A DNA stretch of 44,651 bases from an uncultured Alphaproteobacteria bacterium (GTDB lineage: Bacteria; Pseudomonadota; Alphaproteobacteria; Rhodobacterales; Rhodobacteraceae). The notes under the pieces are model-generated. The model ran no database searches and was not told the DNA's origin. It worked only from the letters and a program-made list of their open reading frames with translations. This document shows, one piece after another, positions 1 through 44,651 of the stretch (its first letter is position 1; each line of letters opens with the position of its first letter). Made by a program: the position numbers and the translations under genes. The DNA is taken from NCBI GenBank assembly GCA_902531755.1, contig CACAFI010000012.1, forward strand, positions 1 to 44,651, written 5' to 3'.

Positions 1-1
1 T

Positions 2-613
2 GAAGATTGGATTAAAGAGTATTCATCCTTAGGTGTAGATCAAAGTTTGTTGCTTGCAGGAAATGGAAAAACTGCTCTTGGTGAGCTTTTTAACTCTATT
101 CAATTGCTGGAAAGTGGGATATTTGAAAAATATTCATTTAAGAAAATTCAAATTGCTGGACATCCAGAAGGCAACCCTGACATTGATAAAGATGGGTCTC
201 TAGAAAAGACTATAAATGCTCTAAAGATGAAGCAAAGATTTGCTCGAAGAACAAAATTGCAAATGGGAATAACCACTCAATTTTGTTTCGATCTTCAACC
301 GGTAATAAAGTGGTTAGAGATATTAGAGAGAGAGAAAATCGATTTACCAATAAGCTTAGGTTTGGCTGGGCCAACAAAACTGCAAACACTATTAAAATAT
401 GCAATAATGTGTGGGGTAGGTCCTTCAATATCGGTCTTGAAAAAGAGAGCAAAGGATCTAACAAAACTACTATTACCATTTGAACCGACAGAGTTAGTTA
501 ATGCTTTAAATTCAAATAAAAAAAATAAGCTTTTCAAAAACGTGCAATCGTTGCATTTATTCCCTTTAGGAGGAATAGAAGCGAGTGCTTCGTTTGCGAG
601 GAATATTAGCTGA
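2..613 (+). CDS. methylenetetrahydrofolate reductase-like protein (5' end outside window)
   Basis: The frame is open to the left edge, so only the last ~203 residues are present. The segment has the C-terminal half of a MetF-like TIM barrel: an AGHPEGNP motif, then TQFCFD, then GLAGPTKLQTLL and a GGIEASA end. In the family this enzyme interconverts methylene- and methyl-tetrahydrofolate with a flavin cofactor. A methyltetrahydrofolate methyltransferase-like gene starts 17 bases after the stop and a corrinoid reactivator follows. I therefore infer that it serves one-carbon flux from or to a corrinoid protein and is not the housekeeping methionine-synthesis enzyme. In Rhodobacterales such genes are often seen beside MttB-type methyltransferases and small corrinoid proteins; those would lie to the left. 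Family assignment is good; the specific role is inferred. Confidence 0.8.
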   Translation, partial: EDWIKEYSSLGVDQSLLLAGNGKTALGELFNSIQLLESGIFEKYSFKKIQIAGHPEGNPDIDKDGSLEKTINALKMKQRFARRTKLQMGITTQFCFDLQPVIKWLEILEREKIDLPISLGLAGPTKLQTLLKYAIMCGVGPSISVLKKRAKDLTKLLLPFEPTELVNALNSNKKNKLFKNVQSLHLFPLGGIEASASFARNIS

Positions 614-630
614 CCTTCTGAGGAGATAAA

Positions 631-1545
631 ATGAGCCTTACAATAATAGAGTCTTTAACAAAAGCAGTAAAAATTGGGTTTGATGAACCTTTTTGCATAA
701 TTGGAGAAAGAATAAACCCAACTGGGAGGAAAAAACTTTCACTGGAGTTACAAAATGATGATTTTTCAACTGTAGAAAAGGACGCACTTAATCAGGTTAA
801 ATGCGGAGCTCATATATTGGATGTAAATGCTGGCGTTGTTTACAACGATAACCCGGATCCCAATATTACAGAACCGCCATTGATTAAAAAATTGATTAAC
901 TTAGTGCAAAGCTTGACAGATGTTCCAATTTGTATAGACAGTTCAGTGCCAGCGGCGTTGGAAGCTGGGCTTGAAGCAGCAAAAGGGCGCCCTCTTCTTA
1001 ACTCTGTTACAGGCGAAGAAGAAAGATTGGAAACAATTCTTCCACTGGTCAAAAAATATAATGTACCCGTTGTTGCTATATCCAACGACGACACAGGAAT
1101 ATCTGAAGATCCAGAAGTACGTTTTGAAGTGGCAAAAAAAATTATTAATAGGGCTGCTGATTACGGGATACCTAAGAGTGACATTGTTGTTGACCCATTG
1201 GTTATGCCTGTTGGTGCCATGGCAACTGCAGGCTTGCAAGTTTTTGACCTAGTAAAAAAACTCCGTGCAATAGGTGTTAACTCAACTTGCGGAGCATCTA
1301 ATATTTCTTTTGGACTACCCAATAGACATGGAATTAACGCTTCCTATTTGTCGATGGCCATTTGCTCGGGCCTAACAAGCGCAATTATGAACCCCACGAA
1401 TGAGAATGAAATTAATGCCATAAGGTCAGCAGACTTTTTAATGAACCATGACCCTAATGGAGCAAATTGGATCAAGAGTAATAGAGTTATGGAAGATGGA
1501 GTTGTTGGCACAAGAACTTCAAGAAGACGACGGCAGAGAGCATAA
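631..1545 (+). CDS. methyltetrahydrofolate:corrinoid methyltransferase-like protein (pterin-binding barrel)
   Basis: 304 residues, one DHPS/MeTr pterin-binding TIM barrel. Visible motifs are GERINPTG (25-32), DVNAG (64-68), IDSS (102-105), NSVTGE (124-129), DPLVMPVG (188-195) and NISFGLP (224-230), which line the pterin pocket in MeTr and in methionine-synthase folate domains. It would move a methyl group between tetrahydrofolate and a cobalamin on a partner protein. A strong ribosome site (GAGGAG) precedes ATG 631. Eight bases separate its stop from the reactivator gene, so the three genes are one transcript. The last residues are unusually basic (RRRRQRA), an extension beyond the barrel that resembles the basic end of the next protein. 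No corrinoid-binding domain is fused to it. Confidence 0.87.
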   Translation: MSLTIIESLTKAVKIGFDEPFCIIGERINPTGRKKLSLELQNDDFSTVEKDALNQVKCGAHILDVNAGVVYNDNPDPNITEPPLIKKLINLVQSLTDVPICIDSSVPAALEAGLEAAKGRPLLNSVTGEEERLETILPLVKKYNVPVVAISNDDTGISEDPEVRFEVAKKIINRAADYGIPKSDIVVDPLVMPVGAMATAGLQVFDLVKKLRAIGVNSTCGASNISFGLPNRHGINASYLSMAICSGLTSAIMNPTNENEINAIRSADFLMNHDPNGANWIKSNRVMEDGVVGTRTSRRRRQRA

Positions 1546-1553
1546 GATTATAT

Positions 1554-3569
1554 ATGGAAGAAAAAAGTACCCTCGCAACTATTGTGTTCACACCCTCTGG
1601 AATAAGAGGGCAAGTTAAAAAAGGAACAACTATTCTTGAGGCAGCCCAAACACTGTCTGTAGACTTAAATAGTATCTGTGGTGCAAGAGGGAGATGCTCA
1701 AAATGTCAGGTAGAGCCAACTTTTGGGAAATTTGAAAAATTAAATATTCATTCGAAAAAAGAAAGCGTGTCAGATAGAAATGAAACAGAGCTTATCTATA
1801 GAAATAAATTTCATTTAAATGAGGAGAGAAGGTTAGGATGTCAGACAAGAATTCTTGGGGACTTATTAGTGGATGTTCCTCAGAATAGTCAGATTCATAA
1901 ACAAATTATAAAAAAAGAAACAAATTTGAGAGATTTCACTCTGAATACGTCGGTAAAAGCTTTTTATGTTGAAGTTTCAGAACCTCAACTCGATTCACTT
2001 GAAAGTGACTTTGAACGCTTGAGCAACAGTTTGAAAAATGATTGGAATATTCAGGAGGTTACATGCAGTGTTAATGTTCTTAGAGGCCTACAGGAGACAT
2101 TGAGAAAGGGCAATTGGGAAATTACTGTGTTACTATATTATAAAGAAAATGCTGCCCCAGAAATTGTAGACATTCATGCTGGATATTCAGAAATACAAGC
2201 ATTTGGACTTGCAATTGATTTGGGCTCAACATCTATTGCAGCAACTCTTTGCGATTTAAACTCAGGTAAAATTGTAGATAGTATGGGTCTAATGAATCCG
2301 CAGATTCGCTATGGTGAAGATGTTATGAGTAGGGTTTCATATTGCATGATGGAAGAAAAAGGTTTAGCAACCCTAAATAACTCTGTTGTAGAAGGTTTGA
2401 ATGATCTTATAAGAAAAATTACTGCTAAAAATCAAATCAAATCAGATAGAGTTTTTGAAACTGTCTTTGTTGCTAATCCCATTATGCATCATCTCCTTCT
2501 TGGCATTGATCCTAAGGAATTAGGTCAAGCACCTTTCCCTTTAGTCTTTTCGGATAGCCTTAATATCAAGTCTAGAGATATAGGCTTAATTCTGAACCCA
2601 GAAAGTTATGTGTACACAATTCCATGTATTGGGGGACATGTCGGTGCAGATGCCGCCTCTGTTTTAATAGCGGAGCAGCCTCAAAAGTTAAAGGATAAGA
2701 CCACTTTATTAATTGATATTGGAACTAACGCGGAAATACTTCTTACTAAAGGTGAAGAAGTATTTGCCTGTTCTTGCCCAACTGGTCCAGCGCTCGAAGG
2801 TGCACAGATTTCTGCTGGTCAGAGGGCTGCTCCAGGTGCAATTGAACGAGTTCGAATAGATCCAATTACCAAGGAACCGCGTTTCAAAGTTATAGGTTGT
2901 GAGCAATGGTCTGATAGCAAAGATTTTTTGAAAAATGTATCAAGAGTTGGAGTTACTGGTATTTGTGGATCTGGAATTATAGAAGCAGTTGCTGAGATGC
3001 GTTTAGCTGGCCTGCTAGACGCTAATGGGTTAATTGGTTCAGAAGCACAAACCGGCTCAAATAGGTGTGTTAGCTCTGAGAGAACAAATTCCTACCTTTT
3101 ATATGATAATAGAAAAATATCTCTGTCTATTACCAACATGGACATTAGAGCAATTCAACTCGCTAAAGCAGCCCTACATGCGAGCTTCAGAATTTTATTG
3201 GAAAAAAGTGAGTTTAATAGAATAGACAATATTCTTTTAGCAGGTGCTTTTGGCTCTCAAATATCCCCTGAACATGCTTTAATTATTGGGCTGGTACCTG
3301 ATGCAAAAGTCAGTCAAATTGTTGCAGGCGGAAACTCGGCAGGTGCTGGAGCGATTATAGCTCTCTTAGATACAAGCTCTAGAAAAGAAATCTCTTCGCT
3401 CATAAAGAAAGTCCATAAAGTTGAAACTGCTGTTGAGCCGAGATTTCAAAAACACTTTGTAGAAGGCTCTTCTTTTCCTAATGAAAGCTCTACTCATCCA
3501 GAACTTTTTAAGTTTAAAGATTTACCAAACGTGAACTTTAATCAAAAAAGGCAGAGAAGGCATCGCTAA
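1554..3569 (+). CDS. RACo/RamA-type corrinoid reactivation protein (2Fe-2S ferredoxin + ASKHA ATPase, DUF4445)
   Basis: 671 residues. The N-terminal 2Fe-2S ferredoxin domain has the plant-type cysteine pattern C42-x5-C48-x2-C51 and C96. A linker follows, then an actin-like ATPase domain from about residue 215, with AIDLGSTS, LIDIGTN, CPTGPALEG, GICGSGI and LLAGAFGS segments. This is the layout of RACo/DUF4445 proteins, which use ATP and an electron from the iron-sulfur cluster to reduce oxidised Co(II) corrinoid protein back to active Co(I). It sits directly after the methyltransferase gene, so it probably keeps that system's corrinoid partner active. The C-terminus is basic (KRQRRHR). The stop overlaps the end of the convergent efflux gene by 4 bases. 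Confidence 0.88.
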   Translation: MEEKSTLATIVFTPSGIRGQVKKGTTILEAAQTLSVDLNSICGARGRCSKCQVEPTFGKFEKLNIHSKKESVSDRNETELIYRNKFHLNEERRLGCQTRILGDLLVDVPQNSQIHKQIIKKETNLRDFTLNTSVKAFYVEVSEPQLDSLESDFERLSNSLKNDWNIQEVTCSVNVLRGLQETLRKGNWEITVLLYYKENAAPEIVDIHAGYSEIQAFGLAIDLGSTSIAATLCDLNSGKIVDSMGLMNPQIRYGEDVMSRVSYCMMEEKGLATLNNSVVEGLNDLIRKITAKNQIKSDRVFETVFVANPIMHHLLLGIDPKELGQAPFPLVFSDSLNIKSRDIGLILNPESYVYTIPCIGGHVGADAASVLIAEQPQKLKDKTTLLIDIGTNAEILLTKGEEVFACSCPTGPALEGAQISAGQRAAPGAIERVRIDPITKEPRFKVIGCEQWSDSKDFLKNVSRVGVTGICGSGIIEAVAEMRLAGLLDANGLIGSEAQTGSNRCVSSERTNSYLLYDNRKISLSITNMDIRAIQLAKAALHASFRILLEKSEFNRIDNILLAGAFGSQISPEHALIIGLVPDAKVSQIVAGGNSAGAGAIIALLDTSSRKEISSLIKKVHKVETAVEPRFQKHFVEGSSFPNESSTHPELFKFKDLPNVNFNQKRQRRHR

Positions 3570-6500
3570 GTTGATAAAGTTTTTATACTAAGCCTTCGTT
3601 TGAAAAATTTGAATATTTCATCTTTTAATGAAAAAACCGACGTCCTACCAATAACCAGTAAGGCTGGGGTAGCAATTAGCGTAAGGAACGTAGCAAAAGT
3701 CAGCCCTCCAGCAATAGTACTAGACAGATCCACCCACCACTGAGACGAAGGAGCTCCTACAAGCACATCTCTCTCAGAAAACCTTATGGTAAGACTGAAG
3801 ACCATCGGTACGAGGCCTAATATAGTTGTAATAGCTGTAAGAATAACGGGCCTAAACCTTGTAAGTCCTGCTAAGTAAGCAGCCTCCCGGTTAGAATTTC
3901 CCTTTCTTTTATATTCATTAAAGGTGTCGATCAAAACGATATTATTATTCACAACAATACCTGCGAGTGCGATTAGACCAAGCATGGACATAACAACACC
4001 AAAAGGCCTTTCTGTTAAAAAGAGTAATAAGAAGATACCACCGGTTGATAGAATTATCGCGGACATCGTTACAATAGTTTGCCATGCTGAATTAAACTGT
4101 ATCATTAAAACAATTGACATCAACACAAGAGAAAAAATTAGTGATTGCCCAAGAAACGCTTGAGTCTCTTTGATATCTTCATCCTCGCCCGCAAAGCTCA
4201 CATTAACATTTTTTGAAAAATTTACATTCTCTAATTCACTCTTAAGCATTTCAATCAAAAAAGGCGCTCGCATTCCTTCCTTTACATTTGCCTCTATGGA
4301 TCGAAGCCTGTTTCCATCTAAACGAGATATGGTACCTCCCTTTTTTTCGGGGGTGAGTTCAGCAAAGACTGATAATGGAACATATCTGCCGTCTGATGTG
4401 GGAACCCTTAATTCTTGTAATCTGTCTAAATTTCTTTCAGACTTTATATATCTCAAAAATACCTCAAGCTCTTCATCTGTATCGTCCGGCCTGTAATCTG
4501 AAACCTTTACTCCTTTGGTCAGTAACTTTACCATTGTTCCCAAACTAGCAACTGTAACACCATGTCTAGCGGCTATTTCTCTATCGATATTTAAATTCCA
4601 CTCTAAGCCTGGAGACGGTAAGTTATCTGAAATATCGATAAACCCATCTATATTTTTCATTTTCTGTTTAATAACAAATAATGCTTTGTTCAATTGATCG
4701 AAGTCAGTGCCAGTTATTTCAATTCTTACTGGCTTTCCTTGACCTCCTGGACCTTCCTTCTGTGCAACTATATTTATATCTGCGCCTTCCAAAAACTTAA
4801 CACTACCTCTCATGTCTTCCATTAAATCAGCCGCTGTTTCACGCTCATTCCAATCAGAAAAAATAGTTCGCACCGAACCAACTAGATCTTTAGTCCTACC
4901 ATCAGCCCCAGTTTTAGCAAAATTTATATCTACACCATTTAAATTAGAAATAGATGCCTCGGTATCTTTCACTAGAGAATTTTTTTCTGAAGCGGATAAA
5001 TCACCTCTTGAAAGAATTTGGACAACTGCTTGCTCTGGTTCAATATCTGGAAAAAATTGAACCCCTAACTTGGCAGAAAAATATGCTATGTAAGATCCCA
5101 GTATTAATAAACCTACCAAAAATATTGAAAGTATCGGTCGTGTCACCGAGATTTTAAGAATTTTTTTATAAAGTGTCGGAGGCGTTGTTTTAGTTCTTTT
5201 GTCAGTCGAAATTTTTCCAAGCAAGCTTCCTAATATTGGGATGAATATTAAGGCCATTAAAAGAGATGCTGATAAAACAACAATCATTGTTATTGGCAAA
5301 TATTTCATAAACTGACCTACTATTCCAGGCCAGACCAAGAGAGGGAAAAAAACCATCAAAGTAGTCAAAGTAGAGGCTACTATAGGCCACGACATTCTTA
5401 CCGAACCCTCTAAATAGGCGACCCTTCTATCATGACCTAAGGATATTTTTCGATCAGCATACTCTGTAGTAACAATAACTCCATCTACTAGAATACCTGC
5501 TACAAGTATAAGAGAAAATAGGACGATTATATTCATAGTTACCCCAAAATAGCTTAATATTATGAAACCAAGAAGAAAACTGCTTGGAATTGCAAACCCA
5601 ATTAAAAGAGCATTTTTTATTCCCAATGCCAGAACTACTATTACTAAGACAATTACAATTGCAGCAAAAACGTTGTTACCTAAATCATTAAGCAAATTTC
5701 TTACCGATTTAGATTCATCAAATAAATAATCAACATTTATATTCCCTGGAATGTTAGATACTTCCTCAGAAATCACTTTTTTAGAGGCATCAACTACATC
5801 AATTATATTTGAACCCACTCTCTTTTTTATATCTAAAACGACAGCTGGTTTACCGTTAACTCTTGACCAGCTTTTTTTATCTTCGAAAGTTCTTCTTATA
5901 ATTGCAATATCACCAAAATTTATAGTAGTGCCGTCAGCAATTTTTATAGGCATTGAAAAAAGCTCATCTAATGTTTCAACAACACCAGGCACCTTAACAA
6001 CCAATCTACCATTTTCATTTTCGATAGCACCTGCGGTTACCAATTGATTATTAGCTGCCACTAATCCAATTACGTTTTGTGGGTTAATTCCATAAGATTC
6101 TATAGAACTAGCATCAATGAGTATTTCTATGACTTCTTTTCTGTCTCCACCTACCTCTACCTCTAAAACACCCGCTACGCTCTCAACTTTTTCTTTAAGA
6201 TTATTTGCTATATTTATCAAAGATGACTCCGGCACGTTCCCAGACAAAGATACTGACAACACAGGAAAAAGCGCCAAACTTATTTCTGTTACTTTCGGTT
6301 CTTCAGCATTTTTAGGTAAATCCTTTTTTGCATCATCAACGGCTTGCCGGACATCCTCTAGAATAAGGTCGATATCCTCTCCTGCATCAAACTCAACCGT
6401 TATAGATGTGTAACCTTCCGTTGCTGCTGACGTCATTTTTTTTAGTCCTGCAACTGTTTTTAGCTGCTTCTCTAATGGCTTGGTTAACAATTTTTCAGCA

Positions 6501-6676
6501 TCGGAGGGAGATATACCTTCATATGCCACACTGACATATGCAACGGGAATTTCGACATCTGGAGCTGCTTCCTTAGGTATAGAGAAGAAAGCATTGATAC
6601 CTGAAAAGAAGATCAATACTAGAGCTAAAATAACGGCACCGGGTCTTTTAAAACACCCTTCAATTATTGATTTCAT
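3566..6676 (-). CDS. RND-family efflux permease (HAE-type)
   Basis: 1036 residues, the usual length for an AcrB/MexB-like inner-membrane pump with twelve membrane segments and two large periplasmic loops. The protein has an early helix (15-32), then the PDVEIP...SPSDAEKLL porter start, a membrane block at 335-490 and a second block near the C-terminus. In TM4 the usual Asp-Asp pair is D398-G399 (LVDGVIV), and the TM10 lysine region reads VVNNNIVLID, with Asn in place of Lys. These variants are typical of the HAE-2-like branch, so proton coupling may rest on fewer residues. The adaptor gene ends 9 bases upstream. No outer-membrane channel gene is in the window. Substrate cannot be told from sequence. 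Confidence 0.9.
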   Translation of the reverse strand: MKSIIEGCFKRPGAVILALVLIFFSGINAFFSIPKEAAPDVEIPVAYVSVAYEGISPSDAEKLLTKPLEKQLKTVAGLKKMTSAATEGYTSITVEFDAGEDIDLILEDVRQAVDDAKKDLPKNAEEPKVTEISLALFPVLSVSLSGNVPESSLINIANNLKEKVESVAGVLEVEVGGDRKEVIEILIDASSIESYGINPQNVIGLVAANNQLVTAGAIENENGRLVVKVPGVVETLDELFSMPIKIADGTTINFGDIAIIRRTFEDKKSWSRVNGKPAVVLDIKKRVGSNIIDVVDASKKVISEEVSNIPGNINVDYLFDESKSVRNLLNDLGNNVFAAIVIVLVIVVLALGIKNALLIGFAIPSSFLLGFIILSYFGVTMNIIVLFSLILVAGILVDGVIVTTEYADRKISLGHDRRVAYLEGSVRMSWPIVASTLTTLMVFFPLLVWPGIVGQFMKYLPITMIVVLSASLLMALIFIPILGSLLGKISTDKRTKTTPPTLYKKILKISVTRPILSIFLVGLLILGSYIAYFSAKLGVQFFPDIEPEQAVVQILSRGDLSASEKNSLVKDTEASISNLNGVDINFAKTGADGRTKDLVGSVRTIFSDWNERETAADLMEDMRGSVKFLEGADINIVAQKEGPGGQGKPVRIEITGTDFDQLNKALFVIKQKMKNIDGFIDISDNLPSPGLEWNLNIDREIAARHGVTVASLGTMVKLLTKGVKVSDYRPDDTDEELEVFLRYIKSERNLDRLQELRVPTSDGRYVPLSVFAELTPEKKGGTISRLDGNRLRSIEANVKEGMRAPFLIEMLKSELENVNFSKNVNVSFAGEDEDIKETQAFLGQSLIFSLVLMSIVLMIQFNSAWQTIVTMSAIILSTGGIFLLLFLTERPFGVVMSMLGLIALAGIVVNNNIVLIDTFNEYKRKGNSNREAAYLAGLTRFRPVILTAITTILGLVPMVFSLTIRFSERDVLVGAPSSQWWVDLSSTIAGGLTFATFLTLIATPALLVIGRTSVFSLKDEIFKFFKRRLSIKTLST

Positions 6677-6685
6677 ATTATATTC

Positions 6686-7804
6686 TCAATTAATTTTATA
6701 TTCTATCTGGTCTCCAGGACTGACAAAGGCCTGACCATTTGTTAAAACTATTTCATCATTTTGCAAACCAGATACTAATGCGAAATCACCTGAGGTTCTT
6801 ACCAAGAAAACATCATTCTCAAAAACTTTATTGTTTCTAACTGTTTTTACTTTTAAAGACCCGTCTTCCCCAATTGCTAGGTGAGCAGGTGATATTGAAA
6901 AAGCCTGAACTTTCTCCACTAGAATGCCAACCTCGGCACTCATTCCAGCCTTCAAAGACCTATCTATATTAGCTATTTCAATTTCAACGACGAATGTTCG
7001 AGTTGCCTCACTTGCTGACGATGCTATGCGCTTAACCACACCCCTTTTATTTCCAACTCCAGTTACATTGATTACAACTTCATCACTCAATGATATTTTA
7101 GCAACGTCGGTTTGAGCTACCGGTGCAAATAGCAACATTTTTGAAAGGTCGATTATCTTTCCTATATTTTGGTTTTTTTTGACAAATTGACCAGCTTCAA
7201 CATTTAATGACTCCAGCACTCCTCCAATTCCTGCGACAACAGTACTGTTTTGAAGATTGTTGCGTAATGCGGCAAGATCTGCTTTTGCTCGTGTTAAAGC
7301 TGCCTCAGCTCTCACCAACTTCAACTCCGTTGTCATATTTTTTTTCGATAAGCTCTCAGCTATTGAGTGGTTTTTCTTTTCCAATCGCAAAGCTGCCTCT
7401 CCAGCTTCTAGCTGTTCTAGTATGGTTCCCTTATCTATTTCGAGTATCACATCATTTTTTTCAATTAATTGTCCTCGTTGCTTTACTATTTTTTTTACTT
7501 CTCCATCCTTCTTACTAAAGACATCGATTTCATAAACTGGTTTTAGCACACCACTAGCTCTCACAACTTTATAAGTATCGCGGTTTTGCACTTTTTGAGC
7601 TGATACCACAAATACCTTTTCAGTATCATCTTCCTTTACAGGCTCGATTGTTTCTTTTTTTTCAACAAACAAACCAGGAACCATCCATACAGCTATAATT
7701 AAAATTATGAAAAACGCTACTGCTTTTCTAGACGCAAAGATTGATAAGAATCTATCTTTATGCTTAAGCGGTTTGTTAAAATCAATATGGAGTTTGGTAA
7801 CCAT
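6686..7804 (-). CDS. RND efflux periplasmic adaptor (HlyD/MFP family)
   Basis: 372 residues with a short cytoplasmic start, one membrane anchor (about 29-47), then barrel-sandwich halves flanking a coiled-coil hairpin rich in Ala, Leu and Lys (about 130-190), and a beta-barrel/membrane-proximal end. It is anchored by a helix; there is no lipobox. In the family this subunit joins the inner-membrane pump to an outer-membrane channel. The gene starts 3 bases after the aroB stop and ends 9 bases before the RND pump, so it is probably made from the aroK-aroB transcript. Confidence 0.88.
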   Translation of the reverse strand: MVTKLHIDFNKPLKHKDRFLSIFASRKAVAFFIILIIAVWMVPGLFVEKKETIEPVKEDDTEKVFVVSAQKVQNRDTYKVVRASGVLKPVYEIDVFSKKDGEVKKIVKQRGQLIEKNDVILEIDKGTILEQLEAGEAALRLEKKNHSIAESLSKKNMTTELKLVRAEAALTRAKADLAALRNNLQNSTVVAGIGGVLESLNVEAGQFVKKNQNIGKIIDLSKMLLFAPVAQTDVAKISLSDEVVINVTGVGNKRGVVKRIASSASEATRTFVVEIEIANIDRSLKAGMSAEVGILVEKVQAFSISPAHLAIGEDGSLKVKTVRNNKVFENDVFLVRTSGDFALVSGLQNDEIVLTNGQAFVSPGDQIEYKIN

Positions 7805-7807
7805 TCT

Positions 7808-8920
7808 CTAACTTAATTGAAGCTGTAAAAATTTTTCTAATTTTTGAAAAGATACATTTCTTTTAATAAAGCCATTACCTATATCTTTTAATAAAATCAA
7901 GTTAATATTATCACCAACTACTTTTTTGTCTTGTTTCATAAAGCTCAATAGTTTTACTACGTCTATTTTACCATTATGGATCTGAGTAGCTTCTGTAGGT
8001 AATGTCATCATGTTCAAATGGTCTCTTATTTCCTTCAACTCGTGATCACTGATGTAGCCCTTTTCGTTAGAAAATAGAGTGGCAAGCACCATTCCTAGGG
8101 AAACTGCCTCACCGTGGAATAATTTTTCTGAATAGTCAAAATAGCTCTCTAATGCATGCCCAAAGGTATGACCAAAATTTAGGAGTGCTCTATCCCCCTG
8201 CTCTGTTTCATCAATTTCGACAATCTTGCTTTTCAGTTCAAGGGATTTATCAATTATATGCATCAAAATGCTTTTATCTCTTAATAATGTTAGCTTCTGG
8301 TTTTCTATCAAATATTTGTAAAAACCTTTGTCAAAAACAAGTGCCATTTTCAAAACCTCTGCATATCCCGCAAGAAAAACTCTATCTGACAATGTGCTAA
8401 GAAAAGATAAGTCACAAAAAACAACCTTTGGATGGTAAAACGTTCCAATGGAATTTTTTGCTGATCCACTATTAATTGCTGTTTTGCCTCCCACGGAGCT
8501 ATCTACTTGAGATAAAAAAGTAGTCGGGATTTGGATTAAATTTATACCTCTACGAAATAAACTAGCAGCCAGAGACACTAGATCTCCAACCACTCCACCA
8601 CCGAAAGCTAGAATATAGTCTGTCTTATCAAAATTCAGCTTAGTTAACCACTCAAGAATTTTTTTCAAAACTTTCCAGCTCTTCGACGTTTCACCTGGCT
8701 CTATTAAGAGCAAGTAGGGATTTAATGCCAAATCACTTATTTGATCTAGCAAATTTGAATATTGACAACTGTGCACATTTTTATCAGATATAATCGCAAT
8801 TTTCTTATCAGCTAAGATTGACGCAAGATAATCATTATTTTTTTTAAGCAGGTTTTCACCTATCCATATATCATAACTTGTTTTTCGTGATAAAATGCCT
8901 ATGGATTTTTTTCTAATCAT
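7808..8920 (-). CDS. aroB: 3-dehydroquinate synthase
   Basis: 370 residues, full length. The protein shows the NAD-binding segment FGGGVVGDL, the IPTTFLSQVDSSVGGKTAIN active-site stretch, the metal ligands in YAEVLKMA and in FGHTFGHALE, and the downstream FHGEAVSLGM histidine. It converts DAHP to 3-dehydroquinate, step two of the shikimate pathway, in the cytoplasm. Its ATG overlaps the aroK stop as ATGA, which implies translational coupling. The efflux adaptor follows within 3 bases. Confidence 0.96.
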   Translation of the reverse strand: MIRKKSIGILSRKTSYDIWIGENLLKKNNDYLASILADKKIAIISDKNVHSCQYSNLLDQISDLALNPYLLLIEPGETSKSWKVLKKILEWLTKLNFDKTDYILAFGGGVVGDLVSLAASLFRRGINLIQIPTTFLSQVDSSVGGKTAINSGSAKNSIGTFYHPKVVFCDLSFLSTLSDRVFLAGYAEVLKMALVFDKGFYKYLIENQKLTLLRDKSILMHIIDKSLELKSKIVEIDETEQGDRALLNFGHTFGHALESYFDYSEKLFHGEAVSLGMVLATLFSNEKGYISDHELKEIRDHLNMMTLPTEATQIHNGKIDVVKLLSFMKQDKKVVGDNINLILLKDIGNGFIKRNVSFQKLEKFLQLQLS

Positions 8921-9456
8921 GGTGTGTTAATTACCTTATTCAAAGATAAATTTTCTATTATAGCATCGACGGTTATTTCTAAGTTGGGATTCTCATTCAA
9001 AATATGAATATCTGCTTGACGATAGAACTTTATTCTTTTTTTATTCTTCTCGATAAGAGTATCTACTATATTCTTGTCCGCTAAAAGAGGGCGTTTTTCC
9101 TGATTGAGAATACGCCTCGATATAATATTTATATTACATTTTATCCAGATAGAACAAGATCTATATTTAATTAAATTCCTTGTTTTAGCGGATAATATAG
9201 ATCCTCCACCCGTTGAAATAATATGTGCAGTATCATTTAACACTTTTCCCACAACTTTTTCTTCTACTTGCCTAAAGTATTTCTCACCGGAGTCATTGAA
9301 TATTTGAAATATTTTCTTTCCAACTTCCTCCTCAATTATTTTATCAGTATCTGACAGTGGAACACCAATCCTTTCAGAAAGCACTTCACCAACAGCACTC
9401 TTTCCGCTCCCCATCAAACCTATTAAAACTATCGATTTAGATAAAATTTGTTTCAT
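8917..9456 (-). CDS. aroK: shikimate kinase
   Basis: 179 residues. It has the Walker A loop GLMGSGKS near the N-terminus, the shikimate-binding DTD-like segment (LSDTDKIIEE), the E...FR motif (GEKYFRQVE), the STGGGS loop and the RPLL lid motif. It phosphorylates shikimate with ATP, step five of aromatic amino-acid synthesis. It overlaps aroB by four bases and is first in a probable aroK-aroB-adaptor-pump transcript. The 121 bases upstream form a divergent promoter region with the small membrane protein gene at 9578. Confidence 0.95.
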   Translation of the reverse strand: MKQILSKSIVLIGLMGSGKSAVGEVLSERIGVPLSDTDKIIEEEVGKKIFQIFNDSGEKYFRQVEEKVVGKVLNDTAHIISTGGGSILSAKTRNLIKYRSCSIWIKCNINIISRRILNQEKRPLLADKNIVDTLIEKNKKRIKFYRQADIHILNENPNLEITVDAIIENLSLNKVINTP

Positions 9457-9577
9457 TTGATAAATTCATTTACAATGTTAACTCTGAGATTAACGCTTTT
9501 ATATAGCAATAAAAAAGCAAATTGGTGCAAAAACTTAAATATTGCAAAAAAATTCAACTTTAGCGAGGCAAATAAAG

Positions 9578-9712
9578 TTGCTTAAATATTATATCACAGG
9601 TTCAACAGCATTAATTATTACATGTTTATTTTTATACCTTTTGGTCGAACAAGATCCTCCAGAGGGTGAAATAATTATTGAAGTCAATACCAATGATCCA
9701 TCAAAAAATTAG
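9578..9712 (+). CDS. small single-span membrane protein, TTG start (44 residues)
   Basis: This short frame reads MLKYYITGSTALIITCLFLY, then LLVEQDPPEGEIIIEV and a polar end. That is a short basic start, a membrane helix of about 20 residues and an acidic, probably periplasmic tail. The TTG at 9578 has GAGG at 9565-9568 with 9 bases of spacing, which decides the start; an in-frame TTG at 9542 lacks a ribosome site. Its end overlaps the start of the next gene (9678) by 35 bases, so the two are probably translated together. I do not recognise a family. The case for coding rests on the ribosome site, the membrane-protein layout and the overlap with the next gene. Confidence 0.6.
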   Translation: MLKYYITGSTALIITCLFLYLLVEQDPPEGEIIIEVNTNDPSKN

Positions 9713-11261
9713 GCTTTTTTTTTTAGTTTTTATAGCCTTTGTAGTTATTTCTCCTGTGGCATATTCAGATGCAGGAGAGTTTCAAAATGCTATAAAGCAA
9801 TTATCTGTAATAGAAACAGAATCTTTCATATCTAGCCCATCAAAGAAACTATTGGAGAAAAAAAATATCGAAGAAACTCTTTTGGGGGAACTCAATATAA
9901 ATGGAATAGGGTTAATTTCAATTGAAACTACTAAGTTGCCAACTGATTTATGGAGTAACTCCAACGAAAAAGTACTTTCAGAAAAGCTGAATAATATGGC
10001 TAAACGGTCTTTGGCGAGTACTAAAAAAATTTTTAAAAGGCTACTCATTGTCGATGCGAAGCCTCCGCTAAATTCAATAGGCATGAAAAACATGGGATAT
10101 TTATTCCTATTGTCACGTGTTGACCAATTAATCAATTTGGGTGCGATTGATGAAGCAGAAGAAATCCTCAACTATATTGAAGAACCTTCTGTTGAATTCA
10201 TGAAGAGAAAAATTGAAGTCGCATCACTAAACGGTAGACTTTCAAAAACGTGTGATTTGGCAAATAAATACCCAAACTTTGATGGAATGCTTCAGTTTAA
10301 AATAATATGCTTAGTCAGAAAAAATGACTGGCAAGCAGCCGCTTTAGCTTTTACCGTAGGTTCATCTTTGAAGCAATTCGATGAAAAAGAAAAACAATTA
10401 TTATTAAATTATTTAGATCCCGATATTGTGTCTTATAATCCTAATGATTTTCAGATAAATGATATAAGCCCAACAAATTTTTATCTAATGCATGGCAAGA
10501 AAGAATTAATCCCACCAGATGTAATACCGAACAAGTACGCGTATGTATTCAGCCGACCAGGCATGTCTCCCAACATGCGAATTAAGCATATGGAACAGTT
10601 AGCATCGGACTACATAGTTAATGCAAACACTTTATTTAATCTATACAGATCGAGTGAATATGAAGATAGGGAGGAAGCCAATATCACAAAAAAGACTGTA
10701 ATTGAATTAGATCAATCTTTTAATAGCAACAGTGAACGAAAAAAGCTTTTAGCTCTGAAAAAAGCTACGAAAGTATTTCAAAAAAAAAAATTACTTACGC
10801 AACTTTCCAATGAATATATCGATGAATTAAAAAGGTTGGATTATTCTGATGATGCGAGACTGAATGATCTGGCGATTGCTCTACTAAGTCTAACTGATGG
10901 CGTAAGCAATAAGCTTTTTATGTTTGACCCAACTAATCCCGATATTAAATGCTTGATAGATATCAAAAAAAAGGTGTTTATCAATAATGAAGCAGATACT
11001 GCCCTATGCCAATTAGTAAAACAATTAAATGTAGAAACAATTAAAAAAAGTTTCCCTAGAAGTACGAATTATGATGATCAAATTGAAAAGGGTTTGATTT
11101 TATTAGAAAGTTTAAATTTATTAGAAAATGGTTTCTCAACTGAGTTTAAAGAACTGAAGCTAAGCTTAAGTATGTTAACAAAAATTGGGCTTATTGATTT
11201 AGTTAATGAAATTTCAATAGAGTTAATGGTCTTTAATGCGTTAAAAAAAATGGTTTCGTAG
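9678..11261 (+). CDS. exported helical protein of unknown function (527 residues)
   Basis: The N-terminus has a signal peptide: basic start, hydrophobic run LFFLVFIAFVVI, and a likely cleavage after AYSDA near residue 32. The rest looks mostly helical and polar, with LNGR...CDLANKYP and FKIICLVRKNDWQAAALAF stretches that resemble solenoid or TPR-like repeats; I see no catalytic motif. TTG 9678 follows an AGAGGG ribosome site; ATG 9693 is an alternative but lies farther from it. The gene lies between the small membrane protein and xerD, and xerD starts 3 bases after its stop. I recall uncharacterised exported proteins beside xerD and aroK in Rhodobacterales. A role in envelope or division is a guess. 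Confidence 0.85.
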   Translation: MKSIPMIHQKIRLFFLVFIAFVVISPVAYSDAGEFQNAIKQLSVIETESFISSPSKKLLEKKNIEETLLGELNINGIGLISIETTKLPTDLWSNSNEKVLSEKLNNMAKRSLASTKKIFKRLLIVDAKPPLNSIGMKNMGYLFLLSRVDQLINLGAIDEAEEILNYIEEPSVEFMKRKIEVASLNGRLSKTCDLANKYPNFDGMLQFKIICLVRKNDWQAAALAFTVGSSLKQFDEKEKQLLLNYLDPDIVSYNPNDFQINDISPTNFYLMHGKKELIPPDVIPNKYAYVFSRPGMSPNMRIKHMEQLASDYIVNANTLFNLYRSSEYEDREEANITKKTVIELDQSFNSNSERKKLLALKKATKVFQKKKLLTQLSNEYIDELKRLDYSDDARLNDLAIALLSLTDGVSNKLFMFDPTNPDIKCLIDIKKKVFINNEADTALCQLVKQLNVETIKKSFPRSTNYDDQIEKGLILLESLNLLENGFSTEFKELKLSLSMLTKIGLIDLVNEISIELMVFNALKKMVS

Positions 11262-11264
11262 AAA

Positions 11265-12194
11265 ATGAAAGATTTGGATAATTTATCATCTGATTTCCTA
11301 TTAAGTCTTGTTACTGAAAAAAATATGAGTCTGAATACAGCGTCCTCATACAAAGCAGACTTAAAGATTTTTTTTAAATTTTTGAACCAGCAAAACTTAA
11401 CCGTTGAAACGATTAGAAAAAACGAAATTAGCAAATTCTTTCAAAGTCAAAGGGAAAGGGGTTTTTCAGACAATACTGTTTCCCGAAGATTATCTACCAT
11501 GAAGCAGTTTTTTAAATTTTTAATATTGGAAGGCCTGTTGGATCGAAATCCGTGCGAGGATATAAAAAACTTCAAAAAAACAAAAAAATTGCCTGGTTTC
11601 TTATCGGAAGAAGAAGTAGTAAGAATATTGAATTCAGCTAGCACTGTAGGTAAAAATAACGTTGAGAGAGCTAGAAATAAAGCTCTAATTGAGATACTGT
11701 ACGCTAGTGGAATGAGAGTAAGTGAACTCGTTTCATTACGAAAATCGCTTTTTAATGGAACGCCAGAATTAATTTTGATAAAAGGTAAAGGAAACAAAGA
11801 ACGCATGGTTCCAATCTCGAAAATAGCATTATCCGCGATCAAAAAATATTTGGCTGAGTTAAAAAAGCACAGTATAGAACTTTATAAAAGTGATTTTTTA
11901 TTTCCTTCAAGATCAAAAAATGGCTACTTGAACAGAGAGAGATTTTTCTTGATCATTAAAGAAGTTGCTAACTCTGCTGGATTGAACGCACAGTATGTTT
12001 CACCACATAAAATCCGACATGCGTTTGCCTCTCATTTATTGTCGAATGGTGCTGACTTGAGAGTAATACAAACCTTGCTTGGTCATAAGAACCTAAGCAC
12101 TACTGAGATTTATACGCATATTTTAAGTGAAAAAATTATAAAGAGTGTTCAAAAGAATCACCCTTTTTCTAAAAAAGATTTTAAAAACTTGTAA
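11265..12194 (+). CDS. xerD: site-specific tyrosine recombinase XerD (or XerC)
   Basis: 309 residues with an N-terminal SAM-like core-binding domain (about 5-95) and a catalytic domain. The complete tyrosine-recombinase set is visible: R151 (GMRVSEL), K175 (KGKGNKER), H248 and R251 (SPHKIRHAF), H274 (LGHKNL) and the nucleophile Y283 (TEIYTH). Length and motifs fit the Xer proteins that resolve chromosome dimers at dif with FtsK, not a phage integrase. No mobile element surrounds it. Xer C versus D is not certain; the XerD label comes from the usual position near aroK in related genomes. Confidence 0.9.
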   Translation: MKDLDNLSSDFLLSLVTEKNMSLNTASSYKADLKIFFKFLNQQNLTVETIRKNEISKFFQSQRERGFSDNTVSRRLSTMKQFFKFLILEGLLDRNPCEDIKNFKKTKKLPGFLSEEEVVRILNSASTVGKNNVERARNKALIEILYASGMRVSELVSLRKSLFNGTPELILIKGKGNKERMVPISKIALSAIKKYLAELKKHSIELYKSDFLFPSRSKNGYLNRERFFLIIKEVANSAGLNAQYVSPHKIRHAFASHLLSNGADLRVIQTLLGHKNLSTTEIYTHILSEKIIKSVQKNHPFSKKDFKNL

Positions 12195-12228
12195 ACAAAT
12201 ACGTAGGTATATAGGAAAGGAATAAATT

Positions 12229-13521
12229 ATGCTTATCGACTCGAGTTTTTGGTTAACATTGCTCTCTATTGCTGGCTTACTAATTATTTCAGCTTTTTTC
12301 TCTGGATCTGAAACTGCTCTAACTGGTGCAAGCAAAGCCAAATTAACTGCACTTAAAGCTAGGGGTTCAAAAATGGCTAAAAGGGCTTTGGCTTTAAAAG
12401 AAAATGGCGAAAGCTTACTTGGGGCATTGTTGCTAGGGAATAATTTAGTAAATATCCTTGCAACCTCTCTTGCAACTTCTCTATTCACAGCTCTTTTTCA
12501 GGATAACGGCGTTATTATCGCAACATTTACTATGACTTTTTTGATATTAGTTTTTGCTGAAATTATGCCAAAGACCTATGCGATAACCAATCCAGAAGGT
12601 GTTTCAACAAAGGTAGCAGGCGTAGTTAGATTTTTTGTATTTGCGTTCACCCCTTTCATCAAGGCAATTAGATTTTTTGTACGGATTACCTTCAATATTT
12701 TCGGAGTTAAGTCCGATGATAATACCGAAGAAATGGCAACTGAAGAAATAGCAGGTGCTATATCGCTTCATCATTCTGAAGGAGCAGTTCAGAAAGAAGC
12801 TCGAGATATTCTCCTTGGCGCTCTTGACCTTGGAAATCGAGAAGTCGAAGAAATCATGTTACATCGTAGTCAGATCGAAATGATAAGCACGAATAGTTCA
12901 CCTAATGAGATTTTTGAGAAGTGTCTAAACTCTCCTTATACCAGACTTCCAATATACAAAGACAGTCCAGAAAATGTTATTGGGGTACTTCATGCCAAAG
13001 ATGTCTTAAGGTCATTTAAACGATTTGGTCTAGGACAATCTATAAGAAAATTCAACGTAAATGATATTAATATTCTTGACGTTGCAATGAAGCCCTATTT
13101 TGTCCCAGAGACGACTACTCTTGATCAACAAATGAAACAATTTTTAAAAAGAAAATCACACTTTGCTTTAGTAGTTGATGAATATAGCGCTCTTAGAGGT
13201 CTTATAACATTAGAAGATATTTTAGAAGAAATAGTAGGTCAAATTAGCGATGAACACGATGTGATCGAGCAACAGGTAAAGGAACTGAACGACAACTCAA
13301 TAATAGTTGAAGGCAATATGACTATTAGAGATTTAAATAGACATCGAGACTGGAATATTCCTGATGAAGAAGCGAATACGGTTGCTGGTCTTGTGATTCA
13401 TGAGGCTCAATCAATACCCTCCGAAAAACAAATTTTTATTTTTAACGGATTTCGATATGAAATATTGAAGAGAAAAGGAAATCGTATAACAAAAATAAAA
13501 ATAAAAAAGCTAGGCACCTAA
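12229..13521 (+). CDS. CNNM/CorC (HlyC)-type transporter with CBS pair
   Basis: 430 residues. The order is an N-terminal CNNM (DUF21) membrane domain with several helices and FFSGSETALTGAS (about residues 21-34), two CBS domains (about 205-335) with TRLPIYKDSPENVIGVLHAKD and an ALVVDEYSALRGLITLEDILEEIVG end, and a C-terminal CorC_HlyC domain. Such proteins are linked to Mg2+/Co2+ efflux; the haemolysin name is historical. The ribosome site AAGGAAT precedes ATG 12229. It lies 34 bases after xerD on the same strand. Its stop overlaps that of the convergent ketosynthase gene by four bases. Confidence 0.9.
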   Translation: MLIDSSFWLTLLSIAGLLIISAFFSGSETALTGASKAKLTALKARGSKMAKRALALKENGESLLGALLLGNNLVNILATSLATSLFTALFQDNGVIIATFTMTFLILVFAEIMPKTYAITNPEGVSTKVAGVVRFFVFAFTPFIKAIRFFVRITFNIFGVKSDDNTEEMATEEIAGAISLHHSEGAVQKEARDILLGALDLGNREVEEIMLHRSQIEMISTNSSPNEIFEKCLNSPYTRLPIYKDSPENVIGVLHAKDVLRSFKRFGLGQSIRKFNVNDINILDVAMKPYFVPETTTLDQQMKQFLKRKSHFALVVDEYSALRGLITLEDILEEIVGQISDEHDVIEQQVKELNDNSIIVEGNMTIRDLNRHRDWNIPDEEANTVAGLVIHEAQSIPSEKQIFIFNGFRYEILKRKGNRITKIKIKKLGT

Positions 13522-14741
13522 TCATTATACTTTTTCAGAGCTAAAACAGCGTTCATACCGCCAAATGCGAAAGAATTGTTGAGAACCACGTCTACCTCTT
13601 TTACCTCTTGGCAATAATTTGGAACAACGTCAAGATCGCAATTAGGATCAGGACCCAAATAATTTATGGTTGGCGGTATTACTTTTTCGCTTATAGCAAG
13701 CGTGCAAGCCAATAGTTCGATTGCTGCGGTAGCACCTATCAGGTGACCATGCATAGCTTTTGTAGAAGAAACTTTAAGAGATTTAGAGTTGGTTCCGAAC
13801 ACTTTATTAATGGCTTCGCATTCAATTTTATCATTCAAAATAGTACCAGTGCCGTGTGCATTAATATAGTTTACATCTGTAAGATTTATCATCCCGTCTT
13901 TCAATACTCCCTCAATAGCTTTTTGGGGTCCAACATTATTTGGTTTGATAAGATCAGAGGCATCTGAAGACATTGAAAACCCAACGACTTCTGCAATGAT
14001 TTCCGCTTTTCTTTTTCTTGCAGAATCCAAACTTTCAAATACAAATATACCTGCACCTTCACCATGAACGAGCCCATCTCTTCCTTTAGAAAAGGGTCGG
14101 CACTTACTCTGAGATAAAACTCTTAAACTTTCCCAGGGTTTGATCCCTCCAAAACTTAGAAAACTCTCACTCCCACCTGTAATCATAATGTCTGATTTTC
14201 TTGATTTTATGGTTTCATAAGCCAATCCCATGGCATGATTAGCAGAAGAACAAGCAGAAGAAATTGTAAAGCTTGGTCCCTGTATTTTGTATTCAATTGA
14301 AATCAAACTAGTTGCTGAGTTATTCATAATTCTTGGTATTGTAAGGGGATGCAAACTATTATACCCTTCCTCAAAAACCCGCTTGTAGCTATTGTTAATA
14401 GTTTCAATGCCACCAATTGACGACCCCAAAATCACACCAGCAGTTTCTGACCAATCTTCTCTACAATAATTGAGACCAGAGGTGGTTATTGCTTCATTAG
14501 CAGCCAATAAAGCAAATTGAGAAAATCTATCCATCCTACCAACTTGCCTTAATTCGAAATGATCGCTTGGATCAAAGTTTTTTATTTGTCCACCAGTTTT
14601 TACTTTCAGCCTATTTACATCTGGGAATTCAAGTTGCTCAATTCCAGATTTCCCTTCCTTCAAGCTATAATATATTTCAGGCACAGACATACCTATAGAG
14701 GAAACTCCCCCCATACCCGTTATTACCACTCTATTTGACAT
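13518..14741 (-). CDS. beta-ketoacyl-ACP synthase (FabF/KAS II-like)
   Basis: 407 residues, thiolase fold. The active-site triad is C164 (SSACSSANHA), H296 (NAHGTGT) and H333 (STKAMHGHLIGA), with K328 nearby. It condenses malonyl-ACP with an acyl chain. It lies just after a separate ACP gene and lpxD, so it may be dedicated to an unusual acyl chain such as a lipid A chain and may not be the housekeeping FabF. That role is inferred from position. It is the last gene of the L,D-transpeptidase-lpxD-ACP group. Confidence 0.9.
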   Translation of the reverse strand: MSNRVVITGMGGVSSIGMSVPEIYYSLKEGKSGIEQLEFPDVNRLKVKTGGQIKNFDPSDHFELRQVGRMDRFSQFALLAANEAITTSGLNYCREDWSETAGVILGSSIGGIETINNSYKRVFEEGYNSLHPLTIPRIMNNSATSLISIEYKIQGPSFTISSACSSANHAMGLAYETIKSRKSDIMITGGSESFLSFGGIKPWESLRVLSQSKCRPFSKGRDGLVHGEGAGIFVFESLDSARKRKAEIIAEVVGFSMSSDASDLIKPNNVGPQKAIEGVLKDGMINLTDVNYINAHGTGTILNDKIECEAINKVFGTNSKSLKVSSTKAMHGHLIGATAAIELLACTLAISEKVIPPTINYLGPDPNCDLDVVPNYCQEVKEVDVVLNNSFAFGGMNAVLALKKYND

Positions 14742-14768
14742 AAAAATTCAATGACAAAAAAAAAAAGC

Positions 14769-15029
14769 CTAGTCAATTTTTTTTAAAATTTCTTTTAGGT
14801 GATTAATAAGGCTTGAAACGGTATGAAAGTTTCTCTTTAGGTCACTTTCATCCACTCCCTCAAATGGGATCGATATCTTAAATGTTTCCTCTAATAAAAA
14901 AACCAACTCAACAATTGCAACCGAGTCCAGATTAAGATCTTCAAACTTGCTATTTAAACAAATCTCATGTGAGTCTATACCTGCTTGTTCTCTAACCAAC
15001 TCTAAAACCTGCTCTTCTATGTTATCCAT
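14769..15029 (-). CDS. acyl carrier protein (dedicated, lpxD-linked)
   Basis: 86 residues, acidic, four-helix ACP fold. Phosphopantetheine attachment is at S36 in LNLDSVAIVEL, the DSx motif of the family. It lies 27 bases upstream of the ketosynthase and 55 bases downstream of lpxD on the same strand. It differs from a typical housekeeping AcpP (usually DSLDxVEL) in having Val-Ala after the serine. This fits a specialised ACP, possibly for lipid A acyl chains. Confidence 0.9.
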   Translation of the reverse strand: MDNIEEQVLELVREQAGIDSHEICLNSKFEDLNLDSVAIVELVFLLEETFKISIPFEGVDESDLKRNFHTVSSLINHLKEILKKID

Positions 15030-15084
15030 GATAAGTCCCTAAACTTAGGAATATTAAAAATTTGTCTCACGCTATATAACTAAC

Positions 15085-16137
15085 TTATTTTTTCAACATT
15101 TTTATTAATTGTGGCAACCGCCTAAATGCCATGTAAGACGCAATATTTCTGCTTTTCAACATAGCAGGATTACCCATTAGAAACTGGTTTGGCTTTGCAT
15201 TAACTGACAAACCAGTTTTACCAGCAAGAATTACGTCTGAACCAACCTCTATGTTATCAGCAACTCCTGCTTGTCCACCCATAACTACTCTATCACCTAT
15301 TTTTGCAGATCCAGCTATTCCAACTTGACCACAAATCAGGCAGTTTCTACCAAGTTGCACATTGTGAGCTATGTGAACCAGATTATCTATTTTCGTACCC
15401 TCTCCAACAATCGTATTGGCTATTGTACCTTTATCTATAGAGCAATTGGCACCTATCTCAACATTATCGTGTATCTCCACAGAACCTAAACTTTCGACCT
15501 TAAGATAATTATTTAAGCTCATTTTTACTTCATCTGTTCTGGCTAACATAGCTTTTTCGACACCTTCTCCTGTATCTGATAAAAAAGAGAAGCCATCACT
15601 CCCAATAACTGTATTTGGGTTACATATCACATTCTTACCTATTTTGACGTTTTCTAAAACCCTCACCCCAGGATGGAGAATGGTCTCTTTATCAACCGTT
15701 ACATTATTCATTACTGTAACATGAGAGAATATGGTCACATTGTCTCCAATTACACAATTAGCTCCTACAAATGTAAATGGACCAATATTTACATTTTTGC
15801 CTATTCTTGCTGATTCATCAACAAATGCCCCTGGGCTTATACCATTCACCCCCTTTGGAGGATTATGGAAGAGTTTGTTCACCTTGTATAAGGCTGTCTT
15901 CCCCTTGTGAAGAAATATTGCTCCCTCAAGTTTTAAGTTTCTCCAGTTAACAGGTTTTGTAAATAAGGCTGCTTTTGCCTTACCTAGGCTAATTTCGTTA
16001 ATATATTGATCGCTCAAAGCCAATGCCAACCGTTCCGAACTCGCAAACTTTGGTTCGCTTGGCCCGACAACTAATATTTCAGGATTTCCCTCTAAGGTTC
16101 CTCCTATCCGGCTAGAAATATCTCTTAGAGTAAGCAT
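15085..16137 (-). CDS. lpxD: UDP-3-O-acylglucosamine N-acyltransferase
   Basis: 350 residues: an N-terminal uridine-binding domain (about 1-100) followed by a left-handed beta-helix of hexapeptide repeats, then a helical tail. The catalytic-histidine region IDNLVHIAHNVQLG is present and is followed by GQVGIAGSAKIGD. It adds the second hydroxyacyl chain to UDP-3-O-acyl-glucosamine in lipid A synthesis, using acyl-ACP. A separate ACP gene follows directly. The organism therefore makes lipopolysaccharide, which agrees with waaA at 33767. Confidence 0.95.
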   Translation of the reverse strand: MLTLRDISSRIGGTLEGNPEILVVGPSEPKFASSERLALALSDQYINEISLGKAKAALFTKPVNWRNLKLEGAIFLHKGKTALYKVNKLFHNPPKGVNGISPGAFVDESARIGKNVNIGPFTFVGANCVIGDNVTIFSHVTVMNNVTVDKETILHPGVRVLENVKIGKNVICNPNTVIGSDGFSFLSDTGEGVEKAMLARTDEVKMSLNNYLKVESLGSVEIHDNVEIGANCSIDKGTIANTIVGEGTKIDNLVHIAHNVQLGRNCLICGQVGIAGSAKIGDRVVMGGQAGVADNIEVGSDVILAGKTGLSVNAKPNQFLMGNPAMLKSRNIASYMAFRRLPQLIKMLKK

Positions 16138-16174
16138 TTGTTACTATTTTAATCCAAAATTTTAAAAGAAACTA

Positions 16175-17830
16175 TCAATAAATTGATACTCCTGCATCAA
16201 CCAAAGCCATGTATACAAGAGCATCTCTTCCATAAACATCAGCTCTGTAGTGTATTTGACCGAACTCATCAAAGAAAGCAGTGCGATAAGTGATGTAAAC
16301 TGGAATTTTCCTGGATAAATTAATGTAAGTTTCTTCCTCTTTTTCAAGCACTGCCTGAAATTTGCCCACTGGATCAACCTCTTGACTTCTTAGGAGAGAA
16401 TATGCAAATTGAAAGGGTTCTTGTAATCTTATACAACCGTGACTAAATGTTCTCTCATCTTTAAAAAATAAATCCTTCATGGGCGTGTCATGCATATAAA
16501 TACTAAATTTATTTGGAAACATAAATTTAACTAGGCCCAAAGCATTAATGTTGCTAGGTATCTGTTTAATGAGAAAAGGAAAATTATCAGGTGTAAATGC
16601 CTGCATGTTAATTAAACTCGAGTCAATTATGGTATCAGTGCCCCTAACCATCAACACCATTTCATTATCAGTCAAGAAATTGGGATCACTCTGAATCAAT
16701 GGGAGATATTCATCAACTGCTATACTCTTCGGAACGTGCCATGTTGGATTGACGACCATGTGGGTGATTGTATCATTAAACTCAGCTGTTTGATTGCTGG
16801 GAAGTCCAATAACTACTCTAGACTGCCAAACCTTTTCGTTTCCTGATTTGAAATATGCGTTGAAGTTCGGTTGGTTTACTAAAACGTATTCAGTGCCCCG
16901 ATCTTTATTATTCCATCTCATCCTTTCCAAGTTGACAAGTACCTGCATTAATCTGGTTTTCGGGGGAACATTGATAGCTTCAATACTCCTTTTTCCAAAG
17001 ACCCCATCTGGGTTTAATCCGTGATACTCTTGGAACCTCTTCACTGAGGCGTCTAGTTGCTCATCAAAAAATCTTGAATTAGTTTCATAAACTGGATAAC
17101 CCATTTTACTCAACCTTTTTCGAAGCAAAGGCACATTATCATGAGTCATTCCCACTTCTAATACAGCATCCGTTGGCACAAAGTCTCCCCAAGACCCGTT
17201 TGGGGAAAGCTCTCTCAGCTTCCATAACTCATTAAGTAAGCTATTATATTCACTTGTTTTTGGAAACAGATCTCGAAAAAAAGTATTTAAGTTCAGGCTC
17301 TCTGTTAACGATGCCAAAAGCATATTCGTATCTTTTCTCTCAGGGACCACATTAATGTTGGTATCGATCTTATTTGGGTTCAAAATTCCCCCTGAGATGT
17401 CTTGCGCAAACAATAAGAAGGCTTCTGTTGCCAACAGCTCGAGCTTTGCTTTTTGAGATGGTTCTTTTTCAAATATTGCTTGACTTAGCTCTTTTAAGGG
17501 ATATCGCGACGAAGGTAGACCATGCAACTTTGCTTCACTTAGAGAACTTGATAAACCTTTTAGTCTTTTTTTGTTTCCAATCCAAAAAGGTTCAAAATTC
17601 CTATTGCTATAAAACGAAAATATTGGGTGTCCGGTTTGGTAAAACTCTGACAGTGCTGCCTCTAATGAACTACCCAAAAAACCATCTTTGTTTGGACTAT
17701 CTTCTGAGAAAGCAAAGAGTGCTGATACATGTAAGGCAAAAAAAGCGCTTACAATTTTGAAAAAAAGTAGTTTATTAAACAATAAAATTTGTTTTTTTAT
17801 AACAGATAATTTAATTGTTTTAAAAAACAT
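16175..17830 (-). CDS. L,D-transpeptidase, YcbB/LdtD-like
   Basis: 551 residues with an N-terminal signal/anchor (about 18-42), a scaffold domain, a PG_binding_1 repeat (DAVLEVGMTHDNVPLLRKRL to DGVFGKRSIEAINV, about 225-290) and a C-terminal YkuD domain. The catalytic motif SHGCIRL lies near residue 465. Large LDTs of this type form 3-3 meso-DAP cross-links in peptidoglycan in the periplasm. The ribosome site AAGGA precedes ATG 17830. It heads an envelope group with lpxD, ACP and ketosynthase, and it diverges from a MepK-like gene whose family cleaves such cross-links. Confidence 0.92.
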   Translation of the reverse strand: MFFKTIKLSVIKKQILLFNKLLFFKIVSAFFALHVSALFAFSEDSPNKDGFLGSSLEAALSEFYQTGHPIFSFYSNRNFEPFWIGNKKRLKGLSSSLSEAKLHGLPSSRYPLKELSQAIFEKEPSQKAKLELLATEAFLLFAQDISGGILNPNKIDTNINVVPERKDTNMLLASLTESLNLNTFFRDLFPKTSEYNSLLNELWKLRELSPNGSWGDFVPTDAVLEVGMTHDNVPLLRKRLSKMGYPVYETNSRFFDEQLDASVKRFQEYHGLNPDGVFGKRSIEAINVPPKTRLMQVLVNLERMRWNNKDRGTEYVLVNQPNFNAYFKSGNEKVWQSRVVIGLPSNQTAEFNDTITHMVVNPTWHVPKSIAVDEYLPLIQSDPNFLTDNEMVLMVRGTDTIIDSSLINMQAFTPDNFPFLIKQIPSNINALGLVKFMFPNKFSIYMHDTPMKDLFFKDERTFSHGCIRLQEPFQFAYSLLRSQEVDPVGKFQAVLEKEEETYINLSRKIPVYITYRTAFFDEFGQIHYRADVYGRDALVYMALVDAGVSIY

Positions 17831-18002
17831 TTTTTCCTTCGATAATTCTTGGTCCTTGTGTAAAAAATTTGACGTGGTATGATAAAAGCGTCAATTTTTC
17901 AACACAACTAAGATTCGCGTATGAATAAGATAAGCGTTTTTACAAAATATTCCACTGATTCGAAAGTTTATCTTTTCTTTTTTCCTATATCATGTAATAA
18001 AT

Positions 18003-18599
18003 ATGTCGTATAAAGAAAAAGATATTTCTCGAGGCGAAACAGGTATGGTAACAAGAAGATCCTTGCTTACATCTTTTGTATCTACAGCATCCATTGTAGC
18101 TGCAGCCCCAGTTCTAGCGAAGGCCCCTGGCTTCCTTCGAGGTGCAGGGGATATACGTAAGATAAGATTTCGTAACTTTAACACCGGTGAATTTATAAAC
18201 TCGGTATATTGGATAGAGGGATCTTATGTTAGCGATGCTTTGAAAGAAATAGACTATTTTATGAGGGATTGGAGGCAAAATAAGGTGAGATCATATGATC
18301 CAGCAAACATAGATATTATGTCAGCAACACAGGGACTTCTTGACAGCTCAGAGCCGTTTTACCTTCTATCAGGATATAGAACAAAAAAAACTAACAAAAT
18401 GCTTTCGAGAATGACAGATGGAGTTGCGCAAAACTCCTACCATGTTAAGGCAATGGCTGCTGATATTCGAATGAGGACAAGATCTACCGATAAAATTAGC
18501 AAGGCGGCAAGAAGTTTTAAAACCGGAGGAGTTGGTAGGTATTCGCGATCTGGGTTTGTTCACATTGATTCAGGTCCGTTCAGAACCTGGACTTCATAA
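18003..18599 (+). CDS. Tat-exported DUF882/YcbK (MepK-like) murein endopeptidase
   Basis: 198 residues. A twin-arginine signal (TRRSLLTSF) with a hydrophobic run and an AKA cleavage region occupies about residues 16-41. The M15-like zinc domain follows: SGYRTKKTN, then SYHVKAMAADIRM, which gives a His-x6-Asp pair, and FVHIDSGPFRTW, which gives His-x-Asp. E. coli MepK of this family cleaves 3-3 cross-links in peptidoglycan. It is divergent from the L,D-transpeptidase, so maker and cutter of the same bond would share a control region. ATG 18045 is an alternative start and would leave the Tat signal intact. The stop is 8 bases from that of convergent proA. Confidence 0.87.
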   Translation: MSYKEKDISRGETGMVTRRSLLTSFVSTASIVAAAPVLAKAPGFLRGAGDIRKIRFRNFNTGEFINSVYWIEGSYVSDALKEIDYFMRDWRQNKVRSYDPANIDIMSATQGLLDSSEPFYLLSGYRTKKTNKMLSRMTDGVAQNSYHVKAMAADIRMRTRSTDKISKAARSFKTGGVGRYSRSGFVHIDSGPFRTWTS

Positions 18600-18607
18600 C
18601 TATAAAA

Positions 18608-19861
18608 CTAAGGCCTCAATACGCCATTTCCTCTCACATGATATTGGAACGAAACTAAATGTTGTGCCCCTATTGGCCCTCTTGCATGGAGCTTGTTGGT
18701 AGATATGCCTATTTCTGCACCAAAGCCAAATTCTCCGCCATCAGCAAATTGAGTAGACGCATTACATAAAAGAATGGAGCTATCAAGCCTCTTAAAAAAT
18801 AACTTACTAGCAGCTTCATCCCTTGTTAGTATACAGTCCGTATGGTTTGATCCAAAATTTCTAATATGCAAAATAGCGCTGTCTATGTCTTCAACAACCT
18901 TAACAGCTAAAATGTTTTCTAAAAATTCAAACCCATAATCGTTGTCAGATACATCAACGATAAATTTGTTATTAAATAGATTTTTATCTGCGCGTATCTC
19001 TATTCCTTTAGTAATAAGGAAATCTATGAGTTCGTTCCCATTTTTGTTATAGAATTCTTTATCAACTAAAAGTGTCTCCACAGCTCCACATATACCTGGT
19101 CTTCTTGACTTAGAGTTTAGCACCACTTCCTTAGCGACGTTAATATCAGCTTTGTTATGAACATAAATATGGACTATGCCCTCTAAATGAGCAAACACAG
19201 GTACTTTTGCCTCCCTTTTAATAAATTCAACTAAGTTACGTCCTCCCCTAGGTATCACTACATCAACATAATCTGTCATATTAACTAAAAGCTTTACTTC
19301 CTCTCTGCTTCCAGATCCAAGTATTTGAACACATTTTTTTGGCATTCCCATATCCATCAGAGAGATGGCAAGCACATCGAATAATGCTCGCACTGTTTTT
19401 AAAGCGTCCGAGCCTGGTTTCAGTATCGAAGAGTTTTTTGATTTAAGACAGAGGGCTGCCGCGTCACAAAAAACATTGGGTCTGCTTTCAAAAATTACTC
19501 CGATCACGCCAATCGGTGTAGTGACCTTGTTAATCTCCAAACCATTCGGTCGTTTGATACTCTCCAATATTTGATCCACAGGTGAATTTTGATTAGCTAT
19601 ATCGCACATTGCGCTTTGCAAAGAGTTAATCCTATCCTCATTTAGCCTTAATCTATCTATAAAGGCATTGCTTGCATTATTGTGCAGAGCTAGCTGAACA
19701 TCTTCTTCATTCGCTTTCAAGATCTTATCTTTATTTTTCTTTATAAGACTTGAAAAAAGAACTAAAGTTTCACTAATCACTTTATCTGAAATTTCAGATA
19801 AAGCCAAAGCAGCACTACGAGCGTTTTCCCCAACAGCTAAAATGTTAAAATTGTCACTCAA
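18608..19861 (-). CDS. proA: gamma-glutamyl phosphate reductase
   Basis: 417 residues, ALDH-superfamily fold. It shows the N-terminal VIFESRPNV segment, LKPGSDA and VIPRGG motifs, and the catalytic Cys in RPGICGAVETLLV, with a C-terminal GFGAEIGISTNKLHARGP end. It reduces gamma-glutamyl phosphate to glutamate semialdehyde, the second step of proline synthesis. It starts 13 bases after the proB stop and is the last gene of the rplU-to-proA run. Confidence 0.96.
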   Translation of the reverse strand: MSDNFNILAVGENARSAALALSEISDKVISETLVLFSSLIKKNKDKILKANEEDVQLALHNNASNAFIDRLRLNEDRINSLQSAMCDIANQNSPVDQILESIKRPNGLEINKVTTPIGVIGVIFESRPNVFCDAAALCLKSKNSSILKPGSDALKTVRALFDVLAISLMDMGMPKKCVQILGSGSREEVKLLVNMTDYVDVVIPRGGRNLVEFIKREAKVPVFAHLEGIVHIYVHNKADINVAKEVVLNSKSRRPGICGAVETLLVDKEFYNKNGNELIDFLITKGIEIRADKNLFNNKFIVDVSDNDYGFEFLENILAVKVVEDIDSAILHIRNFGSNHTDCILTRDEAASKLFFKRLDSSILLCNASTQFADGGEFGFGAEIGISTNKLHARGPIGAQHLVSFQYHVRGNGVLRP

Positions 19862-19874
19862 AATTGAAGAATCC

Positions 19875-21020
19875 CTAATTAAAAAATGCCATGTTATCTC
19901 TATGGATAAGCTCTGGTTTTCTATTATACCCTAGTACACCCTGTATGTCCTCTGATTTAAGGCCGAGGATTTTTCCTGTTTCAATTTGATTGAAAGAAGC
20001 CAATCCTTTAGCTACTATTTGCCCATCTTCTCTCTTAACTGTTACTACATCTCCTCTACTAAATTGACCGATACATTTGGTTGCACCTACCGGTAATAAA
20101 GAGTTTCCAGACTTTAAGGCTTTTTCAGCCTTAAAATCTATTATTATCTCTCCTAGGGATTTCATATTTAGAATCCATTTTTTTCTTGCTGCTTTTACAC
20201 TTTGGGAAGCTAGAAACCATGTAGCTTTCCTTTTGAAAATTTTATCAATTGGGTTGCGTTTTTGGCCATCAGCGATAATTAAATTGCAGCCTACCGACGT
20301 TGTAACTTTAGCGGCTTCAATTTTAGTCTTCATGCCTCCATGTGAAAATTCATTTTCTGGTCCCTCTGCCATTAGCTCTATTTCTTCTGTGATCTCACTG
20401 ATAAAGGGAATATGTACAGCATTCTTACTTTTTTTGGGCGAAGCCGTATAAAGCCCATCAATGTCTGATAATAATATTAATAGGTCTGATTCACATATAG
20501 ACGCAACCTGAGCAGCTAATCTGTCGTTGTCTCCATATCGTATCTCATCAGTAGCGACAGTATCGTTCTCATTAACTATGGGTATAACTCCAAATTTTAA
20601 TAGCGTCTTCAACGTTGATTTACAATTTAAATATCTCCTACGATTTGTGAAATCATCTAATGTTATCAGTATCTGCGAACATATAAGACCCTTATGTTTA
20701 AAATGCTCTTGATATTCCTTGGAGAGTTCAATCTGTCCAACTGACGCAGCTGCCTGTTCTTGTTCCAAAGTCAATTCGTTGTCTTTAATATTTAAGATCT
20801 TTCTTCCCAAATTTATTGCACCTGAAGAAACAATAATTACAGTTTTTCCTAGTTTACGTAAATGCATAACATCCTCAATAAAAGATGCAAACCATTCTTT
20901 TTTGATCGCGCCGAGTCTGTCTTCAACTAGCAAGGATGAACCAACTTTTATGACAATAGACTTTGATCGCTGATATATTTTTTCTGTGTCAGGACTAATT
21001 TTTATTATATTGGGCTCCAT
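19875..21020 (-). CDS. proB: glutamate 5-kinase with PUA domain
   Basis: 381 residues: an amino-acid kinase domain (about 20-270) with VIKVGSSLL, VSSGAINLG, NENDTVATDEIRYGDNDRLAA and a GGMKTKIEAAK loop, then a C-terminal PUA domain (about 290-375) with SLLPVGA and RGDVVTV. It makes gamma-glutamyl phosphate for proline and is usually proline-inhibited. Its start overlaps the end of obgE by 16 bases, implying coupling. proA follows. Confidence 0.96.
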   Translation of the reverse strand: MEPNIIKISPDTEKIYQRSKSIVIKVGSSLLVEDRLGAIKKEWFASFIEDVMHLRKLGKTVIIVSSGAINLGRKILNIKDNELTLEQEQAAASVGQIELSKEYQEHFKHKGLICSQILITLDDFTNRRRYLNCKSTLKTLLKFGVIPIVNENDTVATDEIRYGDNDRLAAQVASICESDLLILLSDIDGLYTASPKKSKNAVHIPFISEITEEIELMAEGPENEFSHGGMKTKIEAAKVTTSVGCNLIIADGQKRNPIDKIFKRKATWFLASQSVKAARKKWILNMKSLGEIIIDFKAEKALKSGNSLLPVGATKCIGQFSRGDVVTVKREDGQIVAKGLASFNQIETGKILGLKSEDIQGVLGYNRKPELIHRDNMAFFN

Positions 21021-22042
21021 TTCTCAGTCCTTCCGTTAGGCTTAGCTTCTACAATTTTATTTTCTTTAAGCAACTCAAGCAAATGGTCTTTTAACTTATC
21101 TATACCAACTCGTGAAAAAGTGGAAATAGGGATTACGCTTATACCTCTTTTATTAAAAGTTTCTACTATTTCTTGCAATTTATTACCTTTCATGATGTCC
21201 ACTTTGTTAAGAACGACACACTTAATTTTTTCAACCAAATCACTTTTGTACTCATTTAATTCATTTAATGTAGTTTCAAAATCATCGAAAAGATTATTTG
21301 AGGAAACATCTAATACATGAACCAAAACCCTGCATCGTTCTATGTGGCCAAGAAACTGAATCCCGATACCCTTACCAAGATTAGCACCTTCTATAACTCC
21401 TGGAATATCAGCTAAAATAAAATCTCCCTGTTTATAGATCACCATACCTAAATTGGGAGTGAGTGTTGTAAATGAAAAATCACCAATTTTTGGTTTAGCA
21501 TTGCTCATAACTGAGAGAAGGGAGGACTTGCCCACATTTGGGAACCCAACTAAACCCACGTCAGCGAGCAACTTTAGTCTAAGCCACAATGTCAATTCAG
21601 TACCTGAATGTCCTTTGTTTGCTTGTCTTGGAGCTTGATTAGTAGATGATTTAAATCTACTGTTTCCCCACCCTCCATTTCCGCCCTCTGCTATTACATA
21701 TTGCTGCCCGTCGTAAACTAGATCAACCAACAGTGTCTTTTTATTCTCTAATAATACCTCTGTTCCTATAGGAACGCTTAAAATTACATCCTCTCCATTC
21801 GCACCTGTTTTATTTTGTCCCATACCAGGCTTACCATTCTTAGCGAAATAGTGCCTTCTATACTTAAAGTCTATTAGTGTATTGAGATTCGAGATTGCTT
21901 TCACAACAACATTACCACCTTTGCCTCCGTCACCACCATCTGGCCCCCCAAACTCTATAAATTTCTCACGCCTGAAACTTGTACAACCTGATCCACCAGT
22001 CCCAGATCTAATGTGTATAAGTGCCAGATCAATAAATTGCAT
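21005..22042 (-). CDS. obgE: Obg-family ribosome-associated GTPase
   Basis: 345 residues. The glycine-rich Obg domain (about 1-158) has SGCTSFRREKFIEFGGPDGG-type repeats. The G domain has P-loop GFPNVGKSS, a TTLTPNLG switch, DIPG (G3) and NKVD (G4). There is no large C-terminal OCT domain, as in many alphaproteobacteria. Obg proteins assist 50S subunit assembly and stress signalling. Its neighbours upstream are genes for two large-subunit proteins (rplU, rpmA), the usual context, and it overlaps proB. Confidence 0.96.
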   Translation of the reverse strand: MQFIDLALIHIRSGTGGSGCTSFRREKFIEFGGPDGGDGGKGGNVVVKAISNLNTLIDFKYRRHYFAKNGKPGMGQNKTGANGEDVILSVPIGTEVLLENKKTLLVDLVYDGQQYVIAEGGNGGWGNSRFKSSTNQAPRQANKGHSGTELTLWLRLKLLADVGLVGFPNVGKSSLLSVMSNAKPKIGDFSFTTLTPNLGMVIYKQGDFILADIPGVIEGANLGKGIGIQFLGHIERCRVLVHVLDVSSNNLFDDFETTLNELNEYKSDLVEKIKCVVLNKVDIMKGNKLQEIVETFNKRGISVIPISTFSRVGIDKLKDHLLELLKENKIVEAKPNGRTEKWSPI

Positions 22043-22087
22043 TGGTAAAATAAGCTTTCAGTTAATTAAAAAGTTCTTTGTTAAGAT

Positions 22088-22678
22088 TTAGTAGTATGAA
22101 AATACAATACTCGCTATAAGGCTTATCAATAGAGCTATTTTTACAATTCGACTATTTTTATCTGATAAATCTGCTCTTCTTACTATAGAACCAAACCAGA
22201 ACCAAGCAGAATGAAAAATTAATTGTGTTAGTAAAAAAATTATAGCTATAGTCGGAATTGTTTCAGTCGAGACCCCTTGGTTCTGGAAAGCTGTAAACGC
22301 TAAGGTAATCATCATCCACGCCTTTGGGTTTAATGGATGAACAAGTAACCCATGATAAAACCTTGGAGCCCATATAGCTGATTTTTTTTTGGTCGACAGA
22401 TCCATGAAAATAATCTTGTAACCTATCCAGGAGATAAAAAACATCGATAAGATCATCATTATGCCTGAATACTGGTCTATCAGATCATTTATCAAGAGCA
22501 AACTAAATCCAATTGGCCAAATTATCAGTTGTTTGGACAAAACAACGCTCAATATGAATGGAAGAGACATCCTAAACTTCTGAGTACAACCTAGCGCGAA
22601 TAGGATAATGTTTGCTGGCCCAGGAGAGCCTACCATTGCCATAACAAAGAAAATTAAACCGATATACTCTGAAATCAA
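22088..22678 (-). CDS. LysE-family membrane exporter
   Basis: 196 residues, about six hydrophobic helices. The GSPGPANIILF motif near the N-terminus is the LysE/RhtB signature, and HPLNPKAWMM fits the family's mid-protein loop. The family exports amino acids or related small molecules. It sits between rpmA (14 bases) and obgE (45 bases); I recall a GNAT acetyltransferase at this place in many Rhodobacterales. Substrate is unknown. The downstream proB-proA pair is suggestive of an amino-acid link but does not prove one. Confidence 0.85.
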   Translation of the reverse strand: MISEYIGLIFFVMAMVGSPGPANIILFALGCTQKFRMSLPFILSVVLSKQLIIWPIGFSLLLINDLIDQYSGIMMILSMFFISWIGYKIIFMDLSTKKKSAIWAPRFYHGLLVHPLNPKAWMMITLAFTAFQNQGVSTETIPTIAIIFLLTQLIFHSAWFWFGSIVRRADLSDKNSRIVKIALLISLIASIVFSYY

Positions 22679-22691
22679 CTCAGACCCAAAT

Positions 22692-22961
22692 CTATTCGGC
22701 AGCTGCGACGGTCTCTTCTACAGAAATAAACTTTCGCTTCTTTAATCCCTTAGAAAACTTTACTTTCCCATCTTTTAAAGCAAACAAAGTATGGTCTTTT
22801 CCCATTCCCACGTTCTCTCCAGGAAACCACCTCGTTCCTCGTTGTCTAACGATTATGTTGCCTGGTGACACAAGTTCTCCACCATATTTCTTTACTCCGA
22901 GTCTGCGTCCAGCAGAATCTCTCCCGTTTCTTGATGATCCACCAGCTTTTTTATGTGCCAT
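22692..22961 (-). CDS. rpmA: 50S ribosomal protein L27
   Basis: 89 residues, starting [20 protein letters not shown], the highly conserved L27 start that reaches toward the peptidyl-transferase centre. The middle shows [21 protein letters not shown]-like sequence. It follows rplU by 31 bases, the classic L21-L27 pair. The C-terminus is slightly extended and acidic (VEETVAAAE). Confidence 0.98.
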
Positions 22962-22992
22962 GACTTTCTCCTGTTAATCACTTAGCCTATGT

Positions 22993-23577
22993 CTAAGATG
23001 ATTTTTTCTTCGCTTCCTTTTTAACTGCAGTTGACTTTGTGGAAGCGTCCTTTTTTTTAATAGCTGTAGCGACACTTTTTGTCTTAACTGCTTTTGTTTC
23101 CTTTTGTGCCTTATCCTCTTTTTTAACTGACATATTTTTTGCCGGCTTGGCTTTAGTCTTCTCTAAAACTTTTTCTATCTTGTTCTTGGTTTTCACTTTT
23201 GCAGAATAATCAATTTTTAGACCCTTCCCAGACTTTGCCTCTTGAACATTGGTTTTATCAGCGCCAGTCTCTAATATATCGGTTATTTTTACCAGAGTAA
23301 TTTGCTGCCTATGGCCTTTCTTGCTCTTAGAGGAGCTTTTCCTACGCCTCTTCACGAATGAAACAACCTTCTTGTCTTTTATTTGATCAATAACGGTAGC
23401 CTGAACGCCAGCTCCTTTAATTAAAGGGTCACCGACTTTAACTTCTTTCCCTCCGGTTAAAAGTACCGTGTTAAACTGTACTTTATCACCACCATTCGCA
23501 GATAGCTTTTCTACGGCTAAAATATCGTTCTTCTGAACTTTATACTGTTTACCACCTGTTTCTATAATTGCGTACAT
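22993..23577 (-). CDS. rplU: 50S ribosomal protein L21 with long Lys/Ala-rich tail
   Basis: 194 residues. The first ~103 are standard L21: MYAIIETGGKQYKVQ, then VSFVKRRRKSSSKSKKGHRQ and ITDI. About 90 further residues form a low-complexity tail rich in Lys, Ala, Thr and Glu, with TKAKPAK- and KKEDKAQK-type segments, predicted to be disordered. Canonical L21 is near 103 residues, so the tail doubles the protein. Tails on L21 occur in other alphaproteobacteria, from memory. It is first in the rplU-rpmA-lysE-obgE-proB-proA run. Confidence 0.96.
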   Translation of the reverse strand: MYAIIETGGKQYKVQKNDILAVEKLSANGGDKVQFNTVLLTGGKEVKVGDPLIKGAGVQATVIDQIKDKKVVSFVKRRRKSSSKSKKGHRQQITLVKITDILETGADKTNVQEAKSGKGLKIDYSAKVKTKNKIEKVLEKTKAKPAKNMSVKKEDKAQKETKAVKTKSVATAIKKKDASTKSTAVKKEAKKKSS

Positions 23578-23591
23578 TTTTTACTCTCAAA

Positions 23592-23615
23592 ATTATGTCA
23601 CATTCCTATTATGTC
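23592..23615 (-). repeat. two direct copies of an 8-base word upstream of rplU
   Basis: Read on the minus strand, GACATAAT occurs twice (23608-23615 and 23592-23599) with a 16-base period, between a TTGACA word (23625-23630) and the rplU start. It could be an activator or repressor site or two -10-like words. The spacings to TTGACA (11 and 27 bases) do not fit one standard promoter. Confidence 0.3.
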
Positions 23616-23662
23616 TGGCTCTATTGTCAAGTTTTTTCTAGGATATTTCTATCATTATCTTT

Positions 23663-24076
23663 CTATTCACCAAGCAAGTGAACGATTATAGATCTAGATT
23701 GACCATACTTGCGCCACTCACACAGGTATATTCCCTGCCAGACCCCAAGCAAGAGTTTATTTGAAACTACAGACACCGTTAAGTTTGTATTTGTAATCAA
23801 TGTTTTCAAATGTGCAGGCATATCATCAGGTCCCTCCACATCATGAAGATAATTTGCAGATTCTGGCGCTAAATTGCTTAAAAAAGTCCTTATATCATTT
23901 AAAACATCTTTAGATGCATTCTCTTGAACCGTAAGTGATGCACTTGTATGCAGTATAGATAAATTCACTAACCCTTTTTTAAATTCGTGGAGATGAACTA
24001 ATTCCTGAATTTTATCAGTAATATTTACAATTTGATACCCTTCTGTCTTAAAACTTACTTGCTCTATAATATTCAT
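23663..24076 (-). CDS. YjbQ/UPF0047 family protein
   Basis: From ATG 24076 it is 137 residues and begins MNIIEQVSFKTEGYQIVNI, which fits the family's N-terminus; an in-frame ATG at 24103 adds nine residues and would overlap the upstream gene. Family motifs are LHTSASLTVQE, the HDVEGPDDMPAHLK histidine loop and GVWQGIYLCEWR. E. coli YjbQ has a weak thiamine-phosphate-synthase activity, but the true role of the family is unclear. It is the last gene of a four-gene minus-strand unit with an MBL hydrolase, a cNMP-binding protein and a lipoprotein. Confidence 0.88.
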   Translation of the reverse strand: MNIIEQVSFKTEGYQIVNITDKIQELVHLHEFKKGLVNLSILHTSASLTVQENASKDVLNDIRTFLSNLAPESANYLHDVEGPDDMPAHLKTLITNTNLTVSVVSNKLLLGVWQGIYLCEWRKYGQSRSIIVHLLGE

Positions 24077-24086
24077 GGACCAGAAG

Positions 24087-24296
24087 TTACAAGTCACCTT
24101 CATTGACAGAAGACAGCGTTTTTACATTTTTGTCAGAAATATCATCAGCTATCAACTGACTACATTTCGCAATGTTTGTTTCTACCGCCTTACATGTCGA
24201 CTTAGTAAACTCGTCTACGGTTGATTTACAACCAGCAAATAAAAACGGAAGAAAAATAGTAAATAAAACTATCCTGCCAGCATTTTTAAAACTCAT
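24087..24296 (-). CDS. small lipoprotein of unknown function (69 residues)
   Basis: A signal sequence with a lipobox (FLFAGC, cysteine at residue 23) is followed by a 46-residue polar, probably helical domain with two more cysteines (STCKAVE and AKCSQL), which could pair. The ATG overlaps the stop of the cyclic-nucleotide-binding gene as ATGA, so it is clearly part of that operon. I do not recognise a family. It is presumably anchored in the outer or inner membrane facing the periplasm. Confidence 0.75.
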   Translation of the reverse strand: MSFKNAGRIVLFTIFLPFLFAGCKSTVDEFTKSTCKAVETNIAKCSQLIADDISDKNVKTLSSVNEGDL

Positions 24297-24631
24297 TTTT
24301 TATCCTGCAAATTTCTTACTGTCTGTGAGAGTATTCTTAATAGGGCTCTAATAAAAGGATCTGCTTTCTCAACTCTTGCCTCAAATTCACTTTCTGACAG
24401 TGCGATTACAGTGGCATCTGACATGCATCGTGCACTAGCCATTCTGGGTTTGTGTTCAATAACGCCCATTTCTCCGAAGACTTCATTCTCTCCGACCTTA
24501 AAATTTGGATCTTTTGTGTCATTTGTTGGCAAAAAAATACCAACATCTCCTGACATGAGTAAAAAAATTTCCTTTCCCTGATCTCCTGCTTTAAAAATAA
24601 ACTGACCTGACTTATAATCTATTTTTTTCAT
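24293..24631 (-). CDS. single-domain cyclic-nucleotide-binding protein
   Basis: 112 residues, one cNMP-binding beta-roll with almost nothing else. It shows IFKAGDQGKEIFLLMSGDVG and the phosphate-binding cassette FGEMGVIEHKPRMASAR, whose Glu and Arg are the usual ligand contacts. It has no DNA-binding HTH and no enzymatic domain, unlike CRP, so it would act through a partner. It starts 14 bases after the MBL hydrolase and overlaps the lipoprotein gene. A class III cyclase at 42317 shows that the organism can make cyclic nucleotide. Confidence 0.88.
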   Translation of the reverse strand: MKKIDYKSGQFIFKAGDQGKEIFLLMSGDVGIFLPTNDTKDPNFKVGENEVFGEMGVIEHKPRMASARCMSDATVIALSESEFEARVEKADPFIRALLRILSQTVRNLQDKK

Positions 24632-24645
24632 CTTATTAAATTATT

Positions 24646-25440
24646 TCAAACTGAGTGGGACAAACCCTGATAGGCGAAGAAAACCTTATCACTGGATAAA
24701 TTATTAGAGTGCTCGTCAAGTTGCTTGTCATTTCTATTAGGCGCATGATGAGCTATGGCTAAGTTTTTGCAAGCAGTTTTTTCGGAGAAAGCAATTCCTT
24801 GCTCAATACTGGAATGCCCCCAGCCTTTTTTGGGTAGAAGTTCTTCATCTAAAAACATCCCATCCCATATAATTAAGTCACTTTCTCTAGCAATATTTAT
24901 AAGCTGATCATCAATAAGTGGTTCCTGTCCATATTCGTGATCAAGAAAAACACATACTTTTTTCTTATCTTTTTCAACTATATATCCTGCGGCTCCCCCT
25001 GGATGATTTAACTTTATGGTGCTTAAAGAACATAAATCCTTAAGTTCGACCTTAATCAAATCAAATCCTACAAACTTTAAGTTTTTTAGAGTATCTACCA
25101 AAGGAATTGGAAAATACATTGGTTGAAAAGCTCTAACAAAAACTTCTCTCAACTCGTCCGCTTTTACTAAACCAGAAGAAATTGTGACTTCGTTAGAAGG
25201 ATCGAAAATCTGATGATTGAAAGGCAAGCCTTGAATATGATCATAGTGAAAATGAGAGAAAATCAAATATGTAGGACGATCTTTTAGAATAGTTACGTTT
25301 TGAAAGCCAGTACCAGCATCAAAAATAATTTGAAATTGTTCATGGAGTATTTCAGTGCAAGTTGTACTTCCACCATACTTTAAAAAATTTTGATCAGCAG
25401 TAGGTGTCGATCCCCTTACACCATGAAATATTACATCCAT
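24646..25440 (-). CDS. MBL-fold metallohydrolase
   Basis: 264 residues. The start VIFHGVRGSTPTADQNFLKY and a GGSTTC motif mark a subfamily of the metallo-beta-lactamase fold. The metal motif is H63-x-H65-x-D67-H68 (SHFHYDH), with later ligands in FLDHEYG and in AHHAP near the end. Relatives include phosphodiesterases and phosphonate or nucleotide hydrolases. It lies directly before a cyclic-nucleotide-binding gene, so cyclic-nucleotide hydrolysis is a reasonable guess. It is first in the unit ending with yjbQ. Confidence 0.85.
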   Translation of the reverse strand: MDVIFHGVRGSTPTADQNFLKYGGSTTCTEILHEQFQIIFDAGTGFQNVTILKDRPTYLIFSHFHYDHIQGLPFNHQIFDPSNEVTISSGLVKADELREVFVRAFQPMYFPIPLVDTLKNLKFVGFDLIKVELKDLCSLSTIKLNHPGGAAGYIVEKDKKKVCVFLDHEYGQEPLIDDQLINIARESDLIIWDGMFLDEELLPKKGWGHSSIEQGIAFSEKTACKNLAIAHHAPNRNDKQLDEHSNNLSSDKVFFAYQGLSHSV

Positions 25441-25506
25441 AGAAAAACCTCTTTTTTCAAAGGATACACCAACAAAATTAGAAAGCTATTGATTATTTGT
25501 TTTTTA

Positions 25507-25536
25507 TTGACCTGCCTTTTAAACCATAGTTTTAAA
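25507..25536 (+). promoter_or_regulatory. possible sigma70-type promoter for the crotonase gene
   Basis: TTGACC (25507-25512) is followed after 18 bases by TTTAAA (25531-25536), 5/6 and 4/6 matches to the consensus. It lies about 50-70 bases before the likely starts of the downstream gene in an AT-rich divergent gap. The weak -10 makes this tentative. Confidence 0.3.
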
Positions 25537-25603
25537 ATGCATTAGTTAAATCAGATAACCAAATATAATTTATTTATTTAAAATAGTGTTTATTATTGGG
25601 TTT

Positions 25604-26347
25604 ATGATCAATGTTGTATTTTTAAGTGATAAAGTTGCCACCGTTTCATTTGATAGCGGGAAACGTTCTAACCTATTGTCTTTAGATGTTATTAGGCAAC
25701 TAACAGAGATTGCTAAAAAATTAGCCCAAAATAAAAAATTAATGGCAGTAATTTTATCTGGAGGTCAGCAAAACTTTTCTTTTGGCTTTGATTTAAAGGA
25801 TAAGGAATTTCTGAATCTTGAAAAACTTGGTTTTGAAGAGAATAGAGATTATTTCCAACTTGGAAAGATCATGTGTGACGCATGGGAAAATCTAAACTGT
25901 CTTACCATATGTGAAATAAAGGGATGGTGTGTAGGAGGTGGAGTTGCTCTTGCTACTTCATGCGATTTGAGAATTGCTGAAACGGCAGCAAAATTTTATG
26001 TGCCAGAAGTTAAGAGAGGTTTAAACATGAGCTGGGGATCCGTACCTAGATTAAACGCCCTGTTAGGTCCCGCAAAAACAAAAAGGCTTTTGCTATTGGC
26101 TGAAAAAATAAACTCACCGACTGCCAAAGATTGGGGCTTAATAGATAGTTATTCAAGTCGGGACAAACTGGAACTTCAGTCTATCAAATTAGCAGAAAAA
26201 GCAGCAGAAATGCCACGTTTACCATTTATCCTTACAAAAGAGAGTGTAAATAATCACGCCAACGCTACAGCTAGGGTCACGTCTTACAACGACCAGGACA
26301 TTTTTGGTTTAACTTATGCAAACCTGAAAGGTAAATTTTTCAAATAA
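25604..26347 (+). CDS. enoyl-CoA hydratase/isomerase (crotonase) family protein
   Basis: From ATG 25604 it is 247 residues; GTG 25586 is an in-frame alternative that adds six. The crotonase fold is clear: an oxyanion region near LSGGQQNFSFGFDL (52-64) and GWCVGGGVALATSCD (107-121). Of the two hydratase glutamates, the first (in GGGCEL of rat hydratase) is Ala115 here, while the second is kept (E135 in FYVPEVKRG). This argues against a standard hydratase and for an isomerase or another crotonase reaction. It is convergent with the acyl-CoA dehydrogenase 18 bases away. Confidence 0.87.
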   Translation: MINVVFLSDKVATVSFDSGKRSNLLSLDVIRQLTEIAKKLAQNKKLMAVILSGGQQNFSFGFDLKDKEFLNLEKLGFEENRDYFQLGKIMCDAWENLNCLTICEIKGWCVGGGVALATSCDLRIAETAAKFYVPEVKRGLNMSWGSVPRLNALLGPAKTKRLLLLAEKINSPTAKDWGLIDSYSSRDKLELQSIKLAEKAAEMPRLPFILTKESVNNHANATARVTSYNDQDIFGLTYANLKGKFFK

Positions 26348-26364
26348 ACCATAGATAGAATTTT

Positions 26365-27534
26365 CTACATCCGCTTGGCAACCTCTTCTAACATAACCTC
26401 AGTAGCACCGCCACCTATCGACTGAGCTCTAGCATCTCTCGTGAGTCTTTCTATGTCTGTTCCAGTCATGTATCCAGTTCCGCCGTGTAATTGCAAACAA
26501 GTGTACATAACTTCATTAACAAGCTCTCCACAAAGAACTTTAATCATTGATACTTCTTTTATCACGTCAATCCCAAGCCTCACTTTATTGGCAACTCCAT
26601 AAACCATATAGCGCGCAGCGGTCACTTTTGATTGGAGTTCAGCGAGTTTATGTCTAACCGTCTGTTTTTCCCATAACTTTCCACCAAAAGCATTTCTTTG
26701 TTTAACATAATCAACAGTGATATCTATGGCAGCTTGAGCCTCCCCCATAGCCATAGAGCCCATAACCAATCTCTCATTTTGAAAGTTTTGCATAATTGCG
26801 TAAAAGCCTCTATTAAGATCCCCCAGCACGTCAGCTTCCTCAACTTCACAGTCTTGAAAAAATAGCTCTGCAGTATCTGAACACCTCCAACCGTGCTTAT
26901 CTAACTGCTTATTTACAATTAGCCCAGGGTTATCTTTTCTGACAATAAACATCGTGATGTTGCCTGATTGCTGCAATCCATCACTAGTTTTTGCCGCAAC
27001 AAAATAGATATCGGCATGGACACCATTAGTAATAAAAATTTTTGATCCATTAATCAGATATTTATTTCCGACTTTTTGAGCTTTCGTTCGTATATTTTTT
27101 ACGTCAGATCCAGCGTGTGGTTCTGTCACTGCTACACAAGAAATTTTATTTCCTGAAACTATATCAGGAAGAAAGGTTTCCTTTTGCTCTATATTACCGG
27201 CATTTAATAAATGAACTGAAGCCATATCAGTATGCACTAAAGAAGCAATTGCAAAGCCAGAATATGTAGACTTGCCGAGTTCTTCGGCAAAAACCACACT
27301 TCCCCGAACATCCATTTCGGACCCACCATATTCGGTAGGGTAAGTAATGCCTAAAAACCCAAGAGCACCCATTTTTTTGAACACTTCCCTTGGTATAAAA
27401 CCCTTCTCTTCCCATTTTGTGGCTTCCGGTTTCACTTCAGTTTCTACGAATTTTTTTATTTGATCCTTTAAGATTATGTGTTCCTCTTCGAGAAATAATG
27501 TATCTTCAGACTGTTTAAAATTTATATCCTTCAT
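26365..27534 (-). CDS. acyl-CoA dehydrogenase
   Basis: 389 residues, the full three-domain fold. FAD-site motifs are AVTEPHAGSDV and INGSKIFITN, and the C-terminal LQLHGGTGYMTG is present. The position of the medium-chain enzyme's catalytic Glu376 (YEGT) is Gly here (IGGGATE), while a Glu at residue 254 (NERLV) matches the base position of the isovaleryl-CoA/long-chain type. So a branched or unusual acyl-CoA is plausible; the substrate is not determined. Its ATG overlaps the stop of a small membrane-protein gene (TGATG). Confidence 0.93.
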   Translation of the reverse strand: MKDINFKQSEDTLFLEEEHIILKDQIKKFVETEVKPEATKWEEKGFIPREVFKKMGALGFLGITYPTEYGGSEMDVRGSVVFAEELGKSTYSGFAIASLVHTDMASVHLLNAGNIEQKETFLPDIVSGNKISCVAVTEPHAGSDVKNIRTKAQKVGNKYLINGSKIFITNGVHADIYFVAAKTSDGLQQSGNITMFIVRKDNPGLIVNKQLDKHGWRCSDTAELFFQDCEVEEADVLGDLNRGFYAIMQNFQNERLVMGSMAMGEAQAAIDITVDYVKQRNAFGGKLWEKQTVRHKLAELQSKVTAARYMVYGVANKVRLGIDVIKEVSMIKVLCGELVNEVMYTCLQLHGGTGYMTGTDIERLTRDARAQSIGGGATEVMLEEVAKRM

Positions 27535-27695
27535 CAGCTATCTCCCCCTTTTGAGTTTTCTTTTTGACCCACAAATATTTTCTTAATCCTCAATAGCAAC
27601 ATAAAAACTTCAATTATTTTTTTAAAAAACCCAGATACAAGCCACCAAAGCACCAAAAACGATGCTCCGACTACTTTAAGCGCGAATCTAACCAT
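27534..27695 (-). CDS. small membrane protein (53 residues) coupled to the acyl-CoA dehydrogenase
   Basis: The frame reads MVRFALKVVGASFLVLWWLV, then SGFFKKIIEVFMLLLRIKKIFV and a polar end KGGDS. It has one strong membrane helix (about 5-24) and an amphipathic, Lys-rich second helix. An AAGGG ribosome site sits 6 bases before ATG 27695. The stop TGA shares its last base with the dehydrogenase ATG (TGATG), a classic re-initiation overlap. It is too short for routine ORF cut-offs and matches no family I know. It may anchor the dehydrogenase to the membrane or may only couple translation. Confidence 0.6.
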   Translation of the reverse strand: MVRFALKVVGASFLVLWWLVSGFFKKIIEVFMLLLRIKKIFVGQKENSKGGDS

Positions 27696-27744
27696 TTGGA
27701 ACCCTTGTTTAGTCTATAATAAACCACAACACGAGTAATTAAAC

Positions 27745-27770
27745 AAAAAAAGGCCGCACTAAATGCGGCC
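27745..27770 (-). terminator. rho-independent terminator (minus strand)
   Basis: On the minus strand, GGCCGCA (27764-27770) and TGCGGCC (27752-27758) form a perfect 7-bp GC-rich stem with a 5-base loop. Seven T residues (complement of 27745-27751) follow directly. It would end transcripts coming from the serine-hydrolase gene or from the RNA candidate here, before the small membrane protein and acyl-CoA dehydrogenase. Confidence 0.78.
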
Positions 27771-27783
27771 CAGTGAAGGGAGG

Positions 27784-27819
27784 AGTGCTGCCTCTCTTGC
27801 TTGCAGCACTATCTTTTTT
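27784..27819 (+). terminator. hairpin with T-run on plus strand
   Basis: The perfect 8-bp stem AGTGCTGC (27784-27791) and GCAGCACT (27803-27810) with an 11-base loop is followed by ATCTTTTTT. It could terminate plus-strand transcription; no plus-strand gene is close upstream, so it may belong to a small RNA. Confidence 0.45.
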
Positions 27820-27831
27820 ACTGCTAAGTCA

Positions 27832-27860
27832 TTGCAATCGCAATATGCATTTTTGCAAAA
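27832..27860. promoter_or_regulatory. cluster of TGCA-type palindromes
   Basis: TTGC-N4-GCAA (27832-27843), ATGCAT (27845-27850) and TTTTGCAAAA (27851-27860) stand side by side just past the end of the serine-hydrolase gene. TGC-rich dyads of this kind resemble the operators reported for the alphaproteobacterial regulator PhaR (CTGC-N3-GCAG type), though the match is imperfect. On the minus strand they lie directly before the two-hairpin RNA candidate and could control it. Confidence 0.35.
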
Positions 27861-27871
27861 CCGTTATGCTG

Positions 27872-29062
27872 TCACTGCAAGGACTGGTTAACTAATTTTT
27901 TAAGCTCTTTTCTATTTGGGTAAGAAGCAGACGGCAATAATTGAGTCATAAAAATAGCCGTATACCTTTTTTCAAAGTCAATCCAAAAATAATTGCTAGC
28001 CATGCCGCCCCAACCGAAATCCCCAATATTACTAATGAATTCTGGGTTTGGGTTAGTAATTACGCTACCTGCCAGGCTATGTCCCATGCCTTTGGTTGGC
28101 ATCTGTGCAAAAGTTTCTACTCCAATTGATGCTATATCTCGATCTAATGAATTTACTCTAATCTTATCTATAACATCGTCTTCAAAGATCCTTGTGTTTT
28201 TGTATTTCCCACCGTTGAGCAAAATAATTGCAAATTTGAGATAGTCACGACCGGTAGATAAAAGCCCTGATCCCCCAGAGAAATTTGTCACTTGATCTTT
28301 TTTATAATTAAAATTTTCATATTGATTAACAAGAGGGAAGAAATTTTCATGCATCTCATGGTAAAAAAAACAATCGGTAAAACGATTAACTTTTTTTTCT
28401 GGCAGAAAAAATTGAGTATCTTTCATATCCAACTGTTCTAATAAATTCTCATTTATATAAACATCCAGAGGCTTACCAGAAATTATCTCAATTAATCGCC
28501 CAGCAAGATCAATCCCGACCGAATAATTCCATTTTGTTCCGGGCTTGAAAGCTAAAGGTAGGCTGGACACCTTTTCAGCAAATACCGAAAGATTATTATT
28601 ATCAGGGGTAGCCGTAAGATTTTGCTTTAAATATTCTCTTCCGATTAAATCATCATTAAAAAAATAAGATAATCCCGAAGTATGATTAAGTAATTGGTAA
28701 ATAGACGGTGCTTTTGTCTTTTCTATTTCTGTTACGTTTTTTGCATTTTTGATGAGAGCAAAACAATTGGAGTAATTATCAAAATAACAATCTAATGTAT
28801 CTTCGAGATTTATCTTTTTGTCGTGAAGCAATTGAAGCAAACAAGCAGAAACAATTGCCTTCGTCATAGAAAAAATTCTTACTATGGACAGCGAATTAAA
28901 TTCTTTTGTTTTTTCTCTGTCGGCATGACCGCTAGCAATGTCTAGAAGCGTATTACCCTCTATATCTGCTATGCTTAAAGAACAACCATTGAACTTATTT
29001 TTCTTAACATAACCATCCATCCATTCTTTAAGTTTTTTACCATTTAAATTCAATTTAGTCAT
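27872..29062 (-). CDS. serine hydrolase of the beta-lactamase/esterase (class C-like) family
   Basis: 396 residues from ATG 29062, chosen because AGGA lies 8 bases before it; a longer frame from 29119 runs up against the upstream gene. The catalytic SxxK is S65-M-T-K68 (IFSMTKAI), and the tyrosine motif is WNYSVGID. No cleavable signal peptide is visible, so it is probably cytoplasmic and an esterase or peptidase-like enzyme. It need not be a true beta-lactamase. It follows an MFS exporter gene of the Bcr/CflA type by 57 bases. Confidence 0.85.
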   Translation of the reverse strand: MTKLNLNGKKLKEWMDGYVKKNKFNGCSLSIADIEGNTLLDIASGHADREKTKEFNSLSIVRIFSMTKAIVSACLLQLLHDKKINLEDTLDCYFDNYSNCFALIKNAKNVTEIEKTKAPSIYQLLNHTSGLSYFFNDDLIGREYLKQNLTATPDNNNLSVFAEKVSSLPLAFKPGTKWNYSVGIDLAGRLIEIISGKPLDVYINENLLEQLDMKDTQFFLPEKKVNRFTDCFFYHEMHENFFPLVNQYENFNYKKDQVTNFSGGSGLLSTGRDYLKFAIILLNGGKYKNTRIFEDDVIDKIRVNSLDRDIASIGVETFAQMPTKGMGHSLAGSVITNPNPEFISNIGDFGWGGMASNYFWIDFEKRYTAIFMTQLLPSASYPNRKELKKLVNQSLQ

Positions 29063-29119
29063 TGGTTTTTTCCTGTTAGATTTTATATATATTCCCTGTA
29101 CATCTGCATCGCAAACCAA

Positions 29120-30316
29120 TTAATTTTTAGATTTCAAGATCTTTGACCAGGGACCTCCACGGAAACAACATAGTATAGAAAATATACTAAGAATTAAAAG
29201 AATAGTTAACGCAAGCCAAAATTGTTTATCTCCCCCTATAAATACTATCAAACTTCCTAAAATTGCACCGCAAAACATTTGCATAGCACCTAAAAGTCCA
29301 CTTGCGGAGGCGACGCATTTTTGCTCCACAGATGACAGTGCTAAAACTAAAACATTTGCTAAAATAAGCCCATTGCCTAATCCGAACATAAAACAGGCCC
29401 AAGCAAGTGTTAAAGGAGTGCTAATTAGTGGTATTTCAGACAAAAACATCAAAGCAATAGATAAGAAACACCAAGAACACCCTACAAGAGAAAAACGTTC
29501 TAGGCCTAGCCAGCTTGAGTACCTATTACTAACAATATTTCCAATTATATAACCTATGCTGGTTAAAGAAAACCAGAGCCCAAACTCGGTCGGCGAGGCC
29601 CCTAAGCGTTCGAATTGGTAAGGCATAAAACCGGCCATTGAAAAGAAAAAAGCGGCCTGAATGGATGAGACACCAGCAAAATAAAGAAAAGATCTTTGGC
29701 CAAATAAGTATCTAAAATCAAGAAATGTTGTTCTGAAAGTCAGTCTCTTACTTTTATTTTTAATTGTTTCTGGCGAATATGCATAATTAAGTAAAAAAAC
29801 AACACCACCAAAGATAAATAAAGTTAAAAAGTTTATTTGCCATCCATAATTTTCACCAATCAATCCACCAAAGGCAGTACTAAGGATAGGAAAAATAGCC
29901 ATAAAAGCTAGTAAGGTCGACATTTTAGCTGCCGCTTTTTTTACTCCATAGCTTTCAGTCAACATTACTCTTGGCATTGAAAGACAAGCCGCTGCGCCAA
30001 TTCCCTGCAAAAATCTAAAAAATATAAAAACTTCAAAAGCTAAATTTAAAGATGCTAAAATCCCACCCAATGAAAAAAGAGTAGCTCCGATTATTAACAC
30101 ATTACGTCTTCCAATAAAATCGGACAAAGGCCCCCAAAAGATCTGAGAAATACAAATGGCGACAAGATAAATAGTTATTGTCAACTGAATTTCATTAGAA
30201 CTAACGTTGTAATGATTTTTTATTAATAGAATTATAGGACTGATGAAAGCTAGGCCAGTTACAGAGGCTGCAGAGGCTGTGGAGAGAGCGATAACTGAGG
30301 GATTTTTTGTTTGCAA
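29120..30316 (-). CDS. MFS transporter, Bcr/CflA drug-efflux type
   Basis: 398 residues with twelve hydrophobic segments. Motif A (GPLSDFIGRRNVL) follows TM2, and FLQGIGAAACLSMPRVM in TM4 fits the Bcr/CflA branch of drug:H+ antiporters. Its substrate is unknown. The serine hydrolase downstream on the same strand could act on the same class of compound. A poorly conserved 75-base gap separates it from the phosphodiesterase gene upstream. Confidence 0.87.
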   Translation of the reverse strand: MQTKNPSVIALSTASAASVTGLAFISPIILLIKNHYNVSSNEIQLTITIYLVAICISQIFWGPLSDFIGRRNVLIIGATLFSLGGILASLNLAFEVFIFFRFLQGIGAAACLSMPRVMLTESYGVKKAAAKMSTLLAFMAIFPILSTAFGGLIGENYGWQINFLTLFIFGGVVFLLNYAYSPETIKNKSKRLTFRTTFLDFRYLFGQRSFLYFAGVSSIQAAFFFSMAGFMPYQFERLGASPTEFGLWFSLTSIGYIIGNIVSNRYSSWLGLERFSLVGCSWCFLSIALMFLSEIPLISTPLTLAWACFMFGLGNGLILANVLVLALSSVEQKCVASASGLLGAMQMFCGAILGSLIVFIGGDKQFWLALTILLILSIFSILCCFRGGPWSKILKSKN

Positions 30317-30391
30317 AATATTTTTTCTTTTAGATTTATTATGATTTTAGAGAGTGCAACAATTTAACTATTTTGGTGTGGATTAGGACAT

Positions 30392-31192
30392 TTAATTAAT
30401 TAAAAAGGGATCTAAAACTATTTTCTTATCGACAACTTTATATTCCTTTGTCACATCTAGGAGAGTTCGACAATTATCAGTCATTATTCCATCCACTCCC
30501 ATTCCAATAAGATTCTTCATCTCGTTTCTCTCATTAATGGTCCAAACATGTACCTTTATTCCATTTTTTTTGCAGTAGTCTAATAATTTTTTGGATACAA
30601 GTTTATAGCCCAAATAGCTTTTAGGAATCTGAAGATAGCTAGCATTGTATTTAGCCTCTTTATTGAATTTGATGTCCAAGACCAGCCAGAACACTTCCAA
30701 TCGACTAAAAGAGGTAGGTAGATCTCTTCTCAAAAACTCCCTTATATAATTTATCGTTTTATGGCTAAAGGAGCCCAAACAAAGGTTTTGAAAGGATTTG
30801 TCACTATTGATAAGGTTTACAAGGGCTTTAGCAGCATTTATATTTTTAGCATCAAGGTTAAAGGTGACATCACAAAAATTTCGTAGCAATAAATCAAGCC
30901 TGGGAATCCTATGTTTTCCGCTAATTAATATTTGATCTAAATCATCTGAGTTTAGCTGATCAATATTAATATTAATTCCAACAACCCTTTTTAAATTATT
31001 ATCATGAATGGCATATAGAACTCCATCCTTGGAAATTTGCACATCTGTTTCGAGCCATCTATACCCTAGCGCATAGGCATCAGCGAAAGCTTCAAAGGTA
31101 TTTTCAAAAGCTACCTCAGTGCCCCCTCTATGAGCTATTGGTGTAAAAATATGCTTGCACATTTGAATTTTTTTTATTTTTATCTTTTTCAT
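30392..31192 (-). CDS. glycerophosphodiester phosphodiesterase
   Basis: 266 residues, one GDPD TIM barrel. It shows IAHRGGTEVAFENTFEAF with the first catalytic His and Arg, WLETDVQISKDGVLYAIHD with the metal-binding Glu-x-Asp and second catalytic His, and VHVWTINE near the end. It releases sn-glycerol-3-phosphate from glycerophosphodiesters, often for phosphate or carbon scavenging. No signal peptide is seen, so it should be cytoplasmic. ATG 31162 (MCKHIF) is an alternative start and fits the family better; neither has a clear ribosome site. Confidence 0.9.
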   Translation of the reverse strand: MKKIKIKKIQMCKHIFTPIAHRGGTEVAFENTFEAFADAYALGYRWLETDVQISKDGVLYAIHDNNLKRVVGININIDQLNSDDLDQILISGKHRIPRLDLLLRNFCDVTFNLDAKNINAAKALVNLINSDKSFQNLCLGSFSHKTINYIREFLRRDLPTSFSRLEVFWLVLDIKFNKEAKYNASYLQIPKSYLGYKLVSKKLLDYCKKNGIKVHVWTINERNEMKNLIGMGVDGIMTDNCRTLLDVTKEYKVVDKKIVLDPFLIN

Positions 31193-31229
31193 ATTCGATA
31201 GTAATACAAAAATGAGTAGATGTTAAAAG

Positions 31230-31682
31230 ATGACAGACCCTTCAAAGATTAGATACGCTAAAATACAAGAAAGACTTGAACCATGCGTTACCGAGCTAAA
31301 CATAAAAAACAAAACTATTAAAACCGATTGGTATATACCTATTGAGTTTTGTCATACCAAGGGAACAATAGCGCATGGAGGAACTGTTTCCTTTATCTTG
31401 GACGCTTCGATGTTTTTTGTGGTTGATCTTATCCATAAAGGCTTTACTACCGGGCTAACTTTAGGATTAAATATACAATATTTAAACCTGTGCCGACCTG
31501 GCAAGGTAACAACAGAAGCTTCCATCCTTCGCGAGGGAAAGAATTTTGCATTTACCCAATGCCAATTGATCCAAAATAACATCACTGTATCTTCGGGAAC
31601 TCAGCAAATGTCCCTTTACCACAATGATGTAGCTCAAGATAGCTCATGGTTCACGCCAAAACCTTACAAAGTGATTGATTAG
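31230..31682 (+). CDS. PaaI-like hotdog-fold thioesterase
   Basis: 150 residues. The AHGGTVSFILDASM segment is the hotdog helix with the conserved HGG and acidic residue of PaaI/acyl-CoA thioesterases. Beta strands follow (GLTLGLNIQYLNLCRPG, then TEASILREGKNFAFTQCQL). It should hydrolyse an acyl- or aryl-CoA. Its stop overlaps the stop of the convergent SDR gene by four bases. The only other thioesterase in the window (41850) is similar in type but not adjacent. Confidence 0.85.
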   Translation: MTDPSKIRYAKIQERLEPCVTELNIKNKTIKTDWYIPIEFCHTKGTIAHGGTVSFILDASMFFVVDLIHKGFTTGLTLGLNIQYLNLCRPGKVTTEASILREGKNFAFTQCQLIQNNITVSSGTQQMSLYHNDVAQDSSWFTPKPYKVID

Positions 31683-32485
31683 ATACTGTTAGCTATGTTT
31701 CTTGGCGTGTTCCACCAAGGATCATCATTGTAGGCTCTAAGATCAACTTCATGCGTCCAAGCTGATCTATGTTGATCAGCAAGATGATAATATGTCTCAG
31801 CTATTTTATCAGGCAATAACAAACCGTCTTTTTCTAAACCCTTTTCGTTTCGCAATGCTTGATAGGCTTCTTCACCCAGCATTTTTCCTAGCGTATCGGG
31901 CGCATCTACAGCTCCATCAATTATAATATGGGTTGTATGAATTCCTTTACTGGAAAACTCAGCGTTTAGGGTCTGGCACAGCATGCGCCGTCCTCCCATA
32001 GAAGCGGCATGAGAATGTTGCCCCTTATTGCCCCTGACGGCTGCTGTAGATGACGTCACTAAAAGAGTGCCCCTACCCCTTTTTTCCATATAGGGAAAAA
32101 GCTTCTTGGCTGTACGAAAAAGTGCTAGTGTAGCCATTCTCCACCCTCGTTCAAATACCTTATCAGAAGTTTCAAATAGCGATCTGTTACCTATCTGAGA
32201 TCCTAAATTAAAAACTGCTACGCCAATCGGGCCGATACTCTCTTCGACTTTTTCAATAAGATTTTCTATGGAATTTTCTTCAATTGCATTGATTAAAAAT
32301 CCGGTTGCATTACCGCCTTCCTTCTCAATAACTTTTACTGAATTCTCTAAACCTTCTTGATTAGTCCTCCTTGAAATCACTGCATGGTAACCAGAAATTG
32401 CAAATTTTTTCGCGACATTCACGCCAATCCCAGCTCCAGCACCAATGACTAAACACACTTTTTTTTCTTGCATTTTTTTCACCAA
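31679..32485 (-). CDS. SDR-family protein lacking the usual Tyr-Lys active site
   Basis: 268 residues, Rossmann fold with the cofactor loop GAGAGIG (15-21), an NLGS segment in place of NAG, and the serine region LLVTSSTAA (141-149). At the place of the YxxxK dyad it has H159 and M163 (QHSHAASMGGRRML), although S146 is present at the normal distance. So classical hydride-transfer chemistry is doubtful, or His replaces Tyr. It has an extended C-terminus, DLRAYNDDPWW. It may start at Met5. It is divergent from an MFS transporter 109 bases away. Confidence 0.85.
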   Translation of the reverse strand: MVKKMQEKKVCLVIGAGAGIGVNVAKKFAISGYHAVISRRTNQEGLENSVKVIEKEGGNATGFLINAIEENSIENLIEKVEESIGPIGVAVFNLGSQIGNRSLFETSDKVFERGWRMATLALFRTAKKLFPYMEKRGRGTLLVTSSTAAVRGNKGQHSHAASMGGRRMLCQTLNAEFSSKGIHTTHIIIDGAVDAPDTLGKMLGEEAYQALRNEKGLEKDGLLLPDKIAETYYHLADQHRSAWTHEVDLRAYNDDPWWNTPRNIANSI

Positions 32486-32594
32486 AACATCAAATAGAAT
32501 AATAGCGTTTTATTTTAACACTCTCTCTGGCATCATCAATAAATAAAATAAAATCAAACGTACTGAGTCTTTTTCTGATAGGTCTGATTTAGAA

Positions 32595-33758
32595 ATGATA
32601 AAAAAAGTAAACGTAGTTGTAGGCTCATTCGTTACGCAGTTCATAATCGTTGGAATGTTATTCACCTATGGCATACTTATGACAGAACTAGAAAAAGAGT
32701 TCGGTTGGTCAAGAACAGTTCTTTCATCAATTGGAGCTGCAGGTTGGCTTGCGTGGGGTATCCTTGCGATACCAGGAGGATATTTAAATGACCAACTTGG
32801 GCCAAGAATTGTATTGGGAGTAAATGGATTCATTTTTGGGATAGGTTTCATCCTTTTTTCTAAATCCAGTGAGGTCTGGCATTTATTTTTGATATTTATT
32901 TTCTTTATTGGGACTGGACTTAGTACTCACGATATATCGACATTATCAACAATTGCAAAATGGTTTGAGTCCAAAAGAGGACTAATGACTTCTATTGCCA
33001 AAATAGGAACTGCAATGGGACAAATGGTAATGCCTCCTCTTATAGCATTTTTAATAATTAGCTTTGGGTGGCGCACGGCTACATTTTATCTTGGCATTGC
33101 AGCAAGCATCGGATTAGTATTTGCCGCATCACTAATGTCAGCTCCAAATGCTTCAAGCAGAAAATTAGATAGTGAAGAAACTTCTTTTGAGCTTTTGGAC
33201 AAAAAAGTTTTTAACCTTTTAGCTTTTTGTCAGTTTTGTATTTTCTTCGCTATGTTCACAACTATGACTCACATTGCAGCACATGGTTTAAATGTAGGAT
33301 TATCTCTAAAGGATAGTGCTTTACTACTATCAATAATAGGTTTTTCAAGTATTTTTGGAAGACTTTCTATTGGCGTTTTGGCAGATATACTGGGGGGCAA
33401 AAAAACATATATACTTTGCCTATTTCCTATGACTATCGCCTTGGTCACTATACCTTTCACAGAAAATATCCTCTTTATTTATATTCTCCTTTGTTTATAT
33501 GGGTTCTCACACGGTGGGCACTTTACAATAGCTCCTTTTATTATAGCTGAAAACTTTGGTCTAAAAAATCTTGGTGCTATCTTTGGAAAGATAACATTTT
33601 TTGGTGCAATAGGCTCAGTAACAGGACCAATTGTAGCAGGGGCTATATTTGATTTTACCCAGAGTTACTATTATGCATTTTTATTATTAGGAGCGTTGGC
33701 TCTTATATCGATATTTTCACTAACTTATTTGCCAAACAATCAAAGAAAATCAAGTTGA
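32595..33758 (+). CDS. MFS transporter, monocarboxylate/OFA-like
   Basis: 387 residues, twelve helices. The N-terminus GSFVTQFIIVGMLFTYGILM followed by EFGWSRTVLSSIG is typical of the MCT/OFA branch (monocarboxylate, oxalate:formate antiporter relatives), as is GYLNDQLGPRIVL after TM2. It probably moves a small organic acid with or against protons. It is divergent from the SDR gene and its end lies 8 bases from the convergent waaA gene. Confidence 0.85.
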   Translation: MIKKVNVVVGSFVTQFIIVGMLFTYGILMTELEKEFGWSRTVLSSIGAAGWLAWGILAIPGGYLNDQLGPRIVLGVNGFIFGIGFILFSKSSEVWHLFLIFIFFIGTGLSTHDISTLSTIAKWFESKRGLMTSIAKIGTAMGQMVMPPLIAFLIISFGWRTATFYLGIAASIGLVFAASLMSAPNASSRKLDSEETSFELLDKKVFNLLAFCQFCIFFAMFTTMTHIAAHGLNVGLSLKDSALLLSIIGFSSIFGRLSIGVLADILGGKKTYILCLFPMTIALVTIPFTENILFIYILLCLYGFSHGGHFTIAPFIIAENFGLKNLGAIFGKITFFGAIGSVTGPIVAGAIFDFTQSYYYAFLLLGALALISIFSLTYLPNNQRKSS

Positions 33759-33766
33759 TTTCGAGG

Positions 33767-35146
33767 TTAATTATTATTTAATTCCAGAAAATTATTGTTG
33801 ACCATTTGATCCATAAAACTATCAGAAGCTCCTTGGTTACTCTTATAAAACTTTTTTATATCTTTTATATGACTTTCATCAAAGTTCAAACGTTTCTTAT
33901 CGTAATAAGCTGAAACCAGAGCGGATGATAACTCATTTTGTCCACTAATCTTTTTTAAAATACCAACATCTAGCGCTTCCAATGCTGGATATTCGATGCC
34001 CCAAATACTTGGGCCCACTATTACAGGTTTTTGCAAAGCAAAAGGCTCAATTATGTTATGGGATCCTTCATTGTTTAAAGAGTCACCCATAAAAACTAGA
34101 TCAGACATTGCCATATAAAAATTCAATTCTCCAAGGCTATCGCCCCACAACAGACTAAAATTATCTAAGTCTTTAAATTTTTCTTCATTACAAATTTTAA
34201 AATTTGTTGAGATCTCCACCATTTTACTTCGTGGTTTAACTTTTATTGAACTGCCTTCAAACAAAATCTTATATTTGCTAAAGTCATTAGGGTGCCTGGG
34301 AACTAGTATAAAAAAAATATCCTTATGCTTTTTATGTAGATCGCCAATTATTTCACTTATTATTTCAAATTCCTGTTTCCCAATACTGGCAAAACAAATC
34401 GTAAAATATTTGTTAAAAGCTATTTTTTTTAATTTCAAAGCTGCATTAATTTGGTCTGTAGGAACCTCTTGTTCAAATCTTGTATCTCCCATAATTAAAA
34501 CTTTTTTAGCCCCAAAGTACTCAAATCTTTTCTTATGTCTTTCAGATTTAGATAAAATTAAATCGAATTTTTCAATCAAACTAGCTTTCAGAAAAGGGAA
34601 TTTTTTATCTCTAATGAACCCTTTTTCAGGATATTGAGCCTGGGCAAATATTAGAGGAATTTGTTCCTTTTGAGTAGTCATGATCATTACTGGCCAAAGG
34701 TCACACTCAAGGATTATACAGCACCTCGGCTTGAAATTTTTAAGAAATCTTTTAAACATTAAGGTTATTTCAAGTGGAGCGTAAACAACTAACACTTTAC
34801 CTTCCATTATTTCTTCACGATATTCCTGCTGGGCAGCACTTTTGCCAGATAAAGTCAGCGTGGTAATTAATAGTTTTTCTCCATTTAGAAGAAGTTTTTT
34901 AAAAATTGGGCGTGCTGCTCTAAATTCTCCTAAAGATACTGCGTGGCACCAACAGGCTCCTTTAAATTTTTTTTTATAAAAACTTAATCTCTCTGTAAGA
35001 TTTGAAGCATATCCTGGTTCTTTTACAGAGCGATAGAAGAAATACATTAATGCAATTGGCAGAAATAAATACCAAAGAAACTGATAAAGATTGAAAACAA
35101 TTGAGACAAAAATTTTTTTAAAATTAAATTTCAATCGACACCCCAA
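33767..35146 (-). CDS. waaA: 3-deoxy-D-manno-octulosonic acid (Kdo) transferase
   Basis: Up to 459 residues; GT-B fold of the WaaA family. An N-terminal membrane anchor (about 12-38) precedes NLTERLSFY and the acceptor-site motif HAVSLGEFRAARP, in which E74 matches the catalytic base of E. coli WaaA. The C-terminal half has the CMP-Kdo side, including MGDSLNNEGSHNIIEP. It links Kdo to lipid A precursor at the inner membrane. The listed start is TTG 35146; TTG 35134 with GGGG 6 bases before it is an alternative. It diverges from neuB, which places it at the head of a sugar-modification region. Confidence 0.93.
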   Translation of the reverse strand: MGCRLKFNFKKIFVSIVFNLYQFLWYLFLPIALMYFFYRSVKEPGYASNLTERLSFYKKKFKGACWCHAVSLGEFRAARPIFKKLLLNGEKLLITTLTLSGKSAAQQEYREEIMEGKVLVVYAPLEITLMFKRFLKNFKPRCCIILECDLWPVMIMTTQKEQIPLIFAQAQYPEKGFIRDKKFPFLKASLIEKFDLILSKSERHKKRFEYFGAKKVLIMGDTRFEQEVPTDQINAALKLKKIAFNKYFTICFASIGKQEFEIISEIIGDLHKKHKDIFFILVPRHPNDFSKYKILFEGSSIKVKPRSKMVEISTNFKICNEEKFKDLDNFSLLWGDSLGELNFYMAMSDLVFMGDSLNNEGSHNIIEPFALQKPVIVGPSIWGIEYPALEALDVGILKKISGQNELSSALVSAYYDKKRLNFDESHIKDIKKFYKSNQGASDSFMDQMVNNNFLELNNN

Positions 35147-35235
35147 AAAAATTAACTTATTAAAGCATTGCTCGCTTATTAATTGAACAATATCATTTTA
35201 CTTATTCATTATTTTAAAAGATAGGCTTAAATATT

Positions 35236-36264
35236 TTGCAAATTAAAAACAGAACTATCAGCTCTAAAGAAGCCCCTCTCATCATTGCCGAACTGGGTAT
35301 AAATCATGGTGGCGATTTTTTGGTTGCAGAACAAATGGTTAAAAGAGCTGCTGAAAGAGGCTGTGAAGTAATTAAGCACCAAACACACTTTCTTGATGAT
35401 GAGATGACACCTGATGCAAAACATATCATGCCTCCTAACGCTGACGCCTCAATATGGGATGTAATGGAAAAATGTTCCTTAACAAAAGATGAAGAAATTA
35501 GCTTAAAGAGAATAGTTGAGGACTTAGGAATGATTTTTATTTCCACCCCTTTCTCAAGATCTGCAGCAGATTTTTTAAATGATATAAACGTACCTGCTTT
35601 TAAGATTGGCTCTGGAGAGTGTGACAATCTTCTTCTGCTGGAGTATATAGCAAATTTTGGCAAGCCCATTATTCTTTCCACAGGTATGCAAGATATAAAG
35701 TCGGTGCAAAAACCTGTAGAAATTTTTGAGAAATACGGTATCGAATACGCGCTTTTAGAATGCACAAACATATATCCTTGCCCACCAGAAGATATAGCAC
35801 TTGGTAGCTTAGCACAGCTATCCTATGAGTTTCCTAATGCCGAGATTGGCTTTTCAGATCATTCTATTGGACCAACAATGGCTTTAGCAGCTGTTGCATT
35901 GGGTGCAACAATTGTTGAAAAGCACTTTACTGACACCAAAGAACGAGAAGGGCCTGACATTTCCTGTTCAATGGATCCAGATGAACTCGAACATCTTATA
36001 AAAAAAAGCAAGGAAATAGCCTACTCAAGAAATAGAAAGAAGTTCATAGCCGATATTGAAAAAGATGTTTATAAGTTTGCGCGATCTTCAATTGTTACCG
36101 ATAAAGATCTAAAAAAAGGTGATACTATTGATAGACAAAATATCTGGGCTAGAAGACCGGGAAACGGAGAAATACCTGCTTTCGAATTTGAAAAAGTTTT
36201 AGGAAAAACTCTAAAACGAAACCTTGCTAAAAATACTCAAATAAAATGGTCAGATTTAAAATAA
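35236..36264 (+). CDS. neuB: N-acetylneuraminate synthase family (NeuB/LegI-type)
   Basis: 342 residues. The TIM-barrel synthase domain starts IIAELGINHGGDF, with KHQTHF, PAFKIGSGE and DHSIGPTMALAA downstream, and the C-terminal SAF domain (about 280-340) has RSSIVTDKDLKKGD. It condenses phosphoenolpyruvate with an N-acetylmannosamine-type sugar to make a nine-carbon nonulosonic acid. The start is TTG 35236; the ribosome site is weak. neuC follows by 10 bases. Sialic versus legionaminic acid cannot be told from the motifs seen. Confidence 0.92.
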   Translation: MQIKNRTISSKEAPLIIAELGINHGGDFLVAEQMVKRAAERGCEVIKHQTHFLDDEMTPDAKHIMPPNADASIWDVMEKCSLTKDEEISLKRIVEDLGMIFISTPFSRSAADFLNDINVPAFKIGSGECDNLLLLEYIANFGKPIILSTGMQDIKSVQKPVEIFEKYGIEYALLECTNIYPCPPEDIALGSLAQLSYEFPNAEIGFSDHSIGPTMALAAVALGATIVEKHFTDTKEREGPDISCSMDPDELEHLIKKSKEIAYSRNRKKFIADIEKDVYKFARSSIVTDKDLKKGDTIDRQNIWARRPGNGEIPAFEFEKVLGKTLKRNLAKNTQIKWSDLK

Positions 36265-36274
36265 TGAGATTGAT

Positions 36275-37399
36275 GTGAAAAAACTACTATTCATAACAGG
36301 CACAAGAGCTGACTTCGGTAAACTTGAACCACTGGCATCAAGTGCAAAATCAGCAGGATTTAAAATTTATTTTTTTGTTACTGGCATGCACCTTTTAGAA
36401 AAGTACGGACTTACTAGCATAGAAGTTTCAAGGATGAAAAACATTACAAGGTTTGAATTTATCAATCAAATGGAGGGCGATCCACAAGATAGGATCCTTT
36501 CTCGAACTATCACGGGAATTTCCGAATATGTCGGTAGATTAAAACCAGACCTCGTTTTGATTCATGGAGATAGAATAGAGGCAGTTGCCGCCTCACTTGT
36601 TTGCGCGACAAAGAACATAAGAAGCGCTCATATTGAAGGAGGAGAAGTATCAGGAACCATAGATGAAGTTTATCGACACTGTAATACCAAGTTATGTACG
36701 GTCCATTTTGTAAGTTCAAACTCGGCAAAAAGGCGAGTTACAAAATTAGGGGAACATCCCGATAGAGTTTTTGTGCTGGGCTCTCCAGAACTAGATGCAC
36801 ATAAAGCAAGAAATTCAATTCCTCTAAATGAAGTTCTGAGTTATTACGATATTGAGTGGGATGACTATGGGATTTTTATTTTTCACTCTGTCACTTCTGA
36901 ATTAGAGAGTTTAAAGAAAGAGATCCAAATTTGTTGCGATTCCTTAAAAAGAATTAAAAAGAACTTTGTAGTTATTTCTCCAAATAATGATCCAGGATGT
37001 GAGATAATTTTCAAGACAATCGGGAAGCTGCCCAGATCTCATTTCAAACAAATTCCTTCAATGAGATTTTCATATTTCTCAACGTTACTGAAACACTCTC
37101 AAGTTATTGTAGGAAATAGTTCTGCTGGTGTTCGAGAAGCCCCGTTTCTTGGGATCTCTTCTATAAATATAGGATCTCGCCAATTTAAAAGAGGTGGGGC
37201 AAAGAGTATAAAAAACTTTGATGTTTTTAAAAATAAGCAACTTGACAGGCTAGTTGAGAAACAATGGGGGAAGCGCTTTCGGGGTGATAATAGTTTTGGA
37301 ACGGGGCAGTCTGTAAAAAAATTTATAAAGATTTTAAATGATAAAAAAATTTGGAACCTACATTTGCAGAAAACATTTTTTGAGACCTCTAATCATTAA
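36275..37399 (+). CDS. neuC: UDP-N-acetylglucosamine 2-epimerase (hydrolysing), NeuC/LegG-type
   Basis: 374 residues from a GTG start. It shows TGTRADFGKLEPL at the N-terminus, IHGDRIEAVAAS, HIEGGEVSGTIDE and GNSSAGVREAP, all typical of the hydrolysing 2-epimerases. The product is N-acetylmannosamine (or a 2,4-diacetamido analogue in LegG), the substrate for NeuB directly upstream. Its end overlaps the convergent GMC-type gene by 11 bases. Confidence 0.9.
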   Translation: MKKLLFITGTRADFGKLEPLASSAKSAGFKIYFFVTGMHLLEKYGLTSIEVSRMKNITRFEFINQMEGDPQDRILSRTITGISEYVGRLKPDLVLIHGDRIEAVAASLVCATKNIRSAHIEGGEVSGTIDEVYRHCNTKLCTVHFVSSNSAKRRVTKLGEHPDRVFVLGSPELDAHKARNSIPLNEVLSYYDIEWDDYGIFIFHSVTSELESLKKEIQICCDSLKRIKKNFVVISPNNDPGCEIIFKTIGKLPRSHFKQIPSMRFSYFSTLLKHSQVIVGNSSAGVREAPFLGISSINIGSRQFKRGGAKSIKNFDVFKNKQLDRLVEKQWGKRFRGDNSFGTGQSVKKFIKILNDKKIWNLHLQKTFFETSNH

Positions 37400-38933
37400 G
37401 GAACCCTTGTTTTAAACAAAAGATTTTACTGGCTGCTAAAGTAGGCAAATATTGATGTGTTGAAACAAAGTCGGGAAATATCGATGCATCACATACATAG
37501 AGATTGTTTATTCCAAATACTTTGAAATTTACATCAACTACTCCACTACTTTTATCTTTGGCCATTCTATTAGTTCCTATAAGATGATATCCGGAATATG
37601 TATCCGATTTTATGTTTTTCTCTATATTATGATTCAAAAAATCTTTTGTACTTTTGGAAAAACCTGCTTTTTTTAGAAGATTTACTGCACTTATATAAGC
37701 TTTTTGAGTTAAAACTCTATCATATTTGCTAGATAAATAGTTTGGATCGATTTGTATTTTGTTTTTATTGTCGAGAGAAATTGAACCCTCAGATTTCGGA
37801 AAAACTTGAAAGCATCCAATTGACGCTCGCTGGGCTTTTTGAAATTTAATGCCTTTGGATGATAACAAACTTCGTTCTTGTGTAAAATGCACCAAATGAA
37901 ATCTTACCAAATCATTTATATCACTTTTTTTATTAAAACTTGATTTATTCCAGGCAAGGGAAGTTCCTGGACTTTTAAAGATTGAGTTTTTTGACATAAT
38001 ATACTTCGTCAATTCTATCAATAATTTCAAACCACGTGTTTTTTGATTAAGCGTATCGAATCCAATACAATCAAATTCAATCCTGAAATTTGCATGATCT
38101 TTTAAATGTTTTCCCACATGATTTTGCTGGATTTTCAAAGGGACGCCGGCTTTATGAACGTCTTTAGGGTCTCCGATACCTGATCGCATTAGAATTAGTG
38201 GTGAAAAAATTGTGCCTGCTGAAAGGACAATCTTTTGTGCATTTATGATAATTTTTGACTTAGTTAGTAAATTTTCGCACTCAACTCCCGAGGCATTATT
38301 ATCTCTAAAGAGGAGTTTTATGGCACGCGTATTTGCTAGTTTCATTATATTTTTGTGTTCCGCATTCTCCTTGAAGTCGTTTGAAAAATTATATCTTTTT
38401 GACCTAAGAATGTTGAGATGGATTTTTGCCCAACCTTCTAAAAAATTATCCAAATCATCAACTTCAGGAACAGAACTCTTGTTAAGAGTCTTACAAAAAA
38501 TATTGGTTAGTTCATCTGAATAGCCGAAATCCCTTTTGTATGAAAAATCTGATTTGCAATAGATTTGATCTTTAACTCTCTGAAACATATGTTTTTGCCA
38601 AAACGAAAAAACCTCTTCAAACTTTTTCTCGAAACCTAAGTATGCGACATTTCCATTTATTAAGCTTGAACCTCCAAAACCAGTCCCCTGAAGAATAGGC
38701 AATTCTCGATTCCCTAAACCTTGTTGTTTCTCAGAGATAAAGCTCAAACAGTGTTTATCATTTTGAAGTAATTTCCCTGATAATAAAGGTATCTTATTTA
38801 AATAGCTTTTACCTTCAGAGTATCCCTGTTCTATCAAACATACTTTTAAGCCAGATCTGCTTGCATTTTTTGCAATTTCTAAACCGCAAGCCCCAGCACC
38901 AATAATCGCTAAGTCATATCCTTGGTGAGACAT
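37389..38933 (-). CDS. GMC-family FAD oxidoreductase, nonulosonate-cluster linked
   Basis: 514 residues. The FAD-binding start is LAIIGAGACGLEIA (9-22) with CLIEQG at the end of the second strand, and TGFGGSSLINGNVAY is the GMC signature 1-like region. The C-terminal catalytic segment has H450 (GYHLIGTNRM) and H493 (STHQYLPT). GMC enzymes oxidise an alcohol carbon of sugars or other alcohols. Its start overlaps the NeuA-type gene by 20 bases, so they are co-translated. I infer that it makes a carbonyl on a sugar for the aminotransferase two genes upstream. The substrate is unproved. Confidence 0.85.
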   Translation of the reverse strand: MSHQGYDLAIIGAGACGLEIAKNASRSGLKVCLIEQGYSEGKSYLNKIPLLSGKLLQNDKHCLSFISEKQQGLGNRELPILQGTGFGGSSLINGNVAYLGFEKKFEEVFSFWQKHMFQRVKDQIYCKSDFSYKRDFGYSDELTNIFCKTLNKSSVPEVDDLDNFLEGWAKIHLNILRSKRYNFSNDFKENAEHKNIMKLANTRAIKLLFRDNNASGVECENLLTKSKIIINAQKIVLSAGTIFSPLILMRSGIGDPKDVHKAGVPLKIQQNHVGKHLKDHANFRIEFDCIGFDTLNQKTRGLKLLIELTKYIMSKNSIFKSPGTSLAWNKSSFNKKSDINDLVRFHLVHFTQERSLLSSKGIKFQKAQRASIGCFQVFPKSEGSISLDNKNKIQIDPNYLSSKYDRVLTQKAYISAVNLLKKAGFSKSTKDFLNHNIEKNIKSDTYSGYHLIGTNRMAKDKSSGVVDVNFKVFGINNLYVCDASIFPDFVSTHQYLPTLAASKIFCLKQGFLND

Positions 38934-39729
38934 ACTCTATACCCAAATCTTGAAGCTCTTTGATCAAAACTAATGCATCTTCAAATTCCTCTTCAGTGTC
39001 GATATCCATTGAGCGATCAATCGAAAGAGGAAAAGCCAAAGTCTTGGCTTTAGGCATGAAACCCTTTTTTTTCAGCATAGATACTGAGCCTAGATATAAA
39101 CTTCCATCTACGAAAGCTGTATTACTATTTTCTTGGATATCTTTGTGTGTAAGCAATTTCTTACCTATGTAGCCCGCTAAAAAATCTGAATTCACTTCGC
39201 TGGAGTCAATTATCTCATATATATCTTTTATTTTACTGTATTTTTTATTTACGGATACTACGGAGAGATTATTGCCCAAGTTAGCAATTTGTTTGCAAAA
39301 ACTGACTAAATCACTTTTCAATCTAATAGGTGATGTTGGTTGCAATAATATGAAGCTTCCCTCTAGATAATCATTCAAACTAATCACGCCTTCATAAGCT
39401 AGCTTGTAAATAGAATCGATTATAACGTCAGATAGAATTGCATTGTCGTCAGAAAGATCTGGACTTCTTTGAACTGTAAGAATATTAGGCGAATATTTCT
39501 TTTTTACTAAATCTATAATCTGACCATCATCGCTAGAACAAATAACTGAAATGTTTCTTAAACCACTGAGCTCTTGCTTCAAAAACAAGCCAGCTGCCAA
39601 ACTCCACTCAAATAAAGGAAACCCATTAAAGTCCTTAGAATTCTTATAACGGAGCCTTTTTGAGTTTTTTCGAGCAGGAATAACGATAATTAAATTTTCA
39701 TTAAGAGCACTCATTAATATTACTGGCAA
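38914..39729 (-). CDS. neuA: acylneuraminate cytidylyltransferase (CMP-nonulosonate synthetase, NeuA-like)
   Basis: 271 residues. The nucleotide-binding start is VIPARKNSKRLRYKN, and LLQPTSPIR is the classic NeuA/PseF/LegF motif, distinct from KdsB. It activates a nonulosonic acid with CTP. The start may be Met6 (ATG 39714, giving MSALNEN). The frame overlaps the aminotransferase end by up to 29 bases and the GMC gene by 20. Together with neuB-neuC on the other strand it completes synthesis and activation of the sugar; no sialyltransferase is in the window. Confidence 0.9.
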   Translation of the reverse strand: MPVILMSALNENLIIVIPARKNSKRLRYKNSKDFNGFPLFEWSLAAGLFLKQELSGLRNISVICSSDDGQIIDLVKKKYSPNILTVQRSPDLSDDNAILSDVIIDSIYKLAYEGVISLNDYLEGSFILLQPTSPIRLKSDLVSFCKQIANLGNNLSVVSVNKKYSKIKDIYEIIDSSEVNSDFLAGYIGKKLLTHKDIQENSNTAFVDGSLYLGSVSMLKKKGFMPKAKTLAFPLSIDRSMDIDTEEEFEDALVLIKELQDLGIEYVSPRI

Positions 39730-40840
39730 TGTTTTTATAATCTATGATTGGCCTGGATACTAAAATTGGAATAGCAATACACTTGAGTAACCGATTATAG
39801 CAATTGGTTACCTCTTTATTTCTAATTTTTTTATCAACATGTTCCCAAAAATATGCACAATGCCAGTTAAATGCGTCTGGTAAATTTTTTGTACCAAACC
39901 CAGCTTTGTTCAACAAACCGATAACTTTATTACGTAATTTCTTATCCTCTATAGAAACCACGAAAGTATCATAATTAGGCTCATTTCCTGAATTCACGTG
40001 TCTAAATTTTATTTGTTTGTTCTTAATATATTTTTCAAGAGTGATGTATCTCCTTTGAGACTCTCTTAAAATACGTGGAAACTTCTCTAATTGAACCTTA
40101 CCAAAAGCTCCACTAATTTCTGTCATCCTGTAATTAAAACCGATTGATCCTGCACGATCCAAGCCTCTTGGTAAATTGGGAATATTTTTATGACCGTGAT
40201 CGTGATACATTCTCGCATTTTTTCCATCACTTTTTCTTTTGGAAAACAAAGCTCCACCTTCACCAGTTGTAATCATTTTGCCAAAGTCAAAACTAAATAC
40301 CCCAAATTCACTTAATCCTCCAACATATTTGCCTTGAACTTTCGCTCCAATTGCTTCGCAGGCATCCTCAATTACAGGTATCTTATTTCTCTTACCAATT
40401 CTGTTGATTGTTATCATATCTGAAGGTACACCCAGCATATGAACTGGTATAATAGCTTTAGTTTTTTTTGTAATTAAGCTCTCCAGGTTTTTAGGGTTCA
40501 TATTTAAGGTGTCATCCACATCAGTAAAAATGACGGTGGCCCCTGTATCTACAATCGCTTCTACTGTTGCAATGAAATTGAAAGACTGTGTTATAACCTG
40601 GTCACCCCTGCCTATACCTAACGCTTTTAAAGCCACTTTAATTGCCGCGGTACCAGATGAAACGCACAATGTATCGGCCACCTGGGGGCTAAAAACGGTT
40701 TTCAATTTTTGCTCAAACTCTCTTACATGATAATGTTTTCTTTTCTTATCGAAACCGTGGGCGAAAAACACTTTTCCCTCATCGAAGATGCGGGATATTG
40801 CTTTCTTCTCTTTTTCGTCAATAACCTCAAATCCAGGCAT
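39701..40840 (-). CDS. DegT/DnrJ/EryC1/StrS sugar aminotransferase, KdnA-like
   Basis: 379 residues. PLP motifs are SSGTAAIKVAL (61-71), EDACEAIGA (158-166) and the Schiff-base lysine K188 in FSFDFGKMITTGEGG. The MPGFE start, the YHDHGHKNIP region and a late NWHCAYFW stretch recall KdnA, the aminotransferase that makes 8-amino-8-deoxy-Kdo in Shewanella; the resemblance is from memory. A simple LegC/PseC 4-aminotransferase is the alternative. An AGGAG site precedes ATG 40840. It is first of three overlapping genes with the CMP-sugar synthetase and the GMC flavoprotein. Confidence 0.88.
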   Translation of the reverse strand: MPGFEVIDEKEKKAISRIFDEGKVFFAHGFDKKRKHYHVREFEQKLKTVFSPQVADTLCVSSGTAAIKVALKALGIGRGDQVITQSFNFIATVEAIVDTGATVIFTDVDDTLNMNPKNLESLITKKTKAIIPVHMLGVPSDMITINRIGKRNKIPVIEDACEAIGAKVQGKYVGGLSEFGVFSFDFGKMITTGEGGALFSKRKSDGKNARMYHDHGHKNIPNLPRGLDRAGSIGFNYRMTEISGAFGKVQLEKFPRILRESQRRYITLEKYIKNKQIKFRHVNSGNEPNYDTFVVSIEDKKLRNKVIGLLNKAGFGTKNLPDAFNWHCAYFWEHVDKKIRNKEVTNCYNRLLKCIAIPILVSRPIIDYKNIASNINECS

Positions 40841-41189
40841 TTCTACTCCTAATTTTTGATTATATTAGTTGGATTAACCACAAAAGTGAAGTAACTTTAG
40901 ATCTTAAAAACTATGATTTTTTTTTCGTCGTTTTTATGTTATCGTTTAGCGTGGCATGTATTTTGCAGCCATCAAGTCCCCTCATACTCCCAATATAAAC
41001 CCAAACCTATGTATGAGGGGAACCTGTTTTCAAAAATTTTAATTAATATTTCAATACTTTATCTTAGACAAAATTTATTAAACCGACCGGTAAAAGAATT
41101 GACTTTTCGAGTTACATTTAAAAGAGAATATAGCAAACTAAAAAATTCTTAATAATTGTAACCTTTTTGATTTTAATTTAGTGCTATTT
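40841..41189. other. gene-poor gap between sugar cluster and AhpD-like gene
   Basis: About 400 bases, to 41247, without a convincing gene. It contains a TATAAT word on the minus strand (40859-40864) just before the aminotransferase, an 11-bp inverted repeat (40977-41021), a short ACCGACCGGT word (41082-41091) and, at its right end, a good plus-strand promoter (41190-41218). A 79-codon frame at 40913-41152 has no recognisable features and runs through the inverted repeat. Confidence 0.5.
40977..41021. repeat. 11-bp perfect inverted repeat
   Basis: TCCCCTCATAC (40977-40987) and GTATGAGGGGA (41011-41021) are exact reverse complements with a 23-base spacer. No T-run follows on either strand, so it is not a normal terminator. 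The G+C-rich arms stand out in an AT-rich gap. Confidence 0.75.
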
Positions 41190-41218
41190 TTGAATTATTC
41201 TGAGATAATTTTTATAAT
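41190..41218 (+). promoter_or_regulatory. near-consensus sigma70-type promoter
   Basis: TTGAAT (41190-41195) and TATAAT (41213-41218) are separated by exactly 17 bases, 5/6 and 6/6 consensus matches. Transcription would start about 41225, 23 bases before ATG 41248, which has an AGAGGA ribosome site. It should drive the AhpD-like gene and the thioesterase after it. Confidence 0.7.
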
Positions 41219-41247
41219 ATCTATCAATATATCGCTCAGAGGAAATA

Positions 41248-41847
41248 ATGCAAATTGTAAAACCGCTAGAAGAGAATGAAATTGACCCAACTTTATTAGA
41301 AAAAATCCAATTTTTCAAAGGACCTCTTGGTGTGATACCGAGTTCTGTTAAAACCATGAGCTATCATCCCAAAATTGCCGATGCATTTACAAATCTTAAT
41401 ATTGCAGTAATGGAGTGCAAAGGGACAGTTACTCCCGAGTTTAAAAGACTTATTGGATATGTAACAAGCTTTTCTTCTGGGTGTCTCTATTGCCAGGCTC
41501 ATACTATTTTAGGAGCCGAACGCTTCGGAAGTACTAAAGAAAGAATGGAAGAGGTTTGGAATTATTCTAAATCCTCTGTTTTTTCAAACGCTGAGAAGGC
41601 TGCTCTAGATTTTGCCTTTGCGGCAGCATCGGTTCCAAATAAAGTTAACACAAAAGAAATAACTCAATTAAAAAAGTATTGGGATGATAATGATATTGTG
41701 GAAATTATGGGAGTCATTGCATTGTTTGGTTTTCTTAATCGCTGGAACGACAGCATGGGATCGGTTCTGGAAGACTTGCCAATTGAGAAGGGTGAAAAAT
41801 ATCTTAAGGGAAACACCAATTGGGCACCTGGAAAACATAGGATTTAG
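41248..41847 (+). CDS. AhpD-like carboxymuconolactone decarboxylase-family protein
   Basis: 199 residues, helical. The redox motif GCLYCQAHT gives C79-x2-C82 and H85, as in AhpD-like peroxidase-related proteins of the CMD family, where the cysteine pair reduces peroxides or protects lipoyl enzymes. An LGVIPSSVKTM segment near the N-terminus and GFLNRWNDSMG near the C-terminus fit the peroxidase-related subgroup. It follows a strong promoter. The thioesterase gene starts 2 bases after its stop, so both are one transcript. Confidence 0.87.
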   Translation: MQIVKPLEENEIDPTLLEKIQFFKGPLGVIPSSVKTMSYHPKIADAFTNLNIAVMECKGTVTPEFKRLIGYVTSFSSGCLYCQAHTILGAERFGSTKERMEEVWNYSKSSVFSNAEKAALDFAFAAASVPNKVNTKEITQLKKYWDDNDIVEIMGVIALFGFLNRWNDSMGSVLEDLPIEKGEKYLKGNTNWAPGKHRI

Positions 41848-41849
41848 CT

Positions 41850-42293
41850 GTGGGCGTTCGCACAGAACGAGAATTGAGGGCGTCTTTCTTGAATCAACCG
41901 CTTATGCCCTATATAGGTGCCACACTCTATGAAATTTCTCCCGGTAAAGCATGCATAGAAGTCACTTATGAAAAAAATATAACCCAGCAACACGGGTTGT
42001 TTCATGGTGGTATTTCAGGAACGATAGCAGATAATGCTGCGGGGTTTGCTGCGATGACATTAATGGATATAGAAAAGGAACCACTTACAATTGAATTTAA
42101 GATAAATTTCCTAAATATTGCCTTTGGTGAAAAGCTTTTTTCTGAAGCAATAATTTTGCAAGCAGGCCGTAGCATTTTTCATGCAGAATCCAAGGTATTT
42201 TCAATAAAAGCTAAGGAGAAAATATTGACAGCTACGGCTTTGGTAACCATAAAAGCTACCAGTAAGGTTAGTGAAATAAAGTTACAAAGCTAA
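41850..42293 (+). CDS. PaaI-family hotdog thioesterase
   Basis: 147 residues from a GTG start two bases after the AhpD-like stop. The hotdog helix motif is GLFHGGISGTIADNAAG, with the HGG and aspartate of PaaI thioesterases, followed by EFKINFLNIAFGE. It should release an acyl or aryl group from CoA. Sharing a promoter with an AhpD-like protein suggests a detoxification or aromatic-CoA link; this is inference. The gene is convergent with the cyclase. Confidence 0.87.
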   Translation: MGVRTERELRASFLNQPLMPYIGATLYEISPGKACIEVTYEKNITQQHGLFHGGISGTIADNAAGFAAMTLMDIEKEPLTIEFKINFLNIAFGEKLFSEAIILQAGRSIFHAESKVFSIKAKEKILTATALVTIKATSKVSEIKLQS

Positions 42294-42316
42294 AACTATC
42301 GCCCTCTTGTTTTTGA

Positions 42317-43600
42317 TCATTTAACCTGCTTATCTAGTTGCTTTTCATATGCTTCTTGTATTAACTTTAACTCCTCTATTGCTGCACGTATATCAGAACT
42401 ATCTGTAACGTTAATTTCAACTCTTTTACCTTTATGGGATAATCTTATTCGATCTTTTACATTTGATTTTGACTTAAATTTTTGTACTTTATATACCCCG
42501 ATTGGCCTAACAAAACCTTTGGGAGTATACTCTTTCACAAACTCTGTTTCGACCTCCGACGAGATAAGATTTTTTGTATTTTCATCAACTAGCATATCGT
42601 CAATTTCTGCCATTGATTGAAGTCTTGCCGCAAGATTAACTGGGCTCCCAAGTATCGTATAGTCTAACCTTAAGTCAGATCCAAAGTTGCCTACGGTGCA
42701 AAAACCATTTGATATTCCAATTCTCACCGAAATTCCTTCCGTCGCACCGAGGCTCTTCCAGTGCCCCTGTAACTCCTCTATTCGTTCCTGCATCGCTAAC
42801 GCCATTTCTATACACTTTAAAGCATCATTTGTTTCACCTAAAGTTTCTGGGTCACCAAAAAAAACCATTAAAGCGTCCCCAATAAATTTGTCTATTGTGC
42901 CACCATGTTTTATGGCTATTGTCGACATTTCTGATAAGTACGAGTTAATAATTAGCGCGAGCTTCTCAGGCTCCATTTTATCAGTCAAATCAGTAAAGCT
43001 TACAATATCAGAAAAAAAGACAGTTAGATTTTTCCTCGCATGGGAAACTCCCTGGTCTTTTTCTTCCTCAAAAATATTCTTATAAATTTGAGGAGACAGA
43101 TATTTAGCCAGCCTAGTTGCTAAGCTTTCTAGTTTTTTACTTTTTTCTTCAATTATTTGTTTATCTTTTAATTGCCCTTCTATAAGTGAGTCTCGTTGCT
43201 TAGTTAACTCATGTTCATTCGTTCTATCTACGAATTGACCTTGAATTCCGTTTAAGTAATCAAAATCAGAATTTTTTGTTTTTGTTGAAAGTAGTGAGAA
43301 AAGCCTCTCTTTATCGTCGATAATAATCTTGACCTTTGGGATTAAAACAGATCCCTTATTGTGGATTTCATCCTCAAAAAGTTGTATCTGTTCGTCTGTT
43401 ACACCTAGCTGCTTTAAAATATCTGGGAAGTATGCATCTTTGACATTGCCTAGAACCGGGAAAAAGCCTTTGAAGTTTTTGTTGACTTTTTTTACTCTCA
43501 AATCCTTATCTGCATAGTAACAAGCAGTAATAGCATTCTCAAAATTAAAAAAGCTTAAATCTACGACTCTATCAGGATTAAAAAAATCTTGGAAATTCAT
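42317..43600 (-). CDS. class III adenylyl cyclase with N-terminal PAS-like domain
   Basis: 427 residues. A PAS-like region (about 15-130) and a coiled-coil stretch (about 135-165) precede the cyclase domain (about 190-370). The metal aspartates are in FFSDIVSFT and IGDALMVFFG. The purine-site lysine (IDKFIGD) and aspartate (LDYTILG) indicate ATP over GTP, and the Asn and Arg of GSPVNLAARL are the transition-state residues. A basic C-terminal region of about 60 residues follows. No membrane segment is seen. It makes cAMP in the cytoplasm, presumably in response to a PAS ligand. A cNMP-binding protein is encoded at 24293. Confidence 0.9.
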   Translation of the reverse strand: MNFQDFFNPDRVVDLSFFNFENAITACYYADKDLRVKKVNKNFKGFFPVLGNVKDAYFPDILKQLGVTDEQIQLFEDEIHNKGSVLIPKVKIIIDDKERLFSLLSTKTKNSDFDYLNGIQGQFVDRTNEHELTKQRDSLIEGQLKDKQIIEEKSKKLESLATRLAKYLSPQIYKNIFEEEKDQGVSHARKNLTVFFSDIVSFTDLTDKMEPEKLALIINSYLSEMSTIAIKHGGTIDKFIGDALMVFFGDPETLGETNDALKCIEMALAMQERIEELQGHWKSLGATEGISVRIGISNGFCTVGNFGSDLRLDYTILGSPVNLAARLQSMAEIDDMLVDENTKNLISSEVETEFVKEYTPKGFVRPIGVYKVQKFKSKSNVKDRIRLSHKGKRVEINVTDSSDIRAAIEELKLIQEAYEKQLDKQVK

Positions 43601-43713
43601 AAACGTTCAATGCCCTTTTACATTACAAAAATAAATCTGTTAAATACTCTTATAGTAAATTAAAAAAACAGACCTTATTTATAATATTATTTAATTCAAA
43701 AAAATAAACACAC

Positions 43714-44651
43714 CTAATTAAATTTTTGCGGCACTATTTCTGAGCAAGAGAAGATGGTTTCATATTTTTTTGCGAACGCAATTAAATCTATATCGGATTT
43801 TCTCTTTCCTATTATTTGCATTCCCATGGGCAGTCCATTGCTATTTAAACCCACAGGAACGGAGATAGTTGGCAAACCCAGAATACTTGATAAAACCACA
43901 ATATCCATCCACTGATGATATGTCTCCATTTGTTTACCATTAATGCTAGAAGGATAAGGAATATCTTTATTGAAGGGATACACCTGTGCAACTGGCAATG
44001 CCAAATAATCATATTTTTTAAAAATCGAATTAACTTCATTTTCCCACAGTGATCTCCATACTAGTGCTTCTTCAAGATCCGTTTCTTTAACTACTTGACC
44101 ATTTTTAATTTCCCAATCAACGGTGAGGATTTTTTCATCTGAACTCAGATTGTAATTTATCAATTCGTCATACAAACTTTTTGATCGTAATACTTTCCAA
44201 CTATTGCTCAAATAATACGGGTTGGCCTCTGGCTTTATTTCTTCGACAACAACTTTATTTTGGACCAGAGAAAAAAGAGTTTTCTTACACTGTTCCAGTA
44301 TTTCTTCTTCAACCTGGTAGTAACCACCTAAATCATTTAACCAGGCAATTTTTCGTTCATGCATTTTTTCATCACTGAGGTATACATCATCAAATGAGCA
44401 ATCTAAATCAAATGAAAAAGGGTCGGATTCATGTGAACCCGATACAATATCGAGGAAGTAAGCCAAATCTTCAGGCGTTTTTGCTAAAGCTCCCAAAGTT
44501 GATAGAATGGGCAACTTTTTGTGCCTTGTCTTTGATCTTTCCTCAGGGATAAGCCCCGGTGTTGGCCTAAACCCATATAAATTGCAGTAAGCAGCCGGAT
44601 TTCTGCATGAGCCCATCATGTCAGAGCCATCAGCTATCGGGATTAAATCAG
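43714..44651 (-). CDS. amidase-signature family enzyme (start outside window)
   Basis: The frame is open to the right edge, so the N-terminal part including the catalytic lysine is missing. The visible part begins with a GSDMMGSCRNPAAYC signature, in which the Ser-rich loop supplies the cis-Ser and the oxyanion residues, followed by GFRPTPGLIP. The C-terminus has PTISVPVG and GMQIIGKR, the conserved end of these enzymes. The family hydrolyses amides; the substrate here is unknown. The usual GGSSGG nucleophile region reads somewhat differently here, so a divergent branch is likely. Confidence 0.85.
   Translation of the reverse strand, partial: DLIPIADGSDMMGSCRNPAAYCNLYGFRPTPGLIPEERSKTRHKKLPILSTLGALAKTPEDLAYFLDIVSGSHESDPFSFDLDCSFDDVYLSDEKMHERKIAWLNDLGGYYQVEEEILEQCKKTLFSLVQNKVVVEEIKPEANPYYLSNSWKVLRSKSLYDELINYNLSSDEKILTVDWEIKNGQVVKETDLEEALVWRSLWENEVNSIFKKYDYLALPVAQVYPFNKDIPYPSSINGKQMETYHQWMDIVVLSSILGLPTISVPVGLNSNGLPMGMQIIGKRKSDIDLIAFAKKYETIFSCSEIVPQKFN

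What the first reader, a model, noticed from the sequence alone, without database searches (positions are those of the whole stretch)
37389..40840. Possible oxidise-then-transaminate route to an amino-modified nonulosonic acid
Three overlapping minus-strand genes encode a KdnA-like aminotransferase, a NeuA-type CMP-sugar synthetase and a GMC flavin oxidoreductase, opposite neuB-neuC. In Shewanella, KdnB oxidises the terminal alcohol of Kdo and KdnA aminates it. Here the oxidase is a GMC flavoprotein and the activated sugar is of the sialic-acid type. By analogy, the GMC enzyme could oxidise C9 of Neu5Ac or a related sugar and the aminotransferase add nitrogen, giving a 9-amino nonulosonate. 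I do not know of this gene set being described. The shared overlaps (up to 29 and 20 bases) argue for one pathway.
Basis: partly seen in the sequence, partly recalled or inferred. Interest (0 to 1): 0.75.

Follow-up and report, generated by a model that had tools for sequence, protein, structure and literature searches.

The report
Genes for a likely amino-sialic-acid
A conserved gene set in marine Rhodobacteraceae probably converts the end alcohol of a sialic-acid-type sugar into an amine and attaches it to the cell surface, which would be a bacterial sugar not yet described.

Summary
The three minus-strand genes are real and overlap as described. Its order holds in 27 of 27 genome-contig loci as far as contigs reach. 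The aminotransferase groups with KdnA, away from PseC, ArnB and RffA representatives. In genomes G030 and G219 (100% complete by estimate) the unit's synthetase is the only one found besides a KdsB-like one, while neuB and neuC are present (control 109). This favours the NeuB product over Kdo as starting sugar. Other Rhodobacteraceae carry neuBC and related GT30 with a different synthetase cassette. Best reading: GMC oxidises C9 of a NeuB-made nonulosonic acid, the aminotransferase aminates it, the synthetase activates it, GT30 transfers it, probably to LPS. Families and gene order are shown; substrate, position, product and acceptor are inferred. An isolate of Planktomarina temperata (IMCC1909) carries the unit, so it is testable. 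A Kdo-less lipid A was considered; the gaps do not support it.

The parts
39701..40840 (-). KdnA-type DegT/DnrJ/EryC1/StrS PLP aminotransferase (AT); invariant Lys188 in the place of the PLP lysine (assignment from family knowledge), DHGH and NWH motifs
38914..39729 (-). NeuA-type CMP-nonulosonate synthetase (CMPS)
37389..38933 (-). GMC flavin oxidoreductase; FAD-motif glycines 12, 14, 17 near the N-terminus, His450/His493 pair
36275..37399 (+). NeuC, UDP-GlcNAc 2-epimerase (hydrolysing type)
   Evidence: TIGR03568 339 bits, cut-off 236
35236..36264 (+). NeuB, nonulosonate synthase
   Evidence: TIGR03569 350 bits (below its cut-off of 400), PseI model 237 bits
33767..35146 (-). GT30 (WaaA family) glycosyltransferase, fourth member of the conserved AT-CMPS-GMC-GT30 unit

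Best explanation
A tailoring and transfer unit for an amino-modified nonulosonic acid. NeuC and NeuB make a nine-carbon 2-keto-3-deoxy acid (probably Neu5Ac). The GMC flavoprotein oxidises its terminal C9 alcohol to the aldehyde, the KdnA-type aminotransferase converts the aldehyde to a primary amine, the NeuA-type synthetase makes the CMP sugar, and the GT30 enzyme transfers it, most likely to LPS lipid A or core. Shown: presence, families, conserved order, co-occurrence with neuBC, KdnA kinship, and no other nonulosonate CMP-synthetase found in two genomes of 100% estimated completeness. Inferred: substrate, position C9, order of steps, product, acceptor.
For: Gene order of the unit kept in 27 of 27 loci as far as contigs reach. 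All 22 GMC-positive genomes found have neuB: 19 of the 22 genomes of the window's genus are GMC-positive, each with neuB on the same contig, plus G030, G219, G256; background: 40 of 194 other genomes of the order have a close neuB. In G030 and G219 PF02348 finds only a KdsB-like protein, the unit's CMPS and a GlmU-sized protein; the same model detects 8 of 8 CMPS of the alternative cassette, so another would probably have been seen. KdsA is present in both, so Kdo has its own genes. The unit's GT30 forms one clade (99/95) inside the 100/100 clade shared with GT30 from neuBC regions of other Rhodobacteraceae. AT is closest to KdnA, which aminates the terminal carbon of a 3-deoxy-ulosonic acid (function from the PDB title and recall). 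CMPS keeps the meningococcal enzyme's Q104, T106, Y179, D209, D211 in 16 of 16 rows and has Asp in place of Asn175, whose backbone forms the O9 pocket (PMC2901514 section 6), in 16 of 16. A flavin dehydrogenase plus aminotransferase converting a sugar primary alcohol to an amine is known in GenQ/GenB1 (PMC4039129, passages).
Against: No chemistry is known. The only characterised close relative of the AT acts on Kdo, and the only donors known to me for GT30 enzymes are CMP-Kdo and CMP-Kdo8N (recalled). In the GT30 tree E. coli WaaA, a Kdo transferase, lies on the same side as the unit's GT30 (100/100, midpoint root), so the donor cannot be read from the tree. The N-acetyl pocket F192/F193 of NmCNS is not kept; R165 is lost in 5 of 8 rows of the window's genus (alignment uncertain there) and K142 is Glu in 8 of 16. 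In the window's own genome a second CMPS of another type exists (C42), so uniqueness rests on G030 and G219. Structural comparison does not single out KdnA: Z 34.4 against 35.2 for the top row, a tie. The Asn175Asp comparison covered two NeuA rows (Asn) and ten CMPS rows of other types (Val, Ala or Thr) only.
Confidence: 0.57

Rival explanations
1. Kdo8N route: the GMC enzyme replaces KdnB and oxidises C8 of Kdo; the AT makes 8-amino-8-deoxy-Kdo; the unit's CMPS activates it and GT30 adds it to lipid A. neuBC is a neighbour only.
For: AT is nearest to KdnA and GT30 is of the WaaA family, with E. coli WaaA on its side of the tree. KdsA is present in G030, G219 and G256. In these three neuBC is not next to the unit.
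Against: CMPS is NeuA-type, not KdsB-type (99 against 23 bits). The NeuB product would have no synthetase in G030 and G219. The unit's GT30 shares a 100/100 clade with GT30 of other neuBC regions. neuB is present in 22 of 22 unit-bearing genomes searched.
Confidence: 0.18
2. Amino-nonulosonate with nitrogen at another carbon (C4, C7 or C8): GMC oxidises a secondary alcohol to a ketone that the AT aminates.
For: Most DegT aminotransferases act on keto-sugars (family knowledge); pyranose and glucose dehydrogenases are among the GMC matches.
Against: KdnA, the nearest characterised AT, acts on a terminal aldehyde (recalled); the best GMC matches by profile are alcohol oxidases and a choline dehydrogenase; the change at the O9 pocket position.
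Confidence: 0.15
3. The AT works in a legionaminic or pseudaminic route (LegC or PseC role) and the GMC gene is unrelated.
For: AT scores 202 and 184 bits to the LegC and PseC models.
Against: Less than half of their cut-offs (420, 423.5); no 4,6-dehydratase among the ten proteins of 31.7-42.3 kb scanned; AT-CMPS-GMC order kept wherever contigs allow; on the KdnA side of the tree, where PseC was represented by one annotated row and LegC by none.
Confidence: 0.04
4. The sugar replaces Kdo altogether (Kdo-less lipid A) in the window's lineage.
For: No KdsA, KdsB or second GT30 found in G196 (90% complete) while LpxC is present.
Against: MnhE, the gene next to kdsA in the four kdsA regions read, is missing in nine of nine genomes of the genus without a full-length kdsA, so a missing block explains it; KdsA is over its cut-off in 13 of 22 genomes of the genus.
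Confidence: 0.03

Closest known systems
KdnA/KdnB pathway to 8-amino-3,8-dideoxy-D-manno-octulosonate (Kdo8N), Shewanella
   Same: KdnA-type aminotransferase (34.9-41.5% identity to 5k8b residues 1-335 in 8 cluster rows); oxidise-then-aminate logic on an ulosonic acid (recalled); WaaA-family transferase
   Different: Oxidase is a GMC flavoprotein, not the iron-dependent KdnB; synthetase is NeuA-type, not KdsB; co-occurs with neuBC; extra GT30 paralogue
GenQ/GenB1 and Neo11 (gentamicin, neomycin; PMC4039129, passages)
   Same: Flavin dehydrogenase plus PLP aminotransferase converting a sugar CH2OH to CH2NH2
   Different: Antibiotic pathways, not a CMP-sugar; homology of GenQ to this GMC was not tested
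Neu5Ac pathway NeuC-NeuB-NeuA
   Same: NeuC over its cut-off, NeuB nearest the NeuB_NnaB model, NeuA-type synthetase
   Different: Oxidase and aminotransferase added; GT30 instead of a known sialyltransferase; synthetase altered at the O9 and N-acetyl pocket positions
Rhodobacteraceae neuB-neuC-GT30'-GT30 regions with a CMPS/SDR/Gfo-Idh cassette (seen here)
   Same: NeuB of the same kind (57-61% identity), NeuC, and GT30 of one clade
   Different: Other CMPS type and other oxidoreductases; no AT-GMC pair seen in the 12 regions read

Membership tests
KdnA (Kdo8N transaminase) | Nearest sequence kin among DegT aminotransferases | tested here: met
   Profile 278 bits against 208 for the next PDB sequence; clade 93/89 with KdnA in a 22-row tree
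KdnA (Kdo8N transaminase) | DHGH and NWH motifs seen in KdnA 5k8b | tested here: met
   8 of 8 cluster ATs and KdnA; 0 of 12 other full-length ATs; 7b0m was truncated and says nothing for NWH
KdnA (Kdo8N transaminase) | Gene pair with the iron-type dehydrogenase KdnB | tested here: not met
   No iron alcohol dehydrogenase among the ten proteins of 31.7-42.3 kb scanned; GMC stands in that place. The rest of the genome was not searched for one
KdnA (Kdo8N transaminase) | Activity on 8-oxo-Kdo | not testable with these tools
   needs enzyme assay
LegC / PseC / WecE / ArnB | Score over the curated cut-off | tested here: not met
   202/420, 184/423.5, 138/434.9 (PRK11706: 166/375), 147.5/631 bits
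CMP-nonulosonate synthetase (NeuA type) | Gln104, Tyr179, Asp209, Asp211 of NmCNS | tested here: met
   16 of 16 rows
CMP-nonulosonate synthetase (NeuA type) | N-acetyl pocket Phe192/Phe193 and Arg165 for the carboxylate | tested here: inconclusive
   F192 is Met, Ile or Phe, F193 kept in 0 of 16, R165 kept in 11 of 16; the region aligns poorly in the window's genus
KdsB (CMP-Kdo synthetase) | Score over a KdsB model's cut-off | tested here: not met
   KdsB-type models 20.9 and 25.9 bits against cut-offs 281 and 193
GMC oxidoreductase | FAD motif and catalytic His pair | tested here: met
   G12, G14, G17, H450, H493 invariant in 17; both His align with His of 8rpf
Choline dehydrogenase (BetA) | Score over the betA cut-off | tested here: not met
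   TIGR01810 111 against 732 bits
GT30 WaaA (Kdo transferase) | Glycos_transf_N domain | tested here: met
   PF04413 138 bits
GT30 WaaA (Kdo transferase) | Orthology to the housekeeping, lpxK-linked WaaA of the same family of bacteria | tested here: inconclusive
   On the other side of a 100/100 branch from the lpxK-linked copy of G030, but that row has a very long branch, and E. coli WaaA falls on the unit's side; all five WaaA models score below their cut-offs

The most novel reading that the evidence does not exclude
A GT30 branch in marine Rhodobacteraceae uses CMP-9-amino-nonulosonate instead of CMP-Kdo and puts an amine-bearing (zwitterionic) sialic acid into the inner LPS, made by a GMC oxidase and KdnA-type aminotransferase pair acting on free nonulosonic acid; natural 9-amino sialic acid and GT30-catalysed sialyl transfer would both be new to me.
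Probability: 0.3. Interest if true: 0.82.

Novelty: new variant of a known kind. Interest (0 to 1): 0.6.

Why it matters
It predicts a new class of surface sugar, a nonulosonic acid with an amine at its end, with named genes and a biochemical logic that can be assayed. The unit occurs in at least four genera of the family and in an isolate of Planktomarina temperata, IMCC1909 (locus L145), of the abundant RCA group (PMC10675870, passages). It also suggests that GT30 enzymes, known to me for Kdo, have a branch that travels with nonulosonate genes, which would widen the donor range of a central LPS enzyme family.

Tried and rejected
Kdo-less lipid A: suggested by missing kdsA, kdsB and second GT30 in G196; rejected because MnhE, beside kdsA in the four kdsA regions read, is missing in nine of nine genomes of the genus without a full-length kdsA (G000, G196, G201, G202, G209, G212, G216; G198 and G206 hold fragments). 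The one genome of the genus with kdsA in that search, G203, has it; G030, with kdsA, has no match, so MnhE is a marker within the genus only. A joint loss of the block in G196 is not excluded.

Structure: the AT model (pLDDT 69) matches the DegT enzymes about equally (KdnA Z 34.4, rmsd 3.6, 346 aligned; top row 3dr4 Z 35.2, rmsd 3.8, 344 aligned), so it does not discriminate. The GMC model is poor (pLDDT 58) and was not used for function.

Mobile records: no close GMC in plasmids (best listed 27.6% identity; all 973 records under 60%) or phages (best 25.4%); in viral contigs the AT relatives were at most 39% identical over their best segment.

Literature: nine searches listed no paper, by title or start of abstract, on this gene set or on a natural 9-amino nonulosonate; four of them listed only 20 of 128, 121, 32 and 1,429 papers. 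One search lists PMC3013563 on synthetic sialic acid analogues with 18 uses of '9-amino-9-deoxy', so the compound class is known by synthesis. Passages were seen of PMC4039129, PMC6357163, PMC9631793 and PMC10675870, and passages plus sections 5 and 6 of PMC2901514; the rest as listings. The library lacks most subscription papers; one search listed no KdnA/KdnB enzyme paper, so that chemistry is recalled apart from the PDB titles.

Dropped rows: the AT tree used 8 of 17 aligned cluster ATs and 12 of 60 listed plasmid hits (1,002 records matched); the GT30 tree left out the cut copy in L213. No signal-peptide program was run on GMC.
Full report
WHAT IS THERE. The finding's three minus-strand genes are confirmed: AT 39701-40840, CMPS 38914-39729, GMC 37389-38933, with overlaps of 29 and 20 bases; GMC and neuC overlap tail to tail by 11 bases. 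Pfam and NCBIfam place them as DegT aminotransferase, CTP_transf_3 and GMC oxidoreductase, with NeuB, NeuC (TIGR03568 over its cut-off) and, just beyond, a GT30/WaaA-family transferase at 33767-35146. The window lies in a 1.52 Mb, 64.5% complete assembly.

A CONSERVED FOUR-GENE UNIT. A search with the GMC protein over 196 genomes of the order found one close relative outside the window's genome, G030 at 42% identity, plus four distant GMC proteins (27-30% identity). Over 148 nearer relatives (E up to 1e-45) it found 21 positives: 19 of 22 genomes of the window's genus, plus G219 and G256. In G030, G219 and G256 the order is AT-CMPS-GMC-GT30 without neuBC in between; neuB and neuC lie elsewhere, with neuC next to a second GT30 (GT30'). 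In G030 all of these are on one 101 kb contig. A scan of genome contigs (84,980 species by its description) gave 27 loci; it works with exact short peptide patterns, so more distant members may have been missed. In 27 of 27 the order is kept as far as the contig reaches; AT is seen in 25, CMPS in 26, GT30 in 25, every absence is at a contig end, and in L128 the GT30 is split into two frames. In 18 loci, which by identity belong to the window's genus, neuC and neuB follow GMC, and GT30 comes after them in the 17 not cut there; in 8 of the 9 others GT30 follows GMC directly and the ninth is cut. Several of these loci are from the same genomes as the G handles.

THE AMINOTRANSFERASE IS OF THE KdnA TYPE. 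It reaches less than half of the cut-offs of the LegC, PseC, WecE (TIGR02379) and ArnB models. A profile of 17 cluster ATs scores KdnA 5k8b at 278 bits, the next PDB sequence at 208. In a 22-row tree the 8 cluster rows join KdnA (93/89), with an AT from a Rhizobium plasmid, itself beside a GMC gene, as next neighbour (96/94, long branch); rows annotated PseC, ArnB and RffA are on the other side. DHGH and NWH motifs occur in KdnA and 8 of 8 cluster rows and in none of 12 other full-length rows. Structure comparison is a tie and adds nothing. No LegC sequence was available for the tree.

THE SYNTHETASE IS NeuA-TYPE. Profile scores: 99 bits to 6ifd, 80 to 1eyr, 23 to KdsB. Against the meningococcal enzyme, Q104, T106, G176, Y179, D209 and D211 are kept in 16 of 16 rows, and N175 is Asp in 16 of 16. 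In that enzyme the Asn175 backbone forms the base of the pocket for O9 of Neu5Ac, and Tyr179 is near O7/O9 (PMC2901514 section 6). A fixed acidic residue at that place would suit a C9 amine; this is suggestive only. The two NeuA rows compared have Asn; ten CMPS rows of other types have Val, Ala or Thr. Against a plain NeuA role: the N-acetyl pocket (section 5) and K142 vary, and R165 is lost in 5 of 8 rows of the window's genus.

WHICH SUGAR. All 22 unit-bearing genomes searched have neuB, against 40 of 194 other genomes of the order with a close neuB. KdsA is over its cut-off in G030, G219 and G256, so Kdo is probably made there. In G030 and G219 PF02348 finds only a KdsB-like protein, the unit's CMPS and a GlmU-sized protein; as a control, PF02348 detects 8 of 8 CMPS of the alternative cassette. 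Hence the NeuB product has no other visible activating enzyme in those genomes than the unit's CMPS. In G256 two further matches (open frames of 383 and 199 aa) were not identified. The window's own genome has another CMPS of a different type on contig C42, so the argument rests on G030 and G219.

THE WIDER LOCUS. Twelve of the 40 neuB regions were fetched, 18 kb each. GT30 of the unit's kind is seen in 10 of 12, GT30' in 7 of 12. A CMPS of a different type is seen in 8 of 12, in most of these beside an SDR or a Gfo/Idh gene (identified by profile in one locus, L216, and by eye in the others; the CMPS by Pfam in all 8). The unit's GT30 forms one clade (99/95) inside a 100/100 clade with these GT30s, apart from GT30'. 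E. coli WaaA falls on the same side, and the lpxK-linked copy of G030, a very long branch, with GT30', so the tree does not tell the donor. AT-CMPS-GMC looks like an alternative tailoring cassette on a shared neuBC-GT30 background. Sialic acid in LPS of this family has a precedent: Rhodobacter capsulatus (PMC9631793, passage).

MECHANISM. The GMC protein of the window begins at its FAD motif and keeps the FAD glycines and the two active-site histidines, so it is probably a working cytosolic enzyme (no signal-peptide program was run). Flavin dehydrogenase plus PLP aminotransferase turning a sugar CH2OH into CH2NH2 is described for GenQ and GenB1 (PMC4039129, passages). KdnA does the amination on Kdo (PDB title; chemistry recalled), and Kdo8N is found in Shewanella LPS (PMC6357163, passages). 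By joining these, the unit most likely makes a C9-amino nonulosonate, activates it and transfers it through GT30.

WHAT FAILED. I considered that the sugar replaces Kdo, because G196 has LpxC but no KdsA, KdsB or second GT30. The gene beside kdsA is missing too in nine of nine genomes of the genus without a full-length kdsA, so a gap is the simple explanation.

NOVELTY. Listings from nine literature searches showed no paper with this gene set; lists were capped and the library is open-access only. New variant of a known kind: a known chemical logic (KdnA/KdnB) with another oxidase and another sugar class. After rechecking, the E. coli WaaA placement moved the odds slightly from the best reading to the Kdo8N rival (0.58 to 0.57, 0.17 to 0.18).

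Noticed in passing
L223 (G000:C42) 2699-7624; L221 (G207:C21) 1473-11893: A second ulosonic-acid-like locus in the window's genus: DAHP-synthase-family protein, shikimate-dehydrogenase-like protein, Gfo/Idh, GT2, CMP-sugar synthetase, and in L221 a PMT-like protein, a GT2 with a GtrA/DPMS domain and a GT30. The synthase plus AroE-like pair beside a CMP-synthetase is odd and unexplained.
   Followed up: partly
L317 (Rhizobium sp. CCGE532 plasmid) 6955-10083: A GMC gene divergent from the AT that is the next neighbour of the KdnA-plus-cluster clade, beside polysaccharide and NRPS/PKS genes; perhaps another oxidise-then-aminate pair.
   Followed up: partly
L209-L220: Rhodobacteraceae regions with neuB, neuC, GT30' and GT30 and a CMPS/SDR/Gfo-Idh cassette; why two GT30 paralogues travel with neuBC is unexplained.
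   Followed up: partly
L128 6656-8039: The unit's GT30 is split into two reading frames in AG-892-M03: a frameshift or a sequencing error.
   Followed up: no
L147: Contig labelled Flavobacteriales carries the unit with its CMPS nearly identical to that of L146 (Rhodobacterales); probably a binning error.
   Followed up: no
L008, L009: In G030 the unit lies on a 101 kb contig with ParA/ParB-like and replication-like genes and large RTX-type repeat proteins, read by eye; plasmid-like.
   Followed up: no
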